This document shows, in pieces, positions 1-45,902 of a stretch of DNA of 45,902 nucleotides. Each line of letters starts with the position of its first letter. Positions within the stretch are counted from its first letter, which is position 1. Origin of the DNA: a virus; the IMG/VR virus record IMGVR_UViG_3300020152_000032, positions 1 through 45,902 of that record; one strand, 5' to 3'. Position numbers and translations under genes: made by a program. Under the pieces are notes generated by a model. That model did no database searches. It was not told the DNA's origin and was given only the letters and a program-made list of their open reading frames with translations.

Positions 1-12
1 GCGTCCCGCACC
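1..12. repeat. Terminal 12-bp direct repeat, left copy of the putative cos overhang
   Basis: GCGTCCCGCACC at 1-12 is identical to 45891-45902. The small terminase gene starts 56 bp before the right copy. Lambda also has 12-nt cohesive ends beside its terminase genes, so the repeat is read as the two filled-in copies of one 5' overhang. In the joined circle a hyphenated dyad, AGCCG (45884-45888) and CGGCT (19-23), roughly brackets the overhang, as expected for a nicking site. Bases 13-97 to the right hold no gene. They contain GAAACGC (67-73) and GCGTTTC (93-99), a 7-bp inverted repeat beside the stop of the last left-arm gene. Confidence 0.7.
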
Positions 13-97
13 CGCAGCCGGCTAACCCCTCGGAAGGACCCAAGCACACACCCCCATCCAAGGGCCGAAACGCGCAAGTACGCGAAAGAATGGCGTT

Positions 98-394
98 TCA
101 CACGGTCGGCGCGGACGAAGCGGCCGCGGCGCGGCTGGGGGCGGCGAAGACGTGCCAGATGAGCCGCCCCTCGTCAGCGAGGATGGTTGCCACGTGGTCG
201 AGCCCCTCGGGCAGGGGCCAGCCCGTCCCGACGACGTGCACCGTTCGCTGCTCCATGGCGGCGTCGCTCTCGACCTGCCACCACAAGGCGGCCGCGCCCC
301 CCTGCATCGCGGCGGCAAGAGGGCGGGCGCCGACGGGGACGTCGACCAGGTTGGGCCCCGTGGATGCCAGGGGGGTCTTCCAGATCGTCCTCAT
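98..394 (-). CDS. Small conserved phage protein, DUF7352-like
   Basis: This 98-residue protein is the last gene of the left arm before cos. It opens with MRTIWKTPL and has the pattern of short phage proteins I recall as DUF7352: an N-terminal MRTIWK strand, VPVGA near residue 20, a central LWWQVE strand, then VGTGWPLP and LIWHVF near the C-terminus. The role of the family is unknown to me. The ATG overlaps the stop of the upstream gene by 4 bp (ATGA), which fixes the start and suggests coupled translation. Its position next to cos and terminase says nothing firm about function. Confidence 0.65.
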   Translation of the reverse strand: MRTIWKTPLASTGPNLVDVPVGARPLAAAMQGGAAALWWQVESDAAMEQRTVHVVGTGWPLPEGLDHVATILADEGRLIWHVFAAPSRAAAASSAPTV

Positions 395-777
395 GCGCCC
401 TCCAGCCCCAGCCGCTTCCGCGCCCACGCCAGGCACTCGCGCGCGGTGTTGTCGTCTCCGGTGTCGCCGCTCTGGCTCCACTCGATCGCGTGGGCCAGCG
501 GAGCGAGCTCACGCATCAAGACCTCAAGGCGAGCGACATCCGCCCGCGCGCGCTCGAACGCGACCAGGGCGGCCCCCACGGCGAGCGCCCACGACGCGCG
601 CTCGGCCTCCGTGGGCTTGCGGCGCCCGCTCGCCTCGAAGACCACGACCTCGCCGCGCTCGACCGCCCCGGCGAGCCGGTCGAGGTGCGAGACGAAGCGC
701 CCCGCGTACCCCGCGAACTTCCCCAGGAGGCCGTCCTCCATCTCCCGGTACGCGTAGTCGAACGATCCTCCGCTCAT
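391..777 (-). CDS. Hypothetical protein with MSGGSFDY N-terminus
   Basis: This 128-residue protein begins MSGGSFDYAYREMED. Short proteins opening with MSGGS(Y/F) followed by an aromatic residue are common in phages and bacteria, but I know no function for them. The rest is predicted mostly helical and Ala/Arg/Glu-rich, with no membrane segment and one cysteine near the C-terminus. The start overlaps the stop of the GpZ-like gene by 4 bp (ATGA), and its stop overlaps the next start the same way, so it is an internal member of the left-arm operon. Confidence 0.7.
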   Translation of the reverse strand: MSGGSFDYAYREMEDGLLGKFAGYAGRFVSHLDRLAGAVERGEVVVFEASGRRKPTEAERASWALAVGAALVAFERARADVARLEVLMRELAPLAHAIEWSQSGDTGDDNTARECLAWARKRLGLEGA

Positions 778-1373
778 CGTCCGCCCCTGCCCTTCGCCCA
801 CGTCGCGCGCTGCCGCCCCTGGGCCGCGCTCTTCTCGAGCTCGAGGGGGAGCAGCCGGTCGAATGTCGCGACGAACGAGGCGCGCCCCCGTTCCTGCACG
901 GCCTCGGGCTCGCCCTTGTGGAGGAGGGCGTCGACCGGCCTCGAGCCGAGCAGCTCGCGGATCGGCAGCCGGGCCGTGCCCTCGCGGACGTAGACACCCC
1001 GGTGCCCGCTCTTCATCGTCGCCAGGAAGGCGCCCTTGATCAGCGTCCGCTTGCCCCGGTTCACCTCCACCGAGACGCCCTTTGCCGTCTGCCGATGCGG
1101 GAACGCGGTGAGCGCGATCCGACGCCCGCCCTTCACGTCGAGCGCCCAGTCGCCGCCGTCGACCTCGCGCCCTGACGGCCGCCGCATGCGGAAGGCCTTC
1201 GCGATCACCCCGGCCTTGATCCGCTTCCTCTCGCGGATCCGCTTCCGGGCCTCGGACCGCATGTCGCGCAGCGCGGTCGCCCCGGCCTTCCGCATCGCCG
1301 CGGCGAAGGCCGCCTTGAACGCCTCGGGATGGAGCGCGGCCGCCTCGCGGCTGTCGACCTCGATGCGGATCAT
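774..1373 (-). CDS. Minor tail protein Z (GpZ)-like protein
   Basis: This 199-residue protein resembles the prophage minor tail protein Z family. It begins MIRIEVD, has a basic helical N-terminal half (ARKRIRERKRIKAGVIAKA at about 40-58), then ALTAFPHRQTAKGVSVEV, KGAFLATMKSGHRGVYVRE and LPIREL. The GAF(I/L)ATM-SGHRGV core is the family hallmark I rely on. In lambda, Z acts in tail completion and is encoded between FII and U. Here those two genes abut at 37954 with no room for Z, and this gene lies about 1.4 kb on the other side of cos in the same direction. The ATG overlaps the upstream stop by 4 bp. Confidence 0.65.
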   Translation of the reverse strand: MIRIEVDSREAAALHPEAFKAAFAAAMRKAGATALRDMRSEARKRIRERKRIKAGVIAKAFRMRRPSGREVDGGDWALDVKGGRRIALTAFPHRQTAKGVSVEVNRGKRTLIKGAFLATMKSGHRGVYVREGTARLPIRELLGSRPVDALLHKGEPEAVQERGRASFVATFDRLLPLELEKSAAQGRQRATWAKGRGGR

Positions 1374-1888
1374 CGCGGCGCCTCGGTTCGATCGGTCGAA
1401 CCGGTTCCATCGGTCGAACCGGCCGCCGCCTCGGCCTTCTGCCGGGCGAGCTCGCGGGCGACGTCGCGCTCGAGGTAGACGCGGTGGAGGCCGCGGCGCT
1501 CGGTCCGCACGCGGCCGGTCGCCACCCAGTGGCTGACCGTCCCGCGCGGGATGCGGTACGGCGCCCGGGTGACCTCCTTCCAGGTGAGCCAGCGCCCCAG
1601 CGGGTGCGGCTCGCGCGGGCCGCGGCACTCGTGCTTCGCCAGGTCCGCGGGCGTGAACTGGACCTCGCACCGCTGGCAGGTGACCGGCGGCTCGCGCATC
1701 CGGTCGCGGTGGACCGCCTGCTTCTCGGCGAGCGAGAGGCGGGCGTAGGGCACCGGCGCAGGCGCGACGGCCGGCGCGGGCCGGTGCTCGACCTGGACGG
1801 CTGGCTCTCGCGACGTGCGGCGGATGGCCGGCGGCGCAGCGGCTCGCTTCTCCCGGGTCTGCACCCGCGCTGGTCCTCGCTCGTTCAT
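1370..1888 (-). CDS. Zinc-knuckle and helix-turn-helix protein
   Basis: This 172-residue protein has a basic, proline-rich first third, a zinc-knuckle-like CQRCEVQFTPADLAKHEC (about 79-96), and a C-terminal helix-turn-helix-like stretch, WKEVTRAPYRIPRGTVSHW, of the kind seen in excisionase or MerR-type DNA-binding domains. It may be a DNA-binding regulator, but the target is unknown. A Shine-Dalgarno GGGGGAGA lies just before the ATG, which overlaps the upstream stop by 4 bp. The C-terminal repeat GSTDGTGSTDRT is encoded by the tandem palindromes at 1384-1421. Confidence 0.6.
   Translation of the reverse strand: MNERGPARVQTREKRAAAPPAIRRTSREPAVQVEHRPAPAVAPAPVPYARLSLAEKQAVHRDRMREPPVTCQRCEVQFTPADLAKHECRGPREPHPLGRWLTWKEVTRAPYRIPRGTVSHWVATGRVRTERRGLHRVYLERDVARELARQKAEAAAGSTDGTGSTDRTEAPR
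1384..1421. repeat. Two tandem overlapping palindromes
   Basis: CGGTTCGA-TCGG-TCGAACCG at 1384-1403 is a perfect inverted repeat with 8-bp arms. It is followed by a second copy, CGGTTCCA-TCGG-TCGAACCG at 1402-1421, with one mismatch, and the two share 2 bp. They sit inside the last codons of the upstream gene, 11 bp before the GpZ-like start. They could be a protein-binding site or an mRNA hairpin. No U-run follows, so an intrinsic terminator is not supported. Confidence 0.55.
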
Positions 1889-2193
1889 GGTCTCCCCCTT
1901 CGTGTGGCGATGCCGATCGCGGCCAGCGCCTCCTCCGGCGTCCGCACGACGGAGACCGGCAGGCGGTTGAGGCGGGCGCGCTCGAAGAACGCGACCTGGC
2001 CGGGCGACATCAGGCGCCGCCCGGCCTTGCACTCGAGCAGCCGCCACACGCCGCGGTGCCCGACGAGCAGGTCGGGCAGGTCCTTGGCGCTGAGCGGCAC
2101 GACGACGGCGCCGACGCGCTCGAGCGTCGCGATGATCAGCGGCTCGGTCGCGTCGCGCCGGGCGCGCGTCGGGATGCGGCGAGGCAGCGTCAC
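1885..2193 (-). CDS. PD-(D/E)XK (VRR-NUC-like) nuclease candidate
   Basis: This 102-residue protein looks like a minimal phage nuclease. After a basic N-terminus it has PLIIATLERVGAVVV, then LPDLLVGHRGVWRLLECK. The PD followed some 15 residues later by E-C-K fits a PD-(D/E)XK metal-binding site, as in VRR-NUC enzymes that cut branched DNA. The C-terminal FFERARLNRLPVSVVRTPEE matches the closing helix-strand-helix of that fold. A RusA-like role in resolving recombination or replication branches would fit the left arm. The GTG start overlaps the upstream stop by 4 bp. Confidence 0.6.
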   Translation of the reverse strand: MTLPRRIPTRARRDATEPLIIATLERVGAVVVPLSAKDLPDLLVGHRGVWRLLECKAGRRLMSPGQVAFFERARLNRLPVSVVRTPEEALAAIGIATRRGRP

Positions 2194-2489
2194 TCGCCCT
2201 CGAGATCGCGGTACGGATCGGCCAGCATGCGGATCGCGTTGCCGACCTCGCGACCGGTATGGCCGAAGCCTCTGCGGCGGAGCTCGGCTTGCGCCAGGTC
2301 GGCGGCCGCCTCGTAGGCCTGCGTGCGCGCGGCCGCCTGGAAGACCTCCCCTCGTTCGCCGATCCTGCGAGCGCGCTCGAGCGTGAGCTGGCACGCCTTG
2401 AGCTCTCGCTTGACGACGCGGCTGAACCAGAGGTCGATCAGGAGCAGCGCCGCTCCCATCGCCACGAGCGCGATCCCCACGCCGGTCAC
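2190..2489 (-). CDS. Small membrane-anchored protein
   Basis: This 99-residue protein opens with one hydrophobic segment (VTGVGIALVAMGAALLLIDL, about residues 1-20) followed by a basic, helical, coiled-coil-like cytoplasmic part (KACQLTLERARRIGERGEVF). It is predicted to sit in the inner membrane with the C-terminus inside. I do not recognise a family. The GTG start overlaps the stop of the gene upstream by 4 bp. Confidence 0.6.
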   Translation of the reverse strand: MTGVGIALVAMGAALLLIDLWFSRVVKRELKACQLTLERARRIGERGEVFQAAARTQAYEAAADLAQAELRRRGFGHTGREVGNAIRMLADPYRDLEGE

Positions 2490-3445
2490 CCCCGCCCCCG
2501 CCGCGCGTCGCAGTTGCCGTCGCAGGTCGCGCACACCATCGGGTTGTTGATGCAGGTCCGCAACGGCTTGGCCTCGGCGCGCGCGAGGTCGCGCTCCGCC
2601 TGCATCGTCGCGAGCGCGGCCTCGATGCGTTCGCAGCGGTCCACGACGCGCAGCAGCCATGACGCCAGCCGCATCGGCGTCGGTGCCGCGCGACACTCGT
2701 CGCACGACTTCGCGGACACCTCGCAGATCTGTGCGTGCTCGAAGGCCGCGGCGGCGACACGGAACTCGTGCAGCTCGCTGTCCTCGGTCGCGTGGCCGTC
2801 CCCGACGGCTGCTGCCGCCACGAGGCCGCCGCGGTAGCAACTGGGAAGGGCTGGGCCCGCCGGGCTCTCACCGGCTTGCGTGCTCGAGGCTGGCGGTGTC
2901 GCCACCGCGTCATCCGCGCGCTCGCCATCCGCGCGGCCGGGGCCCAAGGTGTGTGGCGAGGCGTGGTGGGCGCCGGCGGTGATCTGGTCGGCGTACCAGC
3001 CGGGGCTCGCCTCCTGGCCGGTCGCGTACTCCACCCCAAGCCAGGCCACGATCGCCGCGCGCTCGTCGTGCCGCCCGCGGCCGTAGCCGTCGCTCTCGAC
3101 CTGGGCGAGCTCGAGCGACTCCTTGTGCGCCTCGAGTTCGCCCTCCAACTCCGCCGCCCGAGCCTCCGCAGCCTCGGCCCGCTTGAGCAGCGGGTGCTCG
3201 GCGCAGGCGAGGGCGTGGTCGACCAACTCGTGCGGCGGATCTCCGTCGGCTAGGCGCTCGAACGTTGCGCCGCACCAGGCGCAGATCATCCCGCGGTTCA
3301 GCGCCTCGGCCCGCTCCACGCGCTCGACCAGCTCGGCGAGCCACCGCGGCGCGCGAACGTCGAGGTACTGGCGACACTCTCGCGGCGCGTGCCCGCCCGC
3401 TGCCACCGCCGCAAGTGCCCGTTTGATCTCGTCGAGGTCGGACAT
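2486..3445 (-). CDS. Hypothetical cysteine-rich phage protein
   Basis: This 319-residue protein has no recognised family. It begins MSDLDEIKRALAAVAAGG. A zinc-finger-like element, CAWCGATFERLADGDPPHE, followed by DHALACAEH, lies at about 56-84. Next come an Ala/Glu coiled-coil stretch (about 90-120), a low-complexity middle, a CDEC pair, a second helical stretch, and a cysteine cluster at the C-terminus (CINNPMVCATCDGNC). Patchwork proteins of this kind, with zinc knuckles joined by coiled coils, are common in early regions of high-GC phages. The ATG shares one base with the upstream stop (TGATG). Confidence 0.6.
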   Translation of the reverse strand: MSDLDEIKRALAAVAAGGHAPRECRQYLDVRAPRWLAELVERVERAEALNRGMICAWCGATFERLADGDPPHELVDHALACAEHPLLKRAEAAEARAAELEGELEAHKESLELAQVESDGYGRGRHDERAAIVAWLGVEYATGQEASPGWYADQITAGAHHASPHTLGPGRADGERADDAVATPPASSTQAGESPAGPALPSCYRGGLVAAAAVGDGHATEDSELHEFRVAAAAFEHAQICEVSAKSCDECRAAPTPMRLASWLLRVVDRCERIEAALATMQAERDLARAEAKPLRTCINNPMVCATCDGNCDARRGRG

Positions 3446-3669
3446 CACCCCTCCCCCGCGAGCATCTCGCGCCCGGCCTCGGTGATCTCGACGCGGATCA
3501 GGCCCGCGTGCGCGAGCGCGTGCAGCCCGCGCAGCAGGCCGAGGTCGACGGCGTTCGCCCTCCGCGCCTGCGCCTCCGCGAGCGCGCGCTCCGAGTCGAC
3601 CATGCAGCGGTGGCACCGGACTCCCGCGAGCGTCTGCGATCCACAGCGCGGGCAGGCGCGAGTGGTCAT
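3445..3669 (-). CDS. Small zinc-ribbon protein
   Basis: This 74-residue protein carries a zinc ribbon at its N-terminus, CPRCGSQTLAGVRCHRC (about 6-22), followed by a helical part that resembles a compact winged helix (LLRGLHALAHAGLIRVEITEAG). Nucleic-acid binding is plausible but not shown. The start overlaps the stop of the membrane peptide gene upstream, and the stop overlaps the next start by one base. Confidence 0.65.
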   Translation of the reverse strand: MTTRACPRCGSQTLAGVRCHRCMVDSERALAEAQARRANAVDLGLLRGLHALAHAGLIRVEITEAGREMLAGEG

Positions 3670-3791
3670 CGGCGGACCTCGGCGCGCGGGACGAGCCGGG
3701 ACAGCTTGCGGCGCGTGAGGATGGCGGCCGAGAGCACGGTCGCGCCGACGAGGAGGCCGACGACGACGGCCGACGCAATCGCCACCCTCAC
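3666..3791 (-). CDS. 41-residue single-pass membrane peptide
   Basis: This is a short open frame starting GTG AGG GTG and ending TGA. It encodes one clear membrane span (AIASAVVVGLLVGATVLSAA) and a basic tail (RRKLSRLVPRAEVRR), so the C-terminus should face the cytoplasm. The GTG overlaps the upstream stop by 3 bases within GTGA, and its TGA overlaps the ATG of the zinc-ribbon gene. This overlap at both ends, like all neighbouring genes, is the main reason to accept it. Function unknown. Confidence 0.6.
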   Translation of the reverse strand: MRVAIASAVVVGLLVGATVLSAAILTRRKLSRLVPRAEVRR

Positions 3792-4033
3792 GACCTGCCT
3801 CCGGTCACGAGCCGCTTCCGCAGCGCGGCGATCTCAGCCTCCGCGACCTCGAGTCTGGCGATCGCCACCTCGCGCTCGCGGTTCGCCTCGGCGCCGCCAG
3901 CCCGAGCGGCGGCCCCGGCCAGCCAGCCGACCACGAACGCCACAACGTCCGGGTTCGTGGTGTGCGGCCGCAGGCGCGCCCGCGCCTCCTTGCCGAGCCT
4001 CTTGAGCTCGAGCTCGAGCGTCGTCGCCGTCAC
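3788..4033 (-). CDS. Hypothetical coiled-coil protein
   Basis: This 81-residue protein is predicted almost entirely helical. A central VVAFVVGWLAGAAARAGG stretch is weakly hydrophobic and may touch a membrane. The C-terminal third (REREVAIARLEVAEAEIAAL) has heptad-like spacing. I recognise no family. The GTG start overlaps the stop of the gene upstream by 4 bp. Confidence 0.6.
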   Translation of the reverse strand: MTATTLELELKRLGKEARARLRPHTTNPDVVAFVVGWLAGAAARAGGAEANREREVAIARLEVAEAEIAALRKRLVTGGRS

Positions 4034-4212
4034 CGGCGATCCTCGCGGTAGACGGGCCGGCCGTCATCGAACCAGGCAGCGAGCAGCGCCGTTCGAGGCC
4101 GACCCCAGGGAGTGAGCCGCGGCAGGACGATCGCGAGCGGCGCGCTGCCGTTTTCCGGCTCGACCTCGATTCCCTCAAGGTGGTCGGGCTGCGTCTCGAG
4201 CAGCGCCTTCAC
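4030..4212 (-). CDS. Hypothetical 60-residue protein
   Basis: A GTG start that overlaps the upstream stop (GTGA) gives a short acidic-to-basic protein with LEGIEVEPENGSAPLAIVLP and a C-terminal WFDDGRPVYRE. There are no cysteines or membrane segments and no recognised family. It is accepted because both ends interlock with neighbours and because third codon positions are GC-rich in this frame. Confidence 0.55.
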   Translation of the reverse strand: MKALLETQPDHLEGIEVEPENGSAPLAIVLPRLTPWGRPRTALLAAWFDDGRPVYREDRR

Positions 4213-4472
4213 CGCCGCCCTCCGCGACCGCGAAGACCCATCGACCGGGCGAGTTCGTCGCACCGGAAGCAAGGGAAGTCGTCGAGCGTGCCGGCCACGG
4301 TGGGGCCGGCCCTGCCCGCGACCGCGTACCCGCAGAGGGACCGCCCGTCGCCGCCACCGTCCGAGCGGAACAGGTGAGCCTTGCCCTGATGCCCTGTCAG
4401 GTGCCCGAACGAACGCCACGCCCAGGCCGATGCCTCGGTACCTGCGGCGCGCGATGCGATCGCCGACGTCAC
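4209..4472 (-). CDS. Small zinc-binding phage protein
   Basis: This 87-residue protein contains HLTGHQGKAHLFRSDGGGDG, then LCGYAV and FPCFRCDEL. Three cysteines and several histidines could form one zinc site. The layout (a His-rich segment, an S-L-C-G strand, then C-x-x-C-D-E-L) resembles small proteins frequent in actinobacteriophage and high-GC prophage early regions, which have no assigned role that I know. The GTG overlaps the helicase-loader stop by 4 bp. Confidence 0.6.
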   Translation of the reverse strand: MTSAIASRAAGTEASAWAWRSFGHLTGHQGKAHLFRSDGGGDGRSLCGYAVAGRAGPTVAGTLDDFPCFRCDELARSMGLRGRGGRR

Positions 4473-5215
4473 CGCCGCCCTCGCATGCTGGGGCCGTCGA
4501 GCGGCACGAACTTGCCGCTCTCGCGGATGCGGTCCGCGACGCGCTCGCCGTACCGGGTCTTGAACCCGACCGCGACAATCGCGCCGGTCACCTTGTCGAC
4601 GACGTCCTCGGCCGGCAGGTTCGTCGTGATCAGGGTCGGCAGGCAGGCGGCGTAGCGCGCGTTGATCAGCGCGTCGACCAGCGAGCGGAACGCACCCTGG
4701 CGGTCGTCGTACTCGGCCCCCAGGTCGTCGAGGACCAGCGCGCGGGCGCGCTCGAGCTCGCGCATCCGGTCGTCCTCGTACCTCGGCCAGCGCGAGAGGG
4801 TCGGCGCGTCGACGAAGCGGGGGCCACGGGTCTTCACGTAGCGCGCCGGCGGATGCTCCTGCACGAGCCACCACGTGGCCGCCGTCGTCTTGCCGATGCC
4901 GCGCGGGCCGGCGATCGTCGTGAGCAGCCAACCCTCGGCCAGCGCGCGGCGCACGGCGGCGAGCGCCCGCGTCGACTCGAGCACCCCCGAGATCGCCCGG
5001 TCGAGGTCCTTGACCGGCGCACCGCGCTCGGCGAGCTCGACGCGGAGAGCCTCCTGCCGCTTCCGCTCGGCCTCGGCCTCGCGCGCGAGCTCGGCGCTGG
5101 CCAGCTCGGCGTCGCGCGCCGCCCAGTCCTCGTCGCTGAACTCGGGCAGCTTGACCCCGGGGAGCGCAGCTCCCAGCGGTCGCGACTCGCCGGCGCGCGT
5201 GGGGTCCGTCGCCAT
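4469..5215 (-). CDS. DnaC-like replicative helicase loader (AAA+ ATPase)
   Basis: This 248-residue protein is read as a DnaC/IstB-type AAA+ ATPase that loads the host DnaB helicase at the phage origin. An Ala/Glu/Arg-rich helical N-terminus is followed by Walker A GPRGIGKTT (103-111), Walker B ALVLDDLGAE (159-168) and the sensor ITTN (196-199), typical of this family. It follows the replisome organiser with a one-base TGATG overlap, the same pairing as lambda O and P or DnaT and DnaC. No phage helicase or primase is seen, so the host enzymes are presumably recruited. Confidence 0.85.
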   Translation of the reverse strand: MATDPTRAGESRPLGAALPGVKLPEFSDEDWAARDAELASAELAREAEAERKRQEALRVELAERGAPVKDLDRAISGVLESTRALAAVRRALAEGWLLTTIAGPRGIGKTTAATWWLVQEHPPARYVKTRGPRFVDAPTLSRWPRYEDDRMRELERARALVLDDLGAEYDDRQGAFRSLVDALINARYAACLPTLITTNLPAEDVVDKVTGAIVAVGFKTRYGERVADRIRESGKFVPLDGPSMRGRR

Positions 5216-6165
5216 CAGAACTCCTTCCCGGTGACGTACTCCTCGGTCCCGTCGTGGTGGTAGTAGCCGTGCCCGTTGCCGTTCTTCCGCGGCACATCGC
5301 GGACCCGCACCATCGCCAACTCGATCTTGTCGAGCTTCTCGTCGAGCGAACGGGCCGACTCGACGACGAAGGCGTAGGGCTGGCCGACCTGGCTCTGGAG
5401 GAACCCGATCGCCGCCTCGAGCTGCGGGCGCGGGCGCCGGCGCAGCGTGCCGGCGAGCGTCTTCGCCCACGCCCGCCGCGTCGGCTGCCAGGAGCCGTCG
5501 TCGCCGATGCGGTGGTTGGGCTTCGCCGCGAGCACGGCGCCGCGCAGCAGGTCGGCGAGGAGGAACGCGTCAGGGTCGGGGGCGACGACGACCCGCGGCT
5601 GCGACGGCTTCGCCGGAGCCCGCGGGATCTTCTTCCCTCCTGCTTCCTGCTTCCTGGATCCTGTATCCTGAGTCGGCGAAGCCTTCGCGATGGCTTCGCG
5701 GAAGGCTTCGCCGAAGGCTTTGGCGATCTTCGGGCTCACCAGCCCGCAGAACTTGCCTAGCCTTTCCAGCAACGTACGGTTCTTGAGGTCGCAGTCGGGG
5801 ACGTCCTGCCATGCCTTCGCCCAGGCGATCACGACGTTCGCCGACTGCGGCACGGCGGTCTTCCGCGGCCGACCTTCGGCGTCGATCAGGGCCTTCGCGA
5901 GAACCACGAGGCCGGCATCGACGTCGACTTCGACGAGCCCTCGCGCGAAGACTTCGGCGAAGGCTTCGCGGAAGCCTTCGAGCGGCCACCGGAGGTCGTC
6001 GGCCATGATCGCCTCCCGCGCGACGACGACTCCCGGGATGGCGATCGTCCGCGGGCCCGACAGCAGGTAGTGCCAGAGCGTCAGGCCGTTCGGCGGCGGC
6101 CACGAGATCGCTCGGATCTTCGCGTCCGTCCACGACCCCACCTCGACCTTGCGATAGCGGCTCAA
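5215..6165 (-). CDS. Replisome organiser (phage O-like replication initiator)
   Basis: This protein of about 316 residues probably binds the phage origin. The N-terminus (YRKVEVGSWTDAKIRAIS, then GLTLWHYLLSG) resembles the winged helix of phage replication O or DnaD-like organisers, and it is followed by a helical F-x-E-A repeat region and a basic linker. I chose TTG at 6165, just after a GGGGGAG ribosome site. An in-frame ATG at 6216 would add 17 residues but overlaps the palindrome at 6204-6226. Its gene contains heptad and 12-mer DNA repeats (5636-5727), as expected if the origin lies inside the initiator gene. Confidence 0.7.
   Translation of the reverse strand: MSRYRKVEVGSWTDAKIRAISWPPPNGLTLWHYLLSGPRTIAIPGVVVAREAIMADDLRWPLEGFREAFAEVFARGLVEVDVDAGLVVLAKALIDAEGRPRKTAVPQSANVVIAWAKAWQDVPDCDLKNRTLLERLGKFCGLVSPKIAKAFGEAFREAIAKASPTQDTGSRKQEAGGKKIPRAPAKPSQPRVVVAPDPDAFLLADLLRGAVLAAKPNHRIGDDGSWQPTRRAWAKTLAGTLRRRPRPQLEAAIGFLQSQVGQPYAFVVESARSLDEKLDKIELAMVRVRDVPRKNGNGHGYYHHDGTEEYVTGKEF
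5636..5727. repeat. Iteron-like repeat block, candidate replication origin
   Basis: Five tandem 7-mers ending in TCCTG occupy 5636-5670: CCTCCTG, CTTCCTG twice, GATCCTG, TATCCTG. They form one of the least GC-rich patches nearby. Three tandem 12-mers follow at 5692-5727: GGCTTCGCGGAA, GGCTTCGCCGAA, GGCTTTGGCGAT. A related cluster lies near 5946-5982. The 12-mers encode an F-x-E-A protein repeat, so protein-level selection could also explain them. In lambda the origin is a set of iterons beside an AT-rich segment within gene O, and the arrangement here is similar. Confidence 0.45.
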
Positions 6166-6203
6166 GCTCCCCCCCGGGTTGCTGTCCCACCCCGGCGCCC
6201 AGA

Positions 6204-6226
6204 GCGCACCTTGCACCTAGGTGCGC
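6204..6226. promoter_or_regulatory. Nested palindromes between divergent operons
   Basis: A perfect 12-bp palindrome GCACCTAGGTGC (6213-6224) is nested in a wider inverted repeat, GCGCACC (6204-6210) and GGTGCGC (6220-6226). It lies between the leftward replication operon (start 6165) and the rightward SWIM gene (start 6235), where both arms must be initiated. It is read as an operator for a dimeric regulator. No convincing -35/-10 pair could be assigned by eye. Confidence 0.5.
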
Positions 6227-6234
6227 GGTGTCCG

Positions 6235-6921
6235 ATGCTCGACGATCGGGGGGCACCTGTGTTCACGAGACAGAGGATCGAAGAGCGTGCGTCCGATGCG
6301 CGCGAGCTTCTTCGAGCGCAGGAGCTCATCGCTCGCAAGCGCGTGACGCACACCTGCTTCGCGGGCCGCGACTTCTGCGCAACCGTCCGCGGCACGGGCG
6401 AGCAATACGACGTGCGGGTTACGCCGACGCTCGACGGCAGCTCGTGCTCATGCCCGGCGTTCAGTCGCTCGAGGCGTGGGTTCTGCAAGCACGTCGCCGC
6501 GGTGGCGATGATGTGGCTCGGCGAGCAGTGGGACACCGCAGCTGTCGACACGGAGCTGGTCGGCGCGATCGAGATTCTCGATCTCTTCCAGGCGCGCCAG
6601 ATTCTCCTCGAGGCGGCCGGCCGATCTCGGGGCGTGCGCAACAGGATCATGCGCAACACCTGGAGCGACGAGGCCAACCTTGCGACAGCGCACAAGCCGA
6701 CGCTGCGTGCACGGAGGTCTGCATCCGCCGCCAACGTCATCGACCTGGACGCCCTCTTGGAGTCCGGGGAGTACGACCCCGTCACAGGGGTCGGGAGGAG
6801 CCGGCGTGATGTCGAGCGCGCCAGGCGCGCAGCCGCAGCGGATGAGCGTGAGCCTGTCGCGCGACCACCAAAGCGGCCCTCGCCTCTTAATCCGACGAAG
6901 CGCGGGCCTCGGTCGTCGTAG
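6235..6921 (+). CDS. SWIM zinc-finger protein
   Basis: This 228-residue protein carries a SWIM domain, CSCPAFSRSRRGFCKH, with ligands at about C71, C73, C84 and H86, preceded by a strand-rich stretch (YDVRVTPTLDGSS). SWIM domains bind DNA or protein partners and occur in recombination mediators and in accessory subunits of helicases. The C-terminal 90 residues are basic and look disordered. It is the first gene of the rightward arm, directly after the nested palindromes. The start could also be the GTG at 6259. Confidence 0.75.
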   Translation: MLDDRGAPVFTRQRIEERASDARELLRAQELIARKRVTHTCFAGRDFCATVRGTGEQYDVRVTPTLDGSSCSCPAFSRSRRGFCKHVAAVAMMWLGEQWDTAAVDTELVGAIEILDLFQARQILLEAAGRSRGVRNRIMRNTWSDEANLATAHKPTLRARRSASAANVIDLDALLESGEYDPVTGVGRSRRDVERARRAAAADEREPVARPPKRPSPLNPTKRGPRSS

Positions 6922-6944
6922 GCCACCAGACCAAGGAGCGGCAG

Positions 6945-7484
6945 ATGTTGACGAAGGCGATCGGCGTGGTCCTGGGCGTGTTCGGCGCGCTCTTCGCGAC
7001 GATCTACATGCTCGCGCATCGCGAGGACGAGGCGCGCGCGGCATCGGCGAAGCGGGCCGACGCCGTCGCTCGCGCCGCGCTGGCGAAGGCCGAGGTCGTC
7101 CCGGCCGCGCAAGCCCGCCCGGCGCCGCCCGCCCGCGCGAAGGCCGCGCCTGCTGCGCCCGCGGCGGCCCCGATCGTGGTCTCGGCGCGCGCGCTCGAGC
7201 GCGCGTACAACGACAACGAGGTCGCCGCCGACGAGCTCTACAAGGGCAAGACTCTCCGCGTCGAGGGCACGATCGAGTCGATCAACAAGGACATCGCCGG
7301 CGGGGTCGTGATCATCTTCCGCTCGCCGAGCATCACAGGGGCGCACTGCCACCTCGGCGACAAGGCGCCGCCCGAGATCACGAAGCTGCGGCGGGGCAGG
7401 AAGGCGCGGGTAGTGGGCGTCGGCGCGGGCACCTTCATGGGCCCCCAGCTCAACGACTGCCGCCTCGAGGCCTACACCGAGTAG
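6945..7484 (+). CDS. Membrane-anchored OB-fold (tRNA_anti-like) protein
   Basis: This 179-residue protein has an N-terminal membrane segment (AIGVVLGVFGALFATIYML, about 5-23), an Ala/Pro/Lys-rich linker, and a C-terminal domain with RALERAYNDNEVAADELYKG, TLRVEGTIESINKDI and CHLGDK, the pattern of the tRNA_anti-like OB-fold family. It should sit in the inner membrane with the OB domain in the periplasm, or outside the membrane if the segment is a lipid-free signal anchor. Its function in phages is unknown; superinfection exclusion is one possibility. It follows the SWIM gene by 23 bp. Confidence 0.7.
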   Translation: MLTKAIGVVLGVFGALFATIYMLAHREDEARAASAKRADAVARAALAKAEVVPAAQARPAPPARAKAAPAAPAAAPIVVSARALERAYNDNEVAADELYKGKTLRVEGTIESINKDIAGGVVIIFRSPSITGAHCHLGDKAPPEITKLRRGRKARVVGVGAGTFMGPQLNDCRLEAYTE

Positions 7485-7511
7485 GGCTCCATCCCCCGAC
7501 AAGCGCACGCG

Positions 7512-7778
7512 CTACCCCGCCGCCGCCCTCCTCGGCGCCCGGCGGCACAACCCGATCACCGTCGTGTCGAGGGCGCGCGCGATGCGGTCGAGGATGTCGG
7601 TCGTGATGACCTGCTTGCCGTGCTCGATCCGAGCGAGGGTCGCGTCCGAGATGCCGACTTCGTCGGCGACCGACCGAAGAGTGCGCCCGCTCCGCTTCCG
7701 CGCGCGCCTGGCGTTCGATCCGATCTGCCTCCGGACCACGAGATCACGCGGGGATACGTCCCGGAGACGATCCGGCAT
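7512..7778 (-). CDS. XRE-family repressor (cI position)
   Basis: This 88-residue protein is an XRE/Cro-type helix-turn-helix domain: RRQIGSNARRARKRSGRTL, then SVADEVGISDATLARIEHG as the HTH, then TTDILDRIARALDT. It faces the gene at 7870 across a 91-bp operator region, as cI faces cro. There is no C-terminal S24 peptidase domain, so it cannot be a classical self-cleaving LexA/cI repressor, and induction must work another way. It is likely to bind the repeated sites at 7786-7855 and 8538-8593. Confidence 0.8.
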   Translation of the reverse strand: MPDRLRDVSPRDLVVRRQIGSNARRARKRSGRTLRSVADEVGISDATLARIEHGKQVITTDILDRIARALDTTVIGLCRRAPRRAAAG

Positions 7779-7785
7779 GGATCGC

Positions 7786-7855
7786 TTCTACATAGTGTGT
7801 AAGAATTCCGCAAGGTGCCGGACCCCATATTGCGCAGTGCGTAGCGTAACTGCGC
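7786..7855. promoter_or_regulatory. Operator region of the lysogeny switch
   Basis: Between the divergent repressor (7778) and the gene at 7870 lie two sites. Site A is CTACATAGTGTGTAA (7788-7802), near-palindromic with CTACA and TGTAA arms. Site B is GCGCAGTGCGTAGC (7832-7845), itself part of a 7-bp inverted repeat GCGCAGT (7832-7838) and ACTGCGC (7849-7855). Both sites recur, in opposite order, at 8538-8593. The A site covers the likely -10 of the repressor promoter (TATGTA on the minus strand), which would allow autoregulation. Confidence 0.6.
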
Positions 7856-7869
7856 GATATCTTGAGGTC

Positions 7870-8412
7870 GTGGCGGAACGCGACGACGACGACGGGCGAG
7901 GAAGCAAGATCATCCTCGACTCGAACTTCCTCGCGCACCTCGAGGAGCTCTGGCAGCAGGTCAAAGCCGGGACCTACCCGCGGACGTTCGGGACGAAGCA
8001 CAGCCTCAAGACCTTCGGGAAGCTGCTAGGGGAGGTCACCGGCCAGGCCTGGTCGGACGGCTCGCTCACCCGATTCTTCAAGGGCGAGCAGGTTACCGAC
8101 CACCTCACTGCCGCGCTGTGCGAGTTCTTTGGCCTCGACTACCCGGTCTACTCGGCGGCGGACCCGGACGAAGCTCGGTGGTTCTCGATTGGCAGGCGCC
8201 TCCGCGAGCTCGACCCGGACGTCTTCGCCGACGCCCTCGAGAAGCTCGGGCAGCACGTCGAGCAATCGGAGCAGCAGCGCGAAGCTCGGCAAAAGCTACG
8301 CTCTACACTACAGAATTTACAAACCGAGGGTGTGGTAGAAGGTAAGAGTGAACCGCGGTCGATACCCGGGGCCGCTGGTCGTCGATCTCGACGCGTGGAC
8401 CGAGATCGGTAG
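7870..8412 (+). CDS. Putative regulator in the Cro position
   Basis: This protein of about 180 residues starts at GTG after TTGAGGTC. It opens with an acidic stretch and then FLAHLEELWQQVKAG, SLKTFGKLLGEVTGQAW and SLTRFFKGEQVTDHL, helices that could form a DNA-binding domain related to XRE repressors. A second part, WFSIGRRLRELDPDVFADAL, recurs in the next gene (WTEIGRRLLDADPEAFAEVY), suggesting a duplicated module. The C-terminal 40 residues are basic and overlap the start of the next gene. It is divergent from the repressor, so an antagonist or regulator role is likely. Confidence 0.6.
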   Translation: MAERDDDDGRGSKIILDSNFLAHLEELWQQVKAGTYPRTFGTKHSLKTFGKLLGEVTGQAWSDGSLTRFFKGEQVTDHLTAALCEFFGLDYPVYSAADPDEARWFSIGRRLRELDPDVFADALEKLGQHVEQSEQQREARQKLRSTLQNLQTEGVVEGKSEPRSIPGAAGRRSRRVDRDR

Positions 8413-8533
8413 GCGACTTCTAGACGCCGACCCGGAGGCATTCGCCGAGGTCTACGAGCAGTTGGTTACGGTTGCCGACCTTCGGGAGCGGACCGCAGGC
8501 CCGATCGTGATCGAGCGGAAGCGCCTGGCCTAG
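8348..8533 (+). CDS. Small paralogue of the Cro-position protein's C-terminal module
   Basis: This 61-residue protein consists almost only of the helical module WTEIGRRLLDADPEAFAEVY, which aligns with residues of the preceding protein (WFSIGRRLRELDPDVFADAL). The GTG start has AAGGTAAGA before it and lies 65 bp inside the upstream gene in another frame. The two proteins might heterodimerise, the small one acting as a modulator; this is inference. Confidence 0.55.
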   Translation: MNRGRYPGPLVVDLDAWTEIGRRLLDADPEAFAEVYEQLVTVADLRERTAGPIVIERKRLA

Positions 8534-8537
8534 CACT

Positions 8538-8593
8538 TCGCAGTATGTAGCGTTCCGGGCTTGACCAGCCGCCGCGTCCTACATAGTGTGTAG
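8538..8593 (+). promoter_or_regulatory. Promoter overlapped by duplicated operators
   Basis: TTGACC (8561-8566) and TAGTGT (8584-8589) are separated by exactly 17 bp and form a plausible -35/-10 pair for the recombination operon. The -10 lies inside CTACATAGTGTGTAG (8579-8593), a perfect CTACA-N5-TGTAG inverted repeat nearly identical to site A at 7788. Upstream, TTCGCAGTATGTAGC (8537-8551) matches site B at 7832. A repressor bound here would block RNA polymerase, so one protein probably controls both the switch and the recombination genes. Confidence 0.6.
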
Positions 8594-8598
8594 CCGCG

Positions 8599-8724
8599 AT
8601 GGACGTCCTGCTCGGGGCAGTGATCGGCTGGCTTGGCCACGTCGCGTGGTCCTGGGCGCGCCGCTCGCGCGCTGGTGCCGCGCTCGAGCTGCCCCGCGGA
8701 CCCCGCACGAGGCTCCGGCCGTGA
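8599..8724 (+). CDS. 41-residue membrane peptide
   Basis: A short frame opens with ATG 6 bp after the operator. It encodes one hydrophobic segment, MDVLLGAVIGWLGHVAWSWA, followed by a basic tail (RRSRAGAALELPRGPRTRL). It is predicted to be a single-pass membrane peptide. Its TGA overlaps the GTG of the next gene (GTGA), which supports it as the first gene of this operon. There is no recognised family. Confidence 0.55.
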   Translation: MDVLLGAVIGWLGHVAWSWARRSRAGAALELPRGPRTRLRP

Positions 8725-8936
8725 AGCGCGTCGTCCTTCGCGGCCGCGTGGTCGAGCTCGGCGAGCTCGGCGACGACTACGGCCGGCACGGCGTGCGGGT
8801 CGAGACGAAGGCGGGCAAGGACGAGCGTCGCCAGGTCATCACGCTCTACATGCAGCCCGACCAGGTCAAGGAGGTCGCCTGCCGGTTCGGTCGCGACGTC
8901 GAGATCGTGATCGGCGCGCCCGAGGACCAGCCGTGA
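8721..8936 (+). CDS. Hypothetical 71-residue protein
   Basis: A GTG start overlapping the upstream stop gives VKRVVLRGRVVELGELGDDY, then HGVRVETKAGKDERRQVITLYM and VACRFGRDVEIVIG. The alternation of hydrophobic residues suggests a small beta-sheet or OB-like fold, which could bind nucleic acid given its place just before the annealing protein. I recognise no family. Confidence 0.55.
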   Translation: MKRVVLRGRVVELGELGDDYGRHGVRVETKAGKDERRQVITLYMQPDQVKEVACRFGRDVEIVIGAPEDQP

Positions 8937-8965
8937 CCGTAGCCCCGATGACCCAGGAGGATCGT

Positions 8966-9808
8966 GTGACGACCGAGATCATGAAGCAGCCGCCGGCCAC
9001 CGCCGCCTCTCCGCTGGTGCCGGCCGACTTCGAGCAGGCGAACGCCCTGGCCACGACGCTAGCGAAGAGCAGCCTGCTGCCCGAGCACTTCAAGGGCAAC
9101 GTCGCGAACGTCTTCTGGGCGATCGCGAAGGGGCTCGAGCTCGGCCTGCCGCCGATCGCCGCCCTGTCTGGTGTCTACGTCGTCCACGGCAAGCCCGCGC
9201 TCTACGCCAACACGATGGTCGCGGTCGTGCTCGCGTCGGGCAAGGCGCACTTCTTTACCCGCGTCTCGTCCAACGACACGGAGGCGACCTACGAGACCCA
9301 CCGCATCGGCGCCCCGGCGCCGGTCAGGCGGACGGTCACGCTCGAGTACGCCAAGCGCGCGGGCTGGACGAAGCAGAATCCCAAGTACGACCAGGAACCG
9401 CAGCGGATGCTCGAGCACCGCTGCAAGAGCTGGCTCGCGCAGGACATCTACCAGGACGTCCTGCACGGCATCTCCTCGGTCGAGGAGCTGCGCGACGAGG
9501 CGCACGCCGCCGGCGAGAGCTTCTCGGCAGCGAGCGGGTTCCGTGCGCCGGCGTCGCTGGAGCGCAGCGCGATCGACGTGTCTGCGGCGGAGGCGCCCAC
9601 GGCGCGGGCGGAGCCGCGCGCGCTCGAGACGGCCGACGAGGCGATCGCCGCGCTTAAGGGCGCAGGCGACCTCGCCGACCTGTCGGCGGCGGCCGAGCGG
9701 ATCAAGCTCGTCAACCCCGACGACCGCCAGGCGGTCGGCGCGATCTACAAGAGCAGGCTGGCCGAGCTGTCGGCGGCCGCCGGGCCGACGACGAGCGGGC
9801 CGGCGTGA
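8966..9808 (+). CDS. RecT-like single-strand annealing protein
   Basis: This 280-residue protein probably anneals single-stranded DNA for phage recombination. After an N-terminal arm it has ANALATTLAKSSLLPEHFKG, then VANVFWAIAKGLELGLPPIA and LSGVYVVHGKPALYANTMVA, the pattern I associate with RecT-family phage proteins that precede a RecB/Cas4-like nuclease. The C-terminal third is Ala/Glu-rich. GTG 8966 is chosen because AGGAGG lies 5 bp before it; ATG 8948 and GTG 8933 are in frame upstream. The nuclease two genes downstream fits as the exonuclease partner. Confidence 0.6.
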   Translation: MTTEIMKQPPATAASPLVPADFEQANALATTLAKSSLLPEHFKGNVANVFWAIAKGLELGLPPIAALSGVYVVHGKPALYANTMVAVVLASGKAHFFTRVSSNDTEATYETHRIGAPAPVRRTVTLEYAKRAGWTKQNPKYDQEPQRMLEHRCKSWLAQDIYQDVLHGISSVEELRDEAHAAGESFSAASGFRAPASLERSAIDVSAAEAPTARAEPRALETADEAIAALKGAGDLADLSAAAERIKLVNPDDRQAVGAIYKSRLAELSAAAGPTTSGPA

Positions 9809-10302
9809 CCGCCGAAGTGCCATGGGTGAACCGGGCGACCTGGCCGCCGGGGCCTTGGGACGCGGAGCCCGAGGATCGCGTCGAGTTCCGACACGCCGGG
9901 TTCCCGTGCCTGCTCGTGCGCGGGCCGGCTGGCGCGTGGTGCGGGTACGTCGGCCTGCCGCCGGGCCACCCGGCGCACGGCGCCGATTGGGACGAGCCCG
10001 CGACCGCGGACCTGTCCGTGCACGGTGGGATCACGTACGCCCGGCCGTGTCAGGAAGGTGGCCCGATCTGTCACGTCCCCGCGCCGGGCGAGCCCGACGA
10101 CTTGTGGTGGCTCGGGTTCGACTGCAACCACACCGGGGACGTTGCGCCGCGGCGCGAGGCCGACGACATCCGGCTGTTCGGCCGGTCGATGCTCGGCACC
10201 CCGACCGGATGGGGCACGCTGCACGAGTATCGGACGCGCGACTACGCGCGCCGTGAGACCGAGACCCTCGCCGAACAGCTCGCGGGCGGTGTGCCGCGAT
10301 GA
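9805..10302 (+). CDS. Conserved phage protein of unknown function
   Basis: This 165-residue protein is rich in Trp, Gly, Pro and His, with GAWCGYVGLPPGHPAHG, SVHGGITYA, ICHVPAPGEPDDLWWLGFD and CNHTGD. I recall homologues in many actinobacteria and phages but no assigned function. Conserved Cys and His residues could bind a metal. The GTG overlaps the annealing-protein stop by 4 bp and its stop overlaps the nuclease start, so it is inserted within the recombination pair. Confidence 0.65.
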   Translation: MTAEVPWVNRATWPPGPWDAEPEDRVEFRHAGFPCLLVRGPAGAWCGYVGLPPGHPAHGADWDEPATADLSVHGGITYARPCQEGGPICHVPAPGEPDDLWWLGFDCNHTGDVAPRREADDIRLFGRSMLGTPTGWGTLHEYRTRDYARRETETLAEQLAGGVPR

Positions 10303-11474
10303 TTACCGCCTCCCAGCGCGAGCGCGTCGCGGCCTGCCCGGCGAGCGAGGCCCTGCCGCACGTCCACGGCTCGTCGGAGCCTGCTGAGCGCGGTCAGGCA
10401 ATCCACGCGTTCCTCGCCACGGCGGGAAGCGATCGCGCGGCCGCGCTCGCGGCCTGTCCCGAGGACTGGCGCCCGATCTGCGAGGCCATCGACCTGTCGA
10501 AGCTGCCGACGCACCTCCTGACCGAGGCCGCCTTCGCTTACGACCCCATCGCCGGAACCGCCCGCTACCTTGGATCGAACCTCGAGCGCGACTACGCCGC
10601 CGCCGGCGTCCTCGAGCATGAGATGGCGGGCACCGCGGACGTCGTCGGCGTCGACCCCGTGGCCCACCGCGGCTACGTCGGTGACTACTTTACGGGGTTC
10701 TCCGAGATGCGCAAGGACGCGCAGCTCGAGTTCCTCGCGCTGTGCCTGTTCGTCGCCCAGGACCTCGACGAGGTCGTGACCGAGGCCATCCAGATCGGCC
10801 CGGATGGCAAGCCGTGGGTCGAACGCCGGGTCTACGACGTGCTCGAGCTGGCTCGCGTGGCGGCCGAGCTGCGGCGTCTTCCCGCCCTGGTCCAGCGCGC
10901 GCGCACCGAGCTCGCCGAGCGCGGGGTGGCCGACGTGCACGAGGGCGCGTGGTGCCGCTACTGCCCGGCCTTCGCGGCCTGCCCGGCCAAGGGGCGGCTG
11001 GCGGTCCAGCTCGCGCGGGGCCAGCTCGTCGAGCCAGGCCGAGACGCCGAGCGGTTCACGCCCGAGCTCGCAGGCATGGCCTGGGCCAGGCTCAAGGCCG
11101 CCAAGCAGGTCCTCGCCCAGGTCGAGAGGGGTGTCCGGGCCGCGCTGGACGAGCACGGTGAGCTCCCGCTTCCCGGCGGCCGCCGCCTGGTCAAGGTTGT
11201 CGCGTCGGGCAACGAGAGCCTCGACGGCGCGATCGCCTTCCAGGTCCTCGCCGAGCAGCACGGTCTCGACGTCGCCCGCAGCGCCGTCACGATGGAGGTC
11301 ACAAAGGCGGGGATCAGGAACGCGCTGCGCCCGGTCGCGCAGAAGCACGGCGAGCTCGGTCGAGCGAACGATGCCGCCCTGGAGGCGATCCGTGCGCGCG
11401 GTGGCGCGAGCCGCGGCACGAAGACGAGCCTAGAGGAGATCGCCGCGCCGGCCGGGGAAATCGCGGGCGACTGA
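10299..11474 (+). CDS. Cas4/RecB-like PD-(D/E)XK protein with an altered active site
   Basis: This 391-residue protein looks like the phage RecB/Cas4-type exonuclease family (DUF2800-like). Cysteines at about C13, C219, C222 and C228 (WCRYCPAFAAC) fit the Fe-S cluster of Cas4/AddB. The first acidic residue is in AGTADVVG (D114) and the second in VGDYFTG (D129), followed by QLEFLALCLF. In active enzymes the last motif is usually D-Y-K-T-G; here Lys is replaced by Phe131. Either a nearby Lys (K139) substitutes or the protein is catalytically weak. It pairs with the RecT-like protein. Confidence 0.7.
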   Translation: MITASQRERVAACPASEALPHVHGSSEPAERGQAIHAFLATAGSDRAAALAACPEDWRPICEAIDLSKLPTHLLTEAAFAYDPIAGTARYLGSNLERDYAAAGVLEHEMAGTADVVGVDPVAHRGYVGDYFTGFSEMRKDAQLEFLALCLFVAQDLDEVVTEAIQIGPDGKPWVERRVYDVLELARVAAELRRLPALVQRARTELAERGVADVHEGAWCRYCPAFAACPAKGRLAVQLARGQLVEPGRDAERFTPELAGMAWARLKAAKQVLAQVERGVRAALDEHGELPLPGGRRLVKVVASGNESLDGAIAFQVLAEQHGLDVARSAVTMEVTKAGIRNALRPVAQKHGELGRANDAALEAIRARGGASRGTKTSLEEIAAPAGEIAGD

Positions 11475-11884
11475 TGGCGCAGCTCGACCTCACCTTTTCC
11501 CCGGGCGGCGGCGCCTCGGCGTCGGGGGCTGGCCTGCCTGCCGGCCCCTCCTCGCCGTCCGCCGCCGCTCGGGGGTCTGCCGACGACGCGACGCTGCGCG
11601 CTCGCTTCGAGGCGTTCCACCGCGAGAACCCCTCGGTCTTCGAGAAGCTGCGCGAGCTCGCGCTCTACGCACGGCGCCGCGGCGCCCAGCGCCTTTCGAT
11701 CAACCTGTTGTTCGAGCGCCTCCGCTGGGAGATCCAGATCGAGACCCGCGGCGACGACTTCCGCCTCAACAACAACCACCGTCCCTACTACGCCCGGCTG
11801 CTGATGGCGAGCGAGCCCGAGCTCGCCGGCGCCTTCGAGACGCGCGCGGCGGGTGACGAGGAGGACGCATGCGGCGGAAGGTGA
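11474..11884 (+). CDS. Conserved phage protein (FEAFHRENP family)
   Basis: This 136-residue protein has a low-complexity Gly/Ser/Ala N-terminus, then FEAFHRENPSVFEKLRELAL, LSINLLFERLRWEIQIET and DDFRLNNNHRPYYARLLM. This block is familiar to me from many actinophage and proteobacterial phage early regions, always without an assigned function. It is helical and compact and may bind DNA, given the recombination neighbours. The ATG shares a base with the nuclease stop (TGATG). Confidence 0.65.
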   Translation: MAQLDLTFSPGGGASASGAGLPAGPSSPSAAARGSADDATLRARFEAFHRENPSVFEKLRELALYARRRGAQRLSINLLFERLRWEIQIETRGDDFRLNNNHRPYYARLLMASEPELAGAFETRAAGDEEDACGGR

Positions 11885-12153
11885 CGGCTGAGGTCGTCGT
11901 ATGCGACCGGATCGGCTGCGGGGCGACCTGGGTCGAGCACGGCAAGGCCTATGACCGGCGGACCGACGTCGACCGGATCCCGGTCCCGTGCGGGAAGCTC
12001 GGCGCCGACTTCTGCTCGCCGTCCTGCCACCGGGACGCGCACCGGGACGAGGCGCACGGCGAGCGGTGGCGGATCCGCCGCGCGCCGCCGCGCGCGATCA
12101 CCACGACCGGCCGGCCCCCGCGCCGGCGCCGAGGAGCGTACGCCCGCCCATGA
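11869..12153 (+). CDS. Small zinc-binding protein
   Basis: This 94-residue protein has VVCDRIGCGATWVEHG followed by FCSPSCHRDAHRDEAH. Four cysteines with flanking histidines suggest one treble-clef-like zinc site. The C-terminus is very basic (RAPPRAITTTGRPPRRRRG), typical of nucleic-acid contact. The start lies 16 bp inside the upstream gene in another frame, and the stop overlaps the MerR start by 4 bp. Confidence 0.6.
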   Translation: MRRKVTAEVVVCDRIGCGATWVEHGKAYDRRTDVDRIPVPCGKLGADFCSPSCHRDAHRDEAHGERWRIRRAPPRAITTTGRPPRRRRGAYARP

Positions 12154-12572
12154 AGGACCAGGCCCTCAAGATCGGCCAGCTCGCGGAGCGGGCCGGCGTC
12201 ACCGTGCCCACGCTGCGGTTCTACGAGCGCAAGGGCCTGGTCCCAGCGCCGCCGCGCGACGACGGCAACAACTACCGCACCTACACCGCCGAGGACCTCG
12301 AGGCCGTCGCTGCGGTGAAGCGGGCCCAGGCCCTCGGGTTCCGCCTGCGCGAGGTCCGCGAGCTCGTCGGGCTGCGGCTCCGCCGCGCCGGCGCCGCCCA
12401 CGCCCGGCTGCTCGAGCTGGCGACTGCCAAGCTGGCCGAGCTCGACGCCGAGGCCGAGCGGATCCAGCGCGCGCGCCGGGTCCTGCGCGGCCTGCTGCGG
12501 GCCTGCGACGGGCACGGCGACGTCGGCACCTGCGCGCTGCGCGAGCACCTGGTCGGGGGCGCTCGGCGGTGA
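12150..12572 (+). CDS. MerR-family transcriptional regulator
   Basis: This 140-residue protein begins with the MerR winged helix: LKIGQLAERAGVTVPTLRFY, ERKGLVPAPPR, then YRTYTAEDLEAVAAVKRAQA. A long helix follows (LATAKLAELDAEAERIQRAR), the usual dimerisation coil. The C-terminus has CDGHGDVGTCALREHL, in which two cysteines could serve as an effector or metal site. MerR regulators typically remodel promoters with 19-20 bp spacers. Here it is wedged between a zinc protein and the HerA-like ATPase with 4-bp overlaps at both ends, so it may regulate this arm or the host. Confidence 0.8.
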   Translation: MKDQALKIGQLAERAGVTVPTLRFYERKGLVPAPPRDDGNNYRTYTAEDLEAVAAVKRAQALGFRLREVRELVGLRLRRAGAAHARLLELATAKLAELDAEAERIQRARRVLRGLLRACDGHGDVGTCALREHLVGGARR

Positions 12573-14236
12573 AGCTGCACCTGGCCAAAGGGCTCGACCT
12601 GCCGGCGAGCGCGGTGACCCAGACCTTCGCCTTCATGGGCAAGCGCGGGGCCGGGAAGACGTACGCCGCGGGCAAGCTGGTCGAGGAGCTCGTCGGCGCC
12701 GGCGCCCAGGTCGTCGTGATCGACCCCGTGGGCAACTGGTACGGCCTCCGGATCTCGGCCAGCGGGAAGGGCCCGGGCCTCTCGATCCCGGTCCTCGGCG
12801 GCGACCACGGTGACCTGCCGCTGGTCCCGCAGGGAGGCGCGCTGGTCGCCGACCTGGCCGTTGAGACGAACGCCTCGCTTGTCCTCGACGTCTCACCCTT
12901 CTCGAAGGGCGAGCGGCAGCGGTTCGTGACCGCGTTCACCGAGCAGCTCTTCCGCCGCAAGAAGCAGGCGCGCACGCCGATCCACGTCGTCCTCGAGGAG
13001 GCCCGCCTGTTCGTGCCTCAGCGGGTCCGGCCCGGCGAGGAGCCGATGCTCGGCGCGATGGAGGACCTGATCCGCCTGGGCCGGAACTACGGGATCGGGG
13101 TGTCGCTGCTCGACCAGCGTCCGCAGAGCGTCAACAAGGAGGCGCTCAACCAGACCGAGTGCCTGCTGGCGTTCCAGCTGATCGGCAGCCAGGAGCGCAA
13201 GGCGATCGCCGAGTGGGCCGAGGACAAGGGCATCGGCAAGGAGGGCGTCAAGCGCCTGTCCGAGCTCGAGCGCGGCCAGGCGATCGTCTGGTCGCCGACC
13301 TGGCTCAAGGTGTTCGACGTCTACACGATCGCACGCAAGGCGACGTTCGACGCGAGCTCGACGCCCGAGGTCGGCGCGGCAGCGGCGCCGGCCAGGCCGC
13401 TCGCCAAGGTCGACCTCGAGCGCCTGCGCGGCGCGATGGAGGCCGTCGCGGTCCACGCCAAGGCCGACGACCCCAAGGCACTGCGGAAGCGGATCGCCGA
13501 GCTCGAGCGCCAGCTCGCAGCAGCCACGGCGGCGCCCCCGGCGGCGCCCCCGGTCGACCTCTCGCGGGTGGAGGCCGAGTTCCGGTCCGCGACCGCCGCA
13601 GCCGAGGACGCCGTCGCCGCTCTCACCGCTGCGGGGAAGGCCCTCGCGTGCGCGATGATCCCGCGCGGGCCGACGAACGGGTCCCACAAGGTGCCGATCC
13701 CGGTCGCGGCGCCGGTTCCACGCGTCGCCGCGCGCGCGCCCGCCGGCGCCGGCGGCGAGCGCCTCGGCAAGGGCCCCGCGACCTTCCTGCGCGCGCTGGC
13801 CAGCCTGCACCCGAAGCCGATGAGCACGGTCGAGGCATCCATCCTTGCCGGCTACAGCCCGCGCTCGAGCACGGTGCGCAACATCCTGTCGGCGCTGCGC
13901 ACGGTCGGCTACGTGGAGGGCGGCGGCGAGCGGATCGTGATCACCGACGCTGGCCGCGCGGCGGCTGGCCCGGTCGATCAGCCGCGGTCCACGGAGGACC
14001 TGCTCGCCCTGTGGACTCCGCAGCTCGGGAAGGGCCCGTCCGAGGTCCTCCGCCTCCTGGTCGAGGCGCACCCCAACGAGCTCTCGCGGATCGAGATCGA
14101 GGCCGCAACCGGCTACTCGGCGACGAGCTCGACCATGCGCAACATCCTCTCCAAGCTCCGCTCGACCGGCCTACTTGTCGGGCGCGGCGACGCCGTGCGC
14201 GCGAGCGACGCCCTCTTCCCCGGAGCGCGGCCGTGA
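12569..14236 (+). CDS. HerA/FtsK-like ATPase fused to tandem winged helices
   Basis: This 555-residue protein starts with a HerA/DUF87-type P-loop core: Walker A GKRGAGKT (24-31), Walker B HVVLEEA (139-145) and SLLDQRPQSV (179-188) as sensor. After about residue 260 come a coiled coil, a Pro/Ala linker and two related winged-helix repeats, STVRNILSALRTVGYVEGGG and SSTMRNILSKLRSTGLLVG. HerA-type proteins form hexameric DNA translocases and pair with nucleases such as NurA. No NurA is seen, but the Cas4-like protein lies two genes upstream. The role could be end processing, DNA transport or defence; this is unresolved. Confidence 0.8.
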   Translation: MKLHLAKGLDLPASAVTQTFAFMGKRGAGKTYAAGKLVEELVGAGAQVVVIDPVGNWYGLRISASGKGPGLSIPVLGGDHGDLPLVPQGGALVADLAVETNASLVLDVSPFSKGERQRFVTAFTEQLFRRKKQARTPIHVVLEEARLFVPQRVRPGEEPMLGAMEDLIRLGRNYGIGVSLLDQRPQSVNKEALNQTECLLAFQLIGSQERKAIAEWAEDKGIGKEGVKRLSELERGQAIVWSPTWLKVFDVYTIARKATFDASSTPEVGAAAAPARPLAKVDLERLRGAMEAVAVHAKADDPKALRKRIAELERQLAAATAAPPAAPPVDLSRVEAEFRSATAAAEDAVAALTAAGKALACAMIPRGPTNGSHKVPIPVAAPVPRVAARAPAGAGGERLGKGPATFLRALASLHPKPMSTVEASILAGYSPRSSTVRNILSALRTVGYVEGGGERIVITDAGRAAAGPVDQPRSTEDLLALWTPQLGKGPSEVLRLLVEAHPNELSRIEIEAATGYSATSSTMRNILSKLRSTGLLVGRGDAVRASDALFPGARP

Positions 14237-14499
14237 CCGGCGGTCCCGGCCCAGCGGCCCCGTCGCGCTGCCGCAGCTGCGGCGCCGCGATCCTCTGGCG
14301 CAAGACCGGCGCCGGCAGGCTGATGCCGGTCGACGCCGAGGCGACCGCCGGCGGCAACGTCCGCCTGATCGGCGAGTTCTTCGCCGAGGTCCTCGGGCCG
14401 CTCGACGCGGCGAACGCGCGGGCCGCCGGCGAGTCGCTCCACCGATCGCACTTCGCAACCTGCTCCGACGGCCCGAGCCACCGGAGGCCGCGCTCGTGA
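14233..14499 (+). CDS. Small zinc-ribbon protein
   Basis: This 88-residue protein has CRSCGAAILWRKTGAGRLMP near the N-terminus, then a Gly/Ala-rich middle and a SLHRSHFATC tail. C-x-x-C plus the late H and C could form a single zinc site, a pattern common in small phage proteins that read like trimmed zinc ribbons. The GTG overlaps the ATPase stop by 4 bp. Confidence 0.6.
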   Translation: MTGGPGPAAPSRCRSCGAAILWRKTGAGRLMPVDAEATAGGNVRLIGEFFAEVLGPLDAANARAAGESLHRSHFATCSDGPSHRRPRS

Positions 14500-14684
14500 C
14501 GGCGCCCGTGACGGGCGACCGCTGGATCGCCTTCGAGATGACGGACGGCGCGCGCCGCGTGGTCTGGGGCCAGGCGGGGCAGGACGTCGCCGCGCCGGCC
14601 GGGACGGTGCGGGTGGCCGGGTTCGGCCGCACGGAGGCCGAGCTCGTCGACTGGCAGCGCCGCAACCGGAGCCGGCTGCGATGA
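14496..14684 (+). CDS. Hypothetical 62-residue protein
   Basis: A GTG overlapping the upstream stop gives VTAPVTGDRWIAFEMTDGAR, then VVWGQAGQDVAAPAGTVRV and ELVDWQRRNRSRLR. The protein is probably a small beta-rich fold with a basic C-terminal helix. There is no recognised family. The stop overlaps the next ATG. Confidence 0.55.
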   Translation: MTAPVTGDRWIAFEMTDGARRVVWGQAGQDVAAPAGTVRVAGFGRTEAELVDWQRRNRSRLR

Positions 14685-15097
14685 AGCAGGAGATCGACTG
14701 CGCGCCGTGCGCCGAGGTCGCCATGCGGCTGCCGCGGTACCCCGGCGAGTACGTGCGGGTTGTGCGGGCGCCGCTCGCGCTCGAGGGCTGCCGCTGCGAC
14801 ATCTGCGGCGCGCCGCTGCCGCAGGGTGCGATCGTCAACGCGGTCTCGATGTGGTCGGACCGGGTCCCGTTGCTGGGCTGGGAGGGCGGCTACCTCGACG
14901 CGGGCTGGGAGATCCGGCGGGACGACGCGCTCGGTTTCGCGGTCGGGGACGCCGTGGTCTACCGGCCCGCGTCGGGGCGCGCGGAGGACGGCGTCGTCAC
15001 GTCGATCGGCGAGCGGTACGCGTTCGTCCGGTTCGCCGGCGCCCACCCCGACTCGCCCGGGAAGGCCTGCGACCCGCGGGACCTGGTGCCAGCATGA
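14681..15097 (+). CDS. Hypothetical zinc-knuckle protein
   Basis: This 138-residue protein carries CAPCAEV near the N-terminus and CRCDICGAPLPQGAIVN at about 37-53, followed by a beta-rich SH3-like C-terminal part (GDAVVYRPASGRAEDGVVTS). The cysteine cluster probably binds zinc. I know no family name. It is part of the interlocked run that extends from the ATPase to 15327. Confidence 0.6.
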   Translation: MKQEIDCAPCAEVAMRLPRYPGEYVRVVRAPLALEGCRCDICGAPLPQGAIVNAVSMWSDRVPLLGWEGGYLDAGWEIRRDDALGFAVGDAVVYRPASGRAEDGVVTSIGERYAFVRFAGAHPDSPGKACDPRDLVPA

Positions 15098-15327
15098 CGC
15101 GCCCGGACTTCACGGAGGCCGAGCGGCGCGTGGCCGCCGCGATCGGGGCCGCGCTCAGTCTGAGCGACATGGATCCTGCGCGCGCGGCGGCACTGTGCCT
15201 GTCGGCCGCGTCGCACTGCGCGGTGGCGGCCGGGCTCGACCTGCCGCTCATGGTCGACCAGCTCGGGGTCGTCTACAGGTCGGCGGCGGCAAGCAAGGCG
15301 CAGTCGCGCAGCGAGGCCCCCTCGTGA
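15094..15327 (+). CDS. Hypothetical 77-residue helical protein
   Basis: The protein opens MTRPDFTEAERRVAAAIGAA and is Ala-rich and predicted helical, with two cysteines (AALCLSAASHC). The ATG overlaps the previous stop by 4 bp. There is no membrane segment and no recognised family. Confidence 0.55.
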   Translation: MTRPDFTEAERRVAAAIGAALSLSDMDPARAAALCLSAASHCAVAAGLDLPLMVDQLGVVYRSAAASKAQSRSEAPS

Positions 15328-16163
15328 CGCAGGCCGAGTTCAACCGGGCGATCGCTCGCTGGGAGCGCGACATCCGCGCCTGGGCCGCCGCCCGGGTTGC
15401 TGAGCTCCGGGGAGGGGTTGCGGAGGTGGGCCGCCCTAAAGCCACCCCGGCGCCGCGGCGGACCCGCGGCATGCGCCGACCCCGACGCCTGGCGGCCGAG
15501 GTCGGCGCAGTCGGCGCGCGCGAGGTCCCACGGGCGAGCGCGCGCCGGCCGCGAATCGAGGGACCACCCGGGCCAGGGCCTCGTGCAGCGTCAGATGCGG
15601 CCCAGTCGGTAACGCCGGCCGATGCCGGCGAACCCCGACCCGCCGGGCTGGGGGGTCCGGCACTATCCCGGGCGCCTGGCGCCGGCCTGAGCGCGGTACC
15701 CGCGAGGACGGCCGACGACGGAGGCGACCGCCGCGCAACGATCGCGGAGCGTGCGCGCGCGCGCCGCGAAGCCGGGCCGGCGGTCGGGGGTTCGAGTCCC
15801 TCGACCGGGGCCAGGAGGCCAGATGCCGAAGCGAGGCGCGCGGTGGGTGCTCGAGCCGAACGCGCCCTGCCCGAAGTGCGGGACCCCGGTCCCGTGGATG
15901 CGGAACCTGCAGAGCGGCGAGCGGCTGATGGCGCGGGGCGCTCAGCTCCATCGGACGGCGGACGATCGGCGGTGCTCAGCGTGGCACGACCAGCAGGCGG
16001 AGGAGCAGCGGCGGGCGGCGGATCAGGCGTAAGTAGCTGGGGGGGGGCTTTCGTCAGCCGAGCTCGCTGCGGATCTCGCCGACGAAGCGTGGGGGTTCTG
16101 GCGTGCGCGCTGAGCTGCCGCGGCCGCGCTCGAGCTGGGTCGTCGTTGAGGACGGCGGCGTGA
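15324..16163 (+). CDS. Uncertain open frame, probably only its first part is coding
   Basis: A GTG overlapping the upstream stop begins VTQAEFNRAIARWERDIRAW, a believable helical start with GC-rich third codon positions up to about 15540. After that the frame stays open, but third positions lose their GC bias, the translation becomes Pro/Arg/Gly filler, and it runs across a tRNA-like element and through the well-supported gene at 15823. I suspect a short gene of 60-75 codons that has lost its stop, or chance openness in high-GC DNA. Confidence 0.25.
   Translation: MTQAEFNRAIARWERDIRAWAAARVAELRGGVAEVGRPKATPAPRRTRGMRRPRRLAAEVGAVGAREVPRASARRPRIEGPPGPGPRAASDAAQSVTPADAGEPRPAGLGGPALSRAPGAGLSAVPARTADDGGDRRATIAERARARREAGPAVGGSSPSTGARRPDAEARRAVGARAERALPEVRDPGPVDAEPAERRAADGAGRSAPSDGGRSAVLSVARPAGGGAAAGGGSGVSSWGGAFVSRARCGSRRRSVGVLACALSCRGRARAGSSLRTAA
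15545..15822. other. Non-coding, strongly structured segment
   Basis: No convincing gene is seen here. The DNA contains several stable potential hairpins. The clearest is a two-tier stem: GTCGG (15605-15609) pairs with CCGAC (15635-15639) around a perfect 7-bp stem CGCCGGC/GCCGGCG (15613-15619, 15624-15630) with a CGAT tetraloop. The segment ends in a tRNA-like 3' end at 15786-15813. A structured RNA, a decayed tRNA or a former integration site are all possible. Confidence 0.35.
15786..15813 (+). other. tRNA-like 3' end (T arm, acceptor strand and CCA)
   Basis: GGGGG-TTCGAGT-CCCTC (15786-15802) is a normal 5-bp T stem with a consensus T loop and one G-T pair. It is followed by seven acceptor bases GACCGGG (15803-15809), a discriminator G and an encoded CCA (15811-15813). 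No matching 5' acceptor strand or anticodon arm is found within 60-100 bp upstream, so this is not scored as a functional tRNA. The CCA leads directly into the ribosome site of the gene at 15823. Confidence 0.45.
15823..16032 (+). CDS. Small zinc-ribbon protein
   Basis: This 69-residue protein has CPKCGTPVPWMRNLQSGERLM and a later C-S-A-W-H, which together may form a zinc site. It begins MPKRGARWVLEPNAP. A strong AGGAGG lies 5 bp before the ATG, one of the best ribosome sites in the window, so it is translated independently of the uncertain frame that overlaps it. Directly after its stop is a run of nine G (16039-16047). The 131-bp gap after it shows no other gene. Confidence 0.65.
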   Translation: MPKRGARWVLEPNAPCPKCGTPVPWMRNLQSGERLMARGAQLHRTADDRRCSAWHDQQAEEQRRAADQA

Positions 16164-16173
16164 GGTGCGCGTC

Positions 16174-16446
16174 GTGAGCATCCGACCCGCGGCCGAGCAG
16201 CAGCTCGTGCGGCAGTGGCGAGTCCTACAGGACCTCGCGGCGGCCGGCCCCGGTTGCACGATCGCCGAGCTCGCGCGCCGCCACGGCGTGTCGAAGGCGA
16301 CGCTGCAACGCGACGTCGACACCCTTGCCCTGGTTTTCCGCGTCGACCAGGTGCCCGATCCGCGCCACTCCCAGCGCCGCCTGTGGCGCGCGGCGATCGC
16401 GGACGCGGCAGCGGAACCTCGACTCGAGGAGGAGCGCGCGGCATGA
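16174..16446 (+). CDS. Winged-helix DNA-binding protein
   Basis: This protein of about 90 residues contains LQDLAAAGPGCTIAELARRH and GVSKATLQRDVDTL, the N-terminal HTH typical of DeoR/WYL-type regulators (an HTH followed by R-D-h-x-x-L). Only the DNA-binding domain is present. The C-terminus is Arg-rich and then acidic (EEERAA). GTG 16174 is preferred because TGAGG lies 8 bp upstream; GTG 16165 is also in frame. Its target is unknown, and regulation of this arm or of excision are options given the integrase downstream. Confidence 0.65.
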   Translation: MSIRPAAEQQLVRQWRVLQDLAAAGPGCTIAELARRHGVSKATLQRDVDTLALVFRVDQVPDPRHSQRRLWRAAIADAAAEPRLEEERAA

Positions 16447-16706
16447 AGACCGGCGACACGGTGAGGGACTCGATCACCGGCGAGACCTGGACGCTCGCCT
16501 ACTACGACGCCGAGCGCGACGAGGCGGCTTGGTGCGGCTGGCCGGAGGGCATGGTGCAGCGCGCCAGCGAGCGGCTCACGCTGGTCGAGGCCTGCACGCC
16601 GGCGGAGGAGCTCAAGCTGCTGCGCGAGATCGCGGCGATCGCGGAGAGCGACCATCGCCAGCGTCGGGCCCAGCGCATCCTGCGCGAGCGGGGCCTCGAG
16701 TCGTGA
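16443..16706 (+). CDS. Hypothetical phage protein, KOW/SH3-like
   Basis: This 87-residue protein reads MKTGDTVRDSITGETWTLAY, then DEAAWCGWPEGMV, then a helical C-terminus (EELKLLREIAAIAESD). The N-terminal half resembles the small beta-barrel of phage proteins that start with K-x-G-D-x-V. No function is assigned. The ATG overlaps the upstream stop by 4 bp. Confidence 0.6.
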   Translation: MKTGDTVRDSITGETWTLAYYDAERDEAAWCGWPEGMVQRASERLTLVEACTPAEELKLLREIAAIAESDHRQRRAQRILRERGLES

Positions 16707-17089
16707 CGGCCTACCTGCACGAGCCCGCGTGGTTCGACGAGGTCCTGCCGAGCGTCGTCCCGGCCGGCTGGCGCGTGCTCGAGCGCCGACTCGACGGGGC
16801 CAAGTACCACCACGGCCTGCGCCGGCTGCTCGTGATCCTGTCTGCCGCGATCGAGCAGGACGGCCGCCGGTGGCTGCACCTCTCGTGCTCGCACGCCGAC
16901 CGGATCCCGAAGTGGAGCGAGCTGGTCGACGTCAAGGAGACGTTCCTCGGCCTCGAGCGGTACGCGTACAAGGTCGTTCCGCCGCGCTCGCGATACGTGA
17001 ACATCAACCCCCGGGTCCTGCACCTCTTCGCGTGCCTCGACGGCGAGCCGCCGCTGCCCGACTTCACGCATGGGGGCGAGACGCTGTGA
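16703..17089 (+). CDS. Conserved phage protein, DUF7694-like
   Basis: This 128-residue protein has RRWLHLSCSHADRIPKWSEL followed by VDVKETFLGLERYAYKVVPP and YVNINPRVLHLFACLDG. This order, W-x-H-L-S then P-x-W-x-E-L then K-E-x-F-x-G then hydrophobic-V-x-P-P and Y-V-N-I-x-P, is one I know from a widespread phage family (DUF7694), which has no characterised role. The GTG overlaps the upstream stop by 4 bp. Confidence 0.65.
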   Translation: MTAYLHEPAWFDEVLPSVVPAGWRVLERRLDGAKYHHGLRRLLVILSAAIEQDGRRWLHLSCSHADRIPKWSELVDVKETFLGLERYAYKVVPPRSRYVNINPRVLHLFACLDGEPPLPDFTHGGETL

Positions 17090-17403
17090 CGGGACGGACG
17101 ACAACCCCGAAGCTCAGCGCCCGGGAGCGGGCCAAGGCCGAGCTGATCGCTGGTGCGGCAGCCCGGCGCGTCGTGGCAACACTCGTCGCGCACGGGATCT
17201 TGCCGCGTCGCGCCCTGGAGGAGCGATGCGACAGCGAAAGAGAGGACGAGTCCTTGGACCCTACAGAGAACGAGCAGGCTGGCGGATCATCGTCGTCGAG
17301 AGAGACGGCGCGCGCCATCCTAGCCTCCATCCGAGCGAAGAGGAGGCGAACGACGTCGCCGCCGAGCTCCGAGCCCAGCTCGAGCTCGAGGAGACGACGG
17401 TGA
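17086..17403 (+). CDS. Hypothetical protein overlapping the integrase start
   Basis: A GTG overlapping the upstream stop starts VTGRTTTPKLSARERAKAEL, a plausible basic helical protein. From 17226 onward the frame lies inside the integrase gene and becomes Ser/Arg/Glu-rich, as expected for out-of-frame reading. Either a 105-residue protein overlaps the integrase by 178 bp, or a frameshift or truncation has removed its real end. Confidence 0.4.
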   Translation: MTGRTTTPKLSARERAKAELIAGAAARRVVATLVAHGILPRRALEERCDSEREDESLDPTENEQAGGSSSSRETARAILASIRAKRRRTTSPPSSEPSSSSRRRR

Positions 17404-18269
17404 GCGCGGCGATCAAGGAGTACGTCGCGTACCTCGCGACCGACAAGGGCCGCCGGGCGTCGAGCGTCGAACGCTGCGAGCGGCACCTGCACGCCATGAT
17501 GCCGGACGGGGAGGCCGTCCTCGCCGACATCGGGCCGAAGAACGCCACGGCGCTCTACGAGGCGATGCGCACGCGCAAGAGCGACAAGACGGGGCGGCCC
17601 CCGGCGGTCGACACCCAGCGCAACTGCCTCAACGAGGTGGGCACGTTTGCGCGGTGGGCGGTCCGTCGGCGCTACCTGCAGGCCGACCCGTTCGCGGGGA
17701 TCGAAGCCAAGGGCAAGCGCAGGCGGGGCAAGCCACAGCTCCGGCTCGACGAGGCCCGGACGCTGCTGTCGGTCACGCTGGCGGCGACCGAGGTCGGCGA
17801 CCGGGGCGCGCTGGTCGTCGCGCTGATCCTGCTCACGGGGTTCCGGGCGAGCGAGTCGGCGGGGCTCGAAGGTCGCGACGTCGACGACGACGGCCGGCTC
17901 CTCTGGATCGATGAGGGCAAGACCGACGCCGCCGCGCGCCGCATGGCGACGCCGGAGATGCTGGTCCCCGTCCTCAAGGAGATCGCGAAGGAGGGCGGCG
18001 CGCTGTGGCCGAAGACGGACCGCCACTGGGTCCACCGCCAGGTCGTCAAGTGGTGCAAACGGGCCGGCGTCAGCCGGGTCACCCCGCACGGCCTGCGCGG
18101 CACGCACTCGACGCTGGCCCAGGAGCACGGCGCCACCTCGCACGTGGTCGCCGCGGCCCTGGGTCACACGTCACACGTCGTCACCGAACGCCACTACACC
18201 GCGCTCGGCACCGCCGAGCAAGCCCAGGCGCGCCGCGCCCAGCGGCTCCTGACCGACGGCGGCAAGTAG
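17226..18269 (+). CDS. int: Tyrosine-family integrase
   Basis: This 347-residue integrase should recombine attP with a tRNA-Leu gene in the host. It has an N-terminal basic arm-binding segment (GWRIIVVERDGARHPSLHP), a core-binding SAM-like domain (about 58-150) and the catalytic domain with R207 (LTGFRASE), K232, H288 and R291 (PHGLRGTH), H314 (LGHTSHVV) and nucleophile Y324 (ERHYTAL). All catalytic positions are present. GGAGGAGCG directly precedes the ATG. The attP-like tRNA segment begins 80 bp after its stop, the usual arrangement for tRNA-targeting phages. No excisionase is certain; the HTH proteins at 1370 or 16174 are candidates. Confidence 0.9.
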   Translation: MRQRKRGRVLGPYRERAGWRIIVVERDGARHPSLHPSEEEANDVAAELRAQLELEETTVSAAIKEYVAYLATDKGRRASSVERCERHLHAMMPDGEAVLADIGPKNATALYEAMRTRKSDKTGRPPAVDTQRNCLNEVGTFARWAVRRRYLQADPFAGIEAKGKRRRGKPQLRLDEARTLLSVTLAATEVGDRGALVVALILLTGFRASESAGLEGRDVDDDGRLLWIDEGKTDAAARRMATPEMLVPVLKEIAKEGGALWPKTDRHWVHRQVVKWCKRAGVSRVTPHGLRGTHSTLAQEHGATSHVVAAALGHTSHVVTERHYTALGTAEQAQARRAQRLLTDGGK

Positions 18270-18349
18270 CCGATGATCCGATCGACCGATGCGCATTCCG
18301 CAGCCGTTCCGCTGGAAGGCGATTCGTTGATCGGGAGACGTCTAAGTCG

Positions 18350-18405
18350 TGCGAGAGGCCGGACTCGAACCGGCACGTCCGCGAGGACACTGGAACCTAA
18401 ATCCC
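18350..18405 (-). other. attP core: 3' half of a tRNA-Leu gene
   Basis: Read on the minus strand, this segment runs from an anticodon loop ATTTAGG (anticodon TAG) through the 3' anticodon stem TTCCAG, a class II variable arm GTCC-TCGC-GGAC, a perfect T arm GCCGG-TTCGAGT-CCGGC, the acceptor strand CTCTCGC and discriminator A. The following CGA replaces CCA, and the 5' half is absent, so this is not a working tRNA. Its position just past the integrase identifies it as the attP identity block that would restore the host tRNA-Leu after insertion. The gap 18270-18502 holds no gene. Confidence 0.85.
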
Positions 18406-18502
18406 GTAGTACCGAACTATCGCCTACACCTAACCACGCAAGAAATTCCGCAACGCGGCAAGGTCTCGTGCCCCTTCGACCGCTGCGGAACAGCGAGGCC
18501 CG

Positions 18503-18781
18503 ATGAGCGCCACCCGAGAGGAGCGCGCGCGACGCGCCCTGGCGCGCCACAACCGGCGCTCGATCGAAGCCGGCACCCCGGCCCCCAAGCTCGCCAGGAT
18601 GCTGGTCGCCGCCTCGCCACCTTGGCCGCGGCGGCGGTTCCGGGTGGAGGGCACGATCGGCGGCCCCACGGCGCTCATGCGGCGGGAGCGCGCCGAGCGG
18701 GTCGTCGCGCGCTGGGGCGGCCGGGTGGTCGAGATCCTCCCGCCCTATCGTGCCTGGCGGGCGGCCGGAGGTCGGCGGTGA
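18503..18781 (+). CDS. Hypothetical basic protein
   Basis: This 92-residue protein is Arg/Ala-rich, with MSATREERARRALARHNRRS at the start and an RFRVEGTIGGPTALM strand region in the middle. It is the first gene after attP on this strand and has no clear ribosome site. Nucleic-acid binding is possible from its charge alone. There is no recognised family. Confidence 0.5.
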   Translation: MSATREERARRALARHNRRSIEAGTPAPKLARMLVAASPPWPRRRFRVEGTIGGPTALMRRERAERVVARWGGRVVEILPPYRAWRAAGGRR

Positions 18782-19020
18782 TCGGCGTCTTCACGGCCCG
18801 AGACGTCGAGGTCGCGCTGGAGAGCGCCGGACAGGTCCTCGGCCTGCGCGAGGGCGAGGTGACGGTCCCCGAGCCGGGCAGGGTGCTCATCGCGGCAACA
18901 CTGCCCGCTTGGTCCTGGGTCGCGTTCGGCCTCTGGCATCGCTGGGCCCGCCGCGCCCTACGCTCGGTGGTTGAGCCCCACCTGCCGGTCGGCGTCACCC
19001 TCGAGGTCCGGGTCCGATGA
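18778..19020 (+). CDS. Hypothetical 80-residue protein
   Basis: A GTG overlapping the previous stop gives VIGVFTARDVEVALESAGQV, then VTVPEPGRVLIAATLPAWSW and LWHRWARRALRSVVEPHLPV. A beta-alpha pattern and a C-terminal strand (GVTLEVRV) suggest a small folded domain. There are no cysteines and no recognised family. The stop overlaps the methylase ATG. Confidence 0.55.
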   Translation: MIGVFTARDVEVALESAGQVLGLREGEVTVPEPGRVLIAATLPAWSWVAFGLWHRWARRALRSVVEPHLPVGVTLEVRVR

Positions 19021-19550
19021 CGGCTGTCGCCCCGGCGAAGCCCCGGCTCCGGGCCACCCACGCGCGCAAGGCGACCGGCGGGTCCGATACCTGGCGCACG
19101 CCGGAGGCCGTCCTCGAGCGGGTGCGCCGGATCGCGCCGATCGACCTCGACCCCTGCACGAGCAAGGCGAACCCAGTCCTCGCGCGGCACTGGCTCACCG
19201 AGCGCGAGGACGGCCTCGTGGGCTCGTGGGCGAGCGCGGTGCGTCCTGGCAGCCTCGTCTACGTCAACCCGCCCTACTCCAGCGCGGCCGCGTGGGCCAC
19301 GAAAGTCGCCGAGGAGGCGCGAGAGAACGCTCTCGAGATCGTCTCGCTCGTCGCCGCGCGGCCGGACTCGCGATGGTTCTACCGCCTCGTCTGGGACACC
19401 GCGCAGGCCGTCTGCTTCTGGCGCGGCCGGCTGCGGTTCGTCGGCGCGACGAGCTCGGCGCCCTTCCCCAGCGCCGTCGTCTACCACGGCGAGCGGCTCT
19501 GGGCGTTCGAGGCCGCGTTCCACGACGCCGGCCGGGTCCTGCGGCTGTGA
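19017..19550 (+). CDS. Phage DNA N6-adenine methyltransferase (Dam-like)
   Basis: This 177-residue protein belongs by motif to the small phage DNA N-6-adenine methylase family. TWRTPEAVLERV and IDLDPCTSKANPV (the S-adenosylmethionine region, D45-P-C) precede the catalytic NPPY (84-87) in LVYVNPPYSSAAAWATK, and FWRGRLRFVGATSSAPFPSA follows, as in family members. It probably methylates phage DNA against host restriction or for regulation. There is no cognate nuclease beside it, so it is an orphan. The ATG overlaps the upstream stop by 4 bp. Confidence 0.85.
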   Translation: MTAVAPAKPRLRATHARKATGGSDTWRTPEAVLERVRRIAPIDLDPCTSKANPVLARHWLTEREDGLVGSWASAVRPGSLVYVNPPYSSAAAWATKVAEEARENALEIVSLVAARPDSRWFYRLVWDTAQAVCFWRGRLRFVGATSSAPFPSAVVYHGERLWAFEAAFHDAGRVLRL

Positions 19551-19571
19551 GCGGCGCGAGGTCGGCACCGG

Positions 19572-19805
19572 CTACGGCGCTACCTGATTCTCCACTTTGC
19601 CGTTCGGATGAACCCAAACGACTCGGCCGTCGTCGCGGCCGTCGCCGGGCCCGATGAGCTGGACGAGCTCCCCCCGCGCCTTGGCCAGGCGCTTCGCTTC
19701 CTCGATGGCCTCGCCCCACGCGTAATTGGCGTCGCGGTCGTTCTCGATGCTCTTGATGACGTCTGCGATGTGCGAGAAGCCGTCGGCGTCCACGAAGATG
19801 CGCAT
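19572..19805 (-). CDS. Hypothetical 77-residue protein on the opposite strand
   Basis: Starting at an ATG with GAGGAT 7 bp upstream, it reads MRIFVDADGFSHIADVIKSI, then AYAWGEAIEEAKRLAKARG after a short acidic stretch, and VVWVHPNGKVENQVAP. The alternation of strands and helices looks like a real small fold. It is the only minus-strand gene between 8 and 22 kb, convergent to the methylase, so it may be an independently acquired gene. An in-frame ATG upstream (19913) would add 36 poorly composed residues. Confidence 0.55.
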   Translation of the reverse strand: MRIFVDADGFSHIADVIKSIENDRDANYAWGEAIEEAKRLAKARGELVQLIGPGDGRDDGRVVWVHPNGKVENQVAP

Positions 19806-19942
19806 CGCGCCATCCTCGGCGGGAGCTGAACCGCGGATCAAGCTGGGCGCGCGAGCAGGTACGGCCCCTGCTGCCCGGCGAGGACCCACAGGAGGAGCGG
19901 CGTAGCTGGACAACCACCCGCCGCCGTGATCCTGAACGGAGC

Positions 19943-20068
19943 ATGGGGCTCAAGCCCAGGGGGCCGAGGTGCGGTGCGCGGATCGGCCAGGTCAAGTGCG
20001 AGCGCCGCGCCGGGCACGAGGGAGCCCACCTCGCGCACGTCGCGCTGGCGGGCCCGGTGCTCTGGTGA
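19943..20068 (+). CDS. 41-residue zinc-knuckle peptide
   Basis: A short frame, MGLKPRGPRCGARIGQVKCE then RRAGHEGAHLAHVALAGPV, ends in W-stop. The C-G-x-R...V-K-C-E-R-x-A-G-H-E-G-x-H arrangement (two Cys, two His) is a common small zinc element in actinobacterial and high-GC phage proteins. GAACGGAGC precedes the ATG. Its TGA overlaps the next GTG (GTGA), which supports it as a real gene. Confidence 0.6.
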   Translation: MGLKPRGPRCGARIGQVKCERRAGHEGAHLAHVALAGPVLW

Positions 20069-20292
20069 GCCGCTCGAGGCACCGCCGCCCGACGCGCGCG
20101 CGGGTCGCTCGAGCATCCGTCCGCTGGCGCCGCATCCGCCACGCGTGGATCGACCGCCACGAGCGCGCGGAGGAGGTCGAGCGGCGCGCACGGCTGGCCG
20201 CCGCCTGCGCGTGGGTCGAGCCGGGCGAAGCCGCTGCCGTCGACCTGGCCGCTGAGGTCGAGCTGGCCGCGTACCTCGACGAGGCGCCGTGA
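20065..20292 (+). CDS. Hypothetical basic-acidic helical protein
   Basis: A 75-residue protein starts at the GTG overlapping the zinc-knuckle stop. The first half is Arg-rich (VSRSRHRRPTRARVARASVR) and the second acidic and helical (AEEVERRARLAAACAWVEPG). There is no recognised family. It is accepted because of stop-start interlocking at both ends. Confidence 0.5.
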   Translation: MSRSRHRRPTRARVARASVRWRRIRHAWIDRHERAEEVERRARLAAACAWVEPGEAAAVDLAAEVELAAYLDEAP

Positions 20293-20489
20293 CCGCGCCG
20301 GCGCTCCTGGTGCCGACGATCCGGGCGGCGCTCGAGGGCGCGGCCGACGGCGAGCCCTGCGCGACGTGCCATCAGCAGGCCTCCCAGGCGCTGTCGGGCC
20401 GGCTCCACCCGACCTGCGCGGCGCGGATCGCCCGCGGCTGGCTCGCCGCGCTGCTCGACCAGGTGGCGGAACGAGGAGACGGATCGTGA
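20289..20489 (+). CDS. Small cysteine-containing protein upstream of endolysin
   Basis: This 66-residue protein includes CATCHQQASQALSGRLHPTC, a C-x-x-C-H...H-x-x-C arrangement that could bind zinc. It is helical elsewhere. Its GTG overlaps the previous stop by 4 bp and its stop overlaps the endolysin start, so it is probably co-translated with it. Function unknown. Confidence 0.55.
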   Translation: MTAPALLVPTIRAALEGAADGEPCATCHQQASQALSGRLHPTCAARIARGWLAALLDQVAERGDGS

Positions 20490-21085
20490 GCTGGTTCTCG
20501 GATCTCTGGGCGCGGCTGCGGGGTCTGGCCCCGGCGGAGGCCGTCGAGGTCGTCGACACTCCCCCGATGCCGCAGCCGGCGCCGCCGGCCGACGAGCACG
20601 ACACGCAGCCGATGCGGAAGCTTGTCCCGGCGCCGCCACTCGACGCCGGCATGGTCTCCGAACACTTCTCGTGGGGCGAGTTCGGCTGCAAGGACGGCAC
20701 GCCGGTGCCGCCCGAGCTGCGCCCGAACGTCATCGAGCTCTGTCGCCACCTCGAGACGATCCGCGCCGAGCTGGGCGGCCGTGCGATGCGCGTGATCTCG
20801 GGCTTCCGCACCCCCGAGTGGAACGTCGGCAAGGGGGTGAGCCACTCCCAGCACAAGGTGGCGAAGGCCGCCGACATCCGCGTGCGCGGCGTCGCGCCGC
20901 AGGTGCTCCAGGCGACGATCCTGCGTCTCATCGCGAAGGAGCGGATCCCTGAGGGCGGGATCGGCCTCTACCTGCCGCGCCCGGAGTTGCCGCCCTCGGC
21001 GAAGTACCCCAAGGGCAGGCCCGAGCGGAAGGTCGGCTGGGTCCACTACGACATCCGGGGGCGGAAGGCCCGCTGGACCGGATAG
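20486..21085 (+). CDS. Endolysin, M15-type zinc D,D-peptidase
   Basis: This 199-residue protein is read as a peptidase M15 (subfamily A-like) enzyme that cuts peptide cross-links in the cell wall. A Pro-rich N-terminal part precedes FSWGEFGCKDGTPVPPELRP, then MRVISGFRTPEWN, the zinc motif SQHKVAKAADIRV (H123, D130) and WVHYDIRG (H187), the standard M15A ligand set. There is no signal peptide, so a holin must release it. GAGGAG lies upstream of the GTG. It ends the main accessory run on the plus strand, far from the membrane proteins on the minus strand. Confidence 0.85.
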   Translation: MSWFSDLWARLRGLAPAEAVEVVDTPPMPQPAPPADEHDTQPMRKLVPAPPLDAGMVSEHFSWGEFGCKDGTPVPPELRPNVIELCRHLETIRAELGGRAMRVISGFRTPEWNVGKGVSHSQHKVAKAADIRVRGVAPQVLQATILRLIAKERIPEGGIGLYLPRPELPPSAKYPKGRPERKVGWVHYDIRGRKARWTG

Positions 21086-21120
21086 CTAAGGCGACTCGCG
21101 CCCTTCGGACGCGCCGCCGA

Positions 21121-21155
21121 ATTTCGTTGACGCCCGTCAACGAAATCCGTACCGT
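21121..21155 (+). promoter_or_regulatory. Promoter with a 26-bp perfect palindromic operator
   Basis: ATTTCGTTGACG (21121-21132) and its exact reverse complement CGTCAACGAAAT (21135-21146) flank a CC spacer. The left arm contains a near-consensus -35, TTGACG (21127-21132), followed after 17 bp by TACCGT (21150-21155) as a weak -10, just upstream of the gene at 21163. The palindrome would let a dimeric repressor cover the -35. No U-run follows, so a terminator is less likely. Confidence 0.6.
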
Positions 21156-21162
21156 GGTCTCC

Positions 21163-21333
21163 ATGGGGGACGACGTGCTGATCGACATGGTTCGGAAGAC
21201 GGCCGACGCGTACGCGAGCGGCGTCGCCGAGGGGGAGCGCAGGGCCGAGGCCCGGGCGGCCGCGGCCGAGGCTCGCGTCGCCGAGCTCGAGGAGGCCCTG
21301 CGCCTGCTCCAGCCGATGCGAGCCGCGTCGTGA
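21163..21333 (+). CDS. Small coiled-coil protein
   Basis: This 56-residue protein, MGDDVLIDMVRKTADAYASG followed by an Ala/Glu/Arg-rich heptad stretch (RAAAAEARVAELEEALRLLQ), is predicted to be one long helix that could form a coiled coil. It is the first gene after the palindromic promoter. The ATG has no strong ribosome site and lies only 8 bp past the -10, so leader-poor translation is possible. Function unknown. Confidence 0.55.
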   Translation: MGDDVLIDMVRKTADAYASGVAEGERRAEARAAAAEARVAELEEALRLLQPMRAAS

Positions 21334-21626
21334 CGGCGCCCAAGCGAGCCCGCCGAGCGGTGCCGCGGGCGCCGGCCGAGGTCCGCGCGCGGGCCCTGAT
21401 CGACGTCCTCCGCCTCGCCCAGGACCTCGCCGGCGGCGATGGCCGGGCGCGGGTCACGATCTACCACGCGGCGCCTGAGCTGCTCGACGCGGCGGCGGCC
21501 CTGGCCGGCTCACGCGAGTGGATCGCCGAGGGCAGCAAGGGGAACCGGTGGCGGGTCGTTGAGATCGGCGACAGCGGCGGCCTCGGTCTGCTCGGCGACG
21601 ACTTGCCGGCCGAGGCCGCGTCGTGA
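21330..21626 (+). CDS. Hypothetical 98-residue protein
   Basis: The protein has a basic N-terminus, then VRARALIDVLRLAQDLAGGD, VTIYHAAPELLDAAAALAGS and WRVVEIGDSGGLGLLGDD. An alpha-beta pattern suggests a folded domain. There are no diagnostic motifs. The GTG overlaps the previous stop by 4 bp and its stop overlaps the next start. Confidence 0.55.
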   Translation: MTAPKRARRAVPRAPAEVRARALIDVLRLAQDLAGGDGRARVTIYHAAPELLDAAAALAGSREWIAEGSKGNRWRVVEIGDSGGLGLLGDDLPAEAAS

Positions 21627-21862
21627 CCTGCTCGGACGCACACGACCGCGCGCGCCGGTCGACCGCGGACTGGAACGAGCTCGCGCTGGTCGGCGTCCAG
21701 GAGTTCGGTGACGCCCACCCGCCGCTTGAGCTGCGGAACTGCCGGGCCTGCGGGTCGACCCTGGCGAGGGCCGTTTCTGTGACATCGTCACCGGAACCCG
21801 CTACGGTCGCGGCGTGCCCCGCAAGCGCCCCGCGCACGTCGACGACCTGGCCGACGCCGTGA
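21623..21862 (+). CDS. Small C-x-x-C-G protein
   Basis: This 79-residue protein contains PPLELRNCRACGSTLARAVS, a phrase (L-E-L-R-N-C-x-x-C-G-S-T-L) common to small zinc-binding phage proteins. Its last 25 residues lie over the region preceding and starting the next gene and look unconserved. A dyad GTGAC-ATC-GTCAC at 21778-21790, within its 3' end, may be an operator for the next gene. Confidence 0.55.
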   Translation: MTCSDAHDRARRSTADWNELALVGVQEFGDAHPPLELRNCRACGSTLARAVSVTSSPEPATVAACPASAPRTSTTWPTP

Positions 21863-22026
21863 AGAAGCGCCCCGTCGGACGCCCCCCGGCCGAGGAGCGC
21901 GAACGGATCTGGATCCGCGTCTCCGAGAACGAGATGAGCGAGTGGACCGCGGCGGCCGAGCGAGCCGGCGTCGACGCCGTCTCGACGTGGATCCGTCAGA
22001 CGTGCAACCGCGCTGCGCGGAAGTAG
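21814..22026 (+). CDS. Ribbon-helix-helix-like DNA-binding protein
   Basis: This 70-residue protein has KKRPVGRPPAEERERIWIRV, combining an AT-hook-like GRPP and a beta strand, followed by NEMSEWTAAAERAGVDAVST and WIRQTCNRAARK. The strand-helix-helix order is that of Arc/CopG (RHH) repressors. It probably dimerises on palindromic DNA and may act on the operators at 21121 or 21778. It is the last plus-strand gene of the main arm. Confidence 0.65.
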   Translation: MPRKRPAHVDDLADAVKKRPVGRPPAEERERIWIRVSENEMSEWTAAAERAGVDAVSTWIRQTCNRAARK

Positions 22027-22102
22027 CTTATTTCGCGAGGCTTCGACCGCCCCGACAGCCGGGCTTGACGGCCGATCCTGGACGTGTCGAAATGGGAAAA
22101 GG

Positions 22103-22221
22103 GCCCTGGGCGGCCGATGACTCTTGGCTTGATTCACCGGGCACGAAGGAGCTGGTCGGACACGGGTTTGGACGCCGATGTCCGGGTGCATCCGCTGCTT
22201 CGACGCCCTGCCGCCCAGGGC
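22103..22221. repeat. Long-range inverted repeat between convergent genes
   Basis: GCCCTGGGCGGC (22103-22114) and its exact complement GCCGCCCAGGGC (22210-22221) are 95 bp apart in the 202-bp gap between the convergent genes ending at 22026 and 22229. It may hold the ends of transcripts from both strands, or mark an inserted segment. No coding frame is supported within it. Confidence 0.5.
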
Positions 22222-22228
22222 TGAATGG

Positions 22229-22648
22229 CTAGAACGGGGCCGTGCGTCGCTCCTTGGGGCACCACCGGTACTGGCCGCGATCGAGCTTCTCGACTTCTCC
22301 GCGCTCGGCCATCTTCGCCAGGATCGTCGAGAGCGACCGGACGTTGGCGTGGCCGATCTCCTTGCCGATCTCGGTCACGCTGAACGCGCGACTGGGAGCG
22401 TTTCGCATCAGCGCACGCACCCGATCGGCGTAGGTGATCTCGCTGTTCTTGGCGTACGCGGACGCGACGTGGGTTACGAGAGCGCCCAGGGCGGCGGCCC
22501 CCGGCGTGACATCGGGCGAGGGCGTCTCGGCGGCTGGCTTGACGAGCATCTCGTCCAGCCGCTGCTCGAGCTGGGTGATCTCGTTGCGCAGCCGCACGAT
22601 CCTCGACGCGATTCGGATCGCCTCCTCCCGAGGTGACTCGCTCCCCAC
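22229..22648 (-). CDS. Winged-helix regulatory protein
   Basis: This 139-residue protein begins with a coiled-coil-like segment (EEAIRIASRIVRLRNEITQL), has a variable linker, and ends in a winged helix: YADRVRALMRNAPSRAFSVT, EIGKEIGHANVRSLSTILAK and GEVEKLDRGQYRWCP. The GTG start lies 154 bp from the divergent toxin-antitoxin operon. It is on the minus strand, convergent to the plus arm, and seems to be a stand-alone gene. A role as regulator is likely; the target is unknown. Confidence 0.65.
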   Translation of the reverse strand: MGSESPREEAIRIASRIVRLRNEITQLEQRLDEMLVKPAAETPSPDVTPGAAALGALVTHVASAYAKNSEITYADRVRALMRNAPSRAFSVTEIGKEIGHANVRSLSTILAKMAERGEVEKLDRGQYRWCPKERRTAPF

Positions 22649-22774
22649 ACGGCAAGAATCGCTCAGACTCAGCTCATCGTCAACCAGCTGAACATCCGCC
22701 CCACCGAAGCGTAAGCTGGCAAATCCTTTGCGGTCGGTCTGACCGGCCGGCGGCCCTGATTTAACCGTTGACTC

Positions 22775-22792
22775 TGTACCGTATAAGGTACA
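22775..22792. promoter_or_regulatory. Operator of the toxin-antitoxin operon
   Basis: TGTACC-GTATAA-GGTACA is a perfect 6-bp inverted repeat with a 6-bp spacer, 11 bp upstream of the toxin ATG. It covers a TATAAG that could serve as the -10, and TTGACT lies just upstream (22768-22773). HigA-type antitoxins bind such dyads to repress their own operon, so this is the expected autoregulatory site. Confidence 0.65.
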
Positions 22793-22802
22793 CAGTTAGT
22801 CC

Positions 22803-23138
22803 ATGGGGGTCGCGATTCAGGTTCGGTTCTTCCAGTCGGCGACCGGCGACACCCCCGCCCTCAACTTCATCCGCAACGAGCTGACCGCCGAGGAGCGCGT
22901 CATCGTCGGCGCCGATCTCCGCGCCGCCCAGGACGACTGGAACCCGGGCCCGCCGCTGACCGATGGCTTCGGCAAGGGCCTGTGGGAGATCCGCTCGAAG
23001 ACGCCGACTCGCCAGATCCGCCTCATGGTCTGCGTCCACGACAAGGTCCTCGTCGTCCTCCACGCCTTCATCAAGAAGACCCGGGCGACCCCGGCCGCCG
23101 ACGTCAAGATCGCCCGCGACCGGATGAAGCTGCTCTAG
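22803..23138 (+). CDS. higB: HigB-like toxin, RelE superfamily (phage Gp49-like)
   Basis: This 111-residue protein has the RelE/HigB Gp49-like pattern: DTPALNFIRNELTAEERVIV, LTDGFGKGLWEIRSK, RQIRLMVCVHDKVLVVLHAF, IKKTRATPAADVKIARDRM. The L-W-E-I-R-S-K and L-H-A-F-I-K-K-T segments are the most diagnostic. Such toxins cut mRNA on the ribosome. The toxin gene precedes the antitoxin, as is usual for higBA. It could stabilise the lysogen or limit other phages. Confidence 0.85.
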   Translation: MGVAIQVRFFQSATGDTPALNFIRNELTAEERVIVGADLRAAQDDWNPGPPLTDGFGKGLWEIRSKTPTRQIRLMVCVHDKVLVVLHAFIKKTRATPAADVKIARDRMKLL

Positions 23139-23162
23139 CCCCCCCTGCCCCGAGGTTCCACC

Positions 23163-23495
23163 ATGTCCAAGAAGCACCCCAACCCGCACATCGGAATCAG
23201 CCTCGACGAGTGGCTCGACGAAGACGGCCTCGCCGAGGAGGTCGATGCGCTCGTGCAGAAGCGCGCGGTCGCCGAGCAGCTCCGCGAGGCGATGGAGCGC
23301 CGTCACATCTCGGTCAACGCGATGGCGAAGCGCCTCGACACCAGCCGGACCCAGGTCAACCGGATCCTCGATCCGGCCGACGGCGGGACGTCCGTCTTCA
23401 CCCTGGCCCGGGCGGCGGCCGCAGTCGGTTGCCGCCTCGAGATGACGCTCGCCGAACCCGCGCGGAAGCCGGCGGCGAAGCCGAAGCGGCGCTAG
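23163..23495 (+). CDS. higA: HigA-like XRE antitoxin
   Basis: This 110-residue antitoxin has an N-terminal region (MSKKHPNPHIGISLDEWLDE) and an XRE helix-turn-helix: AEQLREAMERRHISVNAMAK, RLDTSRTQVNRILDPADGGT, then VFTLARAAAAVGCRLEMTLA. It should bind and silence the toxin and repress the operon at 22775-22792. It begins 24 bp after the toxin stop and ends 8 bp before the end of the minus-strand operon, with no clear terminator between. Confidence 0.85.
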   Translation: MSKKHPNPHIGISLDEWLDEDGLAEEVDALVQKRAVAEQLREAMERRHISVNAMAKRLDTSRTQVNRILDPADGGTSVFTLARAAAAVGCRLEMTLAEPARKPAAKPKRR

Positions 23496-23502
23496 GCCGA
23501 CC

Positions 23503-23682
23503 CTACCGAACCCGCCCCGCGTTCTCCGCGATCAGCCAGAGCAGCCCAACGAAGAACGCGATCCGCCCCGCCTCGGCGATGCGGGACGTCGTGGGCGTCG
23601 GCGGCGAGCTGACACCCGGGAGGAGGAGGTAGATCGCCAGGCCGCCGACGGCGGTCAGGAACGGGACGAGGGGCAGGTTCAC
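23503..23682 (-). CDS. 59-residue two-pass membrane protein, holin candidate
   Basis: Read from a GTG that overlaps the upstream stop (GTGA), it has two hydrophobic segments: LPLVPFLTAVGGLAIYLLLP and RIAFFVGLLWLIAEN, joined by a short Ser/Pro/Thr turn. Small size, two spans and the last place in the late operon fit a holin or pinholin. There is no sequence match to a named holin family. Confidence 0.5.
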   Translation of the reverse strand: MNLPLVPFLTAVGGLAIYLLLPGVSSPPTPTTSRIAEAGRIAFFVGLLWLIAENAGRVR

Positions 23683-23990
23683 TGGGTGTCCTTCCGTTCG
23701 ATGCCCGCGAGCTCGTCCCGCGGCCCGGGCAGCCGGACGATGAGCTCGTCGAGCTTGAGCTGGATCGCGCGCGTGTCGCGGTCCTGCGCGTGCTGGAGCA
23801 GGAAGACCATCAGGAACGTGACGATCGTGGTCCCGGTGTTGATCACCAGCTGCCACGCCTCGGACCACCGGAAGAACGGGCCGCTCACCGCCCAGGCGAG
23901 GACGACCGCGAACGCGATCGCCGCGGCGCGCGCCGTGCCGGTGACGTGGGCTGCCCAGGTGGCCAGGCGGTCGAACGCGCCACGGGTCAC
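23679..23990 (-). CDS. Low-affinity iron permease family-like membrane protein
   Basis: This 103-residue protein matches the bacterial PF04120 pattern that I know: TGTARAAAIAFAVVLAWAVS, GPFFRWSEAWQLVINTGTTI, VTFLMVFLLQHAQDRDTRAI, QLKLDELIVR. Two membrane segments lie at about 20-40 and 50-66, with a conserved Q-L-K-L-D-E-L tail. In bacteria the family is poorly characterised, and the iron-permease name comes from fungal members. Here it lies among small membrane proteins at the end of the late operon, so it may act as a holin-like pore or alter the lysogen envelope. It overlaps both neighbours by 4 bp. Confidence 0.7.
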   Translation of the reverse strand: MTRGAFDRLATWAAHVTGTARAAAIAFAVVLAWAVSGPFFRWSEAWQLVINTGTTIVTFLMVFLLQHAQDRDTRAIQLKLDELIVRLPGPRDELAGIERKDTQ

Positions 23991-24226
23991 CCGAACAGGC
24001 TCCCGCGCGCTGGCGCTCCGTCGATCGTGAGGCCCTCGGCCAGGCGGTCGGCGCCGATCGACAGGCAGGTGTCGAGGCAGAGGACGACCGCGGCCCCGAC
24101 GCCTTGGACGGGCCGCACCTTGAGCAGCGCGAAGCCGGGCGGCGGCAGCTCGGCCGCCTCCCCGCGCGCCGTCCGGCCGCAGAGGTCGCAGGAGAAGATG
24201 TGGACGGTCGCATCCTCGATCGTCAT
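23987..24226 (-). CDS. Hypothetical zinc-knuckle protein
   Basis: This 79-residue protein begins MTIEDATVHIFSCDLCGRTA and carries CDLCGR plus a later VVLCLDTCLSIGADRL, four cysteines in two pairs that could bind zinc. Short proteins of the V-x-x-F-x-C-D-x-C-G-R pattern are common and uncharacterised in phages. The ATG at 24226 lies 4 bp after the preceding stop. Confidence 0.55.
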   Translation of the reverse strand: MTIEDATVHIFSCDLCGRTARGEAAELPPPGFALLKVRPVQGVGAAVVLCLDTCLSIGADRLAEGLTIDGAPARGSLFG

Positions 24227-24230
24227 CGCC

Positions 24231-24461
24231 TCAGTCCTCCGGCTCGCCGTTCTCGTCTGGGCCGACCAGGACCCCCGGCAGGGGGGCATCCGCCCCGTCG
24301 AGCATGACGATCGTGAAGCGGCCGACGCCGTGCGCCGGCAGGTCGACCGAGGCGGCGACGATCGTGCCGCGCTCGCACTCGTCGGCCATGTAGCGGAGCG
24401 CGCGGCACCACGCCGCCTTCTCGACCTTGATCGTTGCCGCGCCCTCTCGCGCCGGTGCCAT
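24231..24461 (-). CDS. Hypothetical 76-residue protein
   Basis: The protein begins MAPAREGAATIKVEKAAWCR and continues with ALRYMADECERGTIVAAS and GRFTIVMLDGADAPLPGVLV. An alpha-beta pattern and two cysteines are visible, with no membrane segment. The ATG shares a base with the upstream stop (TGATG). No family is recognised. Confidence 0.5.
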   Translation of the reverse strand: MAPAREGAATIKVEKAAWCRALRYMADECERGTIVAASVDLPAHGVGRFTIVMLDGADAPLPGVLVGPDENGEPED

Positions 24462-24748
24462 CAGAACCTCATCCGCAGTCCGGTCGTGGCCTTGTACTCG
24501 AGCCCCGGCGTCGCGCCCCATCCGTAGCCGGCGGAGGCCTCGCCGAACAGGGCCGTCGAGGGGCTGATCCGGTGGGTGTAGTCGAGGACGCCGCCGGCCG
24601 AGCCCGCGTCGCGCGTGCCGCGGACGTAGGCCCCGAGGTCGAGCTGGCCGCGGCGCGGCGCGAGCTTCTCGGCGGCGTCGAGCCGCCCACGGATCACCGG
24701 CGCGACCTCCGGCGGCACGATCGGCGCCGCCGGAGCCGTCGTCGTCAC
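24461..24748 (-). CDS. Small beta-rich protein with outer-membrane-like C-terminus
   Basis: This 95-residue protein has a Pro-rich start and then amphipathic strands: RRGQLDLGAYVRGTRDAG, GVLDYTHRISPSTALFGEAS and TPGLEYKATTGLRMRF. The alternation and the terminal Phe resemble the closing strands of outer-membrane beta-barrels, although no signal peptide is present. It could be a spanin-like or envelope-interacting piece, or a fragment of a barrel protein. The GTG overlaps the upstream stop by 4 bp. Confidence 0.45.
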   Translation of the reverse strand: MTTTAPAAPIVPPEVAPVIRGRLDAAEKLAPRRGQLDLGAYVRGTRDAGSAGGVLDYTHRISPSTALFGEASAGYGWGATPGLEYKATTGLRMRF

Positions 24749-25215
24749 GCCGGCCGGCGAGGGATCGGAGGGATCACCCCCGAGGCCGGCGCCAGCGTCG
24801 TGCCGCCGGCCGGCGCGGCAGCGGCCGGCGGCGCGTCGGCCAGCTTGATCGCCTTGACGGTCGCCTCGACCTTGCTCTGGAGCCAGCTGTCGACGTCGAC
24901 GCCGAGCACGCGGCCGAGCCGGGCGAGGCCCTTGCGGCCGAGGTTCGCCTTGGCCGCAGCGACGGCCTTGGCCAGCGCGTTGGCCTTCTCCTCCGGGGTG
25001 AGGCTGCCGTCCTCGCGCCCCTTGCGGAGCTCGTCGACGTAGGTCTGGGCGACCTCGAGGACCGCGTCCCGGGTCTCCCCGTAGCCACGCTCGAGGATCG
25101 CGCGGGCCGTCGCGTTCTTGATCAAGACCCAGACGTATCGGGTCAGGAAGCCCCCCAGCACCGTGGCGACGAAGACCAGGGCGCGCATCCCGTACTCGGC
25201 GAACAGCTCGATCAT
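24745..25215 (-). CDS. Holin-like protein with one N-terminal membrane segment
   Basis: This 156-residue protein opens MIELFAEYGMRALVFVATVL with a membrane span at about 10-33, followed by a long charged helical domain (ARAILERGYGETRDAVLEVA) and GSLTPEEKANALAKAVAAAK. The layout (one N-terminal span and a helical tail including a T-P-E-E-K-A-x-A-L segment) resembles LLH-type phage holins. It lies in the late operon's end, where lysis genes are expected. An inner-membrane spanin cannot be excluded. Confidence 0.5.
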   Translation of the reverse strand: MIELFAEYGMRALVFVATVLGGFLTRYVWVLIKNATARAILERGYGETRDAVLEVAQTYVDELRKGREDGSLTPEEKANALAKAVAAAKANLGRKGLARLGRVLGVDVDSWLQSKVEATVKAIKLADAPPAAAAPAGGTTLAPASGVIPPIPRRPA

Positions 25216-25228
25216 CGGCTTCTCCTGG

Positions 25229-25675
25229 TCATCGGGGCCGCCTGCGGCCCGGTGCGTCCCGCGGCGACTCGGCCGCCTTGATCGCGTCGGCGATCTCCTG
25301 GCGTAGCTCGGCGCGCAGGTCCCGCAGCGCGAGCTCGAGCGCGCGGACCCTGGCCTCGAGCTCCCTGGCCTGCGTCGTGGCTTCGACGCGGACCTCGGCC
25401 AGGTCGCCCTTGCTGGCCCGGTCCGTTCCCATCACGCACGGCTTGAGCAGTGCGGCGGCCGAGATCGCCACCGCCAGCACCGCGACCGCGGTCGGCCGCC
25501 GGCCCTTGTCGGCCGTGACCGCCTCGAGCAGCCCGTCGAGGCGCGTCTGGGTCACCGCCACGTCGGTCTTGAGCTGGCCGATGTCCTCGAGCGTCTCGCT
25601 CCGGGTGCGCGCGCGCGGCGGCGCTAGGACCGCCGCCAGCGTGCCCGGCGGAGCGTCCCGCTGCCCCTCGCTCAT
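25229..25675 (-). CDS. Membrane-anchored coiled-coil protein
   Basis: This 148-residue protein has a cytoplasmic-like N-terminal helix (TLEDIGQLKTDVAVTQTRLD), one membrane segment at about 60-80 (TAVAVLAVAISAAALLKPCV), then a coiled coil (ATTQARELEARVRALELALR) and a basic tail. The coiled coil next to a membrane span recalls i-spanins such as Rz, but the span lies further in than usual. The ATG overlaps the gp46 stop by 4 bp. Confidence 0.5.
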   Translation of the reverse strand: MSEGQRDAPPGTLAAVLAPPRARTRSETLEDIGQLKTDVAVTQTRLDGLLEAVTADKGRRPTAVAVLAVAISAAALLKPCVMGTDRASKGDLAEVRVEATTQARELEARVRALELALRDLRAELRQEIADAIKAAESPRDAPGRRRPR

Positions 25676-26148
25676 CCGGCATCGGTCCCCGCCGCCATCG
25701 CGTCCCAGGGCTGCGCGAAGAGGTACCGCGCCGGATCACCGGTCGGGCGGTAGACCTCGACCCGATGCAGCATCCACGCGCCCTGGAACGAGACCGACAC
25801 GTCGATCCGCTCGGTGACCCGGTCCGCGATGAGCCAGGCCACCGCCTCCCGGACGTACTGCTCGGCGAGCGGCAGGACGTCCGGGGTGCGCACCGAGCGG
25901 TCGAGCAGCCAGAGGCGAGACCCGAACCGGTCCCCGGGGACCTCGGCGAACTCGTCCGCCCACCAACCGCGACGGTCCCCGTCGTCCGACGGCAGTCGGT
26001 CGTCGTCCTCGGCCCGCCGGTCGGTGAAGAGCGAGAGGAACAGCGACGTGCCGAGCCCGTCGTCGGCCGCGAGGTCGTCCAACGACGTGGCGATGACCAG
26101 GTCGGCGTTGCCCCTTTCGGGACTCCAGACGAGCGCCAGGTCGCCCAC
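25672..26148 (-). CDS. Mu gp46-like baseplate protein
   Basis: This 158-residue protein has the Mu GP46 family core: LVIATSLDDLAADDGLGTSL, FLSLFTDRRAEDDDRLP, GDRRGWWADEF and GSRLWLLDRSV, then AVAWLIADRVTERIDVSVSF. In Mu, gp46 lies between gp45 and gp47 and belongs to the baseplate. Here it follows the fibre gene, and the gp45-gp47 gap is only 45 bp. The start is a GTG abutting a CCCCTAGGGG palindrome, and the ribosome site is weak. Confidence 0.8.
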   Translation of the reverse strand: MGDLALVWSPERGNADLVIATSLDDLAADDGLGTSLFLSLFTDRRAEDDDRLPSDDGDRRGWWADEFAEVPGDRFGSRLWLLDRSVRTPDVLPLAEQYVREAVAWLIADRVTERIDVSVSFQGAWMLHRVEVYRPTGDPARYLFAQPWDAMAAGTDAG

Positions 26149-26196
26149 CCCCTAGGGGAGGATCACGGCTTAGTGCCGGGGTCAAGCCCGACCCCG
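26149..26196. promoter_or_regulatory. Palindrome and hairpin between fibre and gp46 genes
   Basis: In a 49-bp gap, CCCCTAGGGG (26149-26158) is a perfect 10-bp palindrome touching the gp46 start. A 7-bp stem, CGGGGTC (26177-26183) and GACCCCG (26190-26196), with a 6-nt loop follows the fibre stop. No U-run is present. It could slow translation or attenuate transcription before gp46, at a point where all other genes nearly touch. Confidence 0.4.
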
Positions 26197-26197
26197 C

Positions 26198-26755
26198 CTA
26201 GGGGTCGCCCGGATTCGGGTAGTCGTAGACCATGGCGATCTTGTGCAGCGCGTGAAACGTCGTCGGGAGAGTGATGTGGACGCTTAGAGTCAAGTCCGAG
26301 CTCGCGACCTGGCCGCCGCCGCTGATCGTGATGTCGACGGCCTGCACGTTCCCGGAGCTGACCCCTGTGCTCGTGTAGGAGCCGAGCGACGACGGCGCGC
26401 CCGGGGCGGCGCCTGCAGCGACCGACTGCTTGAACACCTCGACTGTGAAGGCGCTCGGCGCCTCGTCGATCGCCCGGACGAGAACGTGTTTCAGGCGGCG
26501 GCCGACCTTGACCGGCAGCTTGATCGCGAGCGGGTCGGTCATCGTGCCGATGTAGCGCGACGCGCCGCTCGCGGTGTCGCCGGTGAGGCCGCCACCGCCG
26601 TACGCCGACGGAAGCACCGGGAACGAGACCTCCTCCTCGATGTCCCCGTGGAACCTCCCGTCGATGATCTTGTCCTGGATGTCGTTGAGGTCGTCCCCGT
26701 TGACCTCGGAGGTCCCATTGACGTAGGTGTGATTTCTCGAGTAGGGCAGCGCCAT
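26198..26755 (-). CDS. Putative tail fibre or baseplate spike protein
   Basis: This 185-residue protein begins MALPYSRNHTYVNGTSEVNG with DDLNDIQDKIIDG, an N-terminal phrase typical of phage tail fibre proteins. A beta-rich domain follows (LKHVLVRAIDEAPSAFTVEV, VQAVDITISGGGQV, TLSVHITLPTTF). It comes right after the gp48-like gene, the normal place of the fibre gene in Mu-like tails. It is short, so it may be the distal tip or a simple fibre, with the 600-residue Ig-like protein sharing receptor binding. Confidence 0.6.
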   Translation of the reverse strand: MALPYSRNHTYVNGTSEVNGDDLNDIQDKIIDGRFHGDIEEEVSFPVLPSAYGGGGLTGDTASGASRYIGTMTDPLAIKLPVKVGRRLKHVLVRAIDEAPSAFTVEVFKQSVAAGAAPGAPSSLGSYTSTGVSSGNVQAVDITISGGGQVASSDLTLSVHITLPTTFHALHKIAMVYDYPNPGDP

Positions 26756-26757
26756 GG

Positions 26758-27411
26758 TCAGACCACCGGGTCGGGGGCAAGGAGGTCGCGCCCGCAGATC
26801 GAGTGCGGGTCGCCGCACTTGAACCGCTTGGACTCGAACACCCGGCCTCGTGTGTGTGAGGGCTTGATGCGATCGACGAGGGCCTGTGCGTCGGCCACGC
26901 TGTAGCTGCCCGGGGCGCCGGGGTCGCGGTAGATGTAGAAGCGAAAGATCGCGGAGTCGTCGTCCATCGCGACCGCTTGAGCACGGGTCCGCTCGATCAC
27001 CTCGACGTCCTCGGCGGCGAGCCCCAGGATCGGGGCGAGCGCCACCTTGAAGTCGACCGGCCGGAACCGTTGCCGACGGACCAGCAACGCCACGACCCGC
27101 CCGCGGCGCTCGGCCAGCGAGCCCTCGCTGGCGAGTCCGAGCGCACGCTCGAAGTCCGGCAGCAACTCGGTCGTCGTGAGCGGGTTGGCCTCGTCGAGCA
27201 GTGTGCGCGCGCGTGCATCGATCCTGGCGAGCTCGTCCGCGGCGGCTGCGAGGGTCCGCGACAGCTCGCTGTCCGGGTCGAGATTCCAGAGCCGGCCGGG
27301 CGGCAGGAGCGCCTTCAGGACGCGCGTCCAGACGGTAGCGGTCAGGGGGCCCGAGGACGGCGCCTCGGCAGCCGGCTCGAGCAGCGTGAACTCGATGACG
27401 GGGTTGCTCAC
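26758..27411 (-). CDS. Mu gp48-like tail protein (DUF2313, YmfQ)
   Basis: This 217-residue protein matches the Mu gp48/YmfQ family: VWTRVLKALLPPGRLWNLDP, SRTLAAAADELARIDARART, DEANPLTTTELLPDFERALG and a C-terminal CGDPHSICGRDLL. It is a baseplate component in Mu-type and P2-like tails. The GTG at 27411 overlaps the upstream stop by 4 bp (GTGA); a longer frame upstream is unlikely. Its usual neighbour gp47 is separated from it by the Ig-like protein gene. Confidence 0.8.
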   Translation of the reverse strand: MSNPVIEFTLLEPAAEAPSSGPLTATVWTRVLKALLPPGRLWNLDPDSELSRTLAAAADELARIDARARTLLDEANPLTTTELLPDFERALGLASEGSLAERRGRVVALLVRRQRFRPVDFKVALAPILGLAAEDVEVIERTRAQAVAMDDDSAIFRFYIYRDPGAPGSYSVADAQALVDRIKPSHTRGRVFESKRFKCGDPHSICGRDLLAPDPVV

Positions 27412-29210
27412 GGCAGCACGAGCGTCGCGGTGTTTCCGCGGGCGTCCCGGACGATGAACTCGAGCGCGGGACGGCCGAGCCGCGGGTGCCACCCGCCGTC
27501 GCGCAGGATCGTGAAGCGGTGCCGGCGCCCACCGTCGAGGACCTCGCGGGCCGCGACCGAGCTCTGGAAGGCAGGTCCGAAGATGACGCCCGAGTGCACC
27601 GGGTCCATGTGGCCGGATCGGTAGCGCGCGAGGACCGCCGCGACCGACAGCGCGGTCTCGTCCGCCACCTCCACGACGATCGGCGTCTCCGGCCCGAGCT
27701 GCCGGCTGGTCGGGGAGATGAGCGTGATCGTCGGGCCGGTCTCGTCCTCCGGCACCGGCTCGAACGGCGTCGTGTACTCGAACTCCTCAGTCGTCACCCG
27801 CCCACCAGCGTCGACCATGGTCATGCGGATGAGCACGCTCGCCGAGGGCAGGCCGCCCGCGCGCTCCAGCGAGAAGGCGATCCCGTTCGGGTGTTCCGTG
27901 TCGGCGATCGAGCCGTCGACCCAGGGCGCGGAGAAGCCGTCCGCGTCGTAGATCGTCTCGGTCACCGCGCCGCCGACGTAGTCGGCCCCGTAGGTGGCAG
28001 TGACCGTCGTCTCGACGATGTCGTCGTCGGCATCCGCCCCCTGGAGCTCGATGGGGTCGTCGACCGCGATGCCCCCCTCGGCGGTCACCGCGACGATGAC
28101 CGGCGAGCTCGGGACGAAGTAGCCCGTCACGGTGTAGCTGATCGTCACATCCGCTCGGTTGCCCTGCTTGTCGGTGGCGGACGCGTAGATCGTCGCGCCC
28201 GCCGAGGGCATGCCGGTCCCGTCGCGCTTGAAGACGATCCGCTTGCCCTTGGCGATGTCGGAGATCGCATTCGTCTCCCCCTGGTACTTCGGGCCGAAGC
28301 CGGTGGCCGAGCGGTAGATCGTGTCCTCGGTCCCGTCGTCGTGCTCGACGACGACCTCGATGTCGGCGATGCCGTCGCCGTAGTCGTCGACGAAATCGAT
28401 CTGGGCCGAATCCTCGGCGCCAACCTCTGATGCACTGGCCGGGGTCGGCGTGATCGTCGGAGCTACCGAGTCGAACTGCGGCGGCTTGATCGCGAGGGTC
28501 ATCATCGCGGTCGCCTGGTTGTTACTGCGGGTGGTGGTGGTGCCGCTCACGACGCCGGCAGTCCACTTCTCTCCATAGACGACGTAGTGGGCGCCGCCCT
28601 GCGTGCCCGTGTTCACGCCCACCGCAACACCCACGTCCAGGAGCTCCGTCGGACCGAGGTCGAGCGATGCATTCGTGACGGTCGAAAGCGTGTTCGACGG
28701 GGACGCCGGCACCGTCGCGAAATGGATGATCAGGCAGTTGTCGACCGTGGTCGTGAGGCCGGGCAGCGTGATGTTCGTCGTGCCCGTCGGGGAGGTTGCG
28801 ACCGCGGAGGCGTGGATCGCGCCTCGGGGATCCGACGACCGGAACGGACCGCGAATGCAGTGCATCCGAGCGATGACGTGATCGCCCGGATCGGCGATCG
28901 TCGGGCCCGTCGCGCTTGCCGGGTCCGGCGGCGCGTACCGCACAAAGATGCTCAGGCACGTGTCCTGGGCGGCGGTGCCTGAGACCTCGACCACGGGCGA
29001 GTTCGCCAGCTCGACGAACCCCTGCGCGTCCGACAGGACCGCGCCCGCCTCCTGGGTCTCGACGACAAGGATGCAGAGGTCTCCTTCACGCGCCACGTTC
29101 GCCGTGGCGGGAGCCTTCGGATAGTCGATGGGCCCAACAGGGCCTGTGCCGCTGAAGAACACGCCGGCAGAGCGGTACGAGGGGGTGTCGTAGGCGGGGA
29201 GCGAGTGCAT
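27408..29210 (-). CDS. Large Ig-like tail or adhesion protein
   Basis: This 600-residue protein has an N-terminal beta domain (about 1-245), which begins MHSLPAYDTPSYRSAG, has GDLCILVVE and ends in AMMTLAIKPPQ, as in phage proteins that bind surfaces or virions. Three related modules follow at about 248-365, 366-490 and 491-600, each with a D-D/E start, a GFGPKY or GFSAPW turn, a basic strand (IVFKRDG, FSLERAG, FTILRDG), a P-S-A motif, and a D-x-x-G-x-x-T/A end. They look like Ig/cadherin-type repeats. The gene is inserted between gp47 and gp48 and probably encodes a tail-surface adhesin. Confidence 0.6.
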   Translation of the reverse strand: MHSLPAYDTPSYRSAGVFFSGTGPVGPIDYPKAPATANVAREGDLCILVVETQEAGAVLSDAQGFVELANSPVVEVSGTAAQDTCLSIFVRYAPPDPASATGPTIADPGDHVIARMHCIRGPFRSSDPRGAIHASAVATSPTGTTNITLPGLTTTVDNCLIIHFATVPASPSNTLSTVTNASLDLGPTELLDVGVAVGVNTGTQGGAHYVVYGEKWTAGVVSGTTTTRSNNQATAMMTLAIKPPQFDSVAPTITPTPASASEVGAEDSAQIDFVDDYGDGIADIEVVVEHDDGTEDTIYRSATGFGPKYQGETNAISDIAKGKRIVFKRDGTGMPSAGATIYASATDKQGNRADVTISYTVTGYFVPSSPVIVAVTAEGGIAVDDPIELQGADADDDIVETTVTATYGADYVGGAVTETIYDADGFSAPWVDGSIADTEHPNGIAFSLERAGGLPSASVLIRMTMVDAGGRVTTEEFEYTTPFEPVPEDETGPTITLISPTSRQLGPETPIVVEVADETALSVAAVLARYRSGHMDPVHSGVIFGPAFQSSVAAREVLDGGRRHRFTILRDGGWHPRLGRPALEFIVRDARGNTATLVLP

Positions 29211-29227
29211 CGATCAGGCCGCCCCTG

Positions 29228-30304
29228 TCATGTCCATGTGATCGTCCCCAGCACGGCGAGCTCCCCGGCCGCCGGCACCACGTCGGCAGCGGGGACCGTC
29301 AGAGTGAAGTCCTCGACACCCTCGGCGACGCCGATCGCGACGAGCATCTTCGACAGCTTGATCGTGCCCTTGCCCGCGCCATCGCCCGGCTCGGCCTCTC
29401 GAAACAGGAGGTCCGCGAGCTCGGCGGAGACCGCGTTCTTCGCCTCCGTGGTGTTCGGGGTCACCGCGATCGTGAACGCCACAGCCAGGGGCGTCGGCGC
29501 CACAGCCGTGACCTCGGCCGTGACCGGCCGCTCCGCGTCGAGCGCAGCCTGCACCAGGGCGACCGCTGCGCCGTCCGGGAAGATGCCGCCCTCCTGCTCG
29601 TCCAGCACGAAGCGGACGACGACGGTGCCTGGGCCGTTCTCGAGCGGGAACACCCAGGCCCGCGTCACCCCGGGGACCGCGAGCGCCCACGCCTTGTAGT
29701 CCTGATCGGCGCCGCCCTGCGCCGGCTCCTGCCAGCGAAGCAGCAGCCGGCTCAACAGGTTGCTCATGGTCCCCTCGTCGAGTCCGCCAGCGATGCCATC
29801 TCCGGCGTCAACAGTGGCGGCTGAGTCGACCCCGTCGAGCGGGCTCTCGAAGGTGAGCGTCTCGCCGGCGGCCAGGTTGCCGGCGGTGCCTGCTTCGACC
29901 GATTCCACCGAGATCGTGGCCTCGCCGCCGTCGATCTCCGCGTCGGCGGTGACCCGGTAGGTCGCGCCGTTCGAGCCTTGGAGGATGGAGTCCTCGGGGA
30001 TCGGGCGGCCGTCCGTGCCGGTCGCCGTGGCTGTGCCTGAGGCGAAGGTGGCCGCCCCGGGGTAGAGGCCGAAAAGGGCCGCCCATCGGCGGACGAACTC
30101 CGCCGCCATCTCGTTGCTCGGGACGATCTGCTTCGAGATCCAGTCGAGGTGGCCGTGGGCGAGGTGGACTGCTCCTGCCCAGGCCGTTCCGAGCACGTCG
30201 ACCATCGCCCGGCGGACCAGGGGCCCGGCGAGGCCGAGCCGCGAGCGGAGATCGCTGCGAACGCGCTCGACCAGCGCGGACAGCGAAGGGCGCTCGAACG
30301 GCAC
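29228..30304 (-). CDS. Baseplate J-like protein (Mu gp47/P2 gpJ)
   Basis: This 358-residue protein is the baseplate wedge protein of Mu and P2 tails. It starts MPFERPSLSALVERVRSDLR, then HGHLDWISKQIVPSNEMAAE, the J core ATISVESVEAGTAGNLAAGE, then RLLLRWQEPAQGGADQDYKA and WALAVPGVTRAWVFP, and a C-terminal wing. The length is normal for the family. It lies 18 bp upstream of the Ig-like protein and 42 bp downstream of gp45, so no gp46 gene is between them. Confidence 0.85.
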   Translation of the reverse strand: MPFERPSLSALVERVRSDLRSRLGLAGPLVRRAMVDVLGTAWAGAVHLAHGHLDWISKQIVPSNEMAAEFVRRWAALFGLYPGAATFASGTATATGTDGRPIPEDSILQGSNGATYRVTADAEIDGGEATISVESVEAGTAGNLAAGETLTFESPLDGVDSAATVDAGDGIAGGLDEGTMSNLLSRLLLRWQEPAQGGADQDYKAWALAVPGVTRAWVFPLENGPGTVVVRFVLDEQEGGIFPDGAAVALVQAALDAERPVTAEVTAVAPTPLAVAFTIAVTPNTTEAKNAVSAELADLLFREAEPGDGAGKGTIKLSKMLVAIGVAEGVEDFTLTVPAADVVPAAGELAVLGTITWT

Positions 30305-30345
30305 CTACCCCCCAGGATCACGGGCCCAGGGCACTGTCAAGGCGG

Positions 30346-30900
30346 TCACTCGGCCTTGAGCTTGCTCGTGCCGATCGGCCAGCTGGGGAAGAGGTCGCTG
30401 GTCAGCTTCGTCCTGAGGGCTGCGCCCCCATCGTTGGCCGAGGGGGTCCATGCGGTGATCGCCGCCTTGAGGGCGTCGAGGTCTGCCTTGGTCGCTAGCG
30501 GAACGGCCGAGCCGCCGGACGTCACCTCGATCGCGCCGTCCGCCTTGAGCCGCACGACCGCCCCGAAGCTGTTGTAGAGGCCGGACTCCCCCTTGAGCCA
30601 GCCGACCGGGCGACGGCGGCGGTCGTCGACCACGACCACCAGCGGGTGGCCACGGTCCCCGTTCGGGAAGACAGCGACCGCCTCGGCGCCCTCCTCCGGG
30701 ACGCTCTTGAAGCCGAAGGGCTGGAAGTGCTCGCCGTCGTCGACGAGCTCGCCCTCGAGGACGCCAAGCTGGACGATCTGGCGCTTGAGCGAGTCGTCGA
30801 CGCGCTTGACGACGCCGCGGGCGATCGAGTTCGCCACCCGAACCTTGAGCGGCTCGATCCAGCGCCCAAGCTGGGCGAACAGGTCGCGCGAGACGCCCAT
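30346..30900 (-). CDS. Mu gp45-like baseplate spike protein
   Basis: This 184-residue protein matches the Mu Gp45/baseplate assembly V family: VKRVDDSLKRQIVQLGVLEG, HFQPFGFKSVPEEGAEAVAV, FPNGDRGHPLVVVVDDRR, then a C-terminal repeat-like beta region (VRLKADGAIEVTSGG). Such proteins form the trimeric membrane-piercing spike. The C-terminal helical tail has KADLDALKAAITAW. The ATG shares a base with the gpP stop (TGATG). Confidence 0.85.
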   Translation of the reverse strand: MGVSRDLFAQLGRWIEPLKVRVANSIARGVVKRVDDSLKRQIVQLGVLEGELVDDGEHFQPFGFKSVPEEGAEAVAVFPNGDRGHPLVVVVDDRRRRPVGWLKGESGLYNSFGAVVRLKADGAIEVTSGGSAVPLATKADLDALKAAITAWTPSANDGGAALRTKLTSDLFPSWPIGTSKLKAE

Positions 30901-31970
30901 CAGCGCGCCCCCCCGGCGAGTTCCTTCCACACCCCCGACGCGGCGGCAACCACCGCCTTCGGCTCTGGCGTGAACGCATCCGGTCGCACGAGCCGCAGCT
31001 GCGTCACCTCCCCGGTGTCGTTGACCAGGTGCTCGACGCTCGAGATCAGCATGTCGCCCTCGATACCCACGGCCGTCGCGCGAACCGGGACCCTTGCGTT
31101 GACCGGCCAGAGCGCGCCGCTCGGCTGCTTCCAGCCGAGCACCATGCAGGTCATGGTCTCGGCCCGCGCGGCGCTGACTCGAGCGTCCCAGTCGGCCCGG
31201 CGGCGCGCGGATTCGACCGTGACGCCCTGGTCCGGCCGGATGATGCGCACCCGGTTGGCTCGACGCACGCCGGCGTCCGTGGCGAACGCGCGAGGGGCCG
31301 TCACCGGCCCGTAGGCCTCGTCCGTGCCGCCGACCTGGGTCACGACGACGTACCGACTGAAACGGTCTGTGGCGTCGAACTCGGCGGCGGCGGTGAGTAG
31401 GTTCTCGCCCAGCACGAGAGGGGCGGCCCGCGCCGCGCCCGCCCGGGTGAGCGTGAGTCCCCCGTGCCCGTCGCTCACTACCAGGACGCCGGCGATCTGG
31501 GCGGCACGCTGGATCGCAGCGAAGGCCGTCTCGCCGGGGCTCACGACGAACTTCTTCGGCGGGGCCGGCAGCCGCAGGCCAGGCTGTAGCGAGACCTCGA
31601 TGCCGAACGGCTGCGCTAGCCGCTTCGCCACCGCCAGGGTGTCGACGTTGCGGAACATCCACTGGTCGAGGTTGGCCGAGCAGTCGACCAGGACCGCCGC
31701 CTTGTCGCGCCCCGAGTAGGACAGCGTCCGCGAATCGGGTGAGACCGCCACCGTGCGGCGGTCCACGAACCCGTCCACGACAACGACGCCGTCGATCTCG
31801 ACGCGGCACGCGTCCTCCTCGGCGATCGGCAGCGCGCGCTCCTCGTCGGACCAGCGGTCGACCACATCAAGATCGAACGACCCCACGGCGGACTCGATCG
31901 ACCGGGTGCATCGGATGCTGAGCCACCCTCCGTGCGATCGCCCGTTGACGAGGAGACGAAGATCACTCAC
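30900..31970 (-). CDS. Mu gp44 (P)-like baseplate hub protein
   Basis: This 356-residue protein starts at a GTG overlapping the circularisation gene by 8 bp. It reads VSDLRLLVNGRSHGGWLSIR, then SVGSFDLDV-like strands, YSGRDKAAVLVDCSAN, and FVVSPGETAFAAIQRAAQIA, the pattern of the Mu P/gp44 baseplate protein related to the gpD hub. It should form the hub that holds the gp45 spike. The order N, P, gp45 is as in Mu. Confidence 0.85.
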   Translation of the reverse strand: MSDLRLLVNGRSHGGWLSIRCTRSIESAVGSFDLDVVDRWSDEERALPIAEEDACRVEIDGVVVVDGFVDRRTVAVSPDSRTLSYSGRDKAAVLVDCSANLDQWMFRNVDTLAVAKRLAQPFGIEVSLQPGLRLPAPPKKFVVSPGETAFAAIQRAAQIAGVLVVSDGHGGLTLTRAGAARAAPLVLGENLLTAAAEFDATDRFSRYVVVTQVGGTDEAYGPVTAPRAFATDAGVRRANRVRIIRPDQGVTVESARRRADWDARVSAARAETMTCMVLGWKQPSGALWPVNARVPVRATAVGIEGDMLISSVEHLVNDTGEVTQLRLVRPDAFTPEPKAVVAAASGVWKELAGGAR

Positions 31971-33186
31971 TGGAGAGCACCAAGAGCGAGCCCGAGAGCA
32001 CGGCAGGGTGCCGGACGCCGTTGCGGGCGATGATGTCGCTCTCTTGGTCGACCGACCCGTAGAGCTGGTAGGCCAGGACGAGCGAGGGAAGAGCGACGGG
32101 CCGCTCAATCGTGCGGATGCGCCTCAGCACGGCCTCGCCGGGCACGGCCCGAACGAGGTCGGCCCTGAGCTGGACCAGCGCCGGGTAGGCGTCGTCCGAC
32201 GCGAGGCTGGCCTGCTCGTCAAGAAGCTCGGCGACCGCGTTGCGGAGGTAGACCGCCTCATCGTTCGAGGCGAACGAAGCGGTCGCGGCCAGCCGAGCGG
32301 CGGCGATCGCCAGCATCCGCCGCAGGGCGGCCGCCAGCGCGATCTGCGCGGCCCGCTCACGTTCACGGGAGGGCGTGAGCTCGATCGCCAGCGGCCCCAA
32401 GTCCACCGCGTAGGCGTCGATCAGCGCCCGGAGGACAGGGACCGGGGCTGCAACCAGGGTCTCAGGGATCCCCGCCAGGACAGCCTCGAAGCCGGCCAGG
32501 GCGTCAGCGGGGCTGCGGACCAGGGATGCCGCATGGAGGCTCAGGAGGCGCGTCCGCGCCGTCAGGCTTGCCAGCTCCTGCGTCGATCGGATGACCGGCG
32601 AGAGCGCGGACGCCATGGCCTCGGACATGCTCTCGACGGCGACCTCGAGGCTCGCCATGGCGTAGCTCGGCAGGTCCTCGACGTCGTAGTCGGCGGCCAG
32701 GTCGGCGGCGGAGGCCGCCGCCGCTGCGTCGGCGCTGACCTCCAGCTGCGCCCGCGGGTCGGACTGCTCGGTGGCCTCGACCGTCTGGTTCGGCGCCTCG
32801 GTGAACTCCACCGCGATCCGCGCCATGCCCCCTTCGGACGAGGACTCGCGCGTGGTGAATGGGCCGCAGCTCGCCTTGAGGACGCCATGGTAAGGGTGGA
32901 CGAGCTCGCCCGGGCCGGCCACGTCCTCGAGCGCCACGAGCAGCGCGTCGCGCTGGGCGAGGTAGTCGTCGCCGATCAGGTACGCCTCGACCGGGAAGGT
33001 GCGGGCCCGTCGGCCGTTGTCGTGGACGTAGGGGTCGTCCCGACCGGGAAACTCGCTGACGACGATCCGCCGGCCGCCGGTGCGGTCAGCCGCCTCGACG
33101 AAGAACGGGACGCCGCGGAAGGAGCCGCCGACGAAGACCCGGCCGTCGGGGAGCGTGACCCTCCTCAGCTTCTCGAGCCAGGACAC
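31963..33186 (-). CDS. Mu gpN-like DNA circularisation/tail protein
   Basis: This 407-residue protein belongs to the Mu N (gp43) family. MSWLEKLRRVTLPDGRVFVG, GGSFRGVPFFVEAADRTGGR, RIVVSEFPGRDDPYVHDNGR and YLIGDDYLAQRDALLVALED are the conserved N-terminal blocks, followed by GELVHPYHG. The name refers to an early genetic role, but the family is a tail-baseplate component. The start is GTG, 4 bp after the tape-measure stop. The C-terminal half is Ala-rich and helical. Confidence 0.85.
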   Translation of the reverse strand: MSWLEKLRRVTLPDGRVFVGGSFRGVPFFVEAADRTGGRRIVVSEFPGRDDPYVHDNGRRARTFPVEAYLIGDDYLAQRDALLVALEDVAGPGELVHPYHGVLKASCGPFTTRESSSEGGMARIAVEFTEAPNQTVEATEQSDPRAQLEVSADAAAAASAADLAADYDVEDLPSYAMASLEVAVESMSEAMASALSPVIRSTQELASLTARTRLLSLHAASLVRSPADALAGFEAVLAGIPETLVAAPVPVLRALIDAYAVDLGPLAIELTPSRERERAAQIALAAALRRMLAIAAARLAATASFASNDEAVYLRNAVAELLDEQASLASDDAYPALVQLRADLVRAVPGEAVLRRIRTIERPVALPSLVLAYQLYGSVDQESDIIARNGVRHPAVLSGSLLVLSSE

Positions 33187-33190
33187 TCCC

Positions 33191-34783
33191 TCACCGCCCC
33201 GCCATCTGGTAGCCGACCGACATGTCGACCTCGGCCGTGCTGCTTGGATCGGTCGTCGCGCGCGTGCCGGGCGGCGCGTTCTTCAGCTCGATGGTGACCT
33301 TGGCCTCGGACGGGGCGGGCGGCCCGAAGGTGCGCGCGGCCGCCGCGGGACCCATCGGGACGCCGGCCGCTCCAAGGTTGGCGCGTTGGGCCGCTCGCTT
33401 GGCGCGCATCCGCGCCTTGTGGCGCGCGTAGGCCGGGTCGATGTAGTCGCCCTCGACCCCGGCCAGGCGGTCGCTGAGGCTGCGTCCGGTGGCCGCCCCA
33501 ACGCCCTTGTCGATCAAGGTCCCGACGCCGTAGCCGACAGCCCCTGCTCCGGCGACGGCAGCCGCGCCGGCGGCGAGCGCCCCTGCGCCGAGCGCCGCCG
33601 CGCCGACTCTCGCACCGACGCCGGCGGCCGCGCTGCCGCCCGCCGCCGCCGCGTTCGATGCCAGCAGCGCGACCCGCGCGGCGTTCGCGGCCGTCGCGAT
33701 CTTCGCGAGCCCACCGACGATCTGGACGACGCTCGACCCGATCTGGATCGCCTTGAAGGCGACGAACCCGCCGACCAGGAGCTTGACCGCGTTCTCGGCT
33801 CCGCCCACGGCCTGGACCATGGACCCGAACGTGGTGACGATCGGGACGACGGCGTCGCGGATGCCGCGCAGCGCGTCGACCAGGGCCGCGATGCGCCCCG
33901 GCAGCTTCTGCCCGAAGTCGGCCGCCCAGGCGGCGATCTGGGTCCGATGCTCGGTGACCCAGCCGGTAAACTTGGTGGTGAGGTCCGCGAACGCCGGGCC
34001 GAGGCCGACGACCAGGCTGGCCTTGACCCCCTGGATCGAGGCGCCCATCAGCTTCATCTGCTTGTCGACGTCGCCGGCAGCCCTAGCCGCCTCCTCCTGA
34101 GATCCCGCGGTCCGGAGGAACTCGCTGCGCAAGGCGCCGATCCCCTTCGAGCCCTGGGCCAGGAGCGGGATCAGCGCGGGGTCGAAGCCCGCGGCCATCG
34201 CCAGCGCCGTCCGCTTGGCCGGGTCCTCGATCCTGACCATGGCGTCGGCCATCAGGCCGAGCGCCTCCTCGGTGCTGCCGGCCGCCTTGACCTGCTTGAG
34301 CAGGACGGGGGAGACCCTCTTGAGGAACGACGCGAAGCGGCCGGTTCCGGCCTTGGCCTGACCGAGGCCCTTCTGGAAGGACTCCAGCGACGAGTCGAGG
34401 CTGTCGATCTCGCCGCCGGTCTGGCCGGCGGCGTAGCGCATCGACGCGAGGAAGTCGACGCTGACGCCGATTGCCTCGGCCTTGTCGCCCAGGCCGTCGA
34501 ACTCGTCGGCCAGGCCCTTGAAGGCGACCACCGCGCCAGTGCCGGCGGCCGCGAAGATGCCCGCGCCCCGGACCAGGCCGCTGATCTGCGACCCGATGCC
34601 CTTGAAGCCCGCGGCGATCTTGTCGAGCCCGAGGTTGCCGCGGAGCTTGCCCAGCTCCTTGCCGAACTCGGTCGCCGGCTTGAAGGTCTTCTCGAGCTGG
34701 TCGTTGAGCCGCTTCAGCCCGGGCGTCGCGCGGTCGAGGGTCCGCAGCGTTATCGAAAGAGGAAAGTCCTTCCCGCGCGCCAT
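33191..34783 (-). CDS. Tail tape measure protein
   Basis: This 530-residue protein is placed between the tail assembly chaperones and the N/P genes. It is Ala/Gly-rich with long helices (LNDQLEKTFKPATEFGKELG) and a hydrophobic Ala/Gly stretch (VGAAALGAGALAAGAAAVAG) in the C-terminal third that may span membranes. At the usual 1.5 Å per residue it would predict a tail of about 80 nm, short for a myovirus. The ATG shares a base with the upstream small gene's stop. It begins MARGKDFPLSITLRTLDRAT. Confidence 0.8.
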   Translation of the reverse strand: MARGKDFPLSITLRTLDRATPGLKRLNDQLEKTFKPATEFGKELGKLRGNLGLDKIAAGFKGIGSQISGLVRGAGIFAAAGTGAVVAFKGLADEFDGLGDKAEAIGVSVDFLASMRYAAGQTGGEIDSLDSSLESFQKGLGQAKAGTGRFASFLKRVSPVLLKQVKAAGSTEEALGLMADAMVRIEDPAKRTALAMAAGFDPALIPLLAQGSKGIGALRSEFLRTAGSQEEAARAAGDVDKQMKLMGASIQGVKASLVVGLGPAFADLTTKFTGWVTEHRTQIAAWAADFGQKLPGRIAALVDALRGIRDAVVPIVTTFGSMVQAVGGAENAVKLLVGGFVAFKAIQIGSSVVQIVGGLAKIATAANAARVALLASNAAAAGGSAAAGVGARVGAAALGAGALAAGAAAVAGAGAVGYGVGTLIDKGVGAATGRSLSDRLAGVEGDYIDPAYARHKARMRAKRAAQRANLGAAGVPMGPAAAARTFGPPAPSEAKVTIELKNAPPGTRATTDPSSTAEVDMSVGYQMAGR

Positions 34784-34902
34784 CAGCCCACCTCGCGGAG
34801 CGGCGCCCGCGCGCGCCGCAGGTACTCGAGGGCTCGCTGCACCGTGTTCTCCGGCGTGAACTCGTGTCCGCGCTTGCAGTGGGTCTTAACGGGCGGAGCC
34901 AC
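34783..34902 (-). CDS. 39-residue zinc-knuckle-like peptide before the tape measure gene
   Basis: A GTG with a very strong AGGAGGTGA 4 bp upstream opens a short frame that ends in TGATG at the tape-measure start. The peptide, VAPPVKTHCKRGHEFTPENT followed by a basic helix (VQRALEYLRRARAPLREVG), opens like the first zinc knuckle of HNH endonucleases (C-x-x-G-H-x-x-x-x-x-N) but lacks the rest. Its start overlaps the 3' end of the frameshifted gp42 part in another frame. It may be an HNH remnant or a small structural peptide. Confidence 0.55.
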   Translation of the reverse strand: MAPPVKTHCKRGHEFTPENTVQRALEYLRRARAPLREVG

Positions 34903-35280
34903 CGTTCACCTCCTGGGCGCAGTCGAACCAGAACCTGAGATCTTCGACGTCCATCGCCCAGAGCTCGGACGGCTGGAAATGGAGCGTGGCCGCGATGATG
35001 GCTATTGCTCGGCGCCAGTCCCCAGGCACGCTCGCAAAAAACGCATGGCGATGACGACGACCTCGCGGGCGTCATCCTGATCGAGCTTGCCGAGTATGCC
35101 GGTCGGCACGGCGCAGAGGCGAGCCGCGACGAGCATGAGACCCTCCGCCGTCACCGTCTCGACGCTGACGCCCTTGATGTCCTCGAGGCGGCCGCGGCGG
35201 AACGAGAGCTGATCGATCGGCCCGTCGGGCCCTTCGATCGGACGCTTGAGCTTGACGACCTGCCGTTCCTCCTCGTCCAT
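34886..35280 (-). CDS. gp41-gp42 frameshift fusion, tail assembly chaperone
   Basis: The gp41-like frame ends at 35002, but a -1 slip on TTTTTTG (35041-35035) continues into a frame that reads ASVPGDWRRAIAIIAATLHF, QPSELWAMDVEDLRFWFDCA, QEVNGGSAR and stops at 34886. The extension of about 49 residues matches GpE/gp42-type proteins (P-S-E-L/W...D-L-x-x-W). The fusion would be about 131 residues. Both products are known to guide tape-measure folding in Mu- and P2-type tails. The extension has no own start codon in a good context. Confidence 0.75.
35002..35280 (-). CDS. Mu gp41-like tail assembly chaperone (short form)
   Basis: This 92-residue protein reads MDEEERQVVKLKRPIEGPDG, PIDQLSFRRGRLEDIKGVSV, then VAARLCAVPTGILGKLDQDD and REVVVIAMRFLRACLG. 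The K-L-x-x-P-I...L-x-x-L-x-x-R-x-x-R pattern is that of the phage tail assembly chaperones E/41/14. It is the unshifted product and ends 33 bp after the slippery heptamer. The ATG shares a base with the tube stop (TGATG). Confidence 0.8.
   Translation of the reverse strand: MDEEERQVVKLKRPIEGPDGPIDQLSFRRGRLEDIKGVSVETVTAEGLMLVAARLCAVPTGILGKLDQDDAREVVVIAMRFLRACLGTGAEQ
35035..35041 (-). promoter_or_regulatory. Programmed -1 frameshift site TTTTTTG
   Basis: In the gp41 frame the codons are CG(T TTT TTG) CGA, so the heptamer T-TTT-TTG lies exactly in the X-XXY-YYZ register needed for tandem -1 slippage. The -1 frame is open for 49 codons after it and encodes a recognisable gp42/GpE-like protein. 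Homopolymer runs are rare in this GC-rich genome, which makes the site stand out. Confidence 0.75.
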
Positions 35281-35642
35281 CAGCGGATCTCCTGGGCGCT
35301 CTTGCCCTCGAACCGGCAGGGGATGCTGCCCTCGGTGGCGCTCGCCGTGCCCTCGCCCGCGTACCAGGCGCGGCGCAGCGCGATGAGCTTGCCGTTGGCC
35401 AGCTCGAGGGTGATGGTCGCGTCCTTCACCTTGAGCAGGGTCGCGAGGTCGAGGTCAGGGCTGTCGCTGATCTCGCCCTCGACCATGGGGACCTGAAGGG
35501 TCTCCTTGAACCCGTGGATCGCGTCGGTCCCGACGACGGCCTCGCGCACGGGGCCGCCGAGGTTGTAGGACCACTCGCCGCGCCCCTGGAGGAGCTCGCC
35601 GTTGACCTTGACCGACAGGATTCCCGCGACGCGCTGCGACAT
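35280..35642 (-). CDS. Tail tube protein (Mu gpM-like)
   Basis: This 120-residue protein matches the Mu M tail tube family: MSQRVAGILSVKVNGELLQG, RGEWSYNLGGPVREAVVGTD, GFKETLQVPMVEGEISD, then ITLELANGKLIALRRAWYAG and GSIPCRFEGKSAQEIR. It polymerises as the inner tube within the sheath. It lies 9 bp after the sheath gene, as in Mu. Confidence 0.9.
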   Translation of the reverse strand: MSQRVAGILSVKVNGELLQGRGEWSYNLGGPVREAVVGTDAIHGFKETLQVPMVEGEISDSPDLDLATLLKVKDATITLELANGKLIALRRAWYAGEGTASATEGSIPCRFEGKSAQEIR

Positions 35643-35651
35643 GCTGCCCTC

Positions 35652-37127
35652 CTACAGGCGGAACGCGAGCTGCGTCGCGCCGACGATGAACTGGTTGACC
35701 AGATCGGGCGGCAGCCGCCAGTCCATCCGGTTGGGGTCGGAGACGTTCCGCTCGGCGACGAGCTCGGCCTTGAACTGCTCGAAGCCCTCGACGAGGGTGA
35801 GGTCCTGCATGTCCTCGAACCAGAGGAGCGCCTCGGCCTTGCCCAGCTTGGGCGTCATCACGGGCTGGCCCGGGCCGACCTTGGTGCCGTCGCTGGCGAG
35901 CAGGTGGCGCGGGTAGTTCGTCTGGAGCCGCGTGCGCCAGGTGTAGCGCAGCAGCATCAGGGTCAGGACCGTCGTCACGTCGAGGTACGCGTCATCCGGC
36001 GCGCCGGCCGCGTTCTCCTGGTAGGTCGTGACGACGCGCTCGAGCTGGACGACCCCGCCGGGGCCGACCACCGTCGTGCCGATCCCGTCGTACAGCAGCA
36101 GGTTGCGCTCCTCGGGGTCGAACCGGTCGACCTCGATCGGCGGCAGGACGTGCGGCATCGCCACGGTCTGGAGCGGCCGGTTCGGCTGGCGAGCCCCCTC
36201 CTTCGAGATCAGGGCCGCCGCGACCGCGGCGAACTCGATGGGCGGCGTGATCGGGTTCTGGCCGGGCTGCGCCAGGATCACGCTGAACCCGCTGTTGCGC
36301 CCGTCGCCGAGCGTCGTGAGGGCCGAGTGGGAGCCCTCCGCCGAGGTGATCGCGACGCCCATCATCTGCCGCATGGGGCCGCTGCGCGAGCTCAGCTCGT
36401 TCTCGATCGCGGCGAGGCTGGTCGCGTCCGTGTAGCCGTGGGCCCAGACGTGGAACCAGGAGTTGCCCATGTTGGCGATCAGGGTCGCCAGGGCCGGGTT
36501 GGTCGTCCCGCCGGTGAGCTGGACGAACGCCAGGCCGACGCCGGCCGGCAGCGCCTGGCCGTCGGCGTAGCTGTGGCGCATGTCGTAGCCGTTGCCGACC
36601 TCGCCCTTGTGGCGGTAGGTGATGGTGACGACCTCGTCCGCCACGGACGAGGTGACGGCCAGGTCCGGGTTCGCGTTGATCGCCGCGTCGATCGCATCGG
36701 CGATGTCCGTGTCCTCGTCGCCGGCGAGGACCCCGACCGGGACCAGCTCGCCGCCGATGTACAGCGAGATCGTGCCGTCGGCGGTGGCCGGGCCGGTGAC
36801 CGTGATCGTGCCGGCCGCCGCCACGCCGGCGCCGTCGTCGGCGAGGACGCCGATCCAGCACTCGGTCTCGCGGTTGGCCTTGAAGTGCGCGATCGCCTGG
36901 CGGTGCAGCATCGAGCCGCGGCCGGCGAGCGGGATCACCTGGGCCGCGCTCGTCACGCGGTAGAGCGTGTTGGCCGTCGCCGAGCCCCCCGACAGCTTCT
37001 GGCCGAGGATCAGGTGCCGGTACGGCAAGAGCCCGGGGCCCTGCGACGCCTGCGACGCGTCGAGCTCGACGGCCTGGTAGGGGATGCGCAGGTTCGCCGG
37101 GACCTCGTTGAACGTGACGGGCGCCAT
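35652..37127 (-). CDS. Contractile tail sheath protein (Mu gpL-like)
   Basis: This 491-residue protein is a Mu L-type tail sheath, so the virion is a myovirus. It begins MAPVTFNEVPANLRIPYQAV, then LLPYRHLILGQKLSGG, IPLAGRGSMLHRQAIAHFKA, a central LTGGTTNPALATLIANMGNS, and the C-terminal family block VVTTYQENAAGAPDDAYLDV, TVLTLMLLRYTWRTRLQTNY, KLGKAEALLWFEDM. The length is normal for the Mu sheath. It is flanked by the DUF2635 gene and the tube gene, an arrangement unique to Mu-like tails. Confidence 0.92.
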   Translation of the reverse strand: MAPVTFNEVPANLRIPYQAVELDASQASQGPGLLPYRHLILGQKLSGGSATANTLYRVTSAAQVIPLAGRGSMLHRQAIAHFKANRETECWIGVLADDGAGVAAAGTITVTGPATADGTISLYIGGELVPVGVLAGDEDTDIADAIDAAINANPDLAVTSSVADEVVTITYRHKGEVGNGYDMRHSYADGQALPAGVGLAFVQLTGGTTNPALATLIANMGNSWFHVWAHGYTDATSLAAIENELSSRSGPMRQMMGVAITSAEGSHSALTTLGDGRNSGFSVILAQPGQNPITPPIEFAAVAAALISKEGARQPNRPLQTVAMPHVLPPIEVDRFDPEERNLLLYDGIGTTVVGPGGVVQLERVVTTYQENAAGAPDDAYLDVTTVLTLMLLRYTWRTRLQTNYPRHLLASDGTKVGPGQPVMTPKLGKAEALLWFEDMQDLTLVEGFEQFKAELVAERNVSDPNRMDWRLPPDLVNQFIVGATQLAFRL

Positions 37128-37130
37128 GGG

Positions 37131-37373
37131 CTACTCCTCGATTCCGCTGCGGGTGGTACCGCTGTGCACCGGCCGCGTCGCGAGGCCCGCCACGGGGGCG
37201 TTCTCCGGCGAGACCGGCCTGGGCTCGTCGCCGTCGACCGGCACGACCTCGCCGCGGGCCAGCTTCCGCTGCCAGTAGATCGTGTCCGGAACCTCGCCGC
37301 CCTCGTCCGGCAGCTGGCGCTTGGTGTGCGGGTCGCGGATGATGTGGCCCTTGGTAGCGGGACGAACTCTCAT
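37131..37373 (-). CDS. DUF2635 protein (Mu-like, upstream of sheath)
   Basis: This 80-residue protein reads MRVRPATKGHIIRDPHTKRQ, LPDEGGEVPDTIYWQRKLAR, GEVVPVDG. The R-D-P-x-T-x-x-x-L-P...Y-W-x-R-x-x-x-x-G-x-V pattern is DUF2635, encoded just before the sheath in Mu-like phages. Its role in tail assembly is unknown. The ATG overlaps the tail-terminator stop by 4 bp. Confidence 0.85.
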   Translation of the reverse strand: MRVRPATKGHIIRDPHTKRQLPDEGGEVPDTIYWQRKLARGEVVPVDGDEPRPVSPENAPVAGLATRPVHSGTTRSGIEE

Positions 37374-37954
37374 GGGGGTGGCGCCTCCGGCTGAACGACG
37401 ACTTGGTCCTCGACCACGTCGTCCGCGTGGACGGCGCCGCCGAGGTTGAACGTGGTGTTGGCCGTCCTGAACCGGTCGAAGGTCTCGGCCGCGGGCGGCT
37501 CGGGCGCCAGCGTCCGGTAGGTGACCTCGTAGGTGAGGCCGATCCCACCGATCAGCCGATCGCCGACCGTGTCGGTCTCGAGCTCGGAGCCGGTCAGGAT
37601 GCTTCCCGCCGCCACTCCGCCCAGGAGCTGGTCGCCGTGCATCACCCGCTCGATCTCGACCGCGATGTCGTTGGTCGCGTCGAGGACCTTGGCCTCCGCA
37701 TCACCCTCGCCATCGTCAGGCGCGGGGACCAGGCCGACCACCAGGAAGTCGGCCCGACGGGTGAGCTCGCGCGGAGCGGTCTGCTCGCTCTCGGGGTCCA
37801 CGCGCTCGGTCAGGGCCGGGTAGACCAGGATGGCGGGCACCTCGTCCTCCCGGACCGGGAGGTGCCGGTTGACGAAGACGCGGTCGCCGGCGACCGTCTG
37901 CCCCAGCAGCAGGTCGCGGACCTTCTCGGCGATCACCTGGCGCTGGTGCGGCAT
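37370..37954 (-). CDS. Phage tail terminator/minor tail protein (gpU-like)
   Basis: This 194-residue protein begins MPHQRQVIAEKVRDLLLGQT, then RVFVNRHLPVREDEVPAILV, PRELTRRADFLVVGLV and NDIAVEIERVMHG, ending in a Pro-rich tail. The layout resembles minor tail/tail completion proteins of the lambda gpU type that cap the tail tube. The ATG shares a base with the stop of the head-tail joiner (TGATG), so no GpZ lies between. A longer frame upstream of this ATG is poorly composed and rejected. Confidence 0.7.
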   Translation of the reverse strand: MPHQRQVIAEKVRDLLLGQTVAGDRVFVNRHLPVREDEVPAILVYPALTERVDPESEQTAPRELTRRADFLVVGLVPAPDDGEGDAEAKVLDATNDIAVEIERVMHGDQLLGGVAAGSILTGSELETDTVGDRLIGGIGLTYEVTYRTLAPEPPAAETFDRFRTANTTFNLGGAVHADDVVEDQVVVQPEAPPP

Positions 37955-38280
37955 CAGGCGCCCACCCGGTGCAGCCCGAGCCGGATCCCGCCCGTGCCGT
38001 CCGGCATGCGGGCCTTCACCTTGTAGGTCTTCCCCTTGATCGTCAGGCGGGGGTTGTCGACCTTCGGGTCGGTCGGCAGGTCCTCGAGGCGCAGCCAGAC
38101 CGACGGGCCGAGGAGCTCGACGTCGCCCTCGCCCGCCGTGTCGACCGCCACGCCCTGCTCGTCGAAGAGTCCCGTCACCGTCACCGCCGGCCCGGAGGCC
38201 GGCTGGTAGACCACGGGCGTGCCGCCCAGGTGGACCTGGGCGGCTCGATCCGCGCGAGCGACGAGGTCCTCGAACGCCAT
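37954..38280 (-). CDS. Head-tail joining protein (lambda FII-like)
   Basis: This 108-residue protein reads MAFEDLVARADRAAQVHLGG, TPVVYQPASGPAVTVTGLFD, SVWLRLEDLPTDPKVDNPRL and TIKGKTYKVKARMPDGTGGI. This is the pattern of small phage head-tail attachment proteins related to lambda gpFII, which bind beneath the portal connector. It lies between the DUF2190 capsid protein and the tail terminator, as FII lies after the capsid genes in lambda. Confidence 0.75.
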   Translation of the reverse strand: MAFEDLVARADRAAQVHLGGTPVVYQPASGPAVTVTGLFDEQGVAVDTAGEGDVELLGPSVWLRLEDLPTDPKVDNPRLTIKGKTYKVKARMPDGTGGIRLGLHRVGA

Positions 38281-38282
38281 CG

Positions 38283-38642
38283 CTACTCGATCGTGTCGAC
38301 GACCGCGGTGGTCCCGTTGAGCATGACGAGCCCGGTGGTCGCCCCCGAGATTTCGCCGCCCTTACGGACCGCCGCGCCGATGAGCGTGTTGCTCGTGACG
38401 GTCGTCGTGCACTTCTTGGCGCTGTCGTCCCAGTAGATCCGGGCGCCCTCGGACCACGTCTGGCCGGTCGCCTTCGGCAGCTCGAAGACGCCGCTCCGCT
38501 GGCCCTCGAACTGGTCACCCTCGTCGGCGTCGGCCGCGGCCACGACGAAAAGGGCGCCGATGAGGTAGCCGGTGCCACCGACCACGCCGCCCGAGGGGGC
38601 GGTGAGGTCCAGGACATCGCCGGGCTGCTTGAAGTTGCGCAT
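38283..38642 (-). CDS. DUF2190 capsid decoration (cement) protein
   Basis: This 119-residue protein reads MRNFKQPGDVLDLTAPSGGV, GGTGYLIGALFVVAAADADE, FEGQRSGVFELPKATGQ, RIYWDDSAKKCTTT and TLIGAAVRKGG, the DUF2190 pattern of capsid fibre/decoration proteins. It is usually encoded next to the major capsid protein. Here a lipoprotein gene separates the two. Confidence 0.88.
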   Translation of the reverse strand: MRNFKQPGDVLDLTAPSGGVVGGTGYLIGALFVVAAADADEGDQFEGQRSGVFELPKATGQTWSEGARIYWDDSAKKCTTTVTSNTLIGAAVRKGGEISGATTGLVMLNGTTAVVDTIE

Positions 38643-38699
38643 CGTGATCTTCTCCTCGTCGCTCGCGTTACCGGATCGGGTTGGGGTCGGCGCCGGCGG

Positions 38700-39119
38700 T
38701 CACTCGAGGTGCCGGCGCGGCAGTCGGCGCTGATCCGGCTCGACGACGGCAGCCGCCTGGGACGAGCGAGGGTCCATGGCCTCAAGCCGGGCGTCGACAC
38801 GGGGCGGGATCGGGTGGTAGTCGACGAGCTCGGCCGCGGCCGGTGGTCGGCCGAGACCCGATCGACCAGCCGCGGGCTTGACCCACGCGGTCGGCTCGAG
38901 GACCGCCGCCGGGGCCGGCGCGGCCGCCGGCACGACGGGCGTCGCGGCATCCACCATGAGGGCGGGCGCCGAGTGGACGGCCGGCTGCGCCGCCAGCGAG
39001 GCCGCGGCTGGGCTCGGCACCGCGACCTGGTCGAGGTCCGCCGGCGGCGCGCCGGGGGGCTCGGGCCGGCAGGCGATGCTCATCAAGGCGAGGGCGGTGG
39101 CGATCAGGAAGGGCTTCAT
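38700..39119 (-). CDS. Predicted lipoprotein within the head operon
   Basis: This 139-residue protein has a clear signal peptide with a lipobox, MKPFLIATALALMSIAC, with C17 as the probable lipidated residue. The mature part is Ala/Pro/Val-rich and extended (VVPAAAPAPAAVLEPTAWVK), with no globular motif. It would be anchored to an inner- or outer-membrane leaflet of a Gram-negative cell. It lies between the capsid and DUF2190 genes, an unusual place. Phage lipoproteins such as T5 Llp block superinfection by binding the receptor, and a similar role is one hypothesis. Confidence 0.65.
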   Translation of the reverse strand: MKPFLIATALALMSIACRPEPPGAPPADLDQVAVPSPAAASLAAQPAVHSAPALMVDAATPVVPAAAPAPAAVLEPTAWVKPAAGRSGLGRPPAAAELVDYHPIPPRVDARLEAMDPRSSQAAAVVEPDQRRLPRRHLE

Positions 39120-39170
39120 CGTGGTCTCCTGGTTGGGCTCGAGGGCTGAGGCTCGCGAGGTCCCTGGGGA

Positions 39171-41348
39171 CTACGGGGTCCCGTCGTCGGTGATCGCGGT
39201 GCGCCAGTCGACCGCGTTCACTCCGAAGTCGTGGCGGACCTTGTACTCCTTGCCGTCGATCCGCCAGCCGTCGCGGCTCTCCGTGAACGGCGTCTGCTGG
39301 CCGTTGAGGAAGTTGACCTCGAAGGTCGGGTTCCGCTGCGGGTCGGCGAAGATGTAGCGCCGGGTGCCCGCGACGTACGGCGAGTCGATCACCTCCTCGA
39401 AGAGGTTGCGGACGCCGTTCGGCGTGACGCCGTCGCCCGCGTCGATGTCGAACTCGGCGGTGTTGAAGTTCCGCGCGGCCATGCCGTACGCGGTCCCGAC
39501 GAGGAGCGTGTGCGGGCGCATCACGATCCGGTTGCCGCTCGGGTCGGTGATCGCGGCCATCAGGACGCGGTTGGCGTCCAGGCCGGCGACGCCGAGCGCG
39601 GTGCCCGTCGGCTGGATGTTGCCGTGGTCGGCGTGGAAGAGCGTCTTCGCGTCCGACATCACCGGGCCGAGCCCGCCGTTCAGGCCGAGCAGGTCCCAGA
39701 ACTCCAGCTCGATCGTGTGCCCCGCGGCGCGGCCGGCGTCCTCGACGAGGCGGAGGATGGCGCCGAGATCGTCGTTGACGATCACCTGCCGCGTGACGGC
39801 GAAGATGTTGCCGAACGTCTGGATCTGGACCGTCTCGGAGACGCCGTCCGGGATCTCCTTGTTCTTGAACTCGGCGTGCTCCGGGACCTTGTCGAGGCGG
39901 CCGAGGGTGCCGAGGCGCAGGCGCCGGGACAGCTTGAAGTCCGAGACGCTGCCGACCTTGGCGAGCTTCCGCCAGGCGTCCTCGGCGAGGACGTAGTTGG
40001 CGAGCAGCGTCGTGTCCACGACGGAGTCGATGATCCCGGGGAAGTCGCTGGTCGTGTGATACCCGCCCGCTCGGGTGTCGAACGCGAGCTCCGCGATGCG
40101 GAGCGGGTTCATGCCGCGCGTCTTCACGCCGGCGCGGAGAAGGCAGTCCTCCGCGAGGCGGAGCAGGGTCATCCCGCCGGCCTCGCCCGGGTCGAGCTTG
40201 ACGGTCTGGCCGCGCTTGCGGCCGGCCTCGACGACCGCGGCCGCCTGGCCGGTGCGCTGGATCAGCCAGTCGGTCGCGCAGCGGCGGAACTTGTCGCGCG
40301 CGTCGCTGCCGACCTCGATCCGGCCGTGGCCGGTCTCGATGCGGCCGTCCCTCTCGAAGATGTCCTGCGCCTCGGCCCGGAACTTCGCCACGGTGTCCCC
40401 CCTCTCGATCGCCCGCTGGACGACCTTCTCGGCGACGCCGAGGGTGCGGCCGATCCGCTGGATGTGCAGGATCCGCGCGCGCTCCCCGGCGCGCGCCACG
40501 AGCGACCGGCGCTCGCCGTCCCCGCTCTGATTCGGCTGCTCGCCGCCCTGCTCGGCGTCGCCCGAGTCGCCGGCGTCGCCGGCGTCGCCGGTGCCCTCGC
40601 CGCCCTGCTCGCCGGCGCCGTCGCCCTCGTCACCGGCCCCGCCGGTGCCGGTCTTCTCGGCGTCGGTCTCGTCGGGCTGGTCCTGGCCGCCGCCCTCGGC
40701 GCGCACGTTGACGGGGGTGCTCTTGGCCTTCGGCTTCATGGCTCGCTCCTCGGCGACGAACTCGCACGGGTTGGTAGTGGCGCCTTCCGATCGAACGCTG
40801 GCGCCGGCGTCGGCGCCGATCGGCACCATGGAAATCTCGTAGGGCTCCCAGTCGGTCACGAGCATCTCGGGGATCTCGCCCTCGCCGTCGCTGACCTTCT
40901 CGAGGCGGTGCGCCCGGTACCCGACGCTCACGTTGCGGATCACGCCGTCGCGGACCATGCCAAGGACCGCGTCGGCCTCCGGATGGTGCTCGGCCTTTGC
41001 GAACCGCACCTTGGCCACGCCGCGCGTCTTCTCGAGCCGCGCCGACTCGACGACGCCGATCACGTCCTTGAGGTCGAACGCGTTGTGCGAGTTGAGCAGC
41101 GGGGCGCCGCTGTTGAGGCGCTCCATGCGGACGTGCTTGGGGTCGAGACTGAGCCTCTCGTAGTAGCGGTCGTACTCGGAGAACCCGCGGAGCACGGACT
41201 CCCCGGTGGTCCAGACGATGTCGACGGTCCGATCGTCTTCGTTGATCGACTCCGGGTCGACCATGGCGCGCCGCACCATCGCGGGCACCTGCTTCGTCGT
41301 CACGGTGCGCGTGACACGGACGACGTCGGCCTGCGGCTTCTTCGCCAT
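39171..41348 (-). CDS. Prohead protease fused to major capsid protein
   Basis: This 725-residue fusion starts with an HK97-type (U35) prohead protease: H88 in LLNSHNAFDL and S141 in RNVSVGYR are the likely catalytic pair. A Gly/Asp/Glu-rich linker (about 215-280) and a helical scaffold-like region follow. The C-terminal half is a Mu-like major capsid protein (TTLLANYVLAEDAWRKLAKV, GNIFAVTRQVIVNDDLGAIL, LFHADHGNIQ, VNFLNGQQTPFTESRDGW). It should self-cleave at or after the linker during maturation. ATG 41348 is preferred over TTG 41351. An internal ribosome site before codon 204 could give a separate capsid precursor. Confidence 0.88.
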   Translation of the reverse strand: MAKKPQADVVRVTRTVTTKQVPAMVRRAMVDPESINEDDRTVDIVWTTGESVLRGFSEYDRYYERLSLDPKHVRMERLNSGAPLLNSHNAFDLKDVIGVVESARLEKTRGVAKVRFAKAEHHPEADAVLGMVRDGVIRNVSVGYRAHRLEKVSDGEGEIPEMLVTDWEPYEISMVPIGADAGASVRSEGATTNPCEFVAEERAMKPKAKSTPVNVRAEGGGQDQPDETDAEKTGTGGAGDEGDGAGEQGGEGTGDAGDAGDSGDAEQGGEQPNQSGDGERRSLVARAGERARILHIQRIGRTLGVAEKVVQRAIERGDTVAKFRAEAQDIFERDGRIETGHGRIEVGSDARDKFRRCATDWLIQRTGQAAAVVEAGRKRGQTVKLDPGEAGGMTLLRLAEDCLLRAGVKTRGMNPLRIAELAFDTRAGGYHTTSDFPGIIDSVVDTTLLANYVLAEDAWRKLAKVGSVSDFKLSRRLRLGTLGRLDKVPEHAEFKNKEIPDGVSETVQIQTFGNIFAVTRQVIVNDDLGAILRLVEDAGRAAGHTIELEFWDLLGLNGGLGPVMSDAKTLFHADHGNIQPTGTALGVAGLDANRVLMAAITDPSGNRIVMRPHTLLVGTAYGMAARNFNTAEFDIDAGDGVTPNGVRNLFEEVIDSPYVAGTRRYIFADPQRNPTFEVNFLNGQQTPFTESRDGWRIDGKEYKVRHDFGVNAVDWRTAITDDGTP
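40737..40752 (-). promoter_or_regulatory. Internal ribosome site and ATG within the protease-capsid gene
   Basis: CGAGGAGCGAGCC-ATG (minus strand, ATG at 40739) has GAGGAG 7 bp before codon 204, right after the protease domain ends. Translation from here would give a protein of about 522 residues beginning MKPKAKSTPVNVR, which includes the linker, the scaffold-like part and the capsid. Lambda makes its scaffold Nu3 from an internal start in the protease gene in a comparable way. Confidence 0.5.
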
Positions 41349-41381
41349 CAACGGCTCTGGGATGCCAGCACGCCGAGCTTG

Positions 41382-42995
41382 TCAAGCGCGAAGAGGATCA
41401 TTCCCGGCGTCCTCGTCGTCGGCGTCGTCCTGGTCGTCGTCCTGGTCGTCGCCCTCGACGTCGACGTCGAGGGCGACGCTGTCGTCGTCCGCTGTGGCGG
41501 GCGCGGCGCCTTTCGCGGCGCCCCCGCCCTGCAACAGGCCGGCGGTCGACGTCCGCCGCGGGTCGCAGTCGAGCACGATACCGGCGCCGTCGAATCGCCC
41601 GTTCCACCGCTCGAGCTCGGCGAACTGCTTCTCGGGATCCTCGCCGCGCTCGCGGACCATCTGCGGCCACGTCAGCGCGCCGATCCGGACGAGCTGCTGG
41701 TACGCCGCCGCCTCCTTCTGCGGGTCGAGCATCGGCATCGGCTGCGGCGACCACTCGGCCGTCGGCTCGCCGCCGCGCCAGTCCTCGAGCGCGCCCGCGA
41801 CCTCCGCGAACCAGCGGAAGGCGCCGTCGCAGAACTGCGGGATCAGCATGTTCCACTGCCAGTCCTCGACGTTGCGCCAGTGCGCGAGGCGCGCCATCCG
41901 GGCCGAGGAGAAGTTGACGTTCGAGTAGTCGCTGGTGAGGTCCTCGAAGGTCACGCCCAGCGTCGCGGCCACCCGCCGCAGGTGCGAGGACGTGAACGAT
42001 CCGTGGTCGCTCGTGCTCGGCGGCGTCGAAAACTGGACCGTCTTCCCGGGCGGCAGGTAGTGGAACTGCCCGGGCTCCAGCGACTCGAGGTCTTCCGGGC
42101 TCTTGGCGTCCGGCGACACCGGGCCAGCGGTGCCGTCCACGTCCTGCACGATGACGGAGAGGCACGCGGCGATCTTCTGCTGCATCAGCCGCGCGTCCTC
42201 GTACTCGTCGAGGTCGTTGAGGCGCGCGATCGCGGCGGCCAGCCAGGGCACGCCGTGCACCTGGCCGGGTCGCTCCACGCGGCAGACGTGGAGGACGTTC
42301 TCCGCAGCGACGCGGCGGCTCTCCCCTCCCATGCCGCCCTGCGGGTGCGTGCGGTAGAGCCAGTACGCGACGCGACGACCGCCGGCGTCGTACTCGATCC
42401 CCTGCACGATGCGGTTGCCCGGGTCGGCCGAGACGAGGTCGGGGAAGGACGAACGGCCGAGGTCGAGGTAGTCGGGCTCGAGGACCTGGAGGCGCAGCGG
42501 AACCTGGAGGCCATCGCGCTCGCCGGCGGGTTGGCGGACGACGAGCGCCTCGCCGCTCTCGACCACGGTCTCCATCACGAGGCGCTGCAACCCGTAGAAC
42601 GAGAGGCGCCCGTCGAAGTCGCACCGCGGCGAGTCGGCCCACGCCTTCCAGAGCTCGGCCATCCGGGCGGCGTTCGGGCCGGTCGGCTTCGCGATGATCC
42701 CCCAGCCGACCGTGTTGCTCGCGATGACGCCGATCCCGCGCCGCGCCCAGCCGTTGTTGCGCCGCAGGTCCCGCGAGAGCTCGCGGAGCCTGGGCAGCGC
42801 GGCGACCGCCGGTGCGTTCGCGTCGCCGCCGCCGCGGTGCCACCCGGCGGTCCGGTGGCCGCCGCCGGCTGCCTCGTAGTACCGGCCGAGCAGCGCGAAG
42901 GACGCCTTCGCGCGAACACGGCGCGCGGCCCAGCGCGGCGCGATGCCGCCGAGGAGCCGGTCGAACCAGGTCAGGCGGAGCGCGGGACTAGCCAT
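41382..42995 (-). CDS. Portal protein (lambda gpB family)
   Basis: This 537-residue protein matches lambda-type portals: RLTWFDRLLGGIAPRWAARR, LRELSRDLRRNNGWARRGIG, VIASNTVGWGIIAKPTGPNA, then QRLVMETVVESGEALVV, and the distal block YSNVNFSSARMARLAHWRNV. It forms the dodecameric DNA-entry ring. The C-terminus ends in a low-complexity Asp-rich tract (DDDSVALDVDVEGDDQDDDQ), unusually acidic. The ATG overlaps the gpW stop by 8 bp. Confidence 0.92.
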   Translation of the reverse strand: MASPALRLTWFDRLLGGIAPRWAARRVRAKASFALLGRYYEAAGGGHRTAGWHRGGGDANAPAVAALPRLRELSRDLRRNNGWARRGIGVIASNTVGWGIIAKPTGPNAARMAELWKAWADSPRCDFDGRLSFYGLQRLVMETVVESGEALVVRQPAGERDGLQVPLRLQVLEPDYLDLGRSSFPDLVSADPGNRIVQGIEYDAGGRRVAYWLYRTHPQGGMGGESRRVAAENVLHVCRVERPGQVHGVPWLAAAIARLNDLDEYEDARLMQQKIAACLSVIVQDVDGTAGPVSPDAKSPEDLESLEPGQFHYLPPGKTVQFSTPPSTSDHGSFTSSHLRRVAATLGVTFEDLTSDYSNVNFSSARMARLAHWRNVEDWQWNMLIPQFCDGAFRWFAEVAGALEDWRGGEPTAEWSPQPMPMLDPQKEAAAYQQLVRIGALTWPQMVRERGEDPEKQFAELERWNGRFDGAGIVLDCDPRRTSTAGLLQGGGAAKGAAPATADDDSVALDVDVEGDDQDDDQDDADDEDAGNDPLRA

Positions 42996-43248
42996 CTTCG
43001 TTCCGCCGCCAGCACGATCCGCCGCCCCGGCGGAACCCCTTCGACACGACCACCCGCCGGCTGGTGATCGCGCCGGAGCCGGCGACCTCCCGCCGCATCT
43101 CGGCGAGCAGCGACCGCATCTCGGCGAGGCTCTGGTAGGTGACGGTCCGCGCGGGCGGCCCCGCGTAGCTGACGGTCAGGATGCCGCTGGCGATCGCGGC
43201 CTTGAGGCTCGCGACGTCGTCCTCGGTCCAGATCGGTTCGACCGCCAC
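42988..43248 (-). CDS. Head-tail joining protein gpW-like
   Basis: This 86-residue protein has the gpW pattern: IWTEDDVASLKAAIASGILT, VSYAGPPARTVTYQSLAEMR, SLLAEMRREV. In lambda, gpW plugs the portal and binds FII, and it lies between the terminase large subunit (A) and the portal (B), exactly as here. The C-terminus is extended and basic with RRGGGSCW. The start is GTG. Confidence 0.85.
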   Translation of the reverse strand: MAVEPIWTEDDVASLKAAIASGILTVSYAGPPARTVTYQSLAEMRSLLAEMRREVAGSGAITSRRVVVSKGFRRGGGSCWRRNEDG

Positions 43249-43319
43249 GCCATCTGCCGAGGATCACAGCGCGACGCGGGTGTCAACGGCGGTGGACGCC
43301 GTCGTACGCGGCGCGCCGC

Positions 43320-45284
43320 TCAGCGCCGCTTGCCGAGCCAGCCGCCGCCGCCGCGCCGCGGGCCGCCGCCGCCGCCGAGCCAGCCGCCCGGTCGCTTCGG
43401 GCTGGGGCCGGGACCGGTTGCACGAAGGTCGGCGGCCGGCGTCGTTGGCCTGCGCGGCGAGCTCGGCGGCGGCGGGGCGTCGCTGATGCGGTCGACGCCG
43501 AGCTGCGCCGCGGCGGCGCGCGCGTAGACCCGGGCGTCGAGGAAGTGGTTCTCGCGACCGGGCTGGACGCGCCACTCGCGGATCGTGAAGCCGCTCCGCT
43601 TCCGGCCGGTGACTAGGTGCTCGGCCGTGAGCTGCTTGAAGAACTCCTCGTCGTAGTCCGCGGGGAAGTGGCAGAACCCCGGCGGCGGCGGCTCACCCTC
43701 CGCGGGGCGCGGCAGCCGGAGCAGGCCGTAGAGCTCGGTCTTCACGACGTCGACGCCTACGGACCAGACCTTCGTGCCGCGTCGGCGCGCCTTGCCCGAC
43801 TGGGCCACCTCGACCGCCTTGGGCGTCCCGAGGATCGTCCGCTGGCTGGCGACGCCCTTGACGGCCAGGACGCGGCCAACATGGCGACCAGCCCAGTTGT
43901 AGACGTGCTGGGTGTTGTAGCCCGAGTCGACCGCCATCATCGCGATCGGGAAGATCAGTCCCTCCGGCCCCGGGAAGGTCCGCACCAGCAGCTCGTCGAG
44001 CTTGTGCCAGGTGGCCTCATCCGCGGTGTCTCCAGCGATGACGCCCTTGTCGACCGACCACTGCTCGAGCCTCGCGCCCCACCCGACCACCTCCCACCGA
44101 AGGCTGTCCTTCTGCACGTCCACGCCCGAGGTCAGGACGCGGACGCCGGCGGGCACGCTCCCCGCGGGGTAGTCCTCGCGGCGCAAGAAGAGCTTTTCCC
44201 AATCAGGCGCTTCACCCTTCTCGTGCCAGGTCTCGCCGAGGACGGTGTTGATGAACGTCTTGAGCTTCTCGGGGCCCGCCGCGTTCGCGGCGACGAACTC
44301 CGACGCGATGTGGCCCCATGTCGCGTTCGGCGCGTAGCTGACCGCGGCCCACAGGTGGAAACTGCGATGGGTGCCGCCTGGCTTCTCGGCACGCCACTCG
44401 CCGTGCTCGACCATCCACCGCTTGTCCTTGTGCTCGATGATGCAGCCGTTCCGCTTGCAGACGAAGAAGGCCTCCTCGGGCTTCCCGTCCGGCCACCGCA
44501 TGAAGTGGCCACCTCTCTCGCTCTCCCGGAACGCGAAGAAGTCCATGTGGCCGCAGTGCGGGCACGGGACGTGGTACCTGCGGCGGTCGCCGCGCTCGAA
44601 CTCCTCCTCGATCCGGCTCGCGCCGCTGGTGAGCGGCGTGGATCCGAGGATCGCCTTGCGGTTCCAGAACGCCTGGGACCGCATCATTCCTAGCTTGATC
44701 TGGTCGCCCTCAGTCCCCGCGCTCGCCGGGTAGGCGTCAACCTCGTCGAACATGACCACGCGGCGGCTCACTCGGCGGAAGCCGGCGCCGCTGTTCGCGC
44801 CGACGAGCGACAGCACTCCACCCGGGAACTTCTTGTGCAGCAGCGTCGCCGAGGCGTCCTTCGGCCCCTTGCCACGTCCCTCGCGATCTCGAAAGACCGT
44901 CTCGGCCAGCACCGGGACGTCGCGAAGCATCGGCGCGATGGTCTCCTTCGAGAAGTTCTTCGCGTCGTCCACGGTCGGCTGGACGACCAGCATCGAGCTG
45001 GGCTCGTGCTCGATGAAGTAGCCGATCGCCGCGCTGAGCATCAGCGTGTAGCCGACGCGGGCGCTCTTCTCGACGGTCACCTGGGTAACGTCGGGGTCGG
45101 TGATCGCATCCATGATGCCGCGCTGGTACGGCAGCGTCCGCCAGCGCCCAGGCTCGGCGGCCGTCTCGGCGCTCAACACGAAGTAGCGGTCGGCCCAGAC
45201 GGACAGGGACAGCTTGTCGGCGGGCCGGAGCCCGGCCATGCGCGCGCGGACGATGGCGCGCTCGAGCGCCGCGCCCGAGCTCAC
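43320..45284 (-). CDS. Terminase large subunit (GpA family)
   Basis: This 654-residue packaging motor matches the lambda GpA family. The ATPase has Walker A-like VEKSARVGYT (71-80) and Walker B VVMFDEVD (176-183). A zinc site follows, CPHCGHMDFF (241-250) and CKRNGC (276-281). The nuclease domain includes GVDVQKD (D389) and AVDSGY (D453). The last 35 residues are a Gly/Arg-rich repeat tail (RPGGWLGGGGGPRRGGGGWL). Start GTG 45284 overlaps the small-subunit stop by 4 bp. The product should cut at the cos site beside it. Confidence 0.93.
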   Translation of the reverse strand: MSSGAALERAIVRARMAGLRPADKLSLSVWADRYFVLSAETAAEPGRWRTLPYQRGIMDAITDPDVTQVTVEKSARVGYTLMLSAAIGYFIEHEPSSMLVVQPTVDDAKNFSKETIAPMLRDVPVLAETVFRDREGRGKGPKDASATLLHKKFPGGVLSLVGANSGAGFRRVSRRVVMFDEVDAYPASAGTEGDQIKLGMMRSQAFWNRKAILGSTPLTSGASRIEEEFERGDRRRYHVPCPHCGHMDFFAFRESERGGHFMRWPDGKPEEAFFVCKRNGCIIEHKDKRWMVEHGEWRAEKPGGTHRSFHLWAAVSYAPNATWGHIASEFVAANAAGPEKLKTFINTVLGETWHEKGEAPDWEKLFLRREDYPAGSVPAGVRVLTSGVDVQKDSLRWEVVGWGARLEQWSVDKGVIAGDTADEATWHKLDELLVRTFPGPEGLIFPIAMMAVDSGYNTQHVYNWAGRHVGRVLAVKGVASQRTILGTPKAVEVAQSGKARRRGTKVWSVGVDVVKTELYGLLRLPRPAEGEPPPPGFCHFPADYDEEFFKQLTAEHLVTGRKRSGFTIREWRVQPGRENHFLDARVYARAAAAQLGVDRISDAPPPPSSPRRPTTPAADLRATGPGPSPKRPGGWLGGGGGPRRGGGGWLGKRR

Positions 45285-45835
45285 GCGGCCTCAGCGGTGT
45301 CGTCCTCGGCAACCTCCGCGGAGAGATCCTCGAGCGCCTCGCGAATCAGCGACTCGATCATCTCCACCTGCTCGCGCGTCAGGCCCGGGTCACGCTGGCG
45401 GCAGCGCGTGGGGACACCGAGCAGCTTCGACCTGCACGACGAGAACACGCCGGTGAGTCGGGTCTCGACCTCGTCGACCGAGATCACGCTGCCGCGCTTC
45501 TCCTCAAGCTCGATCTCGGCGAGCTCGGCTCGCGCGGCGTCGAGCCTCGCCAGCGCAGCCTCGCGCTCCGCGCGGCTCCGGTTGTAGCTGTCCGCCACCT
45601 CGTCGAGGTCGCCGCCGTCGCCGCGCGGAGGGTGATCGATCCTGGGCCGCGTGTTGGCGGCCAGCTCCTGCTCGGCCAGGTCGGGGTCGCCGACCTTAGC
45701 CGCGCCGCCCACGTAGACGATCGACTTGGTCAGGCGGCCCGTCTCGATCGCCTTCTGGATGGCGCGATGGGTCAGGCCGACGCGGCGCGCGAACGCCGCG
45801 ACGTCCATCGGCTTCGCCTTCGGCTTCCTGGCCAC
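45281..45835 (-). CDS. Terminase small subunit (Nu1-like)
   Basis: This 184-residue protein should recognise cos. Its N-terminus (MDVAAFARRVGLTHRAIQKA, IETGRLTKSIVYVGGAAKVG) is an excisionase-like HTH, as in Nu1 and related small terminases, followed by a coiled coil (EAALARLDAARAELAEIELE) and an acidic C-terminus. The start is GTG. Just upstream, AGGTAGC is repeated twice (45840-45853 on the minus strand), near the ribosome site and a possible terminase-binding site. Confidence 0.85.
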   Translation of the reverse strand: MARKPKAKPMDVAAFARRVGLTHRAIQKAIETGRLTKSIVYVGGAAKVGDPDLAEQELAANTRPRIDHPPRGDGGDLDEVADSYNRSRAEREAALARLDAARAELAEIELEEKRGSVISVDEVETRLTGVFSSCRSKLLGVPTRCRQRDPGLTREQVEMIESLIREALEDLSAEVAEDDTAEAA

Positions 45836-45890
45836 CTGGCTGCTACCTGCTACCTATTCCGGCGAAATCATTCACTAGTTGAAAGCCGCG
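45836..45890. promoter_or_regulatory. cos-proximal region upstream of terminase
   Basis: These 55 bp separate the small-terminase start from the terminal repeat. They hold two tandem AGGTAGC units (minus strand), an AT-richer patch around ACTAGT (45874-45879), and AGCCG (45884-45888), one half of the dyad around the overhang. In lambda the corresponding region holds cosB sites bound by Nu1. That role here is inference. Confidence 0.45.
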
Positions 45891-45902
45891 GCGTCCCGCA
45901 CC
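45891..45902. repeat. Terminal 12-bp direct repeat, right copy of the putative cos overhang
   Basis: GCGTCCCGCACC is identical to 1-12. In the virion the two would be one 12-nt cohesive end pair, and the unique genome length would be 45890 bp. The repeat does not extend beyond 12 bp in the sequence given. Assembly overlaps are normally much longer than this. Confidence 0.7.

Follow-up and report, generated by a model that had tools for sequence, protein, structure and literature searches.

A two-TM membrane protein of the PF04120 family encoded near the late-operon end in a temperate myophage

Gene content of the late operon

The window, i.e. the whole stretch of 45,902 nucleotides that we analysed, is an IMG/VR virus record (IMGVR_UViG_3300020152_000032) with a GC content of 72%. 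Its phage is a temperate myophage with a Mu-like tail, sheaths related to its own being found in cultured Bordetella phages (49%) and in Mu (37%). The late operon, which includes a protease-capsid fusion and two hub proteins (PHROG), lies on the minus strand, and the features relevant here are:

26758-45284, minus strand: rest of the late operon with terminase, portal, protease-capsid, sheath, tube, tape measure, hub, baseplate J and wedge (PHROG)
25672-26148, minus strand: GP46-like baseplate protein (PF07409, 6.6e-35; phrog_180, 4.7e-39)
25229-25675, minus strand: 148-aa protein with one central TM segment and a coiled-coil C-terminus (sequence, PHROG scan, hydropathy)
24745-25215, minus strand: holin candidate with one N-terminal TM segment and a long amphipathic C-terminus (PHROG, hydropathy)
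24461-24748, minus strand: 95-aa protein with an outer-membrane beta-barrel-like C-terminus (DUF481, E 0.0055, below the cut-off; final residue aromatic F)
24231-24521, minus strand: small soluble ORF of the late operon (ORF list, Pfam and PHROG scans)
23987-24289, minus strand: 100-aa ORF with a CxxC motif, directly upstream of the PF04120 gene (sequence)
23679-23990, minus strand: PF04120-family two-TM membrane protein of 103 aa with a GTG start (Pfam, PHROG, AlphaFold2)
23503-23682, minus strand: final gene of the operon, encoding 59 aa with two hydrophobic stretches (sequence, hydropathy)
22803-23495, plus strand: Gp49/DUF891 and HTH genes resembling a toxin-antitoxin pair, convergent with the operon end (PF05973, 4.3e-15; HTH matches)
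20366-21085, plus strand: M15_3 peptidase, possible endolysin, outside the late operon (PF08291, 2.4e-8)

The ORF that the first-pass annotation placed at 23679-23990 is present there on the minus strand, and the motif it quoted matches letter for letter; the product reads MTRGAFDRLATWAAHVTGTARAAAIAFAVVLAWAVSGPFFRWSEAWQLVINTGTTIVTFLMVFLLQHAQDRDTRAIQLKLDELIVRLPGPRDELAGIERKDTQ. The gene is the last but one of the late operon and translationally coupled, as the interlocked run described in that annotation was recovered in the form of 4-base GTGA start/stop overlaps with both neighbours, 23987-24289 and 23503-23682. The overlap points to probable co-expression of the PF04120 gene with the operon. 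No sigma-70-like promoter was found in 22600-26200, and the single terminator-like site (23094-23081) is at chance level.

The run had also been described as one of small membrane proteins, which holds for part of it: hydropathy gave two TM segments each in 23503-23682 and the PF04120 product and one each in 24745-25215 and 25229-25675, but none in 24231-24521 and 24461-24748 and one borderline segment in 23987-24289. Likewise, its designation as the lysis end agrees with a PHROG holin match inside the run, whereas the M15 peptidase is encoded outside the operon on the opposite strand. The holin match belongs to 24745-25215 (phrog_13712, holin, E 6.6e-13; phrog_36209, holin, E 1e-3), four genes upstream of the PF04120 gene. 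The 59-aa protein is holin-like by size only, with no match in Pfam and a best PHROG match of only E 0.027. No family match was obtained in Pfam or PHROG for the product of 23987-24289, for which an in-frame ATG near 24226 is the likelier start; the probable start of 24231-24521 is the ATG at 24461, overlapping the preceding stop.

Several further observations concern the same region. The product of 24461-24748 resembles the strands at the C-terminus of outer-membrane beta-barrels (a weak match to DUF481), which is odd in a phage, and 27408-29210, in the interval between baseplate J and wedge, encodes a 600-aa late protein without PHROG or Pfam match. The GP46 gene follows the wedge gene in the window and lies between the hub/V and baseplate J genes in syntenic relatives (L256-L263), a difference that amounts to a local rearrangement. 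The plus strand also carries an integrase and Dam; the integrase gene (17070-18427) ends about 80 bases before a minus-strand tRNA-Leu, and this site is likely an attachment site or a carried tRNA.

Family membership and predicted structure

A profile search confirmed the resemblance to the bacterial iron permease family, the protein matching PF04120 'Iron_permease' with E 3e-39 and 134.2 bits, compared with a curated cut-off of 25 bits for the whole-protein score. The alignment pairs protein residues 6-100 with positions 1-95 of the 128-position model. In the PHROG scan residues 4-85 matched phrog_3485 'membrane protein' (E 7.4e-24), which is categorised as moron, auxiliary metabolic gene and host takeover, and of which the window gene is a further member, with no difference found. 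Both matches are far above chance and family membership is sound. The bacterial PF04120/COG5478 'low affinity iron permease family protein' is of the same length class and has the same core, whereas the window protein is phage-borne, encoded in a late operon and has a C-terminal tail short of the full model.

The conserved core W..G..F..(S)(D/E).WQL.INT.TT..TF.MVF..Q..Q.R is present, as seen in an alignment of 38 sequences and a per-column survey of 119. TM2 and the stretches on either side of it hardly vary, G18, W33, N51, T52, T54, T58, F59, Q66 and Q69 being found in almost all of the 119 sequences, a conservation that is partly enforced and thus overstated, as the patterns used to fetch the sequences derive from the same core.

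The AlphaFold2 model, built with 38 homologues, has a pLDDT of 85 and contains helices 3-16, 20-39, 44-86 and 92-100, with TM1 corresponding to helix 20-39 and TM2 lying within the single long helix 44-86; hydropathy likewise gave two TM segments. The charges suggest an N-in/C-in hairpin with both ends cytoplasmic, and the protein is probably oligomeric via its near-invariant polar TM2. By helical moment the polar face of TM2 is not significant (about 19% of shuffles were equally high), and we therefore claim no pore. A Foldseek search with the model found no fold match in PDB or BFVD, and a profile search of PDB sequences returned a single match at chance level (E 0.23). In DUF1003 (PF06210), as in PF04120, two TM helices precede a QNR motif, after which comes a long helix with a KLD-like motif at its end, but DUF1003 differs in that about 20 additional residues separate the QNR motif from the KLD motif. 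An hhalign comparison of the two families covered 85 columns with a probability of 43% and a single-comparison E of 2.5e-4, so that the possible link lies below significance for homology and is only suggestive.

Distribution and genomic position of the family

According to the first-pass annotation the family is rarely noted in phages. This applies to the literature but not to the gene itself, which was found in 173 mycobacteriophages and at 57 IMG/VR loci, has a dedicated PHROG and is listed as COG5478 'low-affinity iron permease family protein' in the table of a Sinorhizobium phiLM21-like prophage (PMC12429752). PF04120 in phages is thus already known, though unstudied. Among the 57 loci some (L013, L015, L023) resemble host flanks, two of these adjoining an NhaA-like antiporter as read from the sequence; all 35 IMG/VR carriers searched match phrog_3485. 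The cultured-phage matches, namely the 173 Mycobacterium phages and five weak ones in Streptomyces phages, were obtained with an IMG/VR relative as query, and a made-up consensus-like query recovered the same mycobacteriophages less well. With the window protein itself tblastn against cultured phages gave no match, apparently because its N-terminal third is lost to low-complexity masking; against plasmids only residues 36 onward of this protein aligned.

The membrane protein of Bxz1-type mycobacteriophages (Asterius gp111, ArcherS7 gp107) scores 71.5 bits against PF04120, above the cut-off, and like the window gene its gene is part of a late/structural module. It differs in being distant, with 36.7% identity to an IMG/VR member and a very long tree branch, and in lying amid head genes, far from the lysis genes.

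In bacteria relatives occur at no fewer than 576 places, identity being 48-65% in the best 80 of these at least 576 chromosomal copies, and 248 plasmids carry relatives with identities, among the matches listed, of up to 67% over 62% of the query. In a tree of 119 rows the window gene pairs with that of the phage at L003 (support 99/91). The phage and bacterial labels change 12 times, with at least five changes forced by well-supported branches, a count that would drop if some of the 'viral' rows are host flanks, and 0% of the bootstrap trees separate the labels; as the tree rests on 110 columns, single placements are weak. It is reasonable to regard the family as mainly bacterial and repeatedly exchanged between bacteria and phages, which supports the earlier proposal that the gene was recruited from bacteria. 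In two phage groups dN/dS is 0.06-0.48, and the gene is therefore kept for function under purifying selection.

The genomic place of the gene was compared across carriers. In five phages (L022, L025, L028, L031, L034) it lies at the virion operon's end, behind a large internal virion protein; in four (L014, L029, L040, L041) it directly precedes the terminase large subunit, and in L038 it stands one gene before the terminase, with a probable small subunit between. It is located before the portal in L020 and L033, behind a virion structural protein in L016, downstream of tail-fibre genes in L004 and among head genes in the Bxz1-type mycobacteriophages. The gene thus lies within the structural module, or at its border, in several unrelated phage groups. 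Terminase and methyltransferase were commonest among 74 tallied neighbours, with portal and virion proteins also represented, and no lysis family was found in the 25 commonest neighbour families. In Asterius the annotated lysin A, holin and lysin B map to 142.8-145.7 kb and the PF04120 gene to 56.5 kb, 86 kb apart. Cell-wall hydrolase genes lie about 25 kb from it in G020, 17 kb in G024 and 3.3 kb in the jumbo record G031; the search of carriers with M15_3, phage lysozyme and Hydrolase_2 yielded few endolysins, making lysis adjacency testable in few phages. At about 28.3-32.3 kb of G031 (L052) the PF04120 gene, a DUF5675 protein and the cell-wall hydrolase fall within 4 kb.

Relatives of the window phage itself were collected with the terminase (174 relatives, 80 kept) and the baseplate J protein (four); searches with the sheath and the holin candidate 24745-25215 returned none. 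A profile search detected PF04120 in none of the 46 records linked to the window phage through terminase or baseplate J, many of which are fragments so that some absences may be false; the same search detects it in the window and in two mycobacteriophages. Four of the 46 share the head-tail gene order and have no PF04120 gene. This shows that the gene is sporadic among phages with the same core genome, not that it is absent from each. Bordetella phage PBb001, which has the closest cultured sheath, carries a lysozyme cassette after its tail genes and no PF04120 gene.

Possible roles of the protein

The first-pass annotation had proposed that the protein may serve as a holin or alter envelope ion flow. 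Class II holins have two TM segments in N-in/C-in topology, and the protein resembles them in size, in its predicted topology with both ends cytoplasmic and in late expression as judged by position. As a holin, antiholin or pinholin-like protein its hairpin would oligomerise and open or restrain a lesion, partnered by 24745-25215 and the 59-aa protein, and this is consistent with its place at the end of the late operon, its translational coupling to the two-TM 59-aa gene and the holin candidate within the same run. Moreover, in L004, L020 and L033 the gene adjoins other tiny TM proteins, and the virion operon of the L022 phage encodes no clear two-TM protein other than its product. In contrast to class II holins, however, the window protein matches no holin profile in Pfam or PHROG, and its gene does not adjoin an endolysin gene, M15 (20366-21085) being on the opposite strand in the window and lysin A, holin and lysin B being far off in Asterius, as are the hydrolases in G020 and G024. 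Many bacterial chromosomes retain the same sequence, and a protein that makes lytic holes would be unlikely there; by profile, 24745-25215 is the better holin. The annotation had itself named absence from close relatives and a neighbouring holin as findings that would speak against its proposal, and this is largely what we observed (0/46; 24745-25215). The holin claim is not supported, and we consider a role as holin or lysis partner unlikely.

Taken literally, the Pfam and COG family name would imply that the protein carries Fe2+ or a different divalent metal through the inner membrane and so supplies the host in late infection; in yeast, the namesake FET4 acts as a low-affinity permease for metals. 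The protein has only two TM helices, no conserved His or Cys was found in the 119-sequence survey, and the only conserved charged residues, D72, K79, E82 and E98, are all outside the TM segments. The bacterial neighbours have no iron-uptake theme (DUF892 ferritin-like in 4 of 115, the rest diverse). Oxidative stress up-regulates the mycobacterial member MAB_2517c together with iron genes (PMC8945036), a stress induction that is not evidence of transport. There is no sequence evidence in favour of iron transport, which we regard as very improbable. Scarcely better placed is a membrane-active virion or DNA-injection protein packaged with head or tail: in the L022 group the gene comes directly after those for internal virion proteins, and in mycobacteriophages it lies amid head genes, but its place varies between phage groups, relatives that share the head and tail lack it, and the bacterial copies have no virion.

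Distant lysis genes elsewhere, a better holin in the run, conservation in bacteria and absence from relatives therefore favour a late accessory protein. We think it probable, with the reservation that a site at the operon end, close to a holin candidate and next to a tiny protein with two TM segments, also fits a holin/antiholin partner, that the gene encodes an accessory (moron) inner-membrane protein that modifies the host membrane and is neither a lytic hole-former nor an iron importer. The gene would have been acquired from the bacterial PF04120/COG5478 pool as an accessory late gene. Its product would be a small inner-membrane protein with an N-terminal amphipathic helix and a hairpin of two TM segments joined by a very short external loop, TM2 extending into a long cytoplasmic helix and both termini remaining in the cytoplasm. 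Late in infection it may alter the inner membrane of the infected cell, and we infer both this role and its mechanism; conceivable options are a block on DNA entry by a second phage or the tuning of ion leak or envelope stress, as bacterial copies may do. We found no paper on the function of bacterial or phage PF04120 members. That the family as a whole comprises small oligomeric membrane channels or leak proteins, repeatedly captured by phages and expressed late to set membrane energetics for lysis timing or exclusion, is a speculative extension that we consider quite unlikely.

A common bacterial family with a confident but putative name has thus been captured several times by unrelated phages, and the cultured Bixzunavirus copies offer a tractable route to its function. 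'Iron permease' should not pass into phage annotation as a function, nor should the PF04120 gene be named the holin. Just upstream of the PF04120 gene, L004 (7507-7683), L020 (594-770) and L033 (3180-3356) encode a 58-aa protein that has no match in PHROG (L004 and L020 tested) or Pfam (L004 tested) and is rich in Gly and Tyr, with two TM segments.
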